Shown: positions 1 through 44,715 of the stretch, one piece after another
Numbering within the stretch: the first letter of the stretch is position 1
How the letters are laid out: each line of letters starts with the position of its first letter
From: a bacterium
GTDB taxonomy: Bacteria; Myxococcota_A; UBA9160; UBA6930
Direction of reading: 5' to 3'
Length of the DNA stretch: 44,715 nucleotides
NCBI GenBank assembly: GCA_024228115.1
Contig: JAAETT010000465.1
Location: 1 to 44,715, forward strand
Position numbers and translations under genes: made by a program
The notes under the pieces: model-generated
Told to the model about the DNA's origin: nothing
Databases searched by the model: none
The model's input: only the letters and a program-made list of their open reading frames with translations

Positions 1-141
1 CAAAGTTAGAGGAATGCCAATCCACCGTAGGTCCCTTCAAGATTTCCCATCCATGGGTAAGAACATCCGCATGACTCTGAACCTCTGTATCGTCCGCTAT
101 CCGATGGATGTTATACTCAACCCCGTCCATCAGAAAAAAGA
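1..141. repeat. Left copy of 141-bp terminal redundancy
   Basis: Bases 1-141 are identical to 44575-44715. This overlap shows that the contig closes into a circle of 44,574 bp. A repeat of exactly 141 bp is what a de Bruijn assembler with k=141 leaves on a circular graph, so it is more likely an assembly overlap than a biological terminal repeat. It lies inside a coding sequence that continues across the join. Confidence 0.95.
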
Positions 142-481
142 ACTCGTGTCCGTTTGTGAGTGCAGATCCTCCAGCCCATTCCGTACCCGCAGTAGCTGTT
201 GCGTCATCTATGGCCCCAGCAGCAAGACACATGAAGAGATGGGTAGCTGCAAGGATCTTGTTGGCAGGTGGAGAGAGCGTGTAGTCCGTATCTGCGCTCG
301 CTCCTGCTCCTTGTTCATCATCACTTGAATCCCTGAGGTAGTCATGGAAAGGCTTTCGAACAGCCGTGGTCATTCCCAGTTCTCGAGCGTTTCCGTCCAC
401 GGTTGCTACTGCTGCCTGTCTCCTCTTCGTGATGATAAGAGGAGTCTTTGACAGCTTGTCCTGGATGGAAACAGGGAACAT
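1..481 (-). CDS. Structural-region protein, 5' part of a gene crossing the circle join
   Basis: The minus-strand frame opens with ATG at 481-479, directly after the stop of the upstream gene (482-484), with GAGG/GGAG Shine-Dalgarno (SD) sequence just upstream. It is open to base 1 and continues at 44574 down to a stop at 44426, giving a 209-residue protein once the contig is closed. The N-terminal part is hydrophilic, and an Ala-rich stretch (about residues 75-105) precedes a beta-rich C-terminal half. I do not recognise the family. Its place between terminase and portal genes suggests a minor virion protein, but that is inference. Confidence 0.85.
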   Translation of the reverse strand, partial: MFPVSIQDKLSKTPLIITKRRQAAVATVDGNARELGMTTAVRKPFHDYLRDSSDDEQGAGASADTDYTLSPPANKILAATHLFMCLAAGAIDDATATAGTEWAGGSALTNGHEFFFLMDGVEYNIHRIADDTEVQSHADVLTHGWEILKGPTVDWHSSNF

Positions 482-1054
482 CTACCGCTCCACCTCAGAG
501 AACTCGATTGAGCATCCAAACTCTCCGGTTCCACTATCAATCGCAGCTATTCCTAAAGACGTCCCCGAGGGAAGAATCAAAGAACCCTTGGTTTCCCAGG
601 GTTCAAATCCACCACTTCCACCAATACCTCTTACCTGTTGAATAAACTGACCCTCCGTGACTCCTCCCATTCCAGTCCCAGTTTCTTCCCAGGAGTCCAC
701 GACATACGTAGAATCAGGTTTCACAGAAGATCCCGAACGAGTACTGTAGACTTGATCACTCACGTTGTTTGTGATGGTTCCAAGAACTGGGTTGAGGTCC
801 ACATATACGATGGTGGTTGAGTTCTCGATATAGAACGAAAAACGTTCTATGACCCAGTCATATTTCGAGGATCCATTCTTGAGGAGAAGCATGTGTCCGA
901 GAGTTGCCGTCAGCGTAAGAAGAGTCCTCGAGCCTGACCCCTGATTCGTGGTAGCAATGAAGGACCGATCACCCTTCGCAGTCCATTGACTGAGCGGGGC
1001 AGCATCTACCAGAAGCCTCCCATCGGTCACCTTGACATTATCCAGAGCACTCAT
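482..1054 (-). CDS. Beta-rich putative virion protein
   Basis: This is a 190-residue protein rich in Ser, Thr, Gly and Val with short alternating hydrophobic stretches, as in beta-sandwich decoration or fibre proteins. It has no signal peptide or transmembrane segment. Its start ATG overlaps the stop of the 44-residue gene upstream as ATGA, and its own stop abuts the next ATG, so translation is probably coupled. It lies between terminase and portal. A head decoration or minor tail protein is possible; no family was recognised. Confidence 0.8.
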   Translation of the reverse strand: MSALDNVKVTDGRLLVDAAPLSQWTAKGDRSFIATTNQGSGSRTLLTLTATLGHMLLLKNGSSKYDWVIERFSFYIENSTTIVYVDLNPVLGTITNNVSDQVYSTRSGSSVKPDSTYVVDSWEETGTGMGGVTEGQFIQQVRGIGGSGGFEPWETKGSLILPSGTSLGIAAIDSGTGEFGCSIEFSEVER

Positions 1055-1185
1055 GATTGCGTATCCTCACTGAACCCGTGATCCAAGTGCTCACGGATCT
1101 CTTTCAGTTGCTCAAGAATCTCCTCGAGCAAGCGAATGACAACAGGTAGCAGGTTGGAGTCAACCTGACTCTCAGGGTTGCTCAT
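1051..1185 (-). CDS. 44-residue coiled-coil microprotein
   Basis: ATG at 1185-1183 opens a 44-codon frame ending in TGA at 1051-1053, which overlaps the next start as ATGA. The middle is a heptad-like amphipathic helix (LLPVVIRLLEEILEQLKEI), followed by a hydrophilic tail. It fills an otherwise empty gap in a tightly packed operon, which supports it being real. A GGTG stretch just upstream is a weak ribosome site. Function unknown; a small oligomerising helix is the only visible feature. Confidence 0.65.
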   Translation of the reverse strand: MSNPESQVDSNLLPVVIRLLEEILEQLKEIREHLDHGFSEDTQS

Positions 1186-1199
1186 CACCCGTGATTCTT

Positions 1200-1397
1200 T
1201 CAGTAGTCCTTGAACGCTGTATTCTTCTGTGGGTTGTTAGGCTCCGTACTTGCCCCTGCCTTATGCGCGGGCATCTTGGGCATGAAAGTTCCACCTGGCA
1301 GGTTCTTCTTGAAGGCCCCTACCATGTCCATGGTGTACTCTGTGCTGTTCGCGTAGTCCGCACAGGACTTCCCGTAGCTCATCTTCTTCTTTGCCAT
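1200..1397 (-). CDS. Small hypothetical protein
   Basis: This 65-residue protein has a basic N-terminus (MAKKKMSYGK) and a Gly/Pro/Asn-rich C-terminal half, with no clear domain. It follows the 117-residue gene by 2 bp and precedes the 44-residue coiled-coil gene. Size and composition suit a small virion-associated or head-completion factor, but nothing in the sequence proves this. Confidence 0.65.
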   Translation of the reverse strand: MAKKKMSYGKSCADYANSTEYTMDMVGAFKKNLPGGTFMPKMPAHKAGASTEPNNPQKNTAFKDY

Positions 1398-1399
1398 GA

Positions 1400-1753
1400 T
1401 CAGAACCCCACAAAGATAACGTCTGTCGTGAACGTGGTCAGGACAGTGGAAGCTGTAAGTGCTGCGTGTTGACTACCCGTAGGTTCTGGGACGGCAGTGG
1501 CATTTCCTGATACCTGAGTATGGAGGTGCGCGTATACAAGAAGCTTGTTGTTCGCGTTGTCCACCTCGAAGTAATACCCACGCCCACCAATCACATGATC
1601 CACGTTCGTCAAACCCAAGAGAGTGGCAGCATTGAAGGTATCTCCACCACTGGTATATGATGCGTTACCAGTCGTTGAAAGAGTCCCAACAATGACTCTC
1701 TTGTTGCCCATCACACTTTCCACGGTCTTCGAGAAAGCCCAGGTAACGGCCAA
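1400..1753 (-). CDS. Small beta-rich putative structural protein
   Basis: This 117-residue protein is dominated by short beta-prone Val/Thr/Ser/Gly stretches and ends in a hydrophobic segment (VLTTFTTDVIFVGF). It resembles the small decoration or stabilisation proteins found near phage terminase and head genes, but no family is identified. An AGGAG-like site precedes the ATG. It lies 21 bp downstream of the terminase nuclease gene in the late direction. Confidence 0.75.
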   Translation of the reverse strand: MAVTWAFSKTVESVMGNKRVIVGTLSTTGNASYTSGGDTFNAATLLGLTNVDHVIGGRGYYFEVDNANNKLLVYAHLHTQVSGNATAVPEPTGSQHAALTASTVLTTFTTDVIFVGF

Positions 1754-1774
1754 TGTTCTTCTCCTAGCAAAGAA

Positions 1775-2707
1775 TCAGAAAATGTTATCCGAGACCCCGC
1801 CAGATAAATCCTCGGAGTCCGCACCAATCATCACCGTGTTTCTATAAGAAGCCCAACACCTCTCCTGGATGCTAGGTCGGTTGAATCCCATCTTCCTTGC
1901 TGTCTCTGAAAGATCCGGACAGCCCTGGATCATGTACCTCAGACAGTCCAGTAGGTGATCGTCCACTGCAATAGGACGCTCACGGATCTCGGTCTCATCT
2001 TGTTTGGCGGGATCAATCTTCTTGTAACGATACTTCTCCACTTCAAAGATAAAGTTCCGCATCGTGCGAAACACGAAGAGAGAAGGTTTTCCGTCATCCT
2101 GGATGTGAAGCCACTTCAGGACGTTTGCGATCCCGTCCTCTACCCGGTTATCAGCGGGACCCGCGAAGATTCCTTCTTCTGCGTACTGGGATGAGAGAGG
2201 TTCGGGAGATTCTGGACGCTGGGAGAACGCAGAGGGATCCATCAGGGTCCAGTCATAGCGCTCTCGAGCTGAGAGAGACCGGATGGCTCCTGAGTTCTCA
2301 GGGACGGTCTTTCTGGAGTGGTAGTATTCCTTGTAGAGGTAGAGAACCCCTTCCGGGCTCAGACATCCCCATAAACAAGCTGTGGGGTTTGCGTAACCCA
2401 GGTCAATAGTTCTGAATCTAGCCCAGGAGGGGTCCAGTTCGATGGGATCGATGATGTGGACCGCGGGGTCCCATGGGGGCATGTAGACCTTCTCACCCTG
2501 GCGAGCCCCAAAGTCCAGCTCCATCTCCGCCCGCCACGCAGCCCCACGGATACCCCCAGGGTAGGACAGAGCCTCGTGCTCAGCCCACTCAGTGGTCTTC
2601 TCAGGGTGTGAAGAGTAATGGTAGGAGACCGCGTTCCAGCCGTTGTAGTACCGCTGGACTTTGATGCCTGGTCTCTCGATGAGGAGTTCAGAGTCTGCTT
2701 CTGCCAT
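1775..2707 (-). CDS. terL: Large terminase, nuclease half (separate gene)
   Basis: This 310-residue protein corresponds to the C-terminal half of a large terminase. Residues 28-70 match the linker usually seen after the ATPase (SYHYSSHPE, then YPGGIRGAAWRAEMELDF). The RNase H-like nuclease follows, with acidic residues D102 in IDLGY, D157 in MDPSA, and D249/D250 with D254 in DDHLLD. In the family this domain cuts concatemeric DNA during packaging. No Walker motifs are present; they lie in a separate gene at 5232-5891. The ATG is preceded by a hairpin whose loop carries the SD sequence. Identification as the nuclease half is strong; whether it works in trans with the ATPase half is inference. 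Confidence 0.92.
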   Translation of the reverse strand: MAEADSELLIERPGIKVQRYYNGWNAVSYHYSSHPEKTTEWAEHEALSYPGGIRGAAWRAEMELDFGARQGEKVYMPPWDPAVHIIDPIELDPSWARFRTIDLGYANPTACLWGCLSPEGVLYLYKEYYHSRKTVPENSGAIRSLSARERYDWTLMDPSAFSQRPESPEPLSSQYAEEGIFAGPADNRVEDGIANVLKWLHIQDDGKPSLFVFRTMRNFIFEVEKYRYKKIDPAKQDETEIRERPIAVDDHLLDCLRYMIQGCPDLSETARKMGFNRPSIQERCWASYRNTVMIGADSEDLSGGVSDNIF

Positions 2708-2709
2708 TC

Positions 2710-2732
2710 AGCCGGCCCCTCCCCGGCCGGCT
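2710..2732 (-). promoter_or_regulatory. Hairpin presenting the ribosome-binding site of the terminase nuclease gene
   Basis: On the transcript strand an 8-bp perfect GC stem (AGCCGGCC / GGCCGGCT) encloses a 7-nt loop, GGGGAGG, which is the SD sequence. The start ATG (2707-2705) follows the stem by 2 nt. Such a stem should affect initiation, so the nuclease half may be under separate translational control. It has no U-tract, so it is not a terminator. Confidence 0.7.
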
Positions 2733-2747
2733 GGGCGGATCCGAGGG

Positions 2748-3755
2748 TCAGGTGAGAAGGGGGAGGTAGAACGCCTCAGTCAGCCGGCCGGGGTGCCACA
2801 TATCGGATACCCATTTGTGACATTTTGTCCCAATTTCCTCAAGCTCTTTCGGGTTCCATTGAAGAATCTTCGCGAGTTCATACCTGAAGTTCTTTGCAAT
2901 CAACCTCATCGTAGGCATCCTCTCACACGTAAAGTCTTTCTCTACAAAGGCTTTCCTTATTTGATATTCAACGTTCTCTGTCAACCCGTGAATGACAACA
3001 CAGCCCGCAGCCATGTACTCCAGCCCTGAGCGGTGGAACCCTCCCGTGACCACCTCATCCACTCCCACCTGGACTGACCGCTTCTTCTCGATGGCCTCCC
3101 AGAGAGGTTCCTTCTCAAGTTCCTCAAGTTTCCACCCGTTAGCACCCTCGTCACTAGTGACCTCCTTCTGGGCGTGCTCGAACCCCTTGCGGATGATCGG
3201 GACTCCCTTGGCCCCTATATAATCTGTGAAGCCTCTCACCGCGAAGGACGTGGAGACCACCTGAGCCCGCTCATTGAAGGGCTTCCATTCCTGGAGCTGG
3301 ACGAGGTAGGGGATCCTTGAGACCGGGACGTCCATGGCCTGATCCCAGATCTGGGACTTCAGCCCCAGGAAGGTGGCTAGTCTCCTGTTCTTGAACGGTC
3401 CCCAGGACCACGGCTGCCAGCCCCAGTAGGGTTCGTAGACGAGCCACGCCTTGGGCCGGTCGTCCTTCTCATCGAAAACTCCATCCTCCCAGCCCACGTC
3501 CATCCTGAGGTGTGGCCCGTTCCCGTGGAGAATGAAGGCGTCCGCCTGATCGTAGAGTAGCCGGTCCACTTTATCCCAGAGGTGGATCTTCCCGAGTGCC
3601 TCCTCAGGCTTAGGGAAGGTTCTTCCGTCTGCTTCCTCGCATCTTCCTGCCACCAAGATGTGCTCGTCATTCGTGTATGTGTTGAGGATCTCTTGGAGGA
3701 CCCAGGGGTATCCCGCGTGCGGACTCAGCGCGATGTGGATGATCTTCCTACTCAT
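2748..3755 (-). CDS. GT-B type glycosyltransferase-like protein
   Basis: This 335-residue protein has an N-terminal beta-alpha start (KIIHIALSPHAGYPW). Near its C-terminus (residues 239-257) is a segment typical of the nucleotide-sugar binding site of GT4-like enzymes: HRSGLEYMAAGCVVI, with the conserved Glu and the small-residue AAG turn. Such enzymes move a sugar from an activated donor to an acceptor. The acceptor here is unknown; phage or host surface glycan, or a virion protein, are options. It overlaps the DUF115-like gene by 4 bp, so the pair is probably co-translated. Unusually, the pair sits between the two halves of the terminase. Confidence 0.75.
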   Translation of the reverse strand: MSRKIIHIALSPHAGYPWVLQEILNTYTNDEHILVAGRCEEADGRTFPKPEEALGKIHLWDKVDRLLYDQADAFILHGNGPHLRMDVGWEDGVFDEKDDRPKAWLVYEPYWGWQPWSWGPFKNRRLATFLGLKSQIWDQAMDVPVSRIPYLVQLQEWKPFNERAQVVSTSFAVRGFTDYIGAKGVPIIRKGFEHAQKEVTSDEGANGWKLEELEKEPLWEAIEKKRSVQVGVDEVVTGGFHRSGLEYMAAGCVVIHGLTENVEYQIRKAFVEKDFTCERMPTMRLIAKNFRYELAKILQWNPKELEEIGTKCHKWVSDMWHPGRLTEAFYLPLLT

Positions 3756-4621
3756 GACTCCTCCTTCGGGTACTCAAGCCACTTCTTTCTCCCAGTACCT
3801 ACCTCTGTCATCCACGTCCCACCCTTTCTCAGACCCTTCTTCAGGCATTCAGGAAGCACGGGAATATTCTTCATCAGGCCCTCCTTCGAAGCCCTGAACA
3901 CCAGACCCCCATTGAAGATCACCTCCCGAGCCCAGGTCTCCGTGATCGAGATCTCCATCATCCAGTGGTGCGGTATCAGACACCTCCGGCAGGGAGCCAG
4001 GTTGGCCTCATAGATAGGAGCGGGCTTGTACCACTTGGTGACGTCGTATCTCGAGATCTTCGTGAGCGAATACGGAAGATAGTCCAGACCCGCCAGGATG
4101 ATCGGAGAACACCCCATCATCCCCGCTGCTAGACAGGCCACGGTGCCTGTCATCCTCACGGAGTAAAGACAGGGAGTTCCTTTCACGTCGGTCATCTGGA
4201 CCATGTCAGACGGTGGTAACATCACGTAGACCTCGTAGTCTTCCTTCTCCCTTCGGGAGGCTATGGTCTCCGAGGCTTCTTTAGCGTGCTTGTCATCTGT
4301 CCTTAAGATAGTAGGGACCTTCAAGTCTTTGAGGAGTTCATTCGCTGCTGGTGGATCCCCAATGACCGCGAAGTCACAATGTTCTTCGATGGCTGCTGCG
4401 TTGCAGGCCATGACCAGACCATCAAAGGTGTCAGGACGGATCGCGTCGTAGGTTGGCCCAGACCCGATAATGAGACATGGACGTCCTTTGTATACCCCGG
4501 TAGCCTGTTCCAGAGCAGAGGCCCCTGCCCGAAGTAGTATCGCACGGGACTCCTCCTTTGCGTTGATATGGACTTCTGGCTTCGTGATCGAGAAGTTCTC
4601 GAAGACCCAGTTCTCACTCAC
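3752..4621 (-). CDS. DUF115/MptE-like protein
   Basis: I place the start at GTG 4621-4619, where GAGGAGG lies 6 nt upstream; the frame stays open further upstream but without such a site. The 289-residue product contains GRPCLIIGSGPT (about residues 46-57) followed by a hydrophobic strand and CNAAA (about 73-77). This is the pattern of DUF115 / 6-hydroxymethylpterin pyrophosphokinase MptE-like proteins, which are often encoded beside glycan or flagellin-glycosylation genes. Later segments (ACLAAGMMGCSPIILAGLDY) fit the same alpha/beta fold. It overlaps the glycosyltransferase gene by 4 bp. A role in glycan or nucleotide-linked sugar chemistry is inference. Confidence 0.7.
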   Translation of the reverse strand: MSENWVFENFSITKPEVHINAKEESRAILLRAGASALEQATGVYKGRPCLIIGSGPTYDAIRPDTFDGLVMACNAAAIEEHCDFAVIGDPPAANELLKDLKVPTILRTDDKHAKEASETIASRREKEDYEVYVMLPPSDMVQMTDVKGTPCLYSVRMTGTVACLAAGMMGCSPIILAGLDYLPYSLTKISRYDVTKWYKPAPIYEANLAPCRRCLIPHHWMMEISITETWAREVIFNGGLVFRASKEGLMKNIPVLPECLKKGLRKGGTWMTEVGTGRKKWLEYPKEES

Positions 4622-4799
4622 CTCTTCCCTCCTCAAGAACGTAGAGCTTGCTACACTTCTTACAGAATCCAAACAACCACCCATGAGCATGATCCATCTC
4701 AAGCTTCCCTTCACACTCCATACAGATCCTCACGTTAGCACTAAGTCTCGCATCACCATGGATCTCTATATCGAAGTACTTGTAAACTTTCTCACTCAC
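4614..4799 (-). CDS. Small zinc-ribbon protein
   Basis: The start is taken as GTG 4799-4797, preceded by GGAGG with 6-nt spacing; a further GTG at 4814 lacks a good site. The 61-residue product has two cysteine pairs, CMEC and CKKC, separated by about 20 residues, the layout of a single zinc ribbon. Its 3' end overlaps the DUF115-like gene by 8 bp. It may be a small nucleic-acid- or protein-binding adaptor; no family is recognised. Confidence 0.7.
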   Translation of the reverse strand: MSEKVYKYFDIEIHGDARLSANVRICMECEGKLEMDHAHGWLFGFCKKCSKLYVLEEGRGE

Positions 4800-4983
4800 C
4801 TTTTCCCTCCCCACTCTTATCCAAGTAATCCGCTAATTCATGCAATTTACTAGGAACCCACCCATACACACCAGAAGTGCCACCCGAATGCAAGATACGA
4901 ACAATCTTTGCCAGCCCTTCGAGAGTCTCTGGTTCCATTGGAGGAATTCCATCTACCTTAGGATCAATCCATGCCCTACTCAC
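4792..4983 (-). CDS. Small hypothetical protein
   Basis: This 63-residue protein begins with GTG in GAGGTGAGTAGG, the same ribosome-site style as its neighbours. It is mostly helical and hydrophilic (PETLEGLAKIVRIL, then SKLHELADYLDK). It overlaps both neighbours by a few bases within the cassette separating the two terminase halves. No function can be given. Confidence 0.65.
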   Translation of the reverse strand: MSRAWIDPKVDGIPPMEPETLEGLAKIVRILHSGGTSGVYGWVPSKLHELADYLDKSGEGKGE

Positions 4984-5222
4984 CTCTTTCTCCTTTTCCT
5001 TTTGACCCAGATAACACTATTGTCCCTCACTGGTGGCTTAGAATGGACTCTCACCAAGAGAGGATCCTCCCATGGCATGATTGTCTCCGTGATCTGACCC
5101 CACCGATGTCTGTGTTGGATGATATCGCCCGTCTTCTCACTCACGTCATAGTAGGCCCACCAGTCTCTCTCACGTCTCCTGAGCATCTCTCTCTTGCACA
5201 CCGGGCACTTGGCTATCTCCAT
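4980..5222 (-). CDS. Small zinc-binding-like basic protein
   Basis: This 80-residue protein starts with a CPVCKREML knuckle and ends in a strongly basic tail (WVKRKRRKR). Only one CxxC is present, so full zinc binding would need the nearby His residues (HRH) or dimerisation. It has GAGGTTGTC just before its ATG and begins 9 bp after the terminase ATPase stop. A nucleic-acid-binding accessory protein is plausible but unproven. Confidence 0.65.
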   Translation of the reverse strand: MEIAKCPVCKREMLRRRERDWWAYYDVSEKTGDIIQHRHRWGQITETIMPWEDPLLVRVHSKPPVRDNSVIWVKRKRRKR

Positions 5223-5231
5223 GACAACCTC

Positions 5232-5891
5232 CTATGCTGACCACCTCCCCTCGAAGATACTTTGGAATTCCCCAGGAGCAGGACTGGATATCAAGATAAG
5301 CTTACCGCCCCCGTGAAGCGTGGGCTTGGCTCCTACGATCGTCTGACCCAGAGCATCCTGGAACGCAGCCTCATCGAACACCATGCCCGAGAACGTGTGC
5401 ATCCGCGCTTGGTTTGATCCCTGAGGCATAGCCATTACCTGAGACACAGGACCATTCGGATGTTCGAACGTGTTCCTCACCTCAGTAGGTCTCAGGCGGT
5501 GCTCATTCTTCATCCAGGAAGGAAGATAGTGGTAACAAAGGCCCATCCTTGTCTCCCCGATGAGCTTTGCTGCATCATCTTCTTTCTTGCTCACGATACC
5601 CCACAACCTCCCAGGTTTGCGTAGGCACTCCCACATCACCATAGCCACCGCTAGCCATGAACACATCAACTGCCTAGACTTGTTGATCACTATGTGCTCG
5701 TTCGCTGGCAAATCCTGCCAGAGCTTCGCGATCACCTCGATGGGTTCAATCACTCGGAACCGCTTGACGGGGTCCTTCTCATCGTGCTCATCCATCGTGT
5801 ACACGAAGGACTTGAGGAAGAGAATGGCATCATCCTTGGCATGAGCCCACGCCATACGCTGAATAGCTTCTTCGGATGGCCTAGCCATCAC
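5232..5891 (-). CDS. terL: Large terminase, ATPase half (separate gene)
   Basis: This 219-residue protein matches the N-terminal packaging motor of a large terminase. A Walker A-type loop in the variant common to terminases, INKSRQLMCS, lies at about residues 69-78. Walker B, MVFDEA, lies at 170-175, and the coupling motif LISSPA at 200-205. It ends just after the coupling motif at FEGRWSA with a normal stop, so it has no nuclease domain; that is encoded 2.5 kb downstream (1775-2707). An SD for the next gene immediately follows the stop, so this is an organised gene boundary, not a simple frameshift. In the family this domain drives DNA into the procapsid. Confidence 0.92.
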   Translation of the reverse strand: MMARPSEEAIQRMAWAHAKDDAILFLKSFVYTMDEHDEKDPVKRFRVIEPIEVIAKLWQDLPANEHIVINKSRQLMCSWLAVAMVMWECLRKPGRLWGIVSKKEDDAAKLIGETRMGLCYHYLPSWMKNEHRLRPTEVRNTFEHPNGPVSQVMAMPQGSNQARMHTFSGMVFDEAAFQDALGQTIVGAKPTLHGGGKLILISSPAPGEFQSIFEGRWSA

Positions 5892-6245
5892 TCATCTTCT
5901 CTGAGTGTACATGCGTGATGTCTCAAGAAACTCTCGCTTCCAACTCCAATCATCAAGCCACAACTGAGCGAACTCATCTTTAGATAACTCAATCTGATCA
6001 TCAACGCTTGCTCCAACCATAGCCAAGGCACGCTTATACTCAGGCGTATGATCAACTGGACGTGGTAGTTGAACATACACTTCTTCCACTTTCCCATTAC
6101 GAATTCTCTCAATATGCTCTTCAAGCAATTCCACCGCTCTCTTTTTGTAACCCTCGAGAGCATCCTCAAAGTCACTTCGATGCTTACGAAGATTCTGCTC
6201 TAGTGCTCTTTTAAGACCAATTTTCTCAACCTTAACTGTCTTCAC
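5892..6245 (-). CDS. Conserved phage protein, coiled-coil N-terminus
   Basis: This 117-residue protein has a long charged helix (residues 5-50) followed by VYVQLPRPVDHTPEYKRAL and a C-terminal block with SVDDQIELSKDEFAQLWLDDWSWK. I recall this pattern, a Pro-rich turn, then acidic DD..ELS..EF, then W.WK, as a recurring small protein of unknown function in many unrelated tailed phages; that is from memory. It overlaps the regulator gene upstream by 4 bp and abuts the terminase ATPase gene. A packaging-related role is only suggested by position. Confidence 0.75.
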   Translation of the reverse strand: MKTVKVEKIGLKRALEQNLRKHRSDFEDALEGYKKRAVELLEEHIERIRNGKVEEVYVQLPRPVDHTPEYKRALAMVGASVDDQIELSKDEFAQLWLDDWSWKREFLETSRMYTQRR

Positions 6246-6559
6246 TTGTTTCCCTCCTCACCAAGCTTCTCCAAGAAGTTCAGTACATCCTTCGGATTTT
6301 GACGGATGGTCTCCTTGAAGGTGTCAGGGATTATCCCACTCAGAAGCATCAGCCATTCAGGGTCCACTCCCAAAGAGATCCCTAGAGAGCGAATCAAGTC
6401 CTGACTCGGTTCCGAGTTGTCCCTCTCGATCTGGTTCAGGTACTCGTGACTGATTTCGCATTCCCTTGCCACTGCTCTGAGGGACATCCCCTTCTTCCGC
6501 GTCCGAAAGTACTTGATCGCTTGTCCCAGAGTCACCGTCCTCTGATTCATCTTGTTCAT
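6242..6559 (-). CDS. Cro/CI-type (XRE) helix-turn-helix regulator
   Basis: This 105-residue protein carries a classical XRE domain at residues 11-66: LGQAIKYFRTRKKGMSLRAV, then ARECEISHEYLNQIERD and a Pro-Ser followed by a final helix. Such proteins bind palindromic operators as dimers. Candidate palindromes occur in the divergent control region (13.26, 13.67 and 14.34 kb), but the link is inference. The N-terminal 203 bp lie inside the 3' end of the upstream gene in another frame. AGAGGA lies close before the ATG. No integrase is present, so it need not be a lysogeny repressor; being in the minus-strand arm, it could control the early arm. Confidence 0.85.
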   Translation of the reverse strand: MNKMNQRTVTLGQAIKYFRTRKKGMSLRAVARECEISHEYLNQIERDNSEPSQDLIRSLGISLGVDPEWLMLLSGIIPDTFKETIRQNPKDVLNFLEKLGEEGNK

Positions 6560-7052
6560 GTTCCTCTATCCTTGCGTGCCCAACGCCAATCTCCTCCGCA
6601 ATCTGTCTCTTCAGCTCATCAGGGAAGGACTTGATGAACTCCACGATACTACCTTCTTCCTTGGGCCCTCCTTGGTGGGCTGTAAGGTCCACCACCTTCT
6701 TGTAGAGACCTCTCACTTCGCCCACGTTCTTCATGGCCATAGTGATCATGTGAGGAGTAGCCTCGGGATTCTCAATCACCGTGAGCGCTGTGAGATATTG
6801 AAGCTCCACCTCAATGGGAGTATTTTCTGGGAGGGCATCCAGGGCTTGCATGAGACGATCTTTGAGGGCTCTACGAAACTCCATCTTCGTTTGCAGGTTC
6901 TTGAACTTCGCCTTGTTACGATAGTAGTCTCCATCTATGTGGATGAAGGAGGTAGTGTCCCGCTTAGTGATTCTCTCACCCAGGAGTCCCCCATCCGGGG
7001 TCTCTGTCCACTTCTCAACCCTCGGGTGTGGTTTCTTCGGTGGGTTGCTCAC
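6357..7052 (-). CDS. Hypothetical protein, possible small terminase candidate
   Basis: This 231-residue protein starts with GTG. Residues 1-155 are mixed helical and include a run of long helices (TKMEFRRALKDRLMQAL, PIEVELQYLTAL, MITMAMKNVGEVRGLYKKVV). From about residue 160 it becomes an acidic, Ser/Gly-rich low-complexity tail, exactly where it is overlapped in another frame by the XRE gene. Its place two genes upstream of the terminase ATPase and its helical make-up make it a weak small-terminase candidate. It overlaps its upstream neighbour by 38 bp. Confidence 0.65.
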   Translation of the reverse strand: MSNPPKKPHPRVEKWTETPDGGLLGERITKRDTTSFIHIDGDYYRNKAKFKNLQTKMEFRRALKDRLMQALDALPENTPIEVELQYLTALTVIENPEATPHMITMAMKNVGEVRGLYKKVVDLTAHQGGPKEEGSIVEFIKSFPDELKRQIAEEIGVGHARIEEHEQDESEDGDSGTSDQVLSDAEEGDVPQSSGKGMRNQSRVPEPDREGQLGTESGLDSLSRDLFGSGP

Positions 7053-7404
7053 GTTTCTTTCCTTCGAGGTATAGCTTTCCCATTTCTCTCACGATGCTAT
7101 CTACACGTTCCCTGAACTCATCAGCAGTCATCTCCTTCACTTCTATTCCAGAATCATCCCCTATCACCGACATAGCCGGATTGATATCCGCCACAACATC
7201 ATGAAGAGTCCACAATGCCTTTGTTTGATCGTCTCGAGGAGTCCCATCTGGGAACCTCACGAGTAGGAACGAGAAGCTACAATCCACGATACGCGCACGG
7301 AGGGCTCTCTCCAGCTCTACGCACCGCTCGCACCGCGGTCCCGGATAGGCCATCTGGGCAGCGTCACTCTTCGAGGGCTTGGTCTGGGAGTTCTCTCCCT
7401 TCAT
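7015..7404 (-). CDS. Hypothetical protein with CxxC
   Basis: This 129-residue protein has CERCVELERAL near the N-terminus and a C-terminal acidic/basic helical region (MTADEFRERVDSIVREM). It overlaps the neighbouring genes by 38 and 41 bp. Only one CxxC pair is seen. No family recognised; the tight overlaps support expression within the same operon. Confidence 0.65.
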   Translation of the reverse strand: MKGENSQTKPSKSDAAQMAYPGPRCERCVELERALRARIVDCSFSFLLVRFPDGTPRDDQTKALWTLHDVVADINPAMSVIGDDSGIEVKEMTADEFRERVDSIVREMGKLYLEGKKREQPTEETTPEG

Positions 7405-7690
7405 CGATCACCTCTTGTTCCCTCTTGGGATTCACAAGGGACGGATCTAGCGCATCCAGAAGAGGCCCCTTTGAGATCTCAGGGCCCAGCTCCACCACTT
7501 CTTCTTCTGTCACCTTCAAAGTGATCTCAGCTTTCACAAAGATCTCATGCAGTTGCTCAAGACAAGAGAACGCTTCAGGCTTGGATATCCAACGCCTGTC
7601 ACCCGTGGAGAGTTGCACCTGAACACCTTGAATACCTGGGTATCCAAGAGCTTTGAGAAACCTCGCCACAACGTTGTCAGTTGGATCCAT
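7364..7690 (-). CDS. Hypothetical protein
   Basis: This 108-residue protein has an N-terminal compact region (VVARFLKALGYPGIQGVQVQ) and a strand-helix stretch containing EITLKVTEEEVVEL. The C-terminus is acidic. It overlaps the next gene by 41 bp and starts 9 bp after the 49-residue basic gene. No recognised domain. Confidence 0.65.
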   Translation of the reverse strand: MDPTDNVVARFLKALGYPGIQGVQVQLSTGDRRWISKPEAFSCLEQLHEIFVKAEITLKVTEEEVVELGPEISKGPLLDALDPSLVNPKREQEVIDEGRELPDQALEE

Positions 7691-7699
7691 CGGTCCCTC

Positions 7700-7849
7700 C
7701 TACTTCTTCTTGGGGGAAGACTTCTTTTTGAGAGGCTTCCCGGTCTTGTAACTTTGGCCCGTTGAGTCTTGACAGACTGCGTAGGGGTTCACCCCTGGCT
7801 TCTTCTTGAGCTTCTGAACACAACGATGTACTTTCGTACCCTTGGGCAT
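7700..7849 (-). CDS. 49-residue Lys-rich microprotein, conserved phage type
   Basis: ATG at 7849-7847 is preceded by a perfect AGGAGG with 6-nt spacing (AGGAGGTAACA); the frame ends at TAG 7700-7702. The product begins MPKGTKVHRCVQKLKKK, continues PGVNPYAVCQDSTGQSYKTGK and ends in a Lys/Ser tail. Short basic proteins of this pattern with a conserved NPYAVC core recur in many phages and other mobile DNA; that is from memory and their function is not known. The two Cys could bind metal or form a bridge. The strong ribosome site supports it as a real gene. Confidence 0.8.
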   Translation of the reverse strand: MPKGTKVHRCVQKLKKKPGVNPYAVCQDSTGQSYKTGKPLKKKSSPKKK

Positions 7850-7858
7850 TGTTACCTC

Positions 7859-8356
7859 CTATGCTCCGGGGTTAACACCGAGTTGACCACTACCCGTATC
7901 CATCTCTCTCGGAGTAGACTCAGGAAGGTCCAGGGGTGTCGTGGGCCTGATATAGTCAGCCAAGAACTTCTCACACTTCACAACGGTTGCGATCAGACGC
8001 GCGGAATCAAAGCTCAGGAGACCGGACGGCATCCTTGCGGATTGAGAGTTCGTCAATTCAAACCGACAGATGTCCAGCATCCGGCACACATCGTTCACAG
8101 ACTCGTTTTCCGTGTCCACGAGTTCTGTGTTCTCTTCGAGAACCCACTTACGAGGTGCGGACTCAGGGAGGTCCAGTTGAGGCTGAGCAACAACCCAGTC
8201 ATGGTAGCGATGAACAGCGCTCATATACGACTGGAGTCTGTCTGCATCGAAGATTGAGACAACCGCTGTGTTTGAGGATGCAGACTTTTGGAGTTCTGTC
8301 AGGAATCGATTCAAGCGGGCATGAAGCCCTACCACGTCATGATTGAATACTTCCAC
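7859..8356 (-). CDS. Hypothetical protein with internal LDLPES repeat
   Basis: Start is taken as GTG 8356-8354, with AAGGAG 7 nt upstream, just after the methyltransferase stop. The 165-residue product is largely helical and contains two copies of a short motif, LDLPESAPR at about residue 60 and LDLPESTPR near the C-terminus, each followed by a polar stretch. No family recognised. The repeat suggests two similar linear binding elements. Confidence 0.7.
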   Translation of the reverse strand: MEVFNHDVVGLHARLNRFLTELQKSASSNTAVVSIFDADRLQSYMSAVHRYHDWVVAQPQLDLPESAPRKWVLEENTELVDTENESVNDVCRMLDICRFELTNSQSARMPSGLLSFDSARLIATVVKCEKFLADYIRPTTPLDLPESTPREMDTGSGQLGVNPGA

Positions 8357-8360
8357 TTTG

Positions 8361-8912
8361 TTACTCCTTCTCACAAACAGCCACCACCTCGGTATCCCCG
8401 AGGAGGTTGTAGCTTCGGATTTTCCACCTATCCATCAGACACCCAAGCCACTTCTCTGGCTCCTGGATGATGCGATGACAGTTGCTTCCATCTGGGAGCT
8501 TGTGGATTGCTTCTCTTGCGGAAATCACGAAGAACACCACCTTGCGCGTACACAGCTTGATATGCTCAAAGACCTCAGTGAAACACTCCGGCTCTATGTG
8601 CTCGAGCACGTCTATACAGGCCACAAGTTCGCAAGCAAACGGATCTTCATCCCTGAGGGGGAGTGCTTTTCCATCAATGGCAGGATCATACTCCCACCAA
8701 GAAACCTTCTCCGTAACCCCGGTAGGCATGGCAAGTCGGAGGTCTCCCTTGCCACACCCGTAGTCCAGTACCGAAGAGCACTCATAAGCCTTGATTAACT
8801 CACCAATGGCCTGCGCATACCGCGGGGCCGTGGAGCCCCACTTCTCATCCGCCAGATGCTTCTGACGGTTCAGCTCGAGGTACTCTTCAGTGATGAGGAC
8901 CATGCTACTCAC
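8361..8912 (-). CDS. Class I SAM-dependent methyltransferase
   Basis: This 183-residue protein has the Rossmann-type SAM-binding motif I VLDYGCGKGD at residues 48-57 and the post-motif segment CIDVLEHIEP at about 99-108, typical of small-molecule, lipid or glycan methyltransferases (Methyltransf_11/23 type). It lacks the DPPY/NPPY motif of amino-DNA methylases and the PC motif of cytosine C5 methylases, so it is unlikely to be a DNA base methylase. It may act with the glycosyltransferase-type genes at 2.7-4.6 kb, but they are not adjacent. GAGGAGG precedes GTG 8912; an in-frame ATG at 8903 is an alternative start. Confidence 0.85.
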   Translation of the reverse strand: MSSMVLITEEYLELNRQKHLADEKWGSTAPRYAQAIGELIKAYECSSVLDYGCGKGDLRLAMPTGVTEKVSWWEYDPAIDGKALPLRDEDPFACELVACIDVLEHIEPECFTEVFEHIKLCTRKVVFFVISAREAIHKLPDGSNCHRIIQEPEKWLGCLMDRWKIRSYNLLGDTEVVAVCEKE

Positions 8913-9264
8913 TTACCTCCTCGTAGTAGAGATCCAGGTCCACCGGGGGAGTATCGATCACGCCAGCCCACTCCAAACTCACCTCTTCCTCTCCCGAACC
9001 TGCACTGAATCCTTGAAGTCCATCCATGTAGAAGACACCCACCTTGATGGATTCCTCCTCGCGAGGGGAGTGAGTGCCCACCAGATCTCCCTGAAGGAGG
9101 ACACAGGTAGCACGAGTCTTGAGCCCCTGCCCATCAAGTGTAGTACCCCATCCAGCCACCGAGGAGGTCCACTTCCAGGTCACCCAGTTGTCCAGTTCAC
9201 GGACGTCCGCTTCTGCGATGACTGTGGCCTGTCCCCTAACCTTCAGGGTTACGTTCCATTGCAT
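8905..9264 (-). CDS. Hypothetical protein, beta-rich
   Basis: The start is taken at ATG 9264-9262, where AGGAG lies upstream. The longer open frame to 9405 runs through the neighbouring gene and lacks a ribosome site. The 119-residue product begins MQWNVTLKVRGQATVIAEADV and has alternating strands, as in small phage beta-barrel proteins. It overlaps the next upstream gene by 29 bp. Function unknown. Confidence 0.7.
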   Translation of the reverse strand: MQWNVTLKVRGQATVIAEADVRELDNWVTWKWTSSVAGWGTTLDGQGLKTRATCVLLQGDLVGTHSPREEESIKVGVFYMDGLQGFSAGSGEEEVSLEWAGVIDTPPVDLDLYYEEVSE

Positions 9265-9490
9265 TACGCTTCTCCTGTTGTCCTCTGAGGATATCGTATT
9301 GTTGGCTCCCCAAGAGCCAGTAGAGTTCGATTGAGTATGCTTCAATCCACTCATTCCAGCTTGAATCAATCCTAGTGTCACTAGGAACGTCAGAGACAAT
9401 TTCATTGTTTCCTCTCCTCATGTTCAGGTCCTGAAAGAACCCGAGCCTGAATTTTCCTTCTGCTGCGTCAAGGAGCCTGTTCGTGTCCAT
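9236..9490 (-). CDS. Hypothetical small protein
   Basis: This 84-residue protein is acidic, with aromatic clusters around residues 44-60 (WNEWIEAYSIELYWLL) and a charged C-terminus. It overlaps both neighbours (22 bp and 29 bp), as is usual in this operon. AAGGAAG precedes the ATG. No recognised family. Confidence 0.6.
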   Translation of the reverse strand: MDTNRLLDAAEGKFRLGFFQDLNMRRGNNEIVSDVPSDTRIDSSWNEWIEAYSIELYWLLGSQQYDILRGQQEKRNAMERNPEG

Positions 9491-9911
9491 CTTCCTTCAT
9501 CCTGAAGTAGGCCGTGAACCAGTTCTGCCAAAGCTTCACACGTCTCTCTCGTGGGATGTCAGGCATCATGTACTCCAGGAGTACAAAGAACACGATCGGG
9601 TCCACATCCACAAAGGCGGGCGGATCACCCTCGAGGTTCTCTCTAGCGATCAACGAAGAGTCAAGGGGATTAAGGATTAAGGCTTGCTTGAATGACTCAT
9701 AGTCTTCGGGCACCTCCTGTGATGTCTCAATGAACTCCTCGAGAGTGACCAGCCCTGGGATCTCTTCCCGTTCTGGGGGATGAGATTCACATGCGTATAG
9801 AAAAAGTCCACCCAGGCTGCACCCAAGTACCAGCCAGGAGACCTGGGAGACTGTTTCCTTGACACGCCATGGGACACATTCAAGTAAACATACAGACTGA
9901 GCGGACTTCAT
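9468..9911 (-). CDS. Hypothetical protein with N-terminal membrane segment
   Basis: This 147-residue protein has a hydrophobic stretch at about residues 21-41 (VSQVSWLVLGCSLGGLFLYAC) followed by a soluble, acidic domain. The Cys at the end of the hydrophobic stretch recalls a lipoprotein signal, but the sequence before it does not fit a strict lipobox. It overlaps neighbours by 4 and 23 bp. An inner-membrane-anchored accessory protein is the simplest reading. Confidence 0.65.
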   Translation of the reverse strand: MKSAQSVCLLECVPWRVKETVSQVSWLVLGCSLGGLFLYACESHPPEREEIPGLVTLEEFIETSQEVPEDYESFKQALILNPLDSSLIARENLEGDPPAFVDVDPIVFFVLLEYMMPDIPRERRVKLWQNWFTAYFRMKEDGHEQAP

Positions 9912-10129
9912 TCTTCTATCTCCTCAAGCGGACGATGACGCTCTGATCTCACAAGCTTTCGGATCTCGCTAGCCGGTACATGATGAGCTTCCCTGAGATG
10001 TTCCACATAATGCTCTTCGCAGAAATCGAGCATTGGTTGTCCGTCATACACACAGGTGTGTGTTGGCTTCTCCAAGCAGACCTCACAACGTCCCATCAGT
10101 CTTGCCTTGCGATACTCGCGTTTGCCCAC
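9908..10129 (-). CDS. Small zinc-finger-like protein
   Basis: This 73-residue protein contains CEVC, then HTC and FCEEH with a downstream HLREAHH, a Cys/His set that could bind one or two zinc ions (treble-clef or B-box-like spacing). N- and C-terminal regions are basic and acidic respectively. It overlaps the Acb2-like gene by 34 bp and the next gene by 4 bp. Function unknown. Confidence 0.7.
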   Translation of the reverse strand: MGKREYRKARLMGRCEVCLEKPTHTCVYDGQPMLDFCEEHYVEHLREAHHVPASEIRKLVRSERHRPLEEIEE

Positions 10130-10305
10130 ATGACAGCCTCTTCAAGCTTGGTTACCGCGAGGGACTTTTCCCGGCTATCCGGGCAGTTGTCATTGAGAAG
10201 AAGTGCCAAGCTCTTTGCAGTGTTCCTGATCATCGTATAGATCTCAGGCTGTCCCTCCTTGGGAGGATGATACGTAAACCTTTTTTCGATGTCCTGTATT
10301 TCCAC
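10096..10305 (-). CDS. acb2: Acb2-family anti-CBASS cyclic-nucleotide sponge
   Basis: This 69-residue protein starts with GTG after GAGGTGAGAAA. It has the features I associate with the Acb2/Tad1 hairpin-domain family: an N-terminal RFTYHPPK segment (Tyr12), a first helix (YTMIRNTAKSLALLLND), a CPDSREKSLA turn, and the C-terminal helix TKLEEAVMWANASIAR. Known Acb2 proteins form oligomers that bind cyclic di- and trinucleotide signals and so block CBASS effector activation, using an N-terminal Tyr and a basic residue in the helices. Size and motif order match the family. Activity and ligand range are inferred. It lies among small accessory genes in the minus-strand arm. Confidence 0.85.
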   Translation of the reverse strand: MEIQDIEKRFTYHPPKEGQPEIYTMIRNTAKSLALLLNDNCPDSREKSLAVTKLEEAVMWANASIARQD

Positions 10306-10314
10306 TTTCTCACC

Positions 10315-10500
10315 TCACTTGATGTTGATAGCCTTGGCCCGCAGCACCTTCACCTTGAAGTCCCGCGGGATCACGTTCAAGGCCAGATCCCACCACTCAT
10401 GACTGTCCAAGAGAGCGAGGTCTGCATCCGTGCGCAGCTCCAAGGTCACTGCTACTTTCTTTCCCGTCTCTGAATCCGTCCTTGTAGGTTCTCGAGGCAT
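10315..10500 (-). CDS. Small hypothetical protein
   Basis: This 61-residue protein is preceded by GAGGAG with suitable spacing. It is rich in charged residues and has a Trp pair (SHEWWDLAL) followed by a strand-like end (DFKVKVLRAKAINI). It overlaps the upstream membrane-protein gene by 104 bp in another frame, so one of the two may be shorter than drawn. No function assigned. Confidence 0.55.
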   Translation of the reverse strand: MPREPTRTDSETGKKVAVTLELRTDADLALLDSHEWWDLALNVIPRDFKVKVLRAKAINIK

Positions 10501-10588
10501 TTACGATCTCCTCTTGTCTCCCAACGTAGTAGCCCCCTAAATACCCAAGGACGCCACTCACGAAGGCACAAGCAATGAACCAGATCAT
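10397..10588 (-). CDS. Small single-span membrane protein
   Basis: This 63-residue protein begins with a hydrophobic span (MIWFIACAFVSGVLGYLGGYYVG) and then has TYKDGFRDGKESSS. The AYxxGxxDG-like tail resembles the early-arm membrane protein at 16310-16492. GAGGTGAGTC lies before the ATG. The last 104 bp overlap the following gene, and the C-terminal tail there looks unselected. A holin-like or membrane-signalling role cannot be distinguished. Confidence 0.6.
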   Translation of the reverse strand: MIWFIACAFVSGVLGYLGGYYVGRQEEIVNASRTYKDGFRDGKESSSDLGAAHGCRPRSLGQS

Positions 10589-10591
10589 GAC

Positions 10592-10819
10592 TCACCTCCT
10601 CAAGCAAGTCTCAGCACGTTCAAGCGCCTCAATAGGCGTATCTCCATAGAAGTACAAACCACCCTCGTGTACATAGACGTAGAAGGCACTCACAGGTCCG
10701 TGCGTCTCCTCGCTAGCCGTCTCATACTTCTTCTGAAGTTTCTCGTTCAAGTGTCCGACACCGCAAATACCAAGAGGAGACAAAGCTAGTAAACGACTCC
10801 AGAATCCAGTCATGTCCAT
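10592..10819 (-). CDS. Small hypothetical protein, partly hydrophobic N-terminus
   Basis: The start is set at ATG 10819-10817 because AGGAGG lies 8 nt upstream; the longer frame to 10924 overlaps the upstream gene without a ribosome site. The 75-residue product has a hydrophobic N-terminal stretch (FWSRLLALSPLGICGVG), then a soluble part with SAFYVYVHEGGLYFYGDTPIEAL. This looks like a small alpha/beta domain. Function unknown. Confidence 0.6.
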   Translation of the reverse strand: MDMTGFWSRLLALSPLGICGVGHLNEKLQKKYETASEETHGPVSAFYVYVHEGGLYFYGDTPIEALERAETCLRR

Positions 10820-10824
10820 GACCC

Positions 10825-11043
10825 TCACCTCCTCGGCCAGGGAAACTCCACGGGGTTCTCGTACCAGTACTTCTTCTGGTCGTAGAGGCCACTGCTGAAG
10901 TTTCTGGGGTTGGGCTTCGGACAATCAGGTGGAGGTGCTGGGCGATAGTACCAGCGCACCACACCCGCCCCTGGACATTTTCGCTCCTCTTCATGTGACC
11001 ACCAGAACGAGAAGACGATGATCATGTAGATGAGCCAGTTCAT
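10825..11043 (-). CDS. Small single-span membrane protein
   Basis: This 72-residue protein starts with a hydrophobic span (MNWLIYMIIVFSFWW) followed by a Pro-rich basic region (RPAPPPDCPKPNPR). GAGGTAAAGGA precedes the ATG. The short N-terminal anchor with a Pro-rich tail is reminiscent of some spanin subunits, but this is only a resemblance and no lysozyme gene is nearby. Confidence 0.6.
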   Translation of the reverse strand: MNWLIYMIIVFSFWWSHEEERKCPGAGVVRWYYRPAPPPDCPKPNPRNFSSGLYDQKKYWYENPVEFPWPRR

Positions 11044-11047
11044 TCCT

Positions 11048-11425
11048 TTACCTCACTATGGTGTACAAGGAGAACCATGTGGCCTCCTGATCCTTCACGA
11101 AGAGCTGGAACTCCTCAGGGCACCGCCAGTTCATTCCCTTGATGATGTCCACGATCCGAGGGATGTCCGCATGGTTGATAGCAGCCATGGCCACCGTAGC
11201 CTCAAAGGCATAGCTCCCGCCTGCATACCTATCCACGAGGTTGAACCATGGTCTATTCTGACAGATCGATTCCTGTGATGTATCCTTCTCCCAAGCCTCA
11301 TAGGCATCCTGAAGAGCATTGTTCACTTGTCTCACCACGAAAGGAGGTTCTTCTCCGCGGAAGTCTTCCACACCCAGGGTCTCGAGCCCAGAAAAGGAGA
11401 GAATCCAGTTTGAGATACTGCTCAT
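11048..11425 (-). CDS. Hypothetical protein
   Basis: The start is taken as ATG 11425-11423 (GGAGG just upstream) rather than the longer frame, which overlaps the preceding gene. The 125-residue product is helical, with WILSFSGLETLGVEDF near the start and a C-terminal region rich in aromatics (FQLFVKDQEATWFSLYTI). No domain recognised. It overlaps the upstream gene by 4 bp. Confidence 0.65.
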   Translation of the reverse strand: MSSISNWILSFSGLETLGVEDFRGEEPPFVVRQVNNALQDAYEAWEKDTSQESICQNRPWFNLVDRYAGGSYAFEATVAMAAINHADIPRIVDIIKGMNWRCPEEFQLFVKDQEATWFSLYTIVR

Positions 11426-11841
11426 ATCCTCCGCTCCCTTACCTTCATGAAAAGTTCTCTCATGTATCCAGCTCCACCCCGCCTCTTGAGCCAAACCTCA
11501 TCGAACTTCGCCCAGTGCCACCCCGGAGGAAGCTTGTAGTTCCTTCGCCTGGGAACCTCGAAGGGACCTTGCGGGAGCTCGTCTGCTTGCAGCGGACAGA
11601 GCTGAATATTCCCCAGGTACAGCACCGCCGGCTCGCCTGTGCCGTCCAGCGTCTCGAACACCACTACCCAGTGCCCGATCGCTGAGATGAGAGGACCCGT
11701 AGCAAGGTAACCTACTTGATACATCTTGTCCTCAAAATCACCCGTGAAGGACCACAAAGGCTTGTGATCCCTTACCCGAATCTCCGCCTCCCACACGGGC
11801 ACCACCTGAAGGTCAAACGCCTCTATCTCGATGAGCCTCAT
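11422..11841 (-). CDS. Hypothetical protein, ASCH/PUA-like fold possible
   Basis: This 139-residue protein begins with beta-rich segments (FDLQVVPVWEAEIRVRDHK). Later come GYLATGPLISAIGHWVVVF and a Pro-rich stretch, ending in a helix. The strand pattern might suit a small barrel, but I cannot name a family with confidence. It lies 10 bp downstream of the 60-residue gene. Confidence 0.6.
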   Translation of the reverse strand: MRLIEIEAFDLQVVPVWEAEIRVRDHKPLWSFTGDFEDKMYQVGYLATGPLISAIGHWVVVFETLDGTGEPAVLYLGNIQLCPLQADELPQGPFEVPRRRNYKLPPGWHWAKFDEVWLKRRGGAGYMRELFMKVRERRI

Positions 11842-11851
11842 CTCTCACCCC

Positions 11852-12034
11852 CTAGGGCTCAATGATCACCACGTCTCTACGGCCAGCAAACTCCTCCTCA
11901 ATCACATAGCCAGGAAGAGGCTCCTTGCGAAATCTCACCACATGAGGGGATGAGTACGTATTACTCCTACACATTGCCACCAGTGAATCCTTGGGCATCT
12001 CCTTCAGCTTCTCTATCAGTTCAGCAACCGTCAC
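11852..12034 (-). CDS. Small conserved phage protein
   Basis: This 60-residue protein begins MTVAELIEKLKEMPKDSLV, a pattern I recall in many short phage proteins of unknown role, and ends in an EEEFAGRRDVVIIEP strand. It starts with GTG after AGGTGAGAA. No catalytic residues are apparent. Confidence 0.7.
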   Translation of the reverse strand: MTVAELIEKLKEMPKDSLVAMCRSNTYSSPHVVRFRKEPLPGYVIEEEFAGRRDVVIIEP

Positions 12035-12037
12035 TTC

Positions 12038-12310
12038 TCACCTAGCCTTTCCATCTTGCTCCCTCTCCCAGGCCAACCGTACGATCTCCGCCAAGCTATC
12101 CACTATATCCACCCGCGTCTTCTCCTCCACGTTGTTGAAACCCCACTTAATCGTGTGTCTATCCCATAAGTCCGCTATGACCCCCCGTGCTGCCTTGTAC
12201 CACCAAGAAGCTCCTTCAGGATATGGTGCCTTCTCACGATCCTTCCACCAAGCGTCACTCGCATCGTAGGGGAACTTCGCACTATGCTCCAAGCAATGCT
12301 CAGGCTTCAT
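12038..12310 (-). CDS. Hypothetical protein
   Basis: The start is set at ATG 12310-12308 behind AGGTGAG; a GTG further upstream is possible. The 90-residue product has several Trp and Tyr (DAWWKDREKAPYPEGASWWY) and a C-terminal helix. It overlaps the preceding gene by 11 bp. Not recognised. Confidence 0.6.
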   Translation of the reverse strand: MKPEHCLEHSAKFPYDASDAWWKDREKAPYPEGASWWYKAARGVIADLWDRHTIKWGFNNVEEKTRVDIVDSLAEIVRLAWEREQDGKAR

Positions 12311-12521
12311 CACCCACCTCACCTGCTACCAGCTTCCAGATCTCAGGACCAAACTCACGCAACTGAGCCATCGTCCACTCACCCAGCTCTATCCCAGGTA
12401 ACCCATAGTTCGTAGGATCACGCACGCACAAACGACCACTCTCTCCATTCACCACGTACCCCCTCTCCTTCAGGTCCTGAAGAAGGTTGAAAGCCTCAGC
12501 TAACCGCTCAGTCCGATCCAT
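12300..12521 (-). CDS. Small hypothetical protein
   Basis: This 73-residue protein has an N-terminal helix (RTERLAEAFNLLQDLKERGY), a short beta hairpin (GRLCVRDP) and an acidic C-terminus. It overlaps the flanking genes by 11-14 bp. GGAG lies immediately before the ATG. No recognised family. Confidence 0.6.
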   Translation of the reverse strand: MDRTERLAEAFNLLQDLKERGYVVNGESGRLCVRDPTNYGLPGIELGEWTMAQLREFGPEIWKLVAGEVGDEA

Positions 12522-12714
12522 CTCCCCATCCCCACTGTTCCTTCAGCCTCTTAGCAAGTCTCTTCTCGTACTCCTCGTAACTCTCCGCCTCACCTCCAAA
12601 CAACTCGCTGAACATCTTCCAGACCTCCCGCGGTCCTTCCTCGCGCATACGAGCCTTCAACTCCCTCTGGAGAATGAAGGGATCCTCACTTGGCTTTCTT
12701 GGCTCTTCACCCAT
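12508..12714 (-). CDS. Small charged helical protein
   Basis: The start is ATG 12714-12712, behind GGAGG with 8-nt spacing and overlapping the upstream stop (TGATG). The 68-residue product is almost entirely charged helix, with FILQRELKARMREEGPRE and then ESYEEYEKRLAKRLKEQWGW. A coiled coil or protein-binding helix is likely; function unknown. Confidence 0.65.
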   Translation of the reverse strand: MGEEPRKPSEDPFILQRELKARMREEGPREVWKMFSELFGGEAESYEEYEKRLAKRLKEQWGWGDGSD

Positions 12715-12932
12715 CACGCATACCTCCAAGAAGGAGCATACGCATCCACATCACCATCAATGGTGTTACGGTAGTCCGTCACACCATTCCCCACAAAGTG
12801 AAGCGTCCCACGAGGTATCACACCATGCGCAAGCTCCCGGTGACACTCAGGACACTCCTTCACAGCACGACCGCACCCAGGACAAAAGTCCCACGCCGGG
12901 TCTCCGCAACAAGGACACTCATGCTTGATCAT
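12714..12932 (-). CDS. Zinc-ribbon protein with three CxxC pairs
   Basis: This 72-residue protein has CPCCGDPAWDFCPGCG and then CPECHREL, three cysteine pairs plus His, as in double zinc ribbons. The C-terminal half is Gly/Asp-rich. It is one of about a dozen small cysteine-pair proteins in this phage. GTG 12935 is an alternative start one codon earlier. Confidence 0.7.
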   Translation of the reverse strand: MIKHECPCCGDPAWDFCPGCGRAVKECPECHRELAHGVIPRGTLHFVGNGVTDYRNTIDGDVDAYAPSWRYA

Positions 12933-13216
12933 CACATCCCTTCAGGAGGGTCAGGGGGAAACTCCATCAAGCCCTCTCTACGTAACTCCTCGAAGCGTGC
13001 CGTCATCCCAAAGAACATCCTCATCCGTGCTTCCCTCATGAACTCCTCAGCACTCTCACCATGGCCAGTAAACTGACGTGCACCTTCAAACGCAGCCTCC
13101 AGAAGCTTCTCACACACCTCCCGTACCGCCTGCTGCGTCCGTATCCGCTCCCGCTGCTCGCACTCTCGCTTGCTGATCTCCATGTACACAACCTCCACGA
13201 GACCATCGAAACTCAT
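12932..13216 (-). CDS. Hypothetical helical protein, second gene of the minus arm
   Basis: The start is chosen at ATG 13216-13214, behind TGGAGGTCAGACAG, the same ribosome-site layout as the early-arm genes. An open frame extends to 13330 but has no comparable site. The 94-residue product is helical and charged (RTQQAVREVCEKLLEAAFEG, EEFMREARMRMFF). An inverted repeat with a consensus -35 hexamer lies 45-63 bp upstream. Function unknown. Confidence 0.65.
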   Translation of the reverse strand: MSFDGLVEVVYMEISKRECEQRERIRTQQAVREVCEKLLEAAFEGARQFTGHGESAEEFMREARMRMFFGMTARFEELRREGLMEFPPDPPEGM

Positions 13217-13260
13217 CTGTCTGACCTCCATTCCCACCACTACCACCCCCCTTACCCCCC

Positions 13261-13279
13261 TGTCAACCCCCAGTTGACA
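13261..13279. promoter_or_regulatory. Perfect inverted repeat, operator candidate
   Basis: TGTCAACCCCCAGTTGACA has 7-bp perfect arms and a 5-bp spacer. On the minus strand its second arm supplies TTGACA, a consensus -35 hexamer, but no good -10 follows at 16-18 bp. It sits just upstream of the 12932-13216 gene. It could bind the phage XRE protein or a host regulator; this is inference from symmetry and position. Confidence 0.5.
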
Positions 13280-13434
13280 AACAGGACATAATGCCCCACT
13301 GCCACTACTACTTACGTACCCCCCGCTCATCCCCCTAGAGAAAGGAAGGCCGGTGCAGGAACTGCCAACGCCTCACGACGATCAGGGACGAGTACCCACC
13401 TGCACCGTTCTCGTCTTCTATCAACCAACCAGCG

Positions 13435-13569
13435 CTAGCTGGATGAAGCCTTTTCCTCTACCCAACACTCTTTACATCTGCCATCCATCAAATCCATTAA
13501 CAAAAACACCCACCCACAACCTACACATCGAAACCAACGAAAACCCCCTGGCATCCCTACGTAACTCAT
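13435..13569 (-). CDS. 44-residue zinc-ribbon microprotein, first gene of the minus arm
   Basis: ATG at 13569-13567 follows GAGGTGAGGGT, the ribosome-site module used through this genome. The 44-residue product contains CVGCGWVFLLMDLMDGRCKEC, a one-ribbon motif of the form CxxCG...L..G.CxxC. The same pattern occurs twice in the early-arm protein at 17573-17872 (CGHEMLEKDLFEGECVVC and CGEMMTRDQLVHGECLVC), indicating a shared small module. It is the furthest-upstream gene I can support in the minus arm. Confidence 0.7.
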   Translation of the reverse strand: MSYVGMPGGFRWFRCVGCGWVFLLMDLMDGRCKECWVEEKASSS

Positions 13570-13664
13570 ACCCTCACCTCGTGAGAACGCTTGCGTACTT
13601 CTGTGAAAACATAATCCCACGCACACACCCGATAGGGTACGGCTTAACTACGCGCACTTGAACC

Positions 13665-13676
13665 TCAACTAGTTGA
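13665..13676. repeat. 12-bp perfect palindrome TCAACTAGTTGA
   Basis: The sequence reads the same on both strands. Its half-site TCAACT is also found in the two 25-bp direct repeats downstream (CTCAACTG), and the related TCAAC in the inverted repeat at 13261-13279. The shared word suggests one binding protein for all these sites. Confidence 0.5.
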
Positions 13677-13746
13677 CTACCTCGTACTAATACCACCCTT
13701 GCTCGGGGGACCCTAGGACAAACTTCCTATCACTCTCTACCGATAA

Positions 13747-13771
13747 CACTCAACTGCTACCAAACACGTAC
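13747..13771. repeat. 25-bp direct repeat, copy 1
   Basis: Begins CACTCAACTG and ends CAAACACGTAC; 24 of 25 bases match the copy at 13812-13836, which starts 65 bp further on. The two copies could be iterons or regulator sites. Confidence 0.8.
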
Positions 13772-13811
13772 TACGCACTCGTTGTCACTATCCACGAGTA
13801 ACACACACTCC

Positions 13812-13836
13812 CACTCAACTGCAACCAAACACGTAC
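13812..13836. repeat. 25-bp direct repeat, copy 2
   Basis: Second copy of the repeat at 13747-13771, with one mismatch (A for T at the twelfth base). Both copies lie in the non-coding divergent region. Confidence 0.8.
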
Positions 13837-14075
13837 CATCTACACTACACACGCACTTCAACCAGCGTAAGCATCCCTCCCCTACCCGGGTGGAACGATC
13901 CATTGGACGCGGTGGTATACCCCAGGGACAACCATCTCTCACGCGCGCGCGTAGGATAGGTAGTTCGTACTCGTGTGTGTTCGCTAAACTCTAGATAGAC
14001 TAACGCCCGGAGCAATTTCCATGCATCCATCTGAGTGCTTGTCCAAAGTGTCAGGTAGTCAGGAAGGTGAAGAAG

Positions 14076-14239
14076 CGAGCGCGCTAAGGAGCGCATCTCC
14101 TTAGGGACGTACGAAGTTCGTGAGGGGGTACTCGAGAGCGCGCTCGGGATTGGTATATGGTAAAGGTTGGGTAGGACCGCCAGGATAATCCTGGCTCCGG
14201 ACCGGGCCCTCCCGGACCGCCCCCAGTCTACCACAGACT
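14076..14239. other. Cluster of consecutive hairpins, structured RNA or origin candidate
   Basis: Within 164 bp there are several perfect inverted repeats. An outer pair, CGAGCGCGCT (14076-14085) with AGCGCGCTCG (14137-14146), encloses a hairpin CTAAGGAG/CTCCTTAG (14084-14104, 5-nt loop). Then come GCCAGGA-taa-TCCTGGC (14179-14195), a direct repeat CCGGACCG (14197 and 14212) around GGGCCC, and AGTCT/AGACT (14225-14239). No ORF with a good ribosome site spans it. It may be a non-coding RNA, an untranslated leader with attenuator-like stems, or part of an origin. Confidence 0.6.
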
Positions 14240-14318
14240 TCGTATGTGACCGGAGAATAGGAATAGAAGTTGTCACTTTTCGGAGACAAAACCACCACAA
14301 AATATGAGAAAGGCACAT

Positions 14319-14370
14319 TGTCACATCTTTGTCACATCTTGTTAGGGTACTACCTAACACCGAGTATTTA
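14319..14370 (+). promoter_or_regulatory. Putative early-arm promoter/operator
   Basis: Two direct TTGTCACATC words start at 14319 and 14329. They are followed by an inverted repeat GTTAGGGTACTACCTAAC (14341-14358, 6-bp arms) and a -10-like TATTTA at 14365-14370. A weak -35 (TTAGGG, 14342-14347) lies 17 bp before the -10 and inside the palindrome, as expected for a repressed or activated promoter. The early arm starts about 90 bp further on. The promoter call is inference. Confidence 0.4.
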
Positions 14371-14458
14371 GCCAGAGAGGGGCGTGTACTGTGCAGGAAT
14401 TTCTCATGGAGAGAAAGTAGGGTCAATTTGTCTCAGACGAGTATTTTGTTTGTTGCGG

Positions 14459-14761
14459 ATGGAGAGTGAATACGTTTCTGTGGGTGAGGTAAGAAACGCG
14501 AGGTTTTTTGAGATGGAGAGTAGAGAGATGGACAGAGAGAGAACGCTCGGGCGGTTGCGTGAGACGAACAGGGTCGGGGATTGGGTGATCGTTGTGCAGG
14601 CTTCTCGCGTGGACTCTGAAGGTTGGGAATGCCACCACGGACTTCCTTCCTTCCAGATTGGGGCTTGTACTAAGGGGGATGCTTGGGCCCGGGCGAAGAG
14701 GATTCTCGCAGCTTGGGACGATGCTGGTTGGACTCTTCACATGGACATAGCGAGTATCTGA
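14459..14761 (+). CDS. Hypothetical protein, first gene of the plus arm
   Basis: The frame is open from 14384. Possible starts are ATG 14459, 14513 and 14528; the last has GGAG at good spacing, so the true N-terminus is uncertain. The well-ordered part has RVGDWVIVVQASRVDSEGW, then CHHGLPSF and a helix (DAWARAKRILAAWDDAGW). The product has 100 residues from the first of these starts. It is followed 13 bp later by a gene with the standard AGGAGGTGAGAG ribosome site. Function unknown. Confidence 0.65.
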   Translation: MESEYVSVGEVRNARFFEMESREMDRERTLGRLRETNRVGDWVIVVQASRVDSEGWECHHGLPSFQIGACTKGDAWARAKRILAAWDDAGWTLHMDIASI

Positions 14762-14774
14762 GGAGGTGAGAGTC

Positions 14775-14975
14775 ATGTATGAGAAGAGCAAGGGGCACAT
14801 CTGCTTCACGCGCACTCATGAGTTCTACGAGTCTGGTGGGGAGGTCTACAGGGCTCCTCTGGATAACGTGTTTGACGTGAGGACTCATCAGCGTATCGGA
14901 CGGTGGGAGTGTTCGAGCGAGCATTTCGAGCGCTATCAGGAAGTGATCGTGCCTGAGGTCTGGCACATAGCTTAG
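14775..14975 (+). CDS. Small conserved phage protein
   Basis: ATG 14775 follows AGGAGGTGAGAGTC. The 66-residue product contains ESGGEVYRAPLDNVFDV and RWECSSEHFERYQEVI. I recall short phage proteins with this E..GEVYRAP...F.V....R.ECS.E.F pattern, of unknown function. It is encoded in the run of small early genes. Confidence 0.75.
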   Translation: MYEKSKGHICFTRTHEFYESGGEVYRAPLDNVFDVRTHQRIGRWECSSEHFERYQEVIVPEVWHIA

Positions 14976-14987
14976 TGGAGGTGAGAG

Positions 14988-15350
14988 ATGAGACAGACAC
15001 TAGGACTATGTGACGGATGGCTTTGCGTGGTCTACGAGGAGAACGCGTGGGCAGAGCCTGTGCGTGTAACCCGCTACTGGCCGGTGGCCAAGATGAGTGA
15101 GGCGGACATTGAGTATCGTGGTCTCGAGCTGGGGGGTGAGGTTTTTGATCTGGGTATGGACGGTCTCTATCGCCAGCATCGGGGCTCTTGCAAGAGTCCA
15201 ATTGACCTCCGCCTAAAGGATGGCGGAAGTACAAAGCCTATCAAGACAGAGCGCGAGGAGATTTCTCCTCCTCGGACACGGGTGGCTACTCGGTATTTGA
15301 TGGGCCGGTGGGAAAAATGCCTGGCACGTAGCGGTTGGGTGGTTGCTTAG
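14988..15350 (+). CDS. Hypothetical early protein
   Basis: This 120-residue protein starts at ATG after TGGAGGTGAGAG. It has an N-terminal beta-rich part (GWLCVVYEENAWAEPVRVTRY) and a basic C-terminal part. No family recognised. It belongs to a set of early genes sharing the same ribosome-binding module. Confidence 0.7.
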   Translation: MRQTLGLCDGWLCVVYEENAWAEPVRVTRYWPVAKMSEADIEYRGLELGGEVFDLGMDGLYRQHRGSCKSPIDLRLKDGGSTKPIKTEREEISPPRTRVATRYLMGRWEKCLARSGWVVA

Positions 15351-15362
15351 TGGAGGTGAGAG

Positions 15363-15587
15363 ATGAGTCTGAAGACCACAACGACATCAGTCACGACCTA
15401 CGACGGGCGAGTCTTTCAGCTAGGGGACAGGGTCAAGGGCGAGCTAGGTCATGTGGGCACGATTGAAGTATTGGAGTCTACTACAGTGGCCCAGGTGCAG
15501 TGGAGCGTAGGCTCTGCCTGGTGTTATCTTGCTGATTTGGAGCTGGTCTCACATCGCGTGAACGGACACAGGAGGGCAAAAGAATGA
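15363..15587 (+). CDS. Small SH3/KOW-like hypothetical protein
   Basis: This 74-residue protein follows TGGAGGTGAGAG. The core YDGRVFQLGDRVKGELGHVG followed by a TIEVLES strand and later VQWSVGSAWCYLADLELV resembles small SH3-like barrels (GDRV...G..G.I). Such folds bind nucleic acid or protein; the specific role is unknown. Overlaps the next gene by 4 bp. Confidence 0.65.
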   Translation: MSLKTTTTSVTTYDGRVFQLGDRVKGELGHVGTIEVLESTTVAQVQWSVGSAWCYLADLELVSHRVNGHRRAKE

Positions 15588-15919
15588 CAAGGCTAGCAGA
15601 AGGAACATACGATTCCTACCCAAAGACCAATGGAGGATACGGGGACAAGATCGGGACGCTCATGGTCACAAATGGCGGTGACGATGCTGACTGGAAGGGT
15701 ACGGGTGGCGATGAGAGGGACTTCGAGTATGACTACTCATACGCTCACTACCATCATCCCACGGATACCGAGGAGAACATTCAGCTCATTCTGTACTTTG
15801 GTCCTTTGAGGGACATAGAGGGAAAACTGTACTACAAGTGGAGGAGCTGGCAGGTGGATAAGCCCGATGATCCCTGGCCCGTGAAGCCTGAAGAGGGACG
15901 TATCGTCTTACAGGACTAG
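15584..15919 (+). CDS. Hypothetical acidic early protein
   Basis: This 111-residue protein is rich in Asp, Tyr and Gly (GDDADWKGTGGDERDFEYDY), with a C-terminal KLYYKWRSWQVDKPDDPW. It overlaps the upstream gene by 4 bp. No known domain seen. Acidity and size recall small early host-takeover proteins, but that is only a guess. Confidence 0.65.
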   Translation: MTRLAEGTYDSYPKTNGGYGDKIGTLMVTNGGDDADWKGTGGDERDFEYDYSYAHYHHPTDTEENIQLILYFGPLRDIEGKLYYKWRSWQVDKPDDPWPVKPEEGRIVLQD

Positions 15920-15938
15920 TCTCATTTGGAGGTGAGAG

Positions 15939-16229
15939 ATGAGTGAGCGTGAGAAGCTCCGCAAAGCTCTAGGGAATAGGGCTCAAGTCTATTGGATCAC
16001 CCAACACCCTACGGTGGACGATTGGGGTCTGGAGCTTTGGTGTGTGGGCAAGGATGCTGTGATCATACAGGACAAGAGAGAGTACGGGATCGATGTATTC
16101 TCTCGGATGACGGACGAACAAATTGAGCTGATGATCTTTCGCGCAAGACGCAACAAGGAGCTTTCCGAGGATTGTCAGTTTGACATTCCCCGATGGAAAG
16201 ATCTTGAGGTCTATGATGGAAAGGACTGA
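15939..16229 (+). CDS. Hypothetical early protein
   Basis: This 96-residue protein follows TGGAGGTGAGAG. It has an N-terminal basic helix, a middle beta-rich part (LELWCVGKDAVIIQDKREY) and a helix with QIELMIFRARRNKEL. Its last 17 bp overlap the 28-residue membrane microprotein gene. Function unknown. Confidence 0.7.
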   Translation: MSEREKLRKALGNRAQVYWITQHPTVDDWGLELWCVGKDAVIIQDKREYGIDVFSRMTDEQIELMIFRARRNKELSEDCQFDIPRWKDLEVYDGKD

Positions 16230-16299
16230 GAGAGCCCATCTATGGGGAGAGTACGTGGCTCTCCTGCTGATCATTCTGTGGATCCTGCTGGCGAGCTAG
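16213..16299 (+). CDS. 28-residue single-span membrane microprotein
   Basis: ATG ATG at 16213 opens a 28-codon frame ending TAG at 16297-16299. A short polar head (MMERTERAHLWGEY) is followed by VALLLIILWILLAS, a pure transmembrane helix. TTGAGGTC upstream is a moderate ribosome site, and the gene overlaps the preceding stop by 17 bp, suggesting translational coupling. Too short for similarity evidence; the clean hydrophobic span and fit in the gap are the support. A membrane peptide affecting the host envelope is possible. Confidence 0.5.
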   Translation: MMERTERAHLWGEYVALLLIILWILLAS

Positions 16300-16309
16300 G
16301 AGGTGAGAG

Positions 16310-16492
16310 ATGCTCGAAGGTATTGTGTGCATCGTAGCGGGGTTTGTAAGTGGTTGGATCATGAAAGGTCTCTTCATTGGCAAGAGTCCTGATTTAGCCC
16401 TTAATGCCTATGTGACAGGTTACCAGGATGGTGCTTTGAAGGGAATACCTGAGCCAGGTTCGTCAATCGAGATTCCCCCAGAGTATTGCTAG
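16310..16492 (+). CDS. Small single-span membrane protein
   Basis: This 60-residue protein starts with ATG behind AGGAGGTGAGAG. Residues 1-24 are a hydrophobic span with small residues (GIVCIVAGFVSGWIMKGLFIG), followed by AYVTGYQDGALKG and a Pro-rich end. The span plus Y..G..DG tail resembles the late-arm protein at 10397-10588, suggesting distant paralogy. Function unknown. Confidence 0.7.
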   Translation: MLEGIVCIVAGFVSGWIMKGLFIGKSPDLALNAYVTGYQDGALKGIPEPGSSIEIPPEYC

Positions 16493-16502
16493 GAGATGAG
16501 TT

Positions 16503-16760
16503 GTGAAGGACATCCCCCATGGAAAACTGCGTATGAAATGGGCTTGCGAGAGTCTGTTGAATGGACTCTTCATGGAACAAGCACAGTACATCGCAGCTAA
16601 CGTGAAGAAGGCCATTTTCGATTGCCAGGAAGCCTTGAGCTACCTCGTGGACTGCAAGAAGTGCATGGACACGGGCAGGCTCTCGGATGACGTGTTCTGT
16701 GAGTGTGAGAAGGGAATGGAGGCTCTCACGAGTATGGAACGGGAGGTGAAAGGTGAGTGA
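16503..16760 (+). CDS. Small cysteine-rich early protein
   Basis: This 85-residue protein starts with GTG, 8 nt after AGGAG. It has CKKC and CEC near the C-terminal part (DCKKCMDTGRLSDDVFCECE), a compact zinc-knuckle-like pattern, and an N-terminal helical half. A competing ATG at 16496 in another frame would give only 34 residues. Overlaps the next gene by 8 bp. Confidence 0.6.
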   Translation: MKDIPHGKLRMKWACESLLNGLFMEQAQYIAANVKKAIFDCQEALSYLVDCKKCMDTGRLSDDVFCECEKGMEALTSMEREVKGE

Positions 16761-16953
16761 TGAGCCAAGTCCAGTATGGCTTGAATGGTGTTCTCGTTGT
16801 GCTCGCAAGCACTACATGACACAGCGCAAGTGTCCTGAATGTGGTGTCTACTACGTTCCACAGCCTGCCCACGATGGCGTAGCTGAGAGCTGTGCAGTGA
16901 GGATTAGGTGCGATGGCTGTGAAGCATACGCAGACCACACAAACCCGTATTGA
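16753..16953 (+). CDS. Small zinc-ribbon early protein
   Basis: This 66-residue protein starts with GTG after GGGAGGTGAAAG. Cysteine pairs are CSRC, CPEC and CDGC, plus a single Cys in AESCAVRI; there are enough ligands for one or two zinc ions. Such ribbons usually bind nucleic acid or partner proteins. No family recognised. Confidence 0.7.
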   Translation: MSDEPSPVWLEWCSRCARKHYMTQRKCPECGVYYVPQPAHDGVAESCAVRIRCDGCEAYADHTNPY

Positions 16954-16970
16954 ATCCAAGGAGGTGAGAG

Positions 16971-17219
16971 GTGATTAAGAATCAAACACTTGTTGAAGAT
17001 GTGGACACATTGGACATAACGACAGACCGCGAAGGATATTGGGCAATAGCATTCTCGATCCTTGAGATTGCTAGGCAACTGGAAAGTTTGAGTATTGCAA
17101 TGACAACACCCATTAAACTTGGTGTTGACCCAGATCTTGCTTGTCCAATTTGTGGAAAACTTTGGATTGATCGAGAGCGGGCTTTAGCTTGCTGTTCAAA
17201 GGAGTTGACAGATGAGTGA
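16971..17219 (+). CDS. Small early protein with C-terminal zinc ribbon
   Basis: This 82-residue protein starts with GTG after AAGGAGGTGAGAG. The N-terminal part is helical (AIAFSILEIARQLESLSIAM), and the C-terminus has CPICGKLWIDRERALACC, a compact metal-binding knuckle. It overlaps the next gene by 8 bp. Function unknown. Confidence 0.7.
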   Translation: MIKNQTLVEDVDTLDITTDREGYWAIAFSILEIARQLESLSIAMTTPIKLGVDPDLACPICGKLWIDRERALACCSKELTDE

Positions 17220-17439
17220 CAAGGAGGAAACCAGTAACGCGAAGTTCATCAGGCTCCCGCTAGAGGGGTGCTGGCTTCAGTTCAATGAGGAGTCAGCCAA
17301 AGACTTCAAAGCTTGCGTGAAGAACCAATACAAAGCAAGGGGTGAGAAGGTACTCGTACGGGTGATCAAGCGCACGGTGAAGGGTTTTGGTGCGGAGCGT
17401 GATGTGTGGATGGTCATTGCGAGGAGGAATGAGGAATGA
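17212..17439 (+). CDS. Small hypothetical early protein
   Basis: This 75-residue protein is basic, with a short beta-rich core (KFIRLPLEGCWLQF and KVLVRVIKRTV) and a C-terminal VWMVIARR strand. It overlaps neighbouring genes by 4-8 bp. No domain recognised. Confidence 0.65.
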   Translation: MSDKEETSNAKFIRLPLEGCWLQFNEESAKDFKACVKNQYKARGEKVLVRVIKRTVKGFGAERDVWMVIARRNEE

Positions 17440-17576
17440 GTGCTGGAGAGATTCTGATCAACCTGTTCATCTTCATGTTCGGGTTCTTCATCGGTCGGGT
17501 GATGCCAACCAAGCGCCCCAAGACAAACCACGCCATGACGATCCAATGGCTCGAGAATCAGGAGAAGAAGAAATGA
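17436..17576 (+). CDS. 46-residue single-span membrane protein
   Basis: ATG 17436 overlaps the upstream stop (ATGA), with GAGGAGGAATGAGGA just before as ribosome site. The product begins MSAGEILINLFIFMFGFFIG, a transmembrane helix, followed by a basic tail (RVMPTKRPKTNHA) and a C-terminal helix. The positive tail suggests a cytoplasmic C-terminus. Function unknown. Confidence 0.65.
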   Translation: MSAGEILINLFIFMFGFFIGRVMPTKRPKTNHAMTIQWLENQEKKK

Positions 17577-17872
17577 GCTATGACGCCTGGAAGACCCGTT
17601 CCCCCGATGACCAGCGCGAGCTGGACAACCCTGGCTTGGAGCCTGCGAAGTGTGACAGGTGCGGACACGAGATGCTTGAGAAGGATCTCTTCGAGGGAGA
17701 GTGTGTGGTGTGTCAGCTTACGTGTAGAAAGTGTGGGGAGATGATGACCCGAGACCAGCTAGTTCACGGTGAGTGCCTCGTGTGCTGGAGACATCAAAAG
17801 CTGAAGCATGTTGAGGAGTGTCGTGAGCGAGATGCTATGGAGGAGTGGGACGGTGACGAACTACCCTTCTGA
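17573..17872 (+). CDS. Tandem double zinc-ribbon protein
   Basis: ATG 17573 overlaps the upstream stop (ATGA). The 99-residue product carries two consecutive ribbons with the same layout: CDRCGHEMLEKDLFEGECVVC and CRKCGEMMTRDQLVHGEC followed by LVC. This points to internal duplication. The 44-residue late-arm protein at 13435-13569 has the same module once. The C-terminus is acidic (MEEWDGDELPF) and ends in DELPF, like SSB tails. A role in binding nucleic acid or the host SSB-interacting network is conceivable but unproven. Confidence 0.75.
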   Translation: MSYDAWKTRSPDDQRELDNPGLEPAKCDRCGHEMLEKDLFEGECVVCQLTCRKCGEMMTRDQLVHGECLVCWRHQKLKHVEECRERDAMEEWDGDELPF

Positions 17873-18125
17873 GCCCGTGATCATTGGCTTTGCAGTAGCA
17901 GTGCCCGAAGAGGAAAAGACAATCGGGCATTGTCAGACTCATTGTGGACGGCCAGCTAGGGCCGTGTACTACGGTGACCTCGAGATGAACGTTATCGCTA
18001 GGAACCTCCTTCCCAACGATCATGATCTCGTCTTTGCTTGTCCAACGTGCGGGCTAGTCTGGCGAGTCTTTCCTCAAGGGAAGAGTCCGGGAATAGAGAA
18101 ACCCCCCAGTTCGCCCCTGGAATGA
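17853..18125 (+). CDS. Small early protein with cysteine pairs
   Basis: The start is GTG 17853, 7 nt after GGAGGAG, inside the upstream gene's 3' end (20-bp overlap). The 90-residue product has CQTHC near residue 27 and CPTCGLVW at about 68, a split zinc-finger arrangement, and a Pro-rich C-terminus. Function unknown. Confidence 0.65.
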   Translation: MTNYPSEPVIIGFAVAVPEEEKTIGHCQTHCGRPARAVYYGDLEMNVIARNLLPNDHDLVFACPTCGLVWRVFPQGKSPGIEKPPSSPLE

Positions 18126-18245
18126 CCGGGAGGTTTCTCAACGCGAAGGCTGGGTCCCGTGTTCGGTTACCATGAAGGAGGACCCACGCCCAGGGTGCCA
18201 AGGCCCTGCTTCGAGGTCAAGAAAGACGCCAAAAAGGAGAGTCCG

Positions 18246-18572
18246 ATGAAACGTTTCATCTTCGTGACAATGGTTCTAGCCCTCCTGATGGTGGGTAGGT
18301 GTGACATGACCCCGGATAGGCGAGATCAGCTCCTGGACACTGGAGGTGGTCTGGCGCAGCCCAGACTTGAGCGTGAGGGCCTCACGTCTGATCAGGCATC
18401 CCAGGTCGTGGACGCTTCCAAGAGCATCGTGAGGGACGCCACAGACGGGGGAGACTTCGATTGGACGAGGCTGATAGACGTGGCCATCATCGCGGGAGGT
18501 ATCTGGGGTGGTCGGAACTACACCCGTAAGAAGGCACTGGAGAGGAAGACGGATGCTCCTCCCAAGGCATGA
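18246..18572 (+). CDS. Putative secreted or membrane protein with two hydrophobic segments
   Basis: ATG 18246 follows AAAAAGGAG. Residues 1-18 form a signal-like segment (MKRFIFVTMVLALLMVGRC) with a Cys at the end that loosely resembles a lipobox. A second hydrophobic stretch near the C-terminus (LIDVAIIAGGIWGG) is followed by basic residues (RNYTRKKALERK). The layout could suit a lysis or envelope protein, but no holin or spanin family is recognised. Its upstream 120 bp hold an inverted repeat TGGGTCC/GGACCCA. Confidence 0.65.
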   Translation: MKRFIFVTMVLALLMVGRCDMTPDRRDQLLDTGGGLAQPRLEREGLTSDQASQVVDASKSIVRDATDGGDFDWTRLIDVAIIAGGIWGGRNYTRKKALERKTDAPPKA

Positions 18573-18709
18573 AAAGAGCCCCGGCATCATGGCGAGGAAG
18601 CATCGGAAAGACACCGGGGCAATCGAAAGAGGAGACTCTCACCGAAGTGAGGTGAGTCGTGAGATCCACCCTACCTCGGTCTTCTCCCACAGTCAATAAG
18701 GAGACCGCT

Positions 18710-18916
18710 ATGTCCGAATTAGAAGGTCCAATGAGTTTGCCCCTAGGTTGGGGTTCGCAGCCCCGCAAACCTGTGTTGCAGTGGGATAAGCAAGATTGTT
18801 TGCAATTCCTGCTCTTCTGGGCAGAGATTTGGAATCATCAAGCTGGTGGTTACCTTGCAAGCAATACCCTAAGTGGCCTGCTGCAATGTGTGAAGGTAGC
18901 CAATCAGGGGAAATGA
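18710..18916 (+). CDS. Small hypothetical protein before the recombination block
   Basis: ATG 18710 follows AATAAGGAGACCGCT. The 68-residue product has Pro/Gly-rich N-terminal residues and a helix with CLQFLLFWAEIWNHQAGGYL. It ends 2 bp before the nuclease gene, so it is probably co-transcribed. No family recognised. Confidence 0.65.
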   Translation: MSELEGPMSLPLGWGSQPRKPVLQWDKQDCLQFLLFWAEIWNHQAGGYLASNTLSGLLQCVKVANQGK

Positions 18917-18918
18917 TC

Positions 18919-19800
18919 ATGAGTGAATTAACCGTACCGAACTGGTTTTCCCCTCTCGGGGTGGATGTTTCACACCTGACGGAAAGACGGGGCCAGCCTC
19001 TTCCTCCAGGAAAGGAGAGAGATTACATCTCATGGTCCCAGATTAAGATGGTCCTCAGGTGCGAACGCCAGTACTGGCATCGCTACAAGGAAGGAATCAA
19101 AACCCCTCCCCCAGCTTACTTGATCCAAGGAAGTAACCTTCACAAGGTCCAGGAAATCCACTACCGCTCAAGAATCGCAGGGTATTCGGGGTTCGTGAAC
19201 CCCAACGATGCGAGAGCAGCTTACGAGTACTACCTGAAAGAAGCTTGTGAGCGTGAAGAAATTGACTGGGCAGGTAGTAGCTACGAGAGAACCTTGGATG
19301 ATGGAACAACCTTCAGCAAGATTTACTTCTCTCAGATAGAGCCAAGTATTCGTCCGCTCGAGGTAGAGCTTCCATTTCGTGTCAAGCTAGGCGATGATTT
19401 TCCCTTCCTGCTCCATGGCTATATCGATCTTCTTGATGGACAGAATGGAGTCATCATCGCAGACACCAAGTTCATGAGCAAAAAACCTACTGACTTGGAG
19501 ATTCGCAAGGATCTTCAGAGTACAGCCTATGCTGCTGCGTATCGTATTGAGCGAGGAAAGCGAGAAACCATGTGTAGGCTGGACTGCGTGATCAAGACGA
19601 AAAAGCCTTACTCACTGATGATCCCAATCGAGCGAACCAATCAGGAGATCGAGTTCTTTTTCCAGATAGTGGAGGGAGCCACCCGCAAGATTCTCCGGAT
19701 GGAAAAGGAAGAGGACGCGGTTCCGGATCCAACTCACTATCGTTGCAGTGAAGGGCAGTGCGGGTACTGGCGCACCTGCATGGGTAGCTATGGGTTCTAA
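18919..19800 (+). CDS. Cas4/RecB-like PD-(D/E)XK nuclease
   Basis: The start is ATG 18919 after AGGGGAAATGATC. The 293-residue product has the N-terminal WSQIKMVLRCERQYW motif and the active-site strand pair GYIDLLDG (D170) with ADTKF (D182, K184). The QxxxY motif follows (Q200...Y204). Cys48 together with C276, C281 and C287 forms the four-cysteine set of Cas4/AddB-type iron-sulphur nucleases (PF12705-like). In phages such enzymes usually process DNA ends for recombination. The next two genes, a putative annealing protein and an SSB-like protein, overlap in series and support that role. Confidence 0.87.
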   Translation: MSELTVPNWFSPLGVDVSHLTERRGQPLPPGKERDYISWSQIKMVLRCERQYWHRYKEGIKTPPPAYLIQGSNLHKVQEIHYRSRIAGYSGFVNPNDARAAYEYYLKEACEREEIDWAGSSYERTLDDGTTFSKIYFSQIEPSIRPLEVELPFRVKLGDDFPFLLHGYIDLLDGQNGVIIADTKFMSKKPTDLEIRKDLQSTAYAAAYRIERGKRETMCRLDCVIKTKKPYSLMIPIERTNQEIEFFFQIVEGATRKILRMEKEEDAVPDPTHYRCSEGQCGYWRTCMGSYGF

Positions 19801-21028
19801 GACATATCAGGTGGAATACGAAGGAGAAGGCACTGTTCTTGAGACAAGAAGTCTCAAAGCAGCACGATCCAAGGCTACATACAGTGATCTTGATTTGTTA
19901 GGACATACCAAGATTACGTTGAAAGAGACAGGGGAGAGAATCCCCAGCAGGGAGGTAAACATGCCACCACCAAAAGACACACTCAGTTTACCCGCCTCAG
20001 GTGAGGAGGTGGATCCGCGGACAGGGGAGATCTTCGGAACGTCATCTCTCGAGGACCCAGATTTTCTTAAGATCCAACGGGAGAGAAACAAAGAACTCAA
20101 AGAACTCTCAGATAAAGCCCAGCGAATCTTTGAAGCCAAAAAAGTCCCTCTCACAGGAGGAGATTTTCCCTACAACAGGGTCCTCCGTCCAGGTCACCTC
20201 ATCAGGGACAAGGACGGGGATGAAGCCTCCCTTCACAAGACCTACATCTCAGAGATGGAACGTAGGCACCTGAGAAACCTCGAGATCATGGACTACATCG
20301 TGAAACATATTCTCGTGGAGGACGTGGACTACTACGTTCGCCTCAAGGTGGTAGAGAAGCCTGGCCAACGTCCCAAGAAGGTGGATGAGAAGATCCTGAT
20401 GAAGGGGGGCGCAGAGAAGATCCGCAACGTCCATGGACTCCAAGCCAAGACAGAAGTGGACTACGGAGTTCAAAGCGTGCTTGAGAAAGCAGGGTTGAAG
20501 GGACATTTCCCCTTCATCACCACACTTACCAACAGCCTCGGGGAGGTAGTGAGTACAGGCCGGGGGGTGGGTATTGCAGACGCGAAAAGAAACACGAACT
20601 CAGCCGTGAAGATGGGACAAAAAAGCTCACACATTGATGCCAACCTCAACTTGGGATACAGCAGTATGTTCGCGCAAGAGCCCGATGAAGGACGTCAGAG
20701 GGACCTTGACAACGGACCCCGAGCTGCGGTAGACCCGAAAGTCTCCGTTACGCTTCCGCCCGAGACTTCAGGTGGTGAGACTGAACCCGGGTTCAAACCA
20801 AAAGAACCCGAGTCCGAAACTCCATATGAGAAGGCTAGTTCTGATGATGCAGCCTACATCCAAACCTTCCTTCAGTTCCGAGGGTTCACTGGTAAGGAGG
20901 GTGAAAAGAAAGCTCTCGAGAGACACGGGGTAGAGCGCGCAGAGGATCTCCCCAAGGAGACAGCAGAGAAGATGGTCAAGGCCATCAAGTCAGAAGTCCA
21001 GAAGGTATCTGAGGGAGGTGAAAAGTGA
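19790..21028 (+). CDS. Putative single-strand annealing/recombination protein
   Basis: The frame is open from 19748; I use ATG 19790, which overlaps the nuclease gene. A strong ribosome site (GGGAGGTAAAC) before ATG 19961 makes a shorter form, or two products, possible. In the 412-residue numbering, DVDYY (about 178-182) and LMKGGAEKIRNVHGL (about 204-217) match a recurrent phage pattern (GVDYG...L.KPGAEKL...F) found beside RecB-like nucleases and SSBs. The C-terminus has a helix-extended-helix-like block (about 360-405). The role in strand annealing is inferred from family memory and neighbours. Confidence 0.6.
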   Translation: MGSKTYQVEYEGEGTVLETRSLKAARSKATYSDLDLLGHTKITLKETGERIPSREVNMPPPKDTLSLPASGEEVDPRTGEIFGTSSLEDPDFLKIQRERNKELKELSDKAQRIFEAKKVPLTGGDFPYNRVLRPGHLIRDKDGDEASLHKTYISEMERRHLRNLEIMDYIVKHILVEDVDYYVRLKVVEKPGQRPKKVDEKILMKGGAEKIRNVHGLQAKTEVDYGVQSVLEKAGLKGHFPFITTLTNSLGEVVSTGRGVGIADAKRNTNSAVKMGQKSSHIDANLNLGYSSMFAQEPDEGRQRDLDNGPRAAVDPKVSVTLPPETSGGETEPGFKPKEPESETPYEKASSDDAAYIQTFLQFRGFTGKEGEKKALERHGVERAEDLPKETAEKMVKAIKSEVQKVSEGGEK

Positions 21029-21573
21029 AGGTCAACTGGGGAGACATTCCCGAGGGTGGTGGAAATGTCATCGTGCCTGATGGCTGGTATCTGGTGAAGG
21101 TGCAGAACATAGACCTTGGGTGGTCTTCTGCTCAGGATGAAATGTGGATCTTTTGGTACGTGATTCAACCAGATGACCGGGCACACAAGTACGTAGGTCA
21201 GAAGATCCGAGACTCGATCGCCTTCTCACCCAAGGGACTTGGCAGGTGCAAGACAGTCCTAACCCGCCTCGGATGTCCTGGGCTCACAGCTTGGGAGTGC
21301 GATGAGACCGTGGCGGATGACACCTTCCATTCTCGATACTCTAACTTCTTGGTCGGGAAGACTGTGCACATAGAGGTCTTTCAGGATAGCTACGAGAAGA
21401 ATGGAAAGACGGTAAGGTGCAACCGAGTAACCTTTGATGGTTACCGGATGACGAACGAGGGGGCTCAGGAACGATCAGAAACCAAGGCCGGGAGTCCCGG
21501 TATCTTCGGTAATCCAGGTGATCTCGCACCCCCACAACAGAAGGAGATCCCTCTAAACGAACTCCCTTTCTGA
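21025..21573 (+). CDS. DUF669/SSB-like single-strand DNA-binding protein
   Basis: GTG 21025 overlaps the upstream stop, preceded by GAGGGAGGTGAAAA. The 182-residue product has a beta-rich N-terminal domain beginning IPEGGGNVIVPDGWYLVKV, typical of DUF669 OB-fold-like phage proteins. It ends in an acidic-hydrophobic tail, LNELPF, like the C-terminus of bacterial SSB. Adjacent nuclease and annealing genes support a role in protecting single-stranded DNA and loading the recombination partner. Confidence 0.75.
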   Translation: MKVNWGDIPEGGGNVIVPDGWYLVKVQNIDLGWSSAQDEMWIFWYVIQPDDRAHKYVGQKIRDSIAFSPKGLGRCKTVLTRLGCPGLTAWECDETVADDTFHSRYSNFLVGKTVHIEVFQDSYEKNGKTVRCNRVTFDGYRMTNEGAQERSETKAGSPGIFGNPGDLAPPQQKEIPLNELPF

Positions 21574-21582
21574 CATGCGCGA

Positions 21583-21647
21583 GGTGACACCGATGTCGGT
21601 CTTCCCCATCTCACATCAACCATCTCTTACCACGACACGGTGTCACC
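21583..21647. repeat. Long-loop inverted repeat upstream of the initiator-like gene
   Basis: GGTGACACCG at 21583-21592 is the perfect reverse complement of CGGTGTCACC at 21638-21647, with a 45-nt spacer. It lies in the 138-bp gap before the initiator-like gene. The TGTCAC core is shared with the repeated TTGTCAC words in the 13.8-14.3 kb control region. It could be a binding site for the initiator or a regulator. Confidence 0.5.
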
Positions 21648-21655
21648 ACCTCCCA

Positions 21656-21689
21656 GCCCCCTCCTGGAGCCTGCTGCCTGGGAGGGGGC
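21656..21689 (+). terminator. Stem-loop, weak terminator or regulatory hairpin
   Basis: A perfect 9-bp stem GCCCCCTCC/GGAGGGGGC with a 16-nt loop is followed by ATTTACAT rather than a run of T, so termination would be weak at best. It separates the recombination block from the initiator-like gene, and could also adjust the upstream message or mark an origin. Confidence 0.4.
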
Positions 21690-21711
21690 ATTTACATAGA
21701 CGGAGAGAAGG

Positions 21712-22863
21712 GTGAAGCCGTCCAACCTGTTGATGGACATCCAGAATTGTGGCTTGAACATCCCAGAGCAGAAGGACGCGCTCTACCTCATCACCTACCT
21801 AGCAGCGAAGGCTTACCCTGACAAGGTTCTCACCACCTCTGCCCGTCTCTTGATGAAGGCCCTCGGATACTCTGGGTGGACGTCTATTCTTCACCTTCTC
21901 GAGGCACTTGAGGAGGGAGGGTGCGTGGCCTTTCGTGAGCTGAATAAGAAGCGTAAGTCCCGTAAAGCGGTAGCGGATCTGTTCGGGGATCCCTTCGAGG
22001 AAGTAACCCATGTCAACGTGGTACTCGTTAAGCATCCTGCATGGTTTGGCAACGAGCGCAAACGAACCCCAGACCCCTTCCAACACGCCTACAAGAAGTA
22101 TATGGCCAAGCTGGATGTACTTGACCCTGAAGCTGCCACACGCGCCCCTACATCCGATAAGGTTAGACACTACTGGGAATGGTGGCGGGACAAGTTCAAG
22201 CAGTACCACGAGCAGATCCTAGGCAAGCGGGTGGACTACAAGGCTGAGAGATCCTTTGATCAAGATCTCGCCTACATCTCCGAGCTAGTCACCATGGATG
22301 ATGAGATCGTGTGGAGAGCAGCCAAGGCTGTGCTCAAGGGAGAAACATCTGGGTGGAATGACCAGAAGGGACGTCCTTGGTGGCTGGCAGGTCAGCGCAC
22401 TATCCGCGCGTGGCTCGAGGGTGCCAAGCTTCTTTTGCATCGAGTGACTACCTTCCAGCAGTTCCGGGTGACCGGAGTCATGGAAGAATTCTACAAGAAC
22501 TGGTGGGAAGGCAAGCTCACGTTCGAGGAGTGCCGTGGTCTCTATCAGCTAGCGGAGGTTGACTTGAAGGAGGCTATGGCCCTGGCGAAGGAGATTCACG
22601 GGTTAGAGTTCAGCCCTCAGGAAGCGGGACTGGGAGGTGTGCCAGAGCATATCAGTAACCGGGTGAACGGGGTTATCAAGGAAGCCCCGAAGACAATCGA
22701 AAACCCCTCATTATTTGACCTGACGGATGAGGATGGTCATGGCGAGAAGCGGGTGGGAGCTGAGAAGGAAACCAAGTTCAAGGGAGGTATGAAGTGGCGT
22801 ACAACGTTTACCAAGAGTTCCTCACGCCAGAAGAAATTGCCTACGGATCGCACGCAGGAATGA
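21712..22863 (+). CDS. Replication-initiator-like protein with winged-helix N-terminus
   Basis: GTG 21712 follows ACGGAGAGAAGG. The 383-residue product begins with a helical domain containing EQKDALYLITYLAA and TSARLLMKALGYSGWTSILH, then LLEALEEGGCV, in the style of winged-helix modules of phage replication initiators and DnaD-like proteins. The middle is rich in aromatic and basic residues (YWEWWRDKFKQYH). The C-terminus is acidic, then basic. No helicase Walker motif is seen. With no polymerase or helicase in this phage, a protein that recruits the host replisome is the likely role. Inverted repeats lie just upstream. Confidence 0.6.
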   Translation: MKPSNLLMDIQNCGLNIPEQKDALYLITYLAAKAYPDKVLTTSARLLMKALGYSGWTSILHLLEALEEGGCVAFRELNKKRKSRKAVADLFGDPFEEVTHVNVVLVKHPAWFGNERKRTPDPFQHAYKKYMAKLDVLDPEAATRAPTSDKVRHYWEWWRDKFKQYHEQILGKRVDYKAERSFDQDLAYISELVTMDDEIVWRAAKAVLKGETSGWNDQKGRPWWLAGQRTIRAWLEGAKLLLHRVTTFQQFRVTGVMEEFYKNWWEGKLTFEECRGLYQLAEVDLKEAMALAKEIHGLEFSPQEAGLGGVPEHISNRVNGVIKEAPKTIENPSLFDLTDEDGHGEKRVGAEKETKFKGGMKWRTTFTKSSSRQKKLPTDRTQE

Positions 22864-23387
22864 TCTGGCATATCAGAATGAACAACAGAGGAAAGAACAA
22901 AGGGCCACAGTGGTGTGGACGAGCTATCCGTGGGGCTCTCGCAGAGATGGCCTTTTGCAAGTGGGCTAATCTCTATTGGAGTGGTCTAGGTTCTGCGTGT
23001 GCTCCTGATGCTGGCTTTCACTTTGAAGTGAGGAACCACGCAGGCGAAAACTATCAGCTTGAGTTCAGACCAAAGGATGATGAAGGAAAGGAGAACAGTA
23101 TCTTCATCTTTGCATGGGGATACTATGACAGGTTTGTTTTTCACGGATGGCAAACTGGTCACTACATCATGGACCACGGAAAGGAAACAGACTTTGGAAA
23201 TGGTCGTCCAACATGCTGGGCTTTGCTAAAGGACCACTTGAAGGATCTCCGAGAGATTGCCTTTCTTGGAGAAAGATGGACGGAGGTACAAGACGAAAGC
23301 ATAGTGAGGAGGATGTACGATGAACCCGCTGCTGGAACTCTTTGGGATCCTGGAAAAGAAGAAGAAAGAGATAGGGGAACTATTTGA
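22794..23387 (+). CDS. PD-(D/E)XK-like hypothetical nuclease
   Basis: GTG 22794 follows AGGGAGGTATGAA inside the 3' end of the initiator-like gene (70-bp overlap). The 197-residue product has GALAEMAFCKWAN (E51), then PDAGFHFEVR (D72, E78, R80) and a later FRPKDD. The order helix with Glu, then Asp, then ExR recalls PD-(D/E)XK folds in which Lys is replaced. That replacement makes catalysis uncertain. The rest is aromatic-rich. A DNA-processing role fits the neighbours, but I could not place the family. Confidence 0.5.
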   Translation: MAYNVYQEFLTPEEIAYGSHAGMIWHIRMNNRGKNKGPQWCGRAIRGALAEMAFCKWANLYWSGLGSACAPDAGFHFEVRNHAGENYQLEFRPKDDEGKENSIFIFAWGYYDRFVFHGWQTGHYIMDHGKETDFGNGRPTCWALLKDHLKDLREIAFLGERWTEVQDESIVRRMYDEPAAGTLWDPGKEEERDRGTI

Positions 23388-23691
23388 CCACGCTGCAAAT
23401 AATGACACTGCTGTCAAATATGCTTACGTAGAAAGAACCCTATACTGGGTACAGGAGCAGATTGCATGTCTGGGAGTAAGAGCCGTCAAGGGAAGCGAGC
23501 CCGGAGAAAAGGACACAACTTCGAGCGAGCCATCTCCAGAATCTTTCGTATCTGGTGGCACTCCACACGAAGAGGCATTCAATCGAGAGCTGGAGGAGAT
23601 GAGGCGGGTGACGTTGAAGGGACCCCACCCTTCCACATCGAGTGCAAGAACCGAGACCGATGGGCCATCCCCGCTTGGTGGAACAAGCTAA
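23320..23691 (+). CDS. Hypothetical protein, 3' half overlaps the resolvase-like gene
   Basis: ATG 23320 has GAGGAGG upstream, an excellent ribosome site. Residues 1-50 are a helical, credible coding stretch (LLELFGILEKKKKEIGELFD, VERTLYWVQEQIACLG). From about residue 50 the frame is shared with the gene beginning at 23466 and the protein becomes Ser/Pro/Thr-rich. It runs to 23691, so 226 bp encode two proteins. The N-terminal part also overlaps the preceding gene by 68 bp. Function unknown. Confidence 0.6.
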   Translation: MNPLLELFGILEKKKKEIGELFDHAANNDTAVKYAYVERTLYWVQEQIACLGVRAVKGSEPGEKDTTSSEPSPESFVSGGTPHEEAFNRELEEMRRVTLKGPHPSTSSARTETDGPSPLGGTS

Positions 23692-23936
23692 AGGGGGAGT
23701 GCAAGGATGAAGGAAAAGTCCCCCTCCTCGTGGTGAAGCTCTCGAGGGCTCACGCCACCGAGAGCCTCGTGGTGATGAACCTCGAGGATCTTTTGGCTAT
23801 CATCACCAGCCCTGTTGACTTGACAGAGAATGTCATCTTTCGAGATACTGGTTGGTTACGCAAGAAATACGACGGAGTTTATCATGCCCAGCAAGAAAGA
23901 GAGAGAGACGCCCTCCTCCTCGGACCTGTTGATTGA
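23466..23936 (+). CDS. PD-(D/E)XK endonuclease, Holliday-junction-resolvase-like
   Basis: ATG 23466 has AGGAG 8 nt upstream. The 156-residue product has a basic N-terminus and KGHNFERAISRIFR (E20). Next comes the core GDVEGTPPFHIECKN with D49, E59 and K61, a textbook D-(x)9-E-x-K site. Proteins of this size and layout in phages are resolvase or VRR-NUC-like endonucleases that cut branched DNA. It overlaps the gene at 23320 by 226 bp in another frame and the next gene by 53 bp. It sits with the other recombination genes. Confidence 0.75.
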   Translation: MSGSKSRQGKRARRKGHNFERAISRIFRIWWHSTRRGIQSRAGGDEAGDVEGTPPFHIECKNRDRWAIPAWWNKLKGECKDEGKVPLLVVKLSRAHATESLVVMNLEDLLAIITSPVDLTENVIFRDTGWLRKKYDGVYHAQQERERDALLLGPVD

Positions 23937-24108
23937 GGAGACCCTCAAGTCCCTCGAGAAAGCCAAGCATGTGGAGGAGACCGAGTCACGTAAGGCAGGA
24001 CGTCCCGTACCGAAGGATATGCACGCCTGTCCCTCGTGCAAGGCTCTGATCCCAAAGAGCATGGAGATGTGCGCTAGCTGCGTGATGGGGAAGGATCCGA
24101 ACTGGTGA
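23884..24108 (+). CDS. Small protein with C-terminal zinc ribbon
   Basis: ATG 23884 follows ACGGAGTTTATC. The 74-residue product is charged and helical, then has CPSCKALIPKSMEMCASC, a zinc ribbon with two cysteine pairs. It overlaps the resolvase-like gene by 53 bp and the following gene by 4 bp. Function unknown; its position suggests a partner of the nucleases. Confidence 0.65.
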   Translation: MPSKKERETPSSSDLLIEETLKSLEKAKHVEETESRKAGRPVPKDMHACPSCKALIPKSMEMCASCVMGKDPNW

Positions 24109-24311
24109 GACGGAGGTCTTTCCTCAAGTCCTGTCTGGGAGCTATTCTCTTCTCAGTAGCTCCGATGTGGGGATGGGAAGGGTATCACGCTCCTAAGCTT
24201 ACCCCTCTTGAGCAGTTCGATGAGATCTTGAAGGAAGCATACATAGAACCCATCCGAGAGTTTCTGAACTCAAAAACCGATCTCCATGGGGTTATGTTTC
24301 AGAAAAGCTAG
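24105..24311 (+). CDS. Leader-anchored mimic of the major capsid N-terminal arm
   Basis: GTG 24105 overlaps the previous stop. Residues 1-24 are a twin-arginine/signal-like leader: RRRSFLK, then the hydrophobic CLGAILFSVAPMWGW. Residues 35-64 align without gaps to residues 5-34 of this phage's major capsid protein (gene 38708-40003). Fifteen of 30 positions are identical, including FD, LKE, Y, PIR, LNSK and G, with several conservative changes. The protein ends soon after the arm (68 residues). A capsid arm tethered to or exported through the membrane could bind capsid or scaffold, or act as a decoy; this is inference. It is the last gene of the early arm. Confidence 0.75.
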   Translation: MRRRSFLKSCLGAILFSVAPMWGWEGYHAPKLTPLEQFDEILKEAYIEPIREFLNSKTDLHGVMFQKS

Positions 24312-24312
24312 C

Positions 24313-24651
24313 CTACTTCCCAGTCTCGATCTTCCGAAGGCGTGAGTCAATCGAGTCCAGACGAGTCTTGATCTCACTCACATCCTCACGGAACCATTCG
24401 GGCGGAACCCCTTGCATGATCCTTCGCTCGAGTTCCATCCCATCCTTGTCCGTGAAACGGTTGTTCTCGATGGTGCTGAGACGCACCTCGTGAGCCACTG
24501 CGGTGGCCCCGAGTACACACGCCAGATAGAACGCCACCTTGGAGAGAATGTCCCAGACGCGAGAAGGAGGAGACTTCTCATTCACTTTCTTGGCTCCTGT
24601 TTGTCCACTTCCCGCAGTGGCCAAAGCGTATCCTCCTTCCTTACGGGGCAA
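24313..24651 (-). CDS. Single-span membrane protein with C-terminal coiled coil
   Basis: This 112-residue protein is the last gene of the minus arm, tail to tail with the plus arm. A basic N-terminus is followed by a transmembrane span (VAFYLACVLGATAVA) at about residues 39-53. Then comes HEVRLSTIENNRFTDKDGMELE and a helix with IKTRLDSIDSRLRKIE. I recall this span plus RLSTIE.NRFT..DG pattern in many phage membrane proteins sometimes labelled as lysis-associated. A holin- or spanin-like role is possible but unproven. Confidence 0.75.
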   Translation of the reverse strand: MPRKEGGYALATAGSGQTGAKKVNEKSPPSRVWDILSKVAFYLACVLGATAVAHEVRLSTIENNRFTDKDGMELERRIMQGVPPEWFREDVSEIKTRLDSIDSRLRKIETGK

Positions 24652-24665
24652 ACTATTTTGAAATC

Positions 24666-27600
24666 CTACCTCGAGGGGAATGCGTCGTCATAAGCCCCCG
24701 CAGCAAAAAGACCCTGGCTTTCTAGTCCCCTTCTCGCGCTCCCTCTCCTGCGCTCCCATCGGGTCTTGGTGAGTCTTCCGTGGATAGCTTTCGCACGTCC
24801 CCACAGCCACGTCTCCGTGGGGTAGTTCTTCATCAACCAAAGAACAATGGTTCCAGGGTTGGAACTCATGACCCACTTCTCTTCAGCAAGGGCTTTCTGC
24901 GCGTCGTTCGTGATCTGCTGTCTCCGAGATGACTCCTCGCCTCCCACATCCCTGAGTCTGGCAGTCTCCCTGCGGTAGAGCTGAGTGTTCAGATCCTTCG
25001 CTCCTACTGCCTTCTTCAGGTGAAGGGTGATGTCCCCGTCATCGATGAGTTCCCCGGTGTCTCTGTCCCTGAAGACCCCTCCTGACATGAGGGAAACAGT
25101 GCTGTTCACGAAGTTCAGTAGCCCGATAGGTGCCAGCTTCTCGTACAGAGGCCCCTTGAAGTTTCTCTTGACGTCCGCTAGGGCCTTGTCACGGGCGTAC
25201 TCGTTACCTTCCAGGGTGGACTGGCCCAGCTCGAAGACATCCATAGCTTGCTGGGCGAAGGGGCCGGGTCCGAATGCGTGCATCGCTGAAGGATAAGGAG
25301 TCCAGATCATTCTCCGACCTGCAATCTCCACCTCTTCGGACATCTCAGGGCCTGCGAACCAGTTCATGATGTCTATGCCCAAGAGCTGACCCATGGTGAA
25401 GACTGCAAGGTTGGCCTGGATGGTCAGTCTGAGGGGAACGCTGAGGGACTTGACTCCAGCTCCGACGCCACCATATCGAAAGGCATTTCCGACGGTACCA
25501 ACCATTGAGTGAGTGATATTGAGTGGCCAGGTAGCGAGCATTCCAACCATTCGTGACAAAGGGCCTCCTTGGATCGCCATCGGAGTACCCATTTTACCGT
25601 ACTTGAATTGCCACTTGTCAACGAAGTGTCTGGCATACATGAATCTGGCTTCATCGATGGCTCCACTTTTCACGAGTCCAAGGACGGTATTCCCAATGGC
25701 CGGGGCCTGTTGCGCAGCAAGGATACCATTACGGAACTTTTGGATGGCTCCCTTATCCCCCCGCATGACTCCTTCAGCGTGTCTCTCGAGGGTAGTATCG
25801 AAGCGTGACTCAGCAGCTGCGTTTGTCATGGCCCGGTTGAACATATCCGAGATCCGGATCATGACCATCGAGGTGTCCGTGGCCTTCTGGTAGACGTCTC
25901 CCACTCGAGAGCGGAGCATCGATGGTTCACTGGTCAGGGCAGGTTCGAACTGATCAATCAGTCCCTTATCCTGGAGCCTCTTCACTTCATCAATGAAACT
26001 CTGATGTCCCCTACTGAATAGCTTTTGAGCTGCTTTGACACCGTGGTACATGCCCAGCTCAGAGAGTGCGATGTTCGTCTGGAACATATCCCTGAGCATG
26101 TTCATGGGCTTGAGACCCACATAGTGCATATAGGCACCAGACGTTAGTACGCCTGAAATCTTATCACCAAAAAAAGGATCACCCATGGCTCGCTGGAAGT
26201 ACTCCGAGCCCGTCATCTGGTGCATCATACGCGCAAAGTTATTCGCGCTATCCTTGATGAACCTTTCCTTCTTGGTAGGGCGTCCTAGCGCGCGTTGGAT
26301 GAAGGTGGTCCACATATCCAACACGCCCTGTGAGGACTCACCGTAGTTGTTCCGGATGAAAAGAAGCTGTTCCTTAGCCTGCTCCACGGGCCCCTTCAAG
26401 AACTTCTTCTTGGTGCCAGCACTGACGTACTTCTCAAGAAGGATGAGAGGATCCTTGATGAGCTGTTGCTTGGCGTCAGGCTTGCCCTTACGTGGCTTCT
26501 CATACCAGACGTCTATGTCCTCGAGGCGTTCACCCACGTCCGCAGCCATGCGGTTGAGAGTCTCATTCAGGTGGGAGATGTAGTTCTTTCGGTAGCGCTT
26601 GACTCCGAACTCAGTGAATAGTTCATCGAAGATCTCCCGAAAGACCTTCGAGATTCTTTCTACCTTGGGTCGGATCTCTGATGGGACCGATGAGACTGGA
26701 ACTCCATCGAGGACATCGTAAACCCAGGTACTCTCCTGGCGGGTCATCCCCACTCCGCGCTCGAAGACTCCGAATATGGAATTCTTCCGAACAGCTCCCA
26801 CCGCATGAAGTCTGTTCGTGATGCCCTTCATGGTCTTCTTGAAGTAGGGCACTGATAGATCCAAGGCTGTACGGACTGGGTTGTAGACCCTAGTGAAGAT
26901 GTGGTAGTAGCCCGGGTCAGGTTGCCCACGATTCTCCTGGCGGTAGGCCACCTCGTGGATCTGCTTGAGTTGATCGAGGAAACTAGCCTTGGGCGGAGGA
27001 AGATCTCTGGCAGGGGGAATCTCCGAGTTCTTCCCGAGAGATGCCTCGAGGGCTTCGTGGCGAGCTGTGCGAGCTGCCTTGATCTCCTCAGCGGTGACAA
27101 GTCCCTTACCTAGGTCCAAGTCCCACCGGCGAAGAGATCTCATCCTCCGGATGAAGTCCCTCATGGCCCGGGTGATGCCCCCACCTCCAGCCCCCAGCAT
27201 CTCGAACCTGGACCCTGAGGCCACTTCGATGTAGTCCGCCACAGGACCGTGAAGGAGATCCTCCGCCCCCACTCCCTGGGATCTCCTACGCTTGGCCATG
27301 TCCTTGAAGTGGTCCATGGCGAATCTCTCTTCTACCGGGAATCCACCCGCAATCTGGGCATACCGATACTGGGACAAATTGTCCCAGAGCCTCTCGGGTG
27401 GAAGATGTCTGCGCCAATCCTCCATCGTGGTGCCGTGGGGTCTGTACTCGGGAGCCCGGGGGTTGAAGACCGCGAAGTCCTGCCACTCTCCACCTGGCAT
27501 CCGGGACTGAAGAATCTCGTACTCCACCCCCTTCAAGCGGGTGCGCTTGTACTGGACCTCAGCTCCCACGGGAGGAGGCTCTGGAGCTAACCACTCTAGC

Positions 27601-29447
27601 CCGAATCTCTTGGCTCCGCTCGCATCTCTAATCAGGTTGTCGGTAAGGGCTTGGAGCGGAACAGGAAGCTTTCCTGGGGGCTCCAGCTCGGTGACAACCT
27701 CGAGGGGTTTCTTCTCAGCCCCAGCCCGGCGGAGTTCCTCTCGTACCTGCTCTTGGCGTTCCCTACCAGCCACCCTCTCAAAGACTTCTCGCTCCTTGGC
27801 TCGCTTGGCCTCCTGGCGTACCTCCTGACCCCTGCGAGTCTCCGCCTCGAGCCATTCCTCTTGGAACCTCCGGGTGCGCTCCGCCTGCTCCACTGCCAGA
27901 GCCTCAGTGGCACGCCCCTCTCGCTGCGAGAGAAGCCACTGACGGTACTCCTCTTCCACACCCAGGGGTTCCTTGCGCTCCTCTGGGGCACGCTCAGGAC
28001 GTCCTAGACGGTCTAGCTCCTCCACATACCCGCGTACTCGAGGGTCCGTGCTCGAGCGGATGACAGCCTCAGGGACCTCCTCTCCGCGCCTGAGAGCTTC
28101 GTAGATCTCCTTGGCGTGCTCCTTGCGTAGATCAAACTCCCTGATGGAGGGCTTCATCTCTCCGGGAGGAAGATCCTCACGAGCCATAACTGCTGAGACC
28201 CACTCATCTTCGGTCACTTCTGAGGGGGTCCTGACAGCCTCGGGGCCAGGGATAGGATCTCTCCCGAGGATTGCCCGGGCTGCGTTCAGTTCAGTGTTCA
28301 CCTCCCCCGCCCGCTTGGCTAGCGCTTCAACCTCGGATGTTAAGCGAACTCTCTCCGCGTCTAGCTCATCCCGCTTGGTTTCCCAATTCTTCCGATCCTT
28401 GGATCCTCTCTTGCCTTGGTCCGTCTGTCCGTGCTTGGAAATAGCTACCCTGGCAGCCTTTAGCTCATTATCACGCTCCTGCCAGAGACCCTCCTCATCC
28501 TTCATCCGGATGGAGAGATCAGCTACCTTAGCTTGGCTCATCATGCGGTTGGCAGCATCGTAGTGGCCAGCGATGTCCTTCATCTCCTGGGGCGAGAAGG
28601 ACTTGCGAGGACCCACTGTCATCCGTCCCTTGAGGAACTTCATCCAACCTGGGCTCTCGGGGGTGAGACCTTCAGCCACAGCTTCATTGACAGCAGCCTT
28701 CACCTGACCCTGACGAGCGTTCCCCCGGGTGAAGCGGGCACCGCGCGTCACGGCTCCAAAGATGGCCCCTGCTGCCATCCCGGACTCGATGTCTCCTCCC
28801 ATGACCGCCTCCGCGGTCCCGAAGAGAGTTCCACCGAGCGCAGCCTCTCGAGCTGGGCCAGGGACAGCCTTGTAGGCGAGCCTCTCAGCAGTTGCAGGGA
28901 GACGGCCAACAGCGCGTCGTGCTCCTGCCCCCAGGAGCCTGTGGCCTCCCAAAAAGGCTGCCATGGTGCCCGCCTCTCGGGCTGCCCCTGTCAACATCTC
29001 GGAGGGTAATTGCTCAGCCTCAATCTCCCTGCCCAGGTAACGGGCTCCCGCCTCCGCTGCTCCGAACCCTCCCGCTCCTGCAATCGTTCGTCCAGCCTTC
29101 CCTGCCCCGAAGAGTGCTTGTCCCGCTACGGGGATCTTACTGAGGATCCCCGCTCCTCTCACGAAGGGGACGAGGGAGGCAGCGAATCCTGCCACCCCTC
29201 CCACCTTGGAGAGGGTTGGGTGTTTCTCCTCGAGGAGGCGAAGGTGTTCCTTGTGTTCCTCAGTCACGAAGGGATCGGTCAGGCCACCCAGCCTGAGGAA
29301 GTTGTACATCAATGCTTCTGATTCTCTGTCGGGGACGTACGAACTCCCGAAGAGATCGTGCATCTCCTCCCCTTCCCCGAGAAGCCTCTTTTTGCGGGGG
29401 TCTGTCTCATCGAAGAGAGCAGCGAGTCCAGTGTCTTCCTGAGCCAT
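24666..29447 (-). CDS. Very large internal virion (ejection) protein
   Basis: At 1593 residues this is the biggest protein of the phage. The N-terminal 250 residues contain many Gly/Ala-rich hydrophobic stretches (GGVAGFAASLVPFVRGAG, AAGAIFGAVTRGA), as in proteins ejected into the host membrane. Residues about 270-620 are highly charged coiled-coil. The C-terminal half has hydrophobic helices and conserved-looking segments such as FFGDKISGVLTSGAYM and PLNITHSMVGTVGNAF. I see no clear lytic transglycosylase motif. Size, position after nozzle and scaffold-type genes, and sequence style match podoviral inner-core proteins that form a DNA conduit. Some similarity to large polyvalent proteins is possible. 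Confidence 0.75.
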   Translation of the reverse strand: MAQEDTGLAALFDETDPRKKRLLGEGEEMHDLFGSSYVPDRESEALMYNFLRLGGLTDPFVTEEHKEHLRLLEEKHPTLSKVGGVAGFAASLVPFVRGAGILSKIPVAGQALFGAGKAGRTIAGAGGFGAAEAGARYLGREIEAEQLPSEMLTGAAREAGTMAAFLGGHRLLGAGARRAVGRLPATAERLAYKAVPGPAREAALGGTLFGTAEAVMGGDIESGMAAGAIFGAVTRGARFTRGNARQGQVKAAVNEAVAEGLTPESPGWMKFLKGRMTVGPRKSFSPQEMKDIAGHYDAANRMMSQAKVADLSIRMKDEEGLWQERDNELKAARVAISKHGQTDQGKRGSKDRKNWETKRDELDAERVRLTSEVEALAKRAGEVNTELNAARAILGRDPIPGPEAVRTPSEVTEDEWVSAVMAREDLPPGEMKPSIREFDLRKEHAKEIYEALRRGEEVPEAVIRSSTDPRVRGYVEELDRLGRPERAPEERKEPLGVEEEYRQWLLSQREGRATEALAVEQAERTRRFQEEWLEAETRRGQEVRQEAKRAKEREVFERVAGRERQEQVREELRRAGAEKKPLEVVTELEPPGKLPVPLQALTDNLIRDASGAKRFGLEWLAPEPPPVGAEVQYKRTRLKGVEYEILQSRMPGGEWQDFAVFNPRAPEYRPHGTTMEDWRRHLPPERLWDNLSQYRYAQIAGGFPVEERFAMDHFKDMAKRRRSQGVGAEDLLHGPVADYIEVASGSRFEMLGAGGGGITRAMRDFIRRMRSLRRWDLDLGKGLVTAEEIKAARTARHEALEASLGKNSEIPPARDLPPPKASFLDQLKQIHEVAYRQENRGQPDPGYYHIFTRVYNPVRTALDLSVPYFKKTMKGITNRLHAVGAVRKNSIFGVFERGVGMTRQESTWVYDVLDGVPVSSVPSEIRPKVERISKVFREIFDELFTEFGVKRYRKNYISHLNETLNRMAADVGERLEDIDVWYEKPRKGKPDAKQQLIKDPLILLEKYVSAGTKKKFLKGPVEQAKEQLLFIRNNYGESSQGVLDMWTTFIQRALGRPTKKERFIKDSANNFARMMHQMTGSEYFQRAMGDPFFGDKISGVLTSGAYMHYVGLKPMNMLRDMFQTNIALSELGMYHGVKAAQKLFSRGHQSFIDEVKRLQDKGLIDQFEPALTSEPSMLRSRVGDVYQKATDTSMVMIRISDMFNRAMTNAAAESRFDTTLERHAEGVMRGDKGAIQKFRNGILAAQQAPAIGNTVLGLVKSGAIDEARFMYARHFVDKWQFKYGKMGTPMAIQGGPLSRMVGMLATWPLNITHSMVGTVGNAFRYGGVGAGVKSLSVPLRLTIQANLAVFTMGQLLGIDIMNWFAGPEMSEEVEIAGRRMIWTPYPSAMHAFGPGPFAQQAMDVFELGQSTLEGNEYARDKALADVKRNFKGPLYEKLAPIGLLNFVNSTVSLMSGGVFRDRDTGELIDDGDITLHLKKAVGAKDLNTQLYRRETARLRDVGGEESSRRQQITNDAQKALAEEKWVMSSNPGTIVLWLMKNYPTETWLWGRAKAIHGRLTKTRWERRRGSARRGLESQGLFAAGAYDDAFPSR

Positions 29448-29450
29448 GGC

Positions 29451-30518
29451 CTACCTCTGTGGGCGTGTTTTGGATCGTGGTGGAGGTTGCTCCTCTCTAC
29501 TCGCAATACCAGCCTCCACTAGAGCATCCCAGATCTCGTAGTCTGTTGGTTCTCTTCCAAGTTGTTTCCGAAGAAGTTCCCTGTATTGCTCAATAGCACC
29601 TCGTCCGTAGGGTCCTACACGATCAAGAACCGAAGGAAGGTTTTCCTCTCCCAATGGCGGATTACGTTCAGACCACGCCTCAAACATCTCTCTCTCTACT
29701 TCAGTCTGATCCTCTCCTGGAATGTATTCCTCAGACGTCCGTGTACCAAAAGTTCGAAGCCTCCTCTCGAAGTTCCTGAGGGTTTCAAGTTTCTCGTAGG
29801 GTAACATCTCCTTCATCTTCTCTTGTTGCTCTGCCCACCTTTGCTGTATTTCTTCAGGACTCTTCTCCCCTTCGAGAAGATTGTTCAGAGCTAACTCAAC
29901 CTTACCCTCGAGTTCTACAATCTGATCTTCTACTGACCTTCCTTCAGGGAGCACAGCATCCGCAGCAGAACGGAGAGCTTCTCCAACACTATCAAGGAAG
30001 CCACCTTCCTCCGTCTTCGTTTTCTCTGCCTCTCTCATCCATGGCAAACGACCAGTTTCAGGATCTCGCTCACCAAACAAGATACCCATTTCTTCTGCGC
30101 CTTTGACTGGTTCGCCCATCAAGAGACGAGAAGTAAGAATATCCGCTGCCTCTTCGGTATACCCAAGGGAAAGATACTGCTGCTTCAAAGCATCGTACTG
30201 TGCTTGTTTCTGCTCAGTGGCAGCCTCTTGTTTCCGTCTTCCAGGTCTTGCTCTGAGTTCATAATCTCGAGCTTCTTTCAGCTCCTCTTGACTCACTTCA
30301 TCACCAAAGAGAGGACGAAGGTCTTCATCCATCCACTCGGTTTCCTCGGGAGATACAGGCTCACCCGCTGCTCTGCTCCGACCGAGCCTCTCCTCTGTAA
30401 GCTGGGTCATGAGTTCGTAGTAGTCCCGCCTGGGCTTGTCTCGGAGATATTGCACACCACCCCCAATAGCACCTGAGGCAGCACCCATCAGAAACTCTCG
30501 CCAGTTCTTACTCGTCAT
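29451..30518 (-). CDS. Putative internal virion protein, charged coiled-coil
   Basis: This 355-residue protein starts with a short hydrophobic Gly/Ala segment (FLMGAASGAIGGGVQYL), followed by long Glu/Lys/Arg/Gln-rich helices. It lies between two similarly charged genes upstream of the 1593-residue protein, as do the smaller inner-core proteins of T7-like phages. No enzymatic motif seen. Assigned by position and composition only. Confidence 0.6.
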   Translation of the reverse strand: MTSKNWREFLMGAASGAIGGGVQYLRDKPRRDYYELMTQLTEERLGRSRAAGEPVSPEETEWMDEDLRPLFGDEVSQEELKEARDYELRARPGRRKQEAATEQKQAQYDALKQQYLSLGYTEEAADILTSRLLMGEPVKGAEEMGILFGERDPETGRLPWMREAEKTKTEEGGFLDSVGEALRSAADAVLPEGRSVEDQIVELEGKVELALNNLLEGEKSPEEIQQRWAEQQEKMKEMLPYEKLETLRNFERRLRTFGTRTSEEYIPGEDQTEVEREMFEAWSERNPPLGEENLPSVLDRVGPYGRGAIEQYRELLRKQLGREPTDYEIWDALVEAGIASREEQPPPRSKTRPQR

Positions 30519-30528
30519 TCTTCTATCC

Positions 30529-31242
30529 TCAGAGAGCTGAAATCAAGGCAGCAATGGCGCCTTCTGCTGCCTTCGAACCAAACTCAGCCCAACCTTCACT
30601 TCCCTCACCACCAGCAGCCAAACCTTCCTCAGACAGAAAGGTGTTAGCCAACCGAGCCCAGAGGTCAGACATATCCCGAGCAGTAGCTAAACCCCAATTC
30701 TGTCTCGCTGAAAGCTGAGCCATCTCCGCTTGCTGAAAGACGTCCCCTAACTGTTGGGCTTCCTGGAAAGAACCAAGATGTTGTAAAGCGGTCCCCATTC
30801 CAGTCCCCTCGAGGCCAGCCCTCGCGATACCCTCACCCGTTCTCCTCCGCCTCTCAGTGCCAGCCCTACGCACCTGCTCAGTGCCCATGGCAGTGAGAGT
30901 GTCCCTCATCTCATCTCCGCGAAGATACCGAGAGATCTGTCGGATGAGAGGATTCTGTTGATACTCCTTCAGGCCAGCATAAGCGAAGTGGTGGGGCCTG
31001 GGTTCCATGCCCCCATGCCTACCCTTGAACTCCTCCCAGAAATCATGGAGTTCTTCAGAAGCTCCACCCATTCTCCTCTTAGCGCGTGATCCTTTCTCTG
31101 CTCCAGCTCCCCACTCACCTTCTCCTAGAGCACTCAAGTAGTTCTCAGCACCCCAGTTTCTCCAGTCAGGACCGAACATCTCATCGTATCTGCCCTGCTT
31201 GTCCTTCTCTTCGCGTTTCTCGTCTATCCAGCCGTTTGGCAT
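30529..31242 (-). CDS. Putative internal virion protein
   Basis: This 237-residue protein is helical and rich in Gly, Ala, Arg and Glu. The central stretch contains TEQVRRAGTERRRRTGEGI, and the C-terminal part is Ala/Gly-rich and mildly hydrophobic (AAEGAIAALISAL). Such alternation is common in ejection proteins. GAGGTTGTATC precedes the ATG. Position between tail and the large internal protein supports the call. Confidence 0.6.
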   Translation of the reverse strand: MPNGWIDEKREEKDKQGRYDEMFGPDWRNWGAENYLSALGEGEWGAGAEKGSRAKRRMGGASEELHDFWEEFKGRHGGMEPRPHHFAYAGLKEYQQNPLIRQISRYLRGDEMRDTLTAMGTEQVRRAGTERRRRTGEGIARAGLEGTGMGTALQHLGSFQEAQQLGDVFQQAEMAQLSARQNWGLATARDMSDLWARLANTFLSEEGLAAGGEGSEGWAEFGSKAAEGAIAALISAL

Positions 31243-31251
31243 GATACAACC

Positions 31252-31809
31252 TCATACTCTGAAGAGAACAATCCTCACCGTCCTCTGATGCTGTCCGTCC
31301 GCAAGATACTTGAATGCCACCGTAGAATCAGTCCACAGATTGTCAGGGTCACCCGCCCCGAGACTCCCGTGAGGAATGGGCCACCCAAGAAGTCTCCCAT
31401 TGCCTATGGTTGATACAGACTTAGGATACTCGTTATCCCACACAAAAGCCCACCGGGTGGGAGTGAATCCAAGATCATGAGTGATGCTCTTGTAGTATTC
31501 ATCAGTCTCTCCCGTACCAGTCCCATCAGTGTGCATTATGAACTGAAAGGAAGGAGCAGCCGGCATCCCCAGATTGTTCACCGTATCCACAGCTTGCTGC
31601 ATGGCTGAGAGGTCTTCCCGCAGGTCCCCATGCCTGCGAGCCTCGATCGGATCATCATGACGAGGGACGTTGTCACGTACAAACGAACGTCCAAAGGATG
31701 GCACCCGTGAGATGATGTCAGTGATGGCCAAGGGGCGTCCTCCCTTCGGTCCTGGAGGAATGCTCGGGACAATAGGCTTGATGCGAGGGATAGTCTCTGA
31801 AACTGTCAT
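31252..31809 (-). CDS. Hypothetical tail-region protein
   Basis: This 185-residue protein has a Pro-rich N-terminus (PRIKPIVPSIPPGPKGGRP) and a beta-rich C-terminal half (FQFIMHTDGTGTGETDEYY ... TVRIVLFRV). Its ATG overlaps the stop of the 1437-residue gene (ATGA). A small tail or fibre attachment protein is plausible; no family recognised. Confidence 0.65.
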   Translation of the reverse strand: MTVSETIPRIKPIVPSIPPGPKGGRPLAITDIISRVPSFGRSFVRDNVPRHDDPIEARRHGDLREDLSAMQQAVDTVNNLGMPAAPSFQFIMHTDGTGTGETDEYYKSITHDLGFTPTRWAFVWDNEYPKSVSTIGNGRLLGWPIPHGSLGAGDPDNLWTDSTVAFKYLADGQHQRTVRIVLFRV

Positions 31810-34800
31810 GTCGGAACCACATATGGCCGGCGTGCCTTCCTGAAGTAACCGATCCCAAGATACTGGATCTCCACACCCCTGACCGCGTTGTTGTCCTCTA
31901 TCTTGAACTTGAACTTAGAACCTGACCCTAGAAGCGGTCCCGGTGATACACGAAGAGAAGTATTGTCCACCGTGAGGGTCTGATACCCAGAATCCTCGAT
32001 CCACTTGTAGAGGAAGTTGTACGTTCCAGTGAGGGTAGACTGGACAACCTGCTCAAAGTTGATGTGATGGTTTTTCTTTATCCGGAAGGAATCCCCGAGG
32101 ATGAGGTTCCCGGACTCGTACTTCAGGTCAATTCCACCGATGATGTAGGTATCTCCTGCCTTCGGGAGAAAGTCAAACTTGGGAGAGACAACCGGATATG
32201 TGTAGAGAGGCGGAGTAATGTCACTCGTATTCCAGTAAGTACACAACCGGGTAGAAACAGTTCCAAGGGCAGCTGCACTGTTCGAACCAGCAATAAGAGT
32301 GATCAGAAATCCCACACCTTTGCCTGTGCGGTCTCCTCCAGGAAGACCAGTTGATTTGTAGTCCAATTGAAACGTGGACGTGGTAGCATCCTCAATACCA
32401 TCAACTGATAATGTTCCTGTGAGTGGCTGATCTACAGGAGTAGTTCCAGCGTTCCAAGTAGCAAGGGGAAGACCATCCCAGTCCTCATCCTGATCAAACC
32501 TCGAGACGAACCCAGAATCATCTCCCACCCAAACTTCCTCGGAACCCGCATTGTCTCTGATCTTCTGGAGCGTAGAGAACTTGGGTACAGTCCAGATACC
32601 GAAAGGTCTCTGGGGAAGCGAATAATCCCACACGATGATCTGATTCGTGGCATCCGCACTCGAGTCCGGGATACCCAACAAGATCATGTTCTTCTTGAGC
32701 CAGTGAATCATCTGCCACCCATCAGCCTCGGTCAGATCAAGAGCCTGATACGTAGGCTCGATGTTCTCAGAGAAGTATTGGGGAGCTTCTCCAGTCGTAG
32801 CGTACAGCCCCTTCTGACCCGCTACGATGACTCCGACTCCGGTGACCTCTGTGATGGCGGATCTTCCGGCAAGTCCGTCATCTGCTTGCATGGGTGTTTG
32901 AGAGACTGGAGGATCCTGAGGACTATCCAAAGAGATATCGAAACCCTGATCAACGAACAGTGAAGAACCTTGATCAGTCCAACCAATTACCCTATCTCGG
33001 TAGGACTTGAGCCCCCTGATAGATACGCCAGAGCCTCGGTCATCCGCAATATCTAGCAGGTAGGTGGTCGGAACATACTCAGGGAATCCGATGCGTGAGA
33101 GAAAAACTCTTTGCCCGTCAGTGTAAAAAGCCCTTCCTTTGTAAAGGACCCCATCCTTGATCTCCTGAGGGGGCTTGTTGTTGAAGAAGCTGTCCAGGTT
33201 CTCCCCAAGCTCTCCATCTGCTCTCTGAAGGTAGAGAACATCTGACCCAATCGGGAATTGGTCTTCGTAGAAAAAAGTCCCTCCGTTGGCAACAGTTCGG
33301 TAGATCCTATAGTGAGTAACCTGCTCGTCTCGAGGCACAGGAAGATAACGGTAGTTGTAGTTGACGTTCGTTGAGAGATCCCCAGGAGCCAGGACTATCG
33401 TTCTCGTAGCATCTCCAGAGGTCCCCTGAGTCGTGATCGTACATATGGGACCCGGGGCACTCTCCACTGAGGTAGTAGCGGAAAAGTACGTCAGGACAAA
33501 CTTGTAGGTAGACCCAGCAACCAATCCTTCATCCGTTGGATGATCCGCCTCAAAGTGATTGATGCGCCTATGCCCAAATACTTGAGCTGTTGCATTTTGA
33601 GCATGGTCCACAAAGGTAAAGGCAGAATCCGTAGAGTAGATAGGAGCTTCAAGCCCCGCTGAGAATCCTCTCTCCCCTACGAACTTCAGCATGGGAGCAC
33701 CTGGAATCATGATGAACATAAAGTCCAGATAGACGAAAGCCTTCCAGTGATCCGAGGAACCCTCAAACCCTTCTTTGATCAGCTCGAAGGTGTCCGAACT
33801 CGTGAGCTTGTAGATGGCCCCAGGAACTCCCACGAGGATAAGACTGTCCGCATTCTCCCGTCTGTACTCAGCAATGAACTTGATGGGGGATCCCCCATCG
33901 TACGTGACCAGCGCTTCCCCATAGAGAACATCGTCTGTTGCCTTGAAGGATGGTCTGTATGGCCACTGATACTTGATAGAAGACTTGACGCCACCAATGA
34001 AGGTAGCAGCGAACCCAGCCGTCAGGTCATCAAACACGGCCTCCGTGGTGAGATGATTACCCAAGGATCCTTGGTCTTCTACGAAGTCTCCAGACCCGGC
34101 ATTGAAGTTCCAGTGCGATAAGAGAATCCTGCCAAAGGCACTGAGCCTCGTAGCTGGAAGAGGAATCCCAAGTGCTTTTGCTTGATCGTCGTTGTTCACC
34201 ACGATGTCACTGAAGACTGAGACCTCATCCACATAGAATGGATATCTTGCGGATTCGAGATATCTGTTCTCAAGAACTATCCCATTAGGGTCTGTCTTTG
34301 AAACAGACTCCACGTCCGGAACAGTAAATCCATCCGCAGCAACCACCTCATCCTTCGTAAGAGCAGGAGCCTTGATGTCCGTCCAGTCAGGAGCATCTCC
34401 GATAGTGAACACGTACCGAAGGTTTCCTTCAGATTCGTTGGGAGTTGACTTCGCGTCTGTGGCTACGGTGTTACTCAGAGTCTCAACTGTGGGAGTCCCA
34501 TCAGGATCTGTCACCACGATCATCTTGATAGTTGCAGGAAAACTTGAAAAGTCCTTCGTGATGAATACACAGTACTCCGTATCCTCAACCAATGCAGTAC
34601 TGGTCAGACCAAAGGCTCTACCATTGGACTCATCTCCCCACCACAGCCTGAGAGCCCCTACCCCATCATGCCTGAGGAGTCTCAGCCACACCTGAAGATA
34701 CTGGGTCCCTGTGTCAGCCACGGTGTTCGGTGCTCTGTTCTTCTGGCCTCCCCAGTATGAACCTCCACCCAGATCAGCAACCGTCCCAGCAATATAGAGA

Positions 34801-36119
34801 AGCGTTGAGTGAGGATTGGGGTCATCCGCTCCCGCCCCTGAGTCTTCCATGAAGCTTGCGGGAGTTTGAAAACGTAACCGATACGTAGCTTTATCTAACT
34901 CCTGGACATCCAAAGTGGGAGTAGCTTCTTCCACCGATGTCCGATAGAGATAGGCATTGGGAACGATGATCATATCGTTCACATCGAATCGAACGCATGA
35001 GTCTGAGGCATCAAAAGCATCGTCCCACGAACAGCTCTTGATTCCACTCTTCAAGCGGTAGTCAGCTGCCCGGCCACTGTCTGACTTGGTGATCGAGGGA
35101 AGCCCAGACCCATCATTCATCTGAGAGTAGAAAGTAAGACTCCCGTAGATGTTCAAGTCTGATCCACCCGTCTCGTCCTGTACGTTCACGTCTGTCCCAT
35201 CCCCCGAACGAATGAGCCTATCACCATACTCGTCATAGTAGTTCGATGGGGAAGCATCGAGCCCGTAGATGCCCTTCGCGTTCCTGATCCGCAGTTCGTT
35301 AATCTTCCCGACAAAGGGAATGTCTGAACGTACCTTGCTCGAGGCTCCCGTCTTGTCATGCCACCCCTCGATGTGGTTGTTCCACCCCACATGAAGAGGA
35401 AACCCGTTGTCATCGGGAGCGTTCGTCCTTTCTGTCCCCGTGAGAAGTGTACTCCCACTGATACTGCCATTGATATAAATCTGGATCTTCTCATTTGAAG
35501 CAGCTTCCTCGAACCGAGTTACGAGTACGTGATACGTTTCTCCCGGAACAATCTCCACATAGGTAGAGCCCCCCGCATCCGAGGGGCTCACATAGACCGC
35601 ATTCCCGTTGATAGTCTGCCAGAACCAGACTTTGTAAATTCCCTCACTTGCCTGTGCTCCAGGAGGTTGGTCTTCTGCTGCACTCCCATTATTCGAGTCC
35701 GTGATGAACAGGTTCAAGTGGTTGATGAATGTTTGGTCATCTTTGTACCCGCTCTTCTGGAGAAGCACAAATTGACTTAGACCAAGGGAATCACGCCCGT
35801 ATGGATTGACGTCCGCTTCTAGCTTGAAGACCAGTTCGATCGTGTAGAAGTTCCCCAGGCTCAAGTCACCCGTACTAGCCTTGTCACCGATAGGGTCATG
35901 AGAGATGAGCAGAGGAGAAAACTGATTGATCTTCAGAGCAGACTTGGGTATGGCCGTGGTGTTGATCCTCGTGAGACCCCCTCTCTTCTTGAAGGTCTGA
36001 TCGGAGGTATCAATGTTCTGGTAGACCACTCCCTGACCCGGGGCTACCAAATCATCAGGCCCTACAGTCTTGAGCCCACCCGTGAGAGAGATTGGAGGAT
36101 GAAGAATCCAGTTACCCAC
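31806..36119 (-). CDS. Large tail nozzle-like protein with LamG-type insert
   Basis: This 1437-residue protein starts with GTG. The N-terminal segment (TVGPDDLVAPGQGVVYQNID, then KKRGGLTRIN) resembles the opening of T7 gp12/P22 gp10-type nozzle proteins. Residues about 85-300 look like a LamG/concanavalin-type jellyroll (LGNFYTIELVFKLE, HVLVTRFEEAASNEKIQIYI, GKINELRIRNAKG), with a second related beta region at about 400-640. The C-terminal half has propeller-like segments (YRIYRTVANGGTFFYEDQF, GVGVIVAGQKGLYATTGEAP, EVWVGDDSGFVSRFD). LamG folds often bind glycans, so host recognition may be built into this protein. Nozzle assignment is inferred. Confidence 0.65.
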   Translation of the reverse strand: MGNWILHPPISLTGGLKTVGPDDLVAPGQGVVYQNIDTSDQTFKKRGGLTRINTTAIPKSALKINQFSPLLISHDPIGDKASTGDLSLGNFYTIELVFKLEADVNPYGRDSLGLSQFVLLQKSGYKDDQTFINHLNLFITDSNNGSAAEDQPPGAQASEGIYKVWFWQTINGNAVYVSPSDAGGSTYVEIVPGETYHVLVTRFEEAASNEKIQIYINGSISGSTLLTGTERTNAPDDNGFPLHVGWNNHIEGWHDKTGASSKVRSDIPFVGKINELRIRNAKGIYGLDASPSNYYDEYGDRLIRSGDGTDVNVQDETGGSDLNIYGSLTFYSQMNDGSGLPSITKSDSGRAADYRLKSGIKSCSWDDAFDASDSCVRFDVNDMIIVPNAYLYRTSVEEATPTLDVQELDKATYRLRFQTPASFMEDSGAGADDPNPHSTLLYIAGTVADLGGGSYWGGQKNRAPNTVADTGTQYLQVWLRLLRHDGVGALRLWWGDESNGRAFGLTSTALVEDTEYCVFITKDFSSFPATIKMIVVTDPDGTPTVETLSNTVATDAKSTPNESEGNLRYVFTIGDAPDWTDIKAPALTKDEVVAADGFTVPDVESVSKTDPNGIVLENRYLESARYPFYVDEVSVFSDIVVNNDDQAKALGIPLPATRLSAFGRILLSHWNFNAGSGDFVEDQGSLGNHLTTEAVFDDLTAGFAATFIGGVKSSIKYQWPYRPSFKATDDVLYGEALVTYDGGSPIKFIAEYRRENADSLILVGVPGAIYKLTSSDTFELIKEGFEGSSDHWKAFVYLDFMFIMIPGAPMLKFVGERGFSAGLEAPIYSTDSAFTFVDHAQNATAQVFGHRRINHFEADHPTDEGLVAGSTYKFVLTYFSATTSVESAPGPICTITTQGTSGDATRTIVLAPGDLSTNVNYNYRYLPVPRDEQVTHYRIYRTVANGGTFFYEDQFPIGSDVLYLQRADGELGENLDSFFNNKPPQEIKDGVLYKGRAFYTDGQRVFLSRIGFPEYVPTTYLLDIADDRGSGVSIRGLKSYRDRVIGWTDQGSSLFVDQGFDISLDSPQDPPVSQTPMQADDGLAGRSAITEVTGVGVIVAGQKGLYATTGEAPQYFSENIEPTYQALDLTEADGWQMIHWLKKNMILLGIPDSSADATNQIIVWDYSLPQRPFGIWTVPKFSTLQKIRDNAGSEEVWVGDDSGFVSRFDQDEDWDGLPLATWNAGTTPVDQPLTGTLSVDGIEDATTSTFQLDYKSTGLPGGDRTGKGVGFLITLIAGSNSAAALGTVSTRLCTYWNTSDITPPLYTYPVVSPKFDFLPKAGDTYIIGGIDLKYESGNLILGDSFRIKKNHHINFEQVVQSTLTGTYNFLYKWIEDSGYQTLTVDNTSLRVSPGPLLGSGSKFKFKIEDNNAVRGVEIQYLGIGYFRKARRPYVVPT

Positions 36120-36647
36120 TTAACCACCCCAAGGAAGACGGATCAGGATAGGAGTCAACTCAAGACCAATATCGTTGAGGGTCGTACTGAGAAAAAACTC
36201 GAAGCGAACAATCTGGAAAGGATAGATCGGATATGGCTCCCACTGCCTAGGAAAAGAACCTCCAAGTCCCAGAGTCGTGATGGGCTTGAAGGTAGCAATC
36301 AGTCTACTCGGTCCGTGAGAAGCACCACCAACACTCGAGGCAGCACTTCCCTGGAGAATCGTAGCAGTATAAGGACCCCACCGATGCCTGATCAGACCTA
36401 CGTTCACAGGGTCCTCAGTCACCGCGGGATTGTAGTAAACCGTCTGACTCGTTGAGTACTTTCCCTCAATGTAGAGAGAGATGGGAGTATTGGGTTCTGA
36501 GCTTCCATCCGTACCTGTCACCTGGGCTGCGAGAAGGAGATGAGTGGCTCCATACTTCGCAACGCTGATGTCATCGGTATGGACAGCATTAGCTGTAGTG
36601 CCACTTTGTACAAAGTAAGACTCAATGGGTGTGATCTCTCCTGCCAT
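36120..36647 (-). CDS. Beta-rich virion protein, paralogue of the next gene
   Basis: This 175-residue protein has the same plan as the gene at 36649-37125. It begins IESYFVQSG, has IEGKYS in the middle, WEPYPIYPFQIVRFEF near the end, and finishes LIRLPWGG. The genes lie 1 bp apart, indicating tandem duplication and divergence. A small tail or neck jellyroll protein is likely. No enzyme motif. Confidence 0.75.
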   Translation of the reverse strand: MAGEITPIESYFVQSGTTANAVHTDDISVAKYGATHLLLAAQVTGTDGSSEPNTPISLYIEGKYSTSQTVYYNPAVTEDPVNVGLIRHRWGPYTATILQGSAASSVGGASHGPSRLIATFKPITTLGLGGSFPRQWEPYPIYPFQIVRFEFFLSTTLNDIGLELTPILIRLPWGG

Positions 36648-36648
36648 C

Positions 36649-37125
36649 TCAACCTCCCCACGGCAAGCGAAGAAGGACAGCGTCCAGGTTCAAGACAGTA
36701 GCTCCGTTCAAGGTGCCTAGACCTCCCACGTTGGCAAACTCAAACCTCATCGAGTGAAGCCCCCATACCGGGTATAACTGCCACTGAAGAGGGTACGCAG
36801 ACCCTGCCCCACTCTCAGGGTCAGGAGTAGGCGTGATGTAGTTTGGCACCGTGGTAGCCAAGCTGGTAGTGGTGAACTTCATCAGGTGATTCACCACGCT
36901 CCCACCATCGTTGTGGCTCACGCCGTAGTACCATGCGGTGTTGGAACGAGAGTACTTGGCCTGGACGTGCATATTGAAAGCCACGTTTGGGTTAACAGTC
37001 ACGCTCACACCGAAGGCAACGTGCGTGACCCCTCTCCCAGAGATAATCAGCTCAGGAGTTACGCTACCATCTATGATGGCCCCGGACTGCGTGAAGTAGT
37101 CTGGAACGACGTCAATAACACCCAT
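36649..37125 (-). CDS. Beta-rich virion protein, paralogue of the previous gene
   Basis: This 158-residue protein shares YFTQSG, VQAKYS, WQLYPVWGLHSMRFEF and the C-terminal LLRLPWGG with its neighbour. It lies 12 bp after the adaptor gene. Two related subunits could alternate in a ring or occupy different tail positions; that is inference. Confidence 0.75.
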   Translation of the reverse strand: MGVIDVVPDYFTQSGAIIDGSVTPELIISGRGVTHVAFGVSVTVNPNVAFNMHVQAKYSRSNTAWYYGVSHNDGGSVVNHLMKFTTTSLATTVPNYITPTPDPESGAGSAYPLQWQLYPVWGLHSMRFEFANVGGLGTLNGATVLNLDAVLLRLPWGG

Positions 37126-37137
37126 ACCAAGAACCTC

Positions 37138-37836
37138 CTAGAGAGCCGTCCAGGGCTCAACGAAGTTGATTGTTTTCGGTGCCTGTATGTTGACCCTTCG
37201 GACGTGCTCCTCAAGAAGAGTCTCTTCCTTCTGGACTTTTCGTGTCACGTAGGCCATCCGCGCACCACCCTCCTCTTCTTTCGATAGAAGCTCCTCTAGG
37301 GCTGCCCACTTCAGGTACTTGTGGTTATTGACAGGGATCCCACTCACATCGTTGTCACTCACAAGCTTCTGGAGCATCCTAACATACGTGAGAAGGAGAG
37401 TAGCTCCCTTAGAAGAGTCACTCGGGACCATCAGACGAATCTGACTCTGACCCATCTGTTGGTACGCTTGAGGTGAGAATCTCCTCCAAGGAGTCTGAGA
37501 CGTGATGAACTGATAGAACTCCCGATCAGCCTGCGTATGTTGGATCTTTGTCAAGAAGAAAGGGATAGGGTTTGCTGAAGCATCGTCCGTGATACGCTCG
37601 AGCGAAACTACCTTCTTACAGTCCTCAGGAAGGTTGTAGACAGTCTGATCATCCGTCTCCTGAATGGTCTTCCACCCAAAGAAGTAGTACTCGTAGACCC
37701 CGTCTATGATCCTTTCAGCATCACCTTGGGCTGAGTTGATTGCATTCTTGATCTCGTCATCTTCCCAGGAACCTTTCACCGTGGAGGAACGCCCAAGATA
37801 GCTGTTCACCTCGGTGACGATCTCAGAGAACTTCAT
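37138..37836 (-). CDS. Head-tail adaptor (gp11/P22 gp4-type) protein
   Basis: This 232-residue protein starts MKFSEIVTEVNSYLGR, then has EIKNAINSAQGDAERIIDG, helices typical of podoviral adaptor proteins that sit under the portal. These are followed by QTVYNLPEDCKKVVSLERI. The C-terminus has long helices. Position between capsid and nozzle genes supports it. Overlaps the upstream gene by 4 bp. Confidence 0.75.
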   Translation of the reverse strand: MKFSEIVTEVNSYLGRSSTVKGSWEDDEIKNAINSAQGDAERIIDGVYEYYFFGWKTIQETDDQTVYNLPEDCKKVVSLERITDDASANPIPFFLTKIQHTQADREFYQFITSQTPWRRFSPQAYQQMGQSQIRLMVPSDSSKGATLLLTYVRMLQKLVSDNDVSGIPVNNHKYLKWAALEELLSKEEEGGARMAYVTRKVQKEETLLEEHVRRVNIQAPKTINFVEPWTAL

Positions 37837-38255
37837 GACGGCATCCCCGGATGAGTGACCACAGTCTTCTCCATGGAGGGATAGTGGTGTTTTGCCATCT
37901 CCTCGATAGTCTGACCACGTTTCTCGTCCTTCTTGGCCTTGGCTTCCTTCTCACGCTTCCTGCGAGCTTGAACCCACTTGGCAGCCTCCTCGGGAGTCTT
38001 CACCTTGATACGCCCATCGAAGAGCGAGTGAAGGAGCCACTGTCCTGGAGGGCGGTAGGTGGAGTCTCGGTCTTCCCACTGACAGACCCTGACGGGAAAC
38101 CAAAGGTTGTTGCCAGCGTGACGGACAACCTTCCAGCGCTCATCAGGTTGATCAAAGACCAGACGTAGTTCCTCGTCGTAGCGTTGCATCTCATCCTGAA
38201 CCCACTGGAAAGGATGATTACTCTCATAGAACAGAAGAGTTTGGACACTGAGCAT
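37833..38255 (-). CDS. Hypothetical protein following the terminator
   Basis: This 140-residue protein has RYDEELRLVFDQPDERWKVVRHAGNNLW, a segment I associate with small phage head-tail region proteins, and a strongly basic C-terminal helix (KWVQARRKREKEAKAKKDEK). It is the first gene after the intrinsic terminator, so it may be read from read-through or its own promoter. Function unknown. Confidence 0.65.
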   Translation of the reverse strand: MLSVQTLLFYESNHPFQWVQDEMQRYDEELRLVFDQPDERWKVVRHAGNNLWFPVRVCQWEDRDSTYRPPGQWLLHSLFDGRIKVKTPEEAAKWVQARRKREKEAKAKKDEKRGQTIEEMAKHHYPSMEKTVVTHPGMPS

Positions 38256-38261
38256 TGTTGT

Positions 38262-38294
38262 AAAAATCCTCCCCCGCCCCCGAAGGGGCGGGAG
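38262..38294 (-). terminator. Intrinsic terminator with UUCG loop
   Basis: On the minus strand a GC-rich stem (CCCGCCCC/GGGGCGGG plus flanking pairs) has a TTCG loop and is followed by GGATTTTT. It lies between the capsid/decoration genes and the adaptor gene. It probably caps the high-level capsid transcript and lowers expression of downstream tail genes. Confidence 0.85.
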
Positions 38295-38306
38295 AAGATC
38301 TCCTAG

Positions 38307-38696
38307 CTAACCAGTTGCAGGGTTACCGAAAACCAGCACCTTCACGTTGTCAAGCATTGACTGCGAGGTTGGCAGGCCAGCAGCAGCGCCACCATCCCAG
38401 ATCGTCAGGTACGCATCAGCAACCTTGGTTGTGCCACTGTATATCTCTTCGTACGTAGCCATGAAGCACATATCATGGCTCTCCTGATAAGCTGCTTTGC
38501 TGACAAAGAGCCCACCAGACACTACCAACTGGATATCGTTAAGGCCAAAGGAAGTTGCCAAGAGCCTAACGTGGTCCCCCCCACTAGCGAGAACCCCTCC
38601 AGATGAAGCGCAGCTCATAACAACTTCAACGAATCGAAGATTCACGAAGTTGCCAGAACCAGTGATCTTGATCGCAAAGGGAGTATTATCAGCCAT
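38307..38696 (-). CDS. Putative capsid decoration protein
   Basis: This 129-residue protein has beta-rich segments (FAIKITGSGNFVNLRFVEVV, HVRLLATSFGLNDIQLVVSG) and a Gly/Ala-rich C-terminal part. It is encoded 11 bp after the major capsid gene and just before the terminator, so it should be made at a level similar to the capsid protein. Decoration or head stabilisation is the likely role, from position only. Confidence 0.65.
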   Translation of the reverse strand: MADNTPFAIKITGSGNFVNLRFVEVVMSCASSGGVLASGGDHVRLLATSFGLNDIQLVVSGGLFVSKAAYQESHDMCFMATYEEIYSGTTKVADAYLTIWDGGAAAGLPTSQSMLDNVKVLVFGNPATG

Positions 38697-38707
38697 GGGT
38701 CACCTCC

Positions 38708-40003
38708 TTAGACCACGTCCGTGCCTTCAACGTCATCGATCTTCGAACAGCCACCTGGCTTTGTAGTCACCAGCTCACCGAAGAAGAAGATGATCGCGAT
38801 ATAGGCGGGTTCACCTGTAGGAGCCAGGTGGAGGATGGAGCCATCTTCGTCCATCCAGTCAAAGTCAGCCAAGCGCGCGATATAAACGAGACGCTTGTCC
38901 AAGGCAAGAATGGAGTTCTGAGGCGCGAACTTATCTGGAACAATCGGGATGCCGTTGTACTCGATGAAGTCCATGGCATCATCGTTCTCAGCGTAGCCCG
39001 CAGGAAGCCTCATCGTGTTGGGATAGCGCTTCTGAAGTAGCTGCTGTTGCTCGAAGGCATCCCTAACACCGAAGGTCGTCACGAAACAATTGATCTTCCC
39101 ACCGGCCTTGATGTTCGCAGCATCAATGGACTGCTGAAGCAAGGTAGTAGAGACAGTACGGTTGGTCCCACCGTTCCCCAGAATCGTGGAGTTGAACCAA
39201 GCATTCGCGGTTCTATCGATGTTCTGGAGATTCGTGACACCAGCAGTCGTGTAGAGATACGGGTTCGTTTCCGCGATAACACCATCGAGACCCATCATCT
39301 CGTGACGTTGATCTCGGGTTCTCGCACCCGCACGACCGACCATGTACTGAGTAGCAGTACCAACAGTCACGTCTTGGTTAAACGTGATGATCCCAGTGTT
39401 CGTTGCCACATTTGTAACTCTTATCCCTTGATAGAGAATCGAGTCATCCGTAGACACGCCAGTAGGATCTGTGTGTGAAGTCGTTGCGTTGTCATCCCAG
39501 ACGTCACATAACATCTGCTCACCAAACCGGCGGGCTTCTGCTGCAACACTGAGAGTCATCGTTGTAGTAGAATGTGATGCGATACCGCTGGGGGCCAAGT
39601 CACAGTCACCATTGCCAAGGATAACCCTGTTCAGGTCATCCTTCATGTCAATCGGAAGTCCCTCCACCTCTGTGCGAATCGCCCGAGCAAACGCACCAGC
39701 GGATGAACGAGACTGACTGATGACTTCTTGTCTGACCTTCAGTTGCCCGTAGTAGTACTTCGGGGGAATCTTCAGGTCCTCGTATCCTTGAGCCCCGGCA
39801 ACAGGTACGTTCGCTGTGCTTCCAATGAAGCCAAACCCTTGGTTTCGCGTCTTGCGTACCGGAATGACCATCTCACGACCGCCCTCATCATCCTTCTTAT
39901 CAAGGATTCCGTAGACGGTGTCTTTGGAGTTCAGCTCATCCCGGATCGGACCAAGGTAGACTTCCTTCAGCACAGCATCGAACGTGCTGAGGGTAGTTGC
40001 CAA
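38708..40003 (-). CDS. Major capsid protein (HK97-like)
   Basis: This 431-residue protein has an N-terminal arm (FDAVLKEVYLGPIRDELNSK) of the kind common in HK97-fold capsid proteins, a central region with VRKTRNQGFGF and VAGAQGYEDLKIPPKYYYG, and a C-terminal part with FIEYNGIPIVPDKFAP and LAPTGEPAYI. It lies after the scaffold gene, the expected order. The start codon is TTG at 40003-40001, behind AGGAG with 7-nt spacing; the frame has a stop upstream and no ATG before the arm. A copy of residues 5-34 occurs in the 24105-24311 gene. Confidence 0.9.
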   Translation of the reverse strand: MATTLSTFDAVLKEVYLGPIRDELNSKDTVYGILDKKDDEGGREMVIPVRKTRNQGFGFIGSTANVPVAGAQGYEDLKIPPKYYYGQLKVRQEVISQSRSSAGAFARAIRTEVEGLPIDMKDDLNRVILGNGDCDLAPSGIASHSTTTMTLSVAAEARRFGEQMLCDVWDDNATTSHTDPTGVSTDDSILYQGIRVTNVATNTGIITFNQDVTVGTATQYMVGRAGARTRDQRHEMMGLDGVIAETNPYLYTTAGVTNLQNIDRTANAWFNSTILGNGGTNRTVSTTLLQQSIDAANIKAGGKINCFVTTFGVRDAFEQQQLLQKRYPNTMRLPAGYAENDDAMDFIEYNGIPIVPDKFAPQNSILALDKRLVYIARLADFDWMDEDGSILHLAPTGEPAYIAIIFFFGELVTTKPGGCSKIDDVEGTDVV

Positions 40004-40030
40004 TCTTTTGCTCCTGAATGGCCATGGACA

Positions 40031-40906
40031 TCAGCCTTCTCTCCTGTTTCTTTCTTCCAGGAAAGCTACAGCTTTCTCGTCCACGGCGTCCCAGTCTACT
40101 GAACCATCCCGTCTCGGGGAGATGCGCTCCGCAGCCTTAGCCTTGGGGGTAGGACTGCGTGCATCAGCCGTCTTCGGGACCGTCATGCGCTTACCTTTCT
40201 CCTTGGATTCAGCGTACTTCGCGAGAATACGAGCCTCTCGCTTCTTCTGCTTCTCGTTCAGAGATTCAATAAGCTCATCAGCCTTCCGGGTATAGTTATC
40301 CAGGCTCACAGACCGATCAGTGAACAGCCCTTTCAAGACTTCCTCTACATGCTCCTCGGGATCATCCTTGAGGTGAGTGGTCTTCTTCAATTTCTTGATG
40401 ACAGTCCCTTGAAGGGCTGCCATCGCACGGCGCTTCTGCTCCGCCTGAAGAGTCTCCTTCACCTCTCGGACTTCATTCCGAAGATCAGATTCTTGTTTCT
40501 CTGTGGCTGCCTCAGGGTCTCCCGCGAGATATCTCGTGGCTGCTTCAGGATCGTTCGAAGCAAGACTCCTGACATGCTCGAATTCTCGTAGCTTGTTCTC
40601 CAGGTCAGAACGTGCCCTCTCGAGATCGCGCTCGCGCTGAGATAAATCCTGAGATCTACGAGTGTGAGCAGCCACCATGCCACTCACGTTCTCATCGTTC
40701 TCAAGCATCTTGTCCCATTGCTCACGAGTGACCTTCCTGCCAAAGACATCGAGTTCCTCAGGCGTTTCTTCTCCCTGAGGTTCGTTATTACTCTCAGTTT
40801 CTTCGGAAGACTCTTCGGTCTCTTCAGATACGTCTTCTCCGGACTCCACACGCTTCTCGAGTTCTTCGATCTTTTGATCGATCTCTTTACTGTTTCCTAA
40901 ACCCAT
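40031..40906 (-). CDS. Capsid scaffolding protein
   Basis: The start is ATG 40906-40904, behind AGGAGAATCTCAGTC; an earlier in-frame start at 40957 lacks this. The 291-residue product is highly charged, with an acidic Ser/Glu/Asn-rich N-terminal half (EESSEETESNNEPQGEE), a long coiled coil (SQRERDLERARSDLENKLRE) and a basic C-terminus. This is characteristic of scaffolding proteins, and it sits between portal and capsid genes. It should be lost from the mature head. Confidence 0.82.
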   Translation of the reverse strand: MGLGNSKEIDQKIEELEKRVESGEDVSEETEESSEETESNNEPQGEETPEELDVFGRKVTREQWDKMLENDENVSGMVAAHTRRSQDLSQRERDLERARSDLENKLREFEHVRSLASNDPEAATRYLAGDPEAATEKQESDLRNEVREVKETLQAEQKRRAMAALQGTVIKKLKKTTHLKDDPEEHVEEVLKGLFTDRSVSLDNYTRKADELIESLNEKQKKREARILAKYAESKEKGKRMTVPKTADARSPTPKAKAAERISPRRDGSVDWDAVDEKAVAFLEERNRREG

Positions 40907-40989
40907 GACTGAGATTCTCCTGACACCAATCGGTTGGTCAGAATTTACGTATGTCACTCAGGGACGCCACTCGGTTGGTCCCACGCCCG

Positions 40990-43158
40990 TTACTGGAAAG
41001 CCGTACGGGTAGCTGTATCCATGCCCTGCATTGGCCCCATGGGTGCCGTAGGCCCTGCCGGGTACGGCGCCGGGGCTGCTCCAGGGGCACCCCCATCAGG
41101 ATTCGTTTGACGATTGGTATCACCTCGATCGCGCAAATCCCTAGAGGGTGCTGAAGAACCTTCCTGAGATTCCTCTTTTCCGTTCTCTCCAGGCTTACCC
41201 TGAGCCTGCTGCATCCCCATCATCATCATGTGATGAAGCTGCAAATGCTGCTCAAGGAATGCCGTGAGTTGAGGGTCATCCCGGAAGGTATCAGTCTGAA
41301 GGGCTTCTCGGTGAAGAGCCACATGGATGATGTGGTTCTCATGCCACCTTGGCATCGGTAAGGGGAAGCCTCTTTTCGCAGCCAAATTCTCTTGGCGTGC
41401 CAATCTATCGTCAACCTCTGACGTATCGAACGCCAGAGCAGTATCTTCTAGTTCAAGGTAGTGATGGAGCCACGCTCTATCCGCAGGGTCCATCGGGTTC
41501 TTGATCCCGCTCTTGACCAGTACCTCGGATATCTGAAGAGCGAGAGCTTTGTTCTTGGGAATGGCGGATGAGGGGTCCACGTATACGTCTGAGTGTCCTC
41601 TCAGATCCGCCCCCGTCCACTCAGTAACCTCCCACCGCTTGTCTGTCCCGAAGAGCCGTAGGATACGGTTCTCTCCCACCATGGGATGAACAACCTTCAG
41701 GACTTGCCTACCCCAGTCCTTGTGTGCGTAGGCTACCCGCTTGGTAGGAGGTGTCATGTCCCGCACGTCTTGTTCGATGAGCTGAGCCAGGGCAATCCCA
41801 CTCATCCTCTGAGAGGCCATCCCTCGAGAGGCTGAGAAGGACACCGAAGTATGGTCCATGGCCCTCTCAACGGTCTCGAGGAGGAACCTGTAGGCAGACT
41901 CCGCGAACGCAGGGGGGTTCATGTAAGAGGGAGGCATGGCTCCGTTGTACTCAACTCTCTCTCCTGGCTCTGAAGTGAGGGCTGAGTCAGGCACATTGGA
42001 CTGACGGTTGATGAGAACCTTTGGATGACCATGCAGGATGAGACACTCAAGGAACTTTCCGATGACCCTGTTGTAGACCCTTTGCTCGGGGATGAGGTGA
42101 TCGATGACCGACTGTCCCCAGAGCCTCCCCGGGATCATAATGTCCTTGGCCATGCAGAACGGGAGTTCTTCTCCGTAGGGATTCTCATCATTCTCACAGA
42201 CTGTAGAGCCCGCGATGACTACCTTGCGCCCCTCCTCGAATTCTTCGGAGCCTCCAGCCCTAAGCCACATCTCCTTGACGGTGACGAATTCTCCCTTTCC
42301 TGGGGTACTCTCTACTCCGTGCCTGAACCCAGAAGGTCCGATCAGGTTGAGAAGAGTTCTCTCGTAGTGACGGGCCTCATCTATGTTCGAGACGTTTTCT
42401 CTCTCAATCAGGTCAGCCTTGTCAGGGTACTGACGGTAGACCCACTCCAGTGGTCTCTCAGTAACCTGGATAGCCCACTCGGTATCCTCCCAGGTGGCAG
42501 CGTTCGGGATGTACATTTGGAAGGGTGAGACTACCTCGGTACGAATATCCCCCTGATGGTATGCCTTCGTGATAGGTGTTCCATCTCGATCATAGAGAGG
42601 GAGTTCGGTTTTCTGATCGAACTGAGGGACATCCACCATGTCCCCGACTGAGGCATCCCACGTTACCTTGTAGAAGGCTGTCCCGCAGGTGACTAGCCAG
42701 CGCACGAACTCCTGGCGCTGGGAGTCCATATCAGAGAATTCCCAATAGTGCCTGAGGACTTTGTCTCCTAGGTTGGCAGCACGAAAATCGTCCTCGTCTG
42801 CAGTCTTGGGTCGTACCCTGAGTTCAGGGGTGGAAGTGAGAAGTGTGGAGTGTCGTTGCTCGACATACTCAATGATTTTGTTAAAGGGCTGACGTATCCG
42901 CCACCTTGGTACATCGGAACGGTATACCAATCCACCGTAGTGGTCTGACCAGTAGTGATAATGGTAGCCTGCCAAAAATCCGATGTTAATGAACCACTGC
43001 TTCTCAAGGGCTCGCTTGGCTGTATCCGTTGGCCTCCATCTCTCTTCAACAAAGTTGTATGCCTCCGCTTCTTCTGGTGTGACAGTGTGCGCTTGTTTCC
43101 TCGCTAGCTTGCGCTGGCGTGCGTTCTCTCGTGCCTGGAGCGGACTGACAAAAGCCAT
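40990..43158 (-). CDS. Portal protein (podovirus type)
   Basis: This 722-residue protein is of P22/T7-like size. Early residues include RALEKQWFINIGFLAGYHYHYW, then RWRIRQPFNKIIEYVEQRHS and a DGTPI.KAY region. Portal-like central segments follow (WAIQVTERPLEWVYRQYPDK; PFCMAKDIMIPGRLWGQSVI). The C-terminus is Gln/Gly/Pro-rich. The order portal, scaffold, capsid is standard. In the family it forms the 12-mer ring through which DNA is packaged and ejected. Confidence 0.88.
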   Translation of the reverse strand: MAFVSPLQARENARQRKLARKQAHTVTPEEAEAYNFVEERWRPTDTAKRALEKQWFINIGFLAGYHYHYWSDHYGGLVYRSDVPRWRIRQPFNKIIEYVEQRHSTLLTSTPELRVRPKTADEDDFRAANLGDKVLRHYWEFSDMDSQRQEFVRWLVTCGTAFYKVTWDASVGDMVDVPQFDQKTELPLYDRDGTPITKAYHQGDIRTEVVSPFQMYIPNAATWEDTEWAIQVTERPLEWVYRQYPDKADLIERENVSNIDEARHYERTLLNLIGPSGFRHGVESTPGKGEFVTVKEMWLRAGGSEEFEEGRKVVIAGSTVCENDENPYGEELPFCMAKDIMIPGRLWGQSVIDHLIPEQRVYNRVIGKFLECLILHGHPKVLINRQSNVPDSALTSEPGERVEYNGAMPPSYMNPPAFAESAYRFLLETVERAMDHTSVSFSASRGMASQRMSGIALAQLIEQDVRDMTPPTKRVAYAHKDWGRQVLKVVHPMVGENRILRLFGTDKRWEVTEWTGADLRGHSDVYVDPSSAIPKNKALALQISEVLVKSGIKNPMDPADRAWLHHYLELEDTALAFDTSEVDDRLARQENLAAKRGFPLPMPRWHENHIIHVALHREALQTDTFRDDPQLTAFLEQHLQLHHMMMMGMQQAQGKPGENGKEESQEGSSAPSRDLRDRGDTNRQTNPDGGAPGAAPAPYPAGPTAPMGPMQGMDTATRTAFQ

Positions 43159-43160
43159 GG

Positions 43161-43448
43161 TTATCTCTCATGCACGAACAAGAAGATCGGAATTGTGTGA
43201 CCGTTGTAGTCCGAATCGGACTCTCCGCTCACCCTCAGAACTATTCCAGTCGTTGACAGAGACGAATAGAAGTAACTTCCCGCTGCCCCCCTTGGAACAA
43301 TCACAGAGGCGTGGGGGAGCTTCGTGAAGGCTGTTGAGAAGGTGACGGACTGAGCACCCGAGTTAGACGCAATGGCCACATCAATGTGCTCGTAGTAGTA
43401 TTGGTTTCCCCTAAGCCCGTCACGCGCTCCGATGGTAACGGCTGCCAT
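43161..43448 (-). CDS. Small beta-rich putative virion protein
   Basis: This 95-residue protein is dominated by Ser/Thr/Gly/Val strands (SVTFSTAFTKLPHASVIVP, TGIVLRVSGESDSDYNG), resembling short jellyroll or fibre-tip domains (H-type tail fibre modules with PHASV-like cores). It overlaps the upstream gene by 1 bp and lies 2 bp before the portal gene. Role unknown. Confidence 0.7.
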   Translation of the reverse strand: MAAVTIGARDGLRGNQYYYEHIDVAIASNSGAQSVTFSTAFTKLPHASVIVPRGAAGSYFYSSLSTTGIVLRVSGESDSDYNGHTIPIFLFVHER

Positions 43449-43888
43449 TAATCTCCTCCCGTGTACTCAGCAGAACTCATATCCGCAGGTGCTAGAGTCT
43501 CCGGGTTTCCTCCCACGGGCCAGCCACGGTGATCTGCTGTCTCCTGAGCCATGACCCGAGCTTTCTCCATAGCAATCATGTCCTCGAGTTCTGGATCTCT
43601 TCCATTAGGAGGCATCTCCACAGGCTCTTGCGCACCCCTCATGGCAAAGAGCTGTTGAGTAGTGGTGGTCTGAGACGCAAGGTTCTCGATGACACGCTGG
43701 AGAGCCTTCGTATCGTTCTGATGACTCCCAACCAAAGCGCGTCTATCCTGACGCTCTGCGTCCATCTCTCTCCCGTAGTGCTTGAGGATGGCTTCTGTCT
43801 GGCGTGAATTCCTCCATGCCAAGATGCCCAGGATGAGGGCCAGAATCCCCGCAGGTAAGTAAGCCACAAGGATATCTGTGAGTTCCAT
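43448..43888 (-). CDS. Membrane-anchored coiled-coil protein
   Basis: This 146-residue protein begins with a hydrophobic span (ILVAYLPAGILALILGILAW) at residues 6-25. Then follow basic and coiled-coil residues (NSRQTEAILKHYGREM, KALQRVIENLASQ) and an acidic/Pro-rich tail. A one-span protein inside a structural block might be a class II/III holin-like or envelope-interacting protein. Function not determined. Confidence 0.7.
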   Translation of the reverse strand: MELTDILVAYLPAGILALILGILAWRNSRQTEAILKHYGREMDAERQDRRALVGSHQNDTKALQRVIENLASQTTTTQQLFAMRGAQEPVEMPPNGRDPELEDMIAMEKARVMAQETADHRGWPVGGNPETLAPADMSSAEYTGGD

Positions 43889-43889
43889 G

Positions 43890-44447
43890 TTAGAAGCTCT
43901 GATTCTGTTTGGTGGCCTGGGACTGAGCCCCGGACACTGGGTTAGTACTCTTGTTCTTTTCTGACAGGATTCGCCTAGTTTTGGGCAACCTGTTCAGTCC
44001 AAAAGCAGCAGCATAGAGGGGCTTGAAGGCCCGGTTACGCCGGTCGTAAATTCGTCTTTCTTGCACGCCTCCAAAGTCCTCCACGTCAATGACCGTTTCT
44101 GTGTTGACCCCTCCAAAGTAGTCCACTTCCTCCCATGTGGATTCGATCAGATCATTCTCCACCTCGTAGACAACCACGTAGGTATCTGCTGTGTTGTCTG
44201 CGGTGGCATGATCAAAGTCGTAGTAGTAGATTCCTGGCAATCCTGAACGATCCAACTCGCTCATCAGAACGCTCTGGGGTGCGGATACGAAGGACTGACC
44301 GTCCAACGCGAGAAACTTCCCATCGGTGTTCCTACGCATCTTGAAGTAGACACGCTCACCAGCTCGGCCCCGTCCATTCACAACCAGAAAATATCTGAGC
44401 CTGTGTGTGGTTCCGAGGGTTGGCACTACTTGAAATCCTCCACCCAT
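43890..44447 (-). CDS. Putative minor virion protein
   Basis: This 185-residue protein is beta-rich in the first 120 residues (YFLVVNGRGRAGERVYFKM, GIYYYDFDHATADNTADTYV) and then has a basic helical tail. It overlaps the upstream gene by 22 bp; a GTG seven codons later is an alternative start. It resembles small neck or tail proteins in style, without a family match. Confidence 0.7.
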   Translation of the reverse strand: MGGGFQVVPTLGTTHRLRYFLVVNGRGRAGERVYFKMRRNTDGKFLALDGQSFVSAPQSVLMSELDRSGLPGIYYYDFDHATADNTADTYVVVYEVENDLIESTWEEVDYFGGVNTETVIDVEDFGGVQERRIYDRRNRAFKPLYAAAFGLNRLPKTRRILSEKNKSTNPVSGAQSQATKQNQSF

Positions 44448-44715
44448 CCCCTTAGCGAAACTCGGTGGTCTTTATACACGAGGGCGGATAGCGCGTCGTT
44501 GACTCTCCACACCACCTTGTCTCCTGGAAACAGAAACATCGGGGTTGGCAATGTGTATCTGTAGAAGACATAGTCAAAGTTAGAGGAATGCCAATCCACC
44601 GTAGGTCCCTTCAAGATTTCCCATCCATGGGTAAGAACATCCGCATGACTCTGAACCTCTGTATCGTCCGCTATCCGATGGATGTTATACTCAACCCCGT
44701 CCATCAGAAAAAAGA
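44426..44715 (-). CDS. 3' part of the structural gene crossing the circle join
   Basis: This is the C-terminal end of the 209-residue protein whose 5' part is at 1-481; bases 44575-44715 duplicate 1-141. It ends in YKDHRVSLRGWVEDFK with a stop at 44426. Segments such as YVFYRYTLPTPMFLFPGDKV look like a beta domain. Function unknown. Confidence 0.85.
   Translation of the reverse strand, partial: FFLMDGVEYNIHRIADDTEVQSHADVLTHGWEILKGPTVDWHSSNFDYVFYRYTLPTPMFLFPGDKVVWRVNDALSALVYKDHRVSLRGWVEDFK
44575..44715. repeat. Right copy of 141-bp terminal redundancy
   Basis: Identical to bases 1-141, which closes the contig into a circle. See the left copy for interpretation. Confidence 0.95.

Follow-up and report, generated by a model that had tools for sequence, protein, structure and literature searches.

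A phage large terminase encoded by two genes and its split relatives among apparently uncultured viruses

Models of viral DNA packaging assume that ATPase core, lid and nuclease of the large terminase form one chain, whose unbroken mechanics convert the hydrolysis of ATP into movement of DNA. The locus described here raises the question of whether the enzyme is made as two proteins, and if so, how this state arose. In the window, by which we mean the whole stretch of 44,715 nucleotides that was analyzed, the two catalytic domains do not lie on one polypeptide. They are encoded by two ORFs with five tightly packed genes between them (Table 1). The exact 141-bp repeat at the contig ends shows that the assembly is circular, and it represents a phage genome of 44.6 kb. 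None of its other ORFs matches a terminase profile; another complete terminase gene had been named in the sequence-only reading as a refuting find. The split pair is the sole large terminase of this phage.

Table 1. Features of the terminase locus and of the phage contig
Feature	Position	Strand	Evidence or remark
Terminase ATPase-core gene, 219 aa	5232..5891	-	PHROG, one-gene terminase HMM, Foldseek
P-loop KSRQLMCSW	5655..5681	-	Met replaces Walker A Gly; Lys lies at the loop's N-terminus
Small zinc-ribbon-like protein, 80 aa	4980..5222	-	ORF and TAGGAGGTTGTCATG; SD overlaps the ATPase stop codon
Small protein, 63 aa	4792..4983	-	ORF; GTGA overlap with upstream gene
Small zinc-ribbon-like protein (CMEC...CKKC)	4614..4799	-	ORF
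MptE/DUF115-like protein, 289 aa	3752..4621	-	Likely start GTG 4621
335-aa protein, "glycosyltransferase-like" in the sequence-only reading	2748..3755	-	ATGA overlap with upstream gene
9-bp GC-rich hairpin, GGAGG in loop	2709..2733	-	Directly before the nuclease start codon
Terminase lid/linker and RNase H-like nuclease gene, 310 aa	1775..2707	-	PHROG, HMM, Foldseek
Nuclease Asp triad D102, D157, D254	2404-2402, 2239-2237, 1948-1946	-	RNase H-like
Major capsid protein, podovirus type	38708..40003	-	NF033394, E 1e-49
Portal protein	40990..43158	-	~30% identity to portals of relatives L170, L211 and L024
Direct terminal repeat	1..141	.	Exact 141-bp repeat, identical to 44575-44715

Two ORFs that together make up one terminase

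The break between positions 5232 and 2707, first proposed from the letters alone, was confirmed: the ORFs are real, and profiles and Foldseek agree. Both halves are terminase large subunits by PHROG (ATPase, phrog_5989, E 3e-9; nuclease, phrog_5653, E 1.5e-12). On a reference HMM of 520 positions, built from 74 single-ORF terminases, the ATPase half covers positions 15-221 (E 1.6e-24) and the nuclease half positions 236-495 (E 3.6e-24), so that the two are colinear, end to end and without overlap. The ATPase gene, which starts at GTG 5891 or ATG 5888, encodes the deviant P-loop, a Walker B motif (MVFDEA) and the coupling motif SSPAP. It stops just past the latter, 12 aa beyond the last residue matched by the profile. 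The predicted structure, of low confidence (pLDDT 59), matches the ATPase of T4 gp17 (Foldseek, E 8e-7). The core can be aligned with the T4 gp17/Terminase_6N type along almost all of its length (A6 profile, E 1.5e-20), with the coupling motif at the same position. However, T4 gp17 is a single chain whose P-loop contains Gly-Lys, while the core is here a protein of its own with K-S-R-Q-x-Met and no GK. The nuclease half, modelled alone and with residues 1-72 unresolved, matches the RNase H-like nuclease domains of the D6E, P22 and SPP1 terminases (profile, 1e-14; Foldseek, best D6E, E 4e-10) and has the Asp triad. In those phages the nuclease is the C-terminal domain of a single protein, whereas here it forms a chain of its own together with the lid/linker. 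In the sequence mapping the break falls near gp17 residues 300-308, between core and lid. Judged from this mapping, it lies inside the ATPase domain, with the core as one chain and lid plus nuclease as the other.

The differing best phage matches of the two halves had suggested a chimera of two terminase lineages. This was rejected, since one fused-family profile fits both halves with equal scores and both fall within the same clade of split terminases.

Both halves lie on the minus strand in different reading frames, each with a start codon, a stop codon and a ribosome-binding site of its own, and a TGA sits immediately before the nuclease ATG. A single frameshift or stop thus cannot account for the split, as had been argued from the letters. 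An assembly or sequencing error would still be conceivable, as the analysis covered the contigs of a metagenome assembly. However, besides the different frames and the circular contig, the locus is present in single copy in the metagenome-assembled genome (MAG), GC content is uniform, and the identical split site recurs in dozens of independent assemblies. We regard such an error as extremely improbable.

A clade of split terminases

Single-protein scans with either half returned no relatives in viral contigs or genome contigs, and a scan with the portal alignment was precluded by its divergence. Relatives were retrieved via the capsid and portal genes and via a DNA pattern of the P-loop. The latter survey selected viral contigs by the P-loop alone and yielded 80 loci in 60 clusters. 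Core and nuclease are split in 66 loci, fused in 6 and undecidable in 8; by cluster, 47 have separate genes, 6 are fused and 7 undecidable. The split is thus not confined to the window. Its site is constant, as 46 of the 47 ATPase ORFs end at HMM positions 210-219 of 221. All split terminases form one clade (support 100/99), which persists when the P-loop is masked (support 99). The window shares the traits of this KSR[QR]xM clade: a Met-type P-loop, an ATPase ORF that stops past the coupling motif and a separate ORF for lid and nuclease. The residue that is Met here is Gly in all 66 of 66 fused relatives; the Gly-type set, from a sister group, was retrieved with full-length queries. A fused homologue without intervening genes had been named in advance as a sign of misassembly. 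Such homologues do exist, but they mark a different clade and are not evidence of misassembly. The split clade has no close match among 50,697 phage records, and apparently it represents a large group of uncultured viruses. From these comparisons the split is probably an old, inherited state of the clade with the Gly-to-Met P-loop, and there is good support for the proposed two-polypeptide packaging motor as a trait inherited throughout the clade.

The exchange of the P-loop Gly for Met could weaken ATP binding, and one may ask whether the terminase is broken or decaying, the phage being defective or borrowing a helper terminase; a fused terminase is indeed present on C550, another phage contig in the same MAG. 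Yet both frames are intact, the phage retains its own portal and capsid genes, and catalytic residues, split and Met are common to about 50 divergent lineages. The Asp triad is invariant in 17 split-clade nucleases. H30, W41, W58 and E61, which lie in the lid portion of that chain, are conserved, as are the Walker B D/E, the P-loop Arg and the coupling Ser in the core. Since these residues are kept in core, lid and nuclease, neither chain looks decaying, and we consider decay very unlikely.

The gene junction and its cargo

The intervening ORFs fill the interval between the halves, leaving a non-coding remainder of about 9 nt plus 40 nt. Their description as a glycan-type cassette is tentative. 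The MptE/DUF115-like protein gave a sub-threshold Pfam match over 23 residues (MptE-like, E 0.0075), and for the 335-aa protein the family libraries tried gave nothing significant. The 80-aa and 63-aa proteins likewise lack a significant family match, and the CMEC...CKKC protein gave weak sub-threshold family matches only.

Intervening genes could be dropped by RNA splicing, with one or several group I or II introns rejoining the terminase mRNA. There is precedent for this: in Bastillevirinae and Jug phages terL also lies in pieces, separated by group I introns that are spliced (PMC11878797; PMC12363816), and herpesvirus UL15 likewise has other genes between its parts, being spliced over UL16/UL17 across up to five genes (PMC3079670). 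However, UL15 is spliced into one protein, unlike the two-ORF reading of the window. Moreover, no intron family matched at E<=1 in positions 1-8000 of the window, apart from one irrelevant chance match, and none matched in 16 split loci of relatives. The interval is occupied by overlapping ORFs, each half has its own translation signals, and many relatives have abutting or overlapping halves, which leaves no space for an intron. A splicing origin of one continuous terminase is therefore hardly to be expected. A split intein has little support either, because the 12-aa ATPase tail and the 21-aa nuclease leader leave no room for intein halves.

The five genes do separate the halves, and it had been suggested that they split the gene, their position setting separate doses of the two products. 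The nearest kin speak against this. L170 and L211 already encode the halves as two neighboring genes that share an ATGA overlap, with nothing between them. Since these kin are split without a cassette, the split predates it. The window's cargo does not recur in the other 80 loci and shows no homology to the cargo of other split loci; members of the clade often have genes between the halves, but different ones. The GC-rich hairpin before the nuclease start is a possible candidate for translational control, but with a z-score of -0.14 it is no stronger than in shuffled sequence of like composition. Splitting and dosing by the cassette is thus very unlikely. The gene junction behaves as a tolerated insertion site for cargo, and the tight start/stop coupling in relatives rather suggests co-translation as the ancestral arrangement.

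A proposed two-chain packaging motor

Taken together, we are confident that the window encodes a naturally two-chain large terminase, with an old split, probable non-covalent assembly at the portal and a cassette inserted later. The data establish the split, its completeness, its conservation and its precedence over the cassette, while assembly, activity and mechanism of the two chains are inferred, most likely as follows. The first gene product would be the ATPase core, corresponding to NsubI of T4 gp17 with P-loop, Walker B and coupling motif, and the second would supply lid/linker and RNase H-like nuclease. Non-covalent association of both chains at the portal is most likely. Hydrolysis of ATP by the core chain would then shift the lid on the nuclease chain, and this motion would lead to DNA being moved or cut. 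The five-gene operon entered the junction later in the window phage.

Phages of the MEP401 type likewise divide a core enzyme, the DNA polymerase, over two ORFs that flank a small one, although this is a different enzyme and its parts may be spliced (PMC10580990). A finding in T4 stands against the two-chain reading: ATPase and nuclease domains detached from the hinge remain active but lose translocation (PMC9958956). Those domains had lost the hinge, whereas the window keeps lid, hinge and nuclease on one chain.

For the uncultured clade as a whole, we somewhat favor a permanent separation of the engine from a transmission-nuclease chain, with non-covalent assembly, a dispensable covalent tie between core and lid and a recurrent cargo site. 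Since terL, a marker gene for the classification of phages, is split in this clade, domain-length filters on it would overlook the clade. The P-loop of the Met type represents an unexplored variant of nucleotide binding. If the two-chain reading is true, the covalent tie between core and lid would be dispensable for DNA translocation, and a natural motor broken between core and lid would be a ready system for testing which link transmits force.

One terminase encoded by two genes

The ATPase half and the nuclease half of the window are parts of one terminase. Both are called terminase large subunit by PHROG, and on a 520-position profile built from 74 single-ORF viral-contig terminases and three seeds (identical rows removed) the ATPase half covers positions 15-221 (E 1.6e-24) and the nuclease half positions 236-495 (E 3.6e-24). 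The two matches are colinear and free of overlap, and the 14-position gap at the break is flanked by a few extra residues in each chain. The predicted ATPase structure, a low-confidence model (pLDDT 59), matches the T4 gp17 ATPase (E 8e-7), and the predicted nuclease matches the terminase nucleases of D6E, P22 and SPP1 (E down to 4e-10). A large terminase carried by two genes, as the sequence-only reading had proposed, is thus confirmed. A simple frameshift had been rejected rightly, since the halves lie in different reading frames and an in-frame TGA stands immediately 5' of the nuclease ATG.

The ATPase stop codon is directly followed by TAGGAGGTTGTCATG. The five intervening genes overlap one another by GTGA/ATGA or slightly longer stretches, have their own Shine-Dalgarno sequences and are alike in GC to the surrounding genes (0.45-0.56 vs 0.43-0.55). 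A perfect 9-bp GC-rich hairpin at 2709-2733, with a Shine-Dalgarno sequence in its loop, abuts the nuclease start codon; it could modulate nuclease dose, but its folding energy is ordinary for that base composition. The contig, one of 700 in the MAG, carries an exact 141-bp direct repeat at its ends and is therefore circularly assembled, with a length of about 44,574 bp. None of its remaining ORFs resembles a terminase, and the 4.1-kb split-terminase region is single copy in the MAG. Another phage-like contig of this MAG (C550:37270-37872, locus L009) encodes a terminase of another type, in fused form. The window also has two very large ORFs (24666-29447, 1593 aa; 31806-36119, 1437 aa) downstream of its capsid genes; they are probably virion-associated.

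Terminase genes of the window and cargo at the terminase junction of related loci (L-numbers, terminase loci on other, mostly viral, contigs)
Locus	Feature	Position	Strand
Window	ATPase gene	5891-5232	minus
Window	five small to medium genes	between ATPase and nuclease genes	minus
Window	nuclease gene	2707-1775	minus
L149	B12-binding radical-SAM protein and family-2 glycosyltransferase	1019-6548, between halves	
L186	cytidylyltransferase	terminase junction	
L185	DNA methylase	terminase junction	
L184	sigma-70 region 4/HTH protein	terminase junction	
L139, L184, L199	zinc-ribbon-like proteins	terminase junction	

Position of the break and residue conservation

Compared with T4 gp17, for which we assumed the generally known subdomain limits, the break falls inside the ATPase domain near the equivalent of residues 300-308, past the coupling motif and ahead of the second lid segment. 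By this mapping the cut is not at the domain hinge, and lid and linker are on the nuclease chain. Eleven residues are invariant in 20 split ATPases (K71, S72, R73, M76, W79, R115, P124, R163, D173, E174, S202); the search pattern itself constrained K, R, M and W, fully or in part. In 17 split nucleases the expected metal-binding triad (D102, D157, D254) is invariant, and so are H30, W41, W58 and E61 of the lid part. This conservation argues for selection on both chains, lid part included, and contradicts the idea of a decaying terminase gene.

The Met-type P-loop clade

The P-loop of the window, KSRQLMCSW, has Met at the position occupied by Gly in all 66 fused relatives compared. Screening viral contigs with a DNA pattern for the Met-type loop, a search that takes no account of whether the gene is split, gave at least 120 matching contigs. 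All 80 loci fetched encode a terminase ATPase; in 66 the nuclease is an ORF of its own, downstream and in the same orientation, six are fused and eight undecidable, which corresponds at 80% identity to 47 split, six fused and seven undecided clusters. The same split thus recurs among relatives, where the sequence-only reading had suggested looking. In 46 of the 47 split clusters the profile match of the ATPase ORF stops within positions 210-219 of 221, and misassembly as the source of the split is contradicted by the dozens of independent assemblies sharing the break. The halves are at most 100 nt apart in 22 clusters, 100-300 nt in seven and more than 300 nt in 18 (above 1 kb in eight of these); seven pairs show a 4-base ATGA-type overlap, of the translational-coupling kind. 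Introns, which are known in phage terL (PMC11878797; PMC12363816), might also explain two pieces. However, overlapping split genes leave no space for one, and a credible Rfam match is absent at the window locus and in 16 split relatives, in line with the earlier reading, which had seen neither intron nor intein signature. A split intein is poorly supported, as neither half has sequence left over for one.

In the ATPase-domain tree the Met-type proteins form one side of a branch (support 100/99; 99 with the P-loop masked). The split label requires five changes in the first tree, four in the careful tree and three in the masked tree, against about 22 for shuffled labels. For these trees, read without a root, the simplest inferred history is one split followed by a few re-fusions. 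The six fused Met-type terminases (L148, L156, L166, L176, L181, L209) fall at about three points within the split clade and are candidate re-fusions.

Fused terminases are the rule among phages with a related capsid or portal (Shocker, ctEqG8, SV21, IMG/VR contigs), with one exception, L024 (IMGVR_UViG_3300031576_000173, 1-3700), whose portal is 30% identical to that of the window. In L024 two small ORFs separate the ATPase ORF, which ends at 1962, from the nuclease ORF, which starts at 2831. A break located past the lid and a Gly-type P-loop make this split a second, independent one. Because full-length queries were used to collect it, the Gly-type comparison set leans towards fused genes. 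Two controls with less bias agree with it: capsid-selected relatives have fused terminases, and a profile of split-clade ATPases only, run on 377 bacterial genomes, placed all 10 non-window matches in ORFs of 448-682 aa, with the P-loop Gly in all eight that were readable.

Cargo at the junction

The sequence-only reading had the glycan-type cassette splitting the gene, which does not hold for the nearest kin of the window, L170 and L211 (identity of 38% and 34% in the ATPase, 27-28% in the nuclease and 30% in the portal). Their terminase genes overlap by ATGA (GAATGATCC) with no gene between. As these halves are already separate and cargo-free, the five genes of the window most likely entered an existing junction. 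Relatives of these five genes are absent from the 80 Met-type loci, and cargo differs between clade members at one and the same junction. Sugar-related genes are thus part of the junction cargo in more than one case; no homology to the cassette genes of the window is detectable in those of other loci. A further ORF in L149 1019-6548 looks MptE-like by eye and has no Pfam match.

Among 50,697 GenBank phage records, the L170 ATPase has no match over 80% of its length, and nor has the L194 nuclease. The L184 and window ATPases reach distant T4-like and jumbo phage terminases at about 24-28% identity. A two-protein terL was not found in the open-access literature and may still be described elsewhere; domain-length PHROGs (for example phrog_7579, 239 positions; phrog_5653, 199 positions) may include other split terminases. 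On the sequence evidence, the best reading is that the window phage belongs to a large clade with two-gene terminases and took up its cassette at the junction.

Follow-up and report, generated by a model that had tools for sequence, protein, structure and literature searches.

Tab, a small protein of Pseudomonas prophage JBD26, is described in the excerpted text of its report as a tail assembly blocker, for which an anti-Tab partner exists and homologues are reported only near JBD26 (PMC10884400). Virion proteins are also recognized by host defences. The major capsid protein (MCP) and terminase have been named as triggers of bacterial immunity: the MCP with CapRel(SJ46), the Gol peptide of the T4 MCP with Lit, and terminase with STAND systems (PMC9712102). 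A third relevant precedent comes from the Tat pathway, which exports folded complexes with the signal on one partner only (hitchhiking), as exemplified by PaoABC (PMC4273604).

In the window – the whole stretch of 44,715 nucleotides analyzed here – a small early gene was distinguished whose product joins a Tat-type leader to a segment copied from the N-terminal arm of the MCP encoded by the phage itself. Tab is comparable as a small phage protein acting on virion proteins, and the Tab-sensitive C-terminus of the tape-measure protein is also a tail source in the class of Tat-leader proteins described below; the excerpts concerned, however, present Tab without a Tat leader and without a virion-protein copy (PMC10884400). 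With Gol/Lit and CapRel(SJ46) the common element is a host defence protein that recognizes the MCP, in the Gol case through a short stretch, but the trigger there is the real phage MCP (PMC9712102). PaoABC likewise has a Tat-signal subunit able to carry partners from the cytoplasm (PMC4273604), but these are host enzymes and not phage baits, and Tat use by the phage protein is predicted from its motif only. The HK97-fold MCPs of PHROG 14242 are the source of the arm (FDxxLKExYxxPIRxxLN), whereas the small protein has no capsid domain past it. We know of no separately encoded, leader-tethered MCP copy in the Gol/Lit or CapRel systems. A search of an open-access library of published papers found no description of leader-tethered virion-protein copies.

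The window carries at its ends an exact 141-bp direct repeat (positions 1-141 and 44575-44715) and thus probably represents the complete, circular genome of a phage, about 44.6 kb in length. It is one contig within a 700-contig, 6.4-Mb bin (G000), which contains a TatC match (E 2.4e-69) and is assumed to be the host from binning only. The small gene (24105..24311, + strand; 68 aa, GTG start, TAG stop) is preceded at a distance of 9 nt by the Shine-Dalgarno sequence AAGGA (24091-24095, + strand), and its start overlaps, as GTGA, the stop (24106-24108, + strand) of the preceding early gene (23830..24108, + strand), which encodes a 92-aa protein with a weak zinc-ribbon match. As had been claimed, it closes the early cluster, being the final + strand gene before the convergent - strand late genes. 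The neighbour at the late-strand end (24313..24651, - strand) encodes a 112-aa protein with one hydrophobic segment, a likely coiled coil and a weak XhlA-like match below the cut-off.

The protein begins with VRRRSFLK, followed by a hydrophobic stretch and KLTPLEQFDEILKEAYIEPIREFLNSKTDLHGVMFQKS. By direct reading of the sequence, the twin-arginine motif RRRSFLK occupies residues 2-8 (24108..24128, + strand) and the 16 moderately hydrophobic residues SCLGAILFSVAPMWGW occupy residues 9-24 (24129..24176, + strand), so the leader described earlier is present in the translation and has the motif of Tat substrates. No AxA cleavage site is visible near SCLGAILFSVAPMWGW on direct reading. From this motif we infer that the small protein would engage Tat.

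Residues 32-66 (24198..24302, + strand) align without gaps with residues 3-37 of the MCP (39893..39997, - strand), and 17/35 are identical. Over the shorter span that had been singled out at first inspection (residues 35-64 against MCP residues 5-34), exactly the 15 identities claimed were counted (L, FD, LKE, Y, PIR, LNSK, G). The MCP itself (38708..40003, - strand; 431 aa) belongs to PHROG 14242 (E 1.5e-56), and its HK97 fold is supported by a structure model with which Foldseek matched the capsids 9ny2, 7f38, 6j3q, SU10 and HK97. In this model (mean pLDDT 61) helices are predicted at residues 2-24 and 30-34, preceding the E-loop. Directly upstream of the MCP gene lies that of a charged, coiled-coil-like protein of 308 aa (40031..40957, - strand), the probable scaffold, as judged from position and composition only.

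When the whole bin was searched with the protein, a single place scored below E 0.8, namely the MCP arm (E 2e-5). An arm HMM built from 31 MCP arms of other phages, with the window excluded, gave the small protein 35.2 bits (i-E 5e-9 among 15,311 ORFs), against 13 bits for the best of 20,000 shuffled tails, and the predicted match to capsid arms is significant at the profile level. In a whole-genome scan with a further profile (A1), whose alignment included the query, the small protein scored E 4.5e-16. Among 2.9 million viral contigs the arm motifs are essentially confined to MCP N-termini: FDxxLKExYxxPIR was found in 13 IMG/VR contigs, 13/13 times at the MCP N-terminus, and LKExYxxPIRxxLN in 41, each time at the same place. 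In genome contigs the arm pattern gave 2 matches, both without an ORF match. The tail of the small protein is a diverged copy of the N-terminal arm of its own MCP.

The copy is old, yet among 76 arms its nearest is that of its own MCP (score 91, next 78). Over 35 codons the two DNA segments are identical at 61/105 nt, and 9/17 of the identical residues use the same codon. The estimates of dS (about 2.1) and dN (about 0.45) give dN/dS of about 0.2 for this short alignment; both the exclusion of a recent duplication and the retention of the copy by selection, as proposed from the first inspection, accord with these values. Conserved MCP columns tended to be preferentially kept in the copy (Mann-Whitney, p 0.09), which is suggestive only. 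The possibility that the window gene is a decaying fragment free of purifying selection is opposed by the dN/dS ratio, computed on a short alignment chosen by similarity.

Homologues of the window gene were found neither in viral contigs (by peptide patterns), nor in INPHARED (tblastn), nor in 60 related genomes. About 80 virus records with related MCPs, no close relative among them, lack a second arm, so the small gene is not general in this MCP family, and nothing points to an ancestral presence of the feature in it. Of the sequence checks proposed at first inspection, the expectation that relatives would carry leader and arm at the same locus was the one not borne out, in these records.

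Similar proteins were sought in other phages. Scans with an RR-leader DNA pattern gave dozens of small phage proteins, whose whole records were fetched; a second leader pattern (MKRR) added few. Each tail (from residue 20) was matched against the large ORFs of the phage it came from; shuffled tails served as the null and other small ORFs as controls. Duplicates and self matches were removed before the combined test; the control matches removed from the third set were self matches in G183, G205 and L370 and a contig-end repeat in G196. A large protein of the same phage was matched at p<0.01 by 23/96 distinct Tat proteins and 24/940 controls (Fisher 3.6e-13), and at p<1e-3 by 16/96 and 8/940, respectively; these counts include the window protein and related pairs, and the p values are rough (40 shuffles and a fitted extreme-value curve), the comparison with controls being firmer. 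The first two sets without the window gave 16/54 Tat proteins against 11/565 controls, while the third set alone, gathered after the idea was formed, gave 6/41 against 13/375 (p 0.0065).

This excess of tails matching own proteins is restricted to RR leaders. Among small ORFs whose hydrophobic leader lacks the RR pair, 2/95 reached p<0.01 and 0/95 reached p<1e-3, as compared with 8/29 and 7/29 for the Tat proteins in the same comparison; Sec-like leaders show no such excess. About three quarters of the sampled Tat small proteins had no significant match, in some cases owing to incomplete records. The IMG/VR records are mostly fragments, and the sample was drawn by leader motif. Six further members of the class had no match in INPHARED. 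Tat-leader copies of own virion proteins look like an undescribed, widespread class.

The targets that could be identified are mostly virion or packaging proteins, namely MCP, portal, terminase, tape measure and tail fibre. PHROG assignments confirmed the major head protein in G136, G157, G158, G155, G137, G132 (a weak match, p 0.03-0.04), G184 and G196, terminase in G140, portal in G200, tape measure in G195, G186 and G203 (p 0.013 in the last), and tail fibre in G206. A target family of 400-446 aa in G144, G145, G151 and G160 is probably the MCP, and in G160 a run of 63 residues matches the start of the family protein at 63%; since the 446-aa family had no PHROG match and its structure model was useless (pLDDT 29), the MCP label is given tentatively. 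In G143 (lectin-like), G171, G139 and G173 the matched protein lacks an assignment or does not belong to the virion head. Capsid arms, to which the sequence-only reading had given a special role, are not singled out by this survey: in other phages the same leader precedes different MCP segments, or segments taken from portal, terminase, tape measure or tail fibre.

Several loci of the survey deserve separate mention. Two adjacent Tat-leader genes of G151 (L255; 9631-10249, - strand) have tails equivalent to residues 13-48 and 306-331 of one 432-aa protein, and two nearby Tat-leader proteins of G157 (L267; 50705-51975, + strand) match the MCP stretches 272-296 and 113-147. Terminase Walker A-like tails with altered motif residues (GGRGPGSKA; KARSIGMSTL) occur in G140 (L238; 10943-11191) and G170 (L290; 16637-16858), the within-genome match supporting G140 only. 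A single small ORF without a Tat leader, in G156 (L263; 17071-17295, + strand), has a tail similar to one segment of a possible MCP, an ORF of 343 aa.

The closest parallel to the window gene was found in G196, a 51-kb contig whose MCP also belongs to PHROG 14242. The top two matches of the arm profile on this contig were a Tat protein (13120-13443) and the MCP (3377-4705); TGLTTAQVDGLLKEAYSHPTIEQLQARNP of the former aligns with TGANTVTIDGLLKENYESFVAEQVNQKNP of the latter, beginning at MCP residue 2, with 14/29 identities. Each mimic resembles its own MCP more than that of the other phage: the own-pair scores are 91 (window) and 71 (G196), whereas the cross scores are 35 for the window mimic with the G196 MCP and 49 for the G196 mimic with the window MCP. 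The two mimics score 50 against each other and the two MCPs 46, and the own MCP of G196 outscores each of the 76 arms as a partner of its mimic. These relations indicate that the copies arose separately or that each follows its own MCP. The G196 pair was recovered by the arm profile and missed by the blind within-genome test (p 0.37), since the set of target ORFs did not contain its MCP. G184 has the same layout with a different MCP family.

Among the functions suggested for the window protein at first inspection, that of a decoy for a host sensor of capsid protein appears to fit best. We tentatively hypothesize, as a reading that is possible rather than probable, that these proteins may be early bait peptides, retained at Tat or exported by it, for host proteins that recognize the virion proteins of the phage itself. 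The tail would be made ahead of the late proteins and would present the surface by which a host protein recognizes the MCP, portal, terminase or tail protein of the phage. The partner would most likely be an immune sensor, possibly a chaperone or a protease. Through the Tat leader, the captured host protein might then be retained at the TatBC receptor or leave the cytoplasm along with the bait, and recognition would be blunted once the real virion proteins appear. We favour this proposal since the copies keep to the sequences of the phage's own proteins, MCP and terminase are known triggers and are found among the sources, the gene in the window is an early one, and partners bound to a Tat substrate can be transported with it. 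A decoy of a sensor of self must follow the self sequence, and mimics that track their own MCP thus count in favour of a bait. On the other side, a short tail may fail the folding control of Tat, and pieces of tape-measure and tail-fibre proteins are less familiar as immune triggers. Because the known sensors reside in the cytoplasm, a bait that is fully exported would lose contact with them, and the model needs stalling or co-export.

The tracking of the own MCP also bears on interference with virion assembly. Poisoning the capsids of a relative, as had been suggested, fits poorly because the copies track the own MCP; a membrane-held arm could instead bind the MCP or scaffold and, in a Tab-like manner, prevent capsids from assembling when an identical or near-identical phage superinfects, and the resemblance of the mimic to its own MCP means that such kin would be affected. 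Several of the copied segments (the MCP arm, the C-terminal region of the tape measure, portal) are plausible interaction segments, and inhibition by Tab maps, according to the excerpted report, to the tape-measure C-terminus, although Tab is not described there as a virion-protein copy (PMC10884400). The phage's own assembly would suffer as well, however, and no anti-Tab-like protein came to notice. Early timing and the Tat leader would also be left without explanation, and we regard this alternative as rather unlikely.

It is likewise doubtful, in our estimate, that only the leader is functional, for example by blocking Tat or acting on the membrane, with late-gene fragments captured by recombination serving merely as filler or stabilizer. 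The leader is indeed the common feature, tail sources and positions vary widely, and one pair, L192/G149, is a recent, near-identical duplication. In 25 pairs, however, 30-73% of the tail residues are kept although synonymous differences have almost reached saturation (pooled pS 0.72, pN 0.39, the latter biased downward since the short alignments were chosen by protein similarity). Unconstrained fragments of such age would be unrecognizable, and almost every identified target is a virion or packaging gene rather than a random one. The selection data thus speak against recent or decaying capture.

A membrane protein that senses capsid accumulation appears improbable. Its tail would be bound to or competed by the MCP, and lysis timing would be coupled to the build-up of virion proteins; any virion interface could serve as such a readout, which matches the variety of tails, and the gene adjoins that of the convergent small membrane protein with the XhlA-like match. 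Nevertheless, Tat signals put the tail outside the cytoplasm, the gene sits in the early cluster, and family searches of the window proteins found no relation to holins. Nucleation of procapsids at the membrane by the tethered arm accounts least for the wider class and is very improbable: arms of HK97-type capsids make inter-subunit contacts and the MCP arm is predicted to be helical and lies ahead of the E-loop, but with the predicted topology the arm would face the wrong side, relatives form virions although they lack a tethered arm, and terminase, tape-measure, tail-fibre and internal MCP tails are not accounted for.

Taken by themselves, the sequences already show something unusual: in unrelated phages, one kind of export leader is fused to copies of the phage's virion proteins that have diverged under constraint. 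If the tails are baits, they would reveal which phage proteins and stretches are recognized by hosts, and could help to find new defences triggered by MCP, portal or tail proteins. The broader proposal, that many environmental tailed phages make early Tat-leader baits from their own virion proteins as a new kind of anti-defence by self-mimicry, seems to us unlikely as yet. If the proteins act as assembly blockers, they would add a new class to the known superinfection inhibitors. In both cases, many phage "hypothetical Tat-signal proteins" become testable by asking what each of them copies.

Other features were noted on the - strand of the window. A 1593-aa protein without a PHROG match (24666-29447) is encoded on the late strand adjoining the convergent junction, and a methyltransferase-like protein (Methyltransf_23, E 2e-5, below the cut-off) is encoded at 8361-8912. 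The terminase large subunit (1775-5891) looks split: two ORFs without clear family (2748-3755 and 3752-4714), perhaps an insertion, lie between its nuclease-like portion (1775-2707) and its ATPase-like portion (5232-5891).
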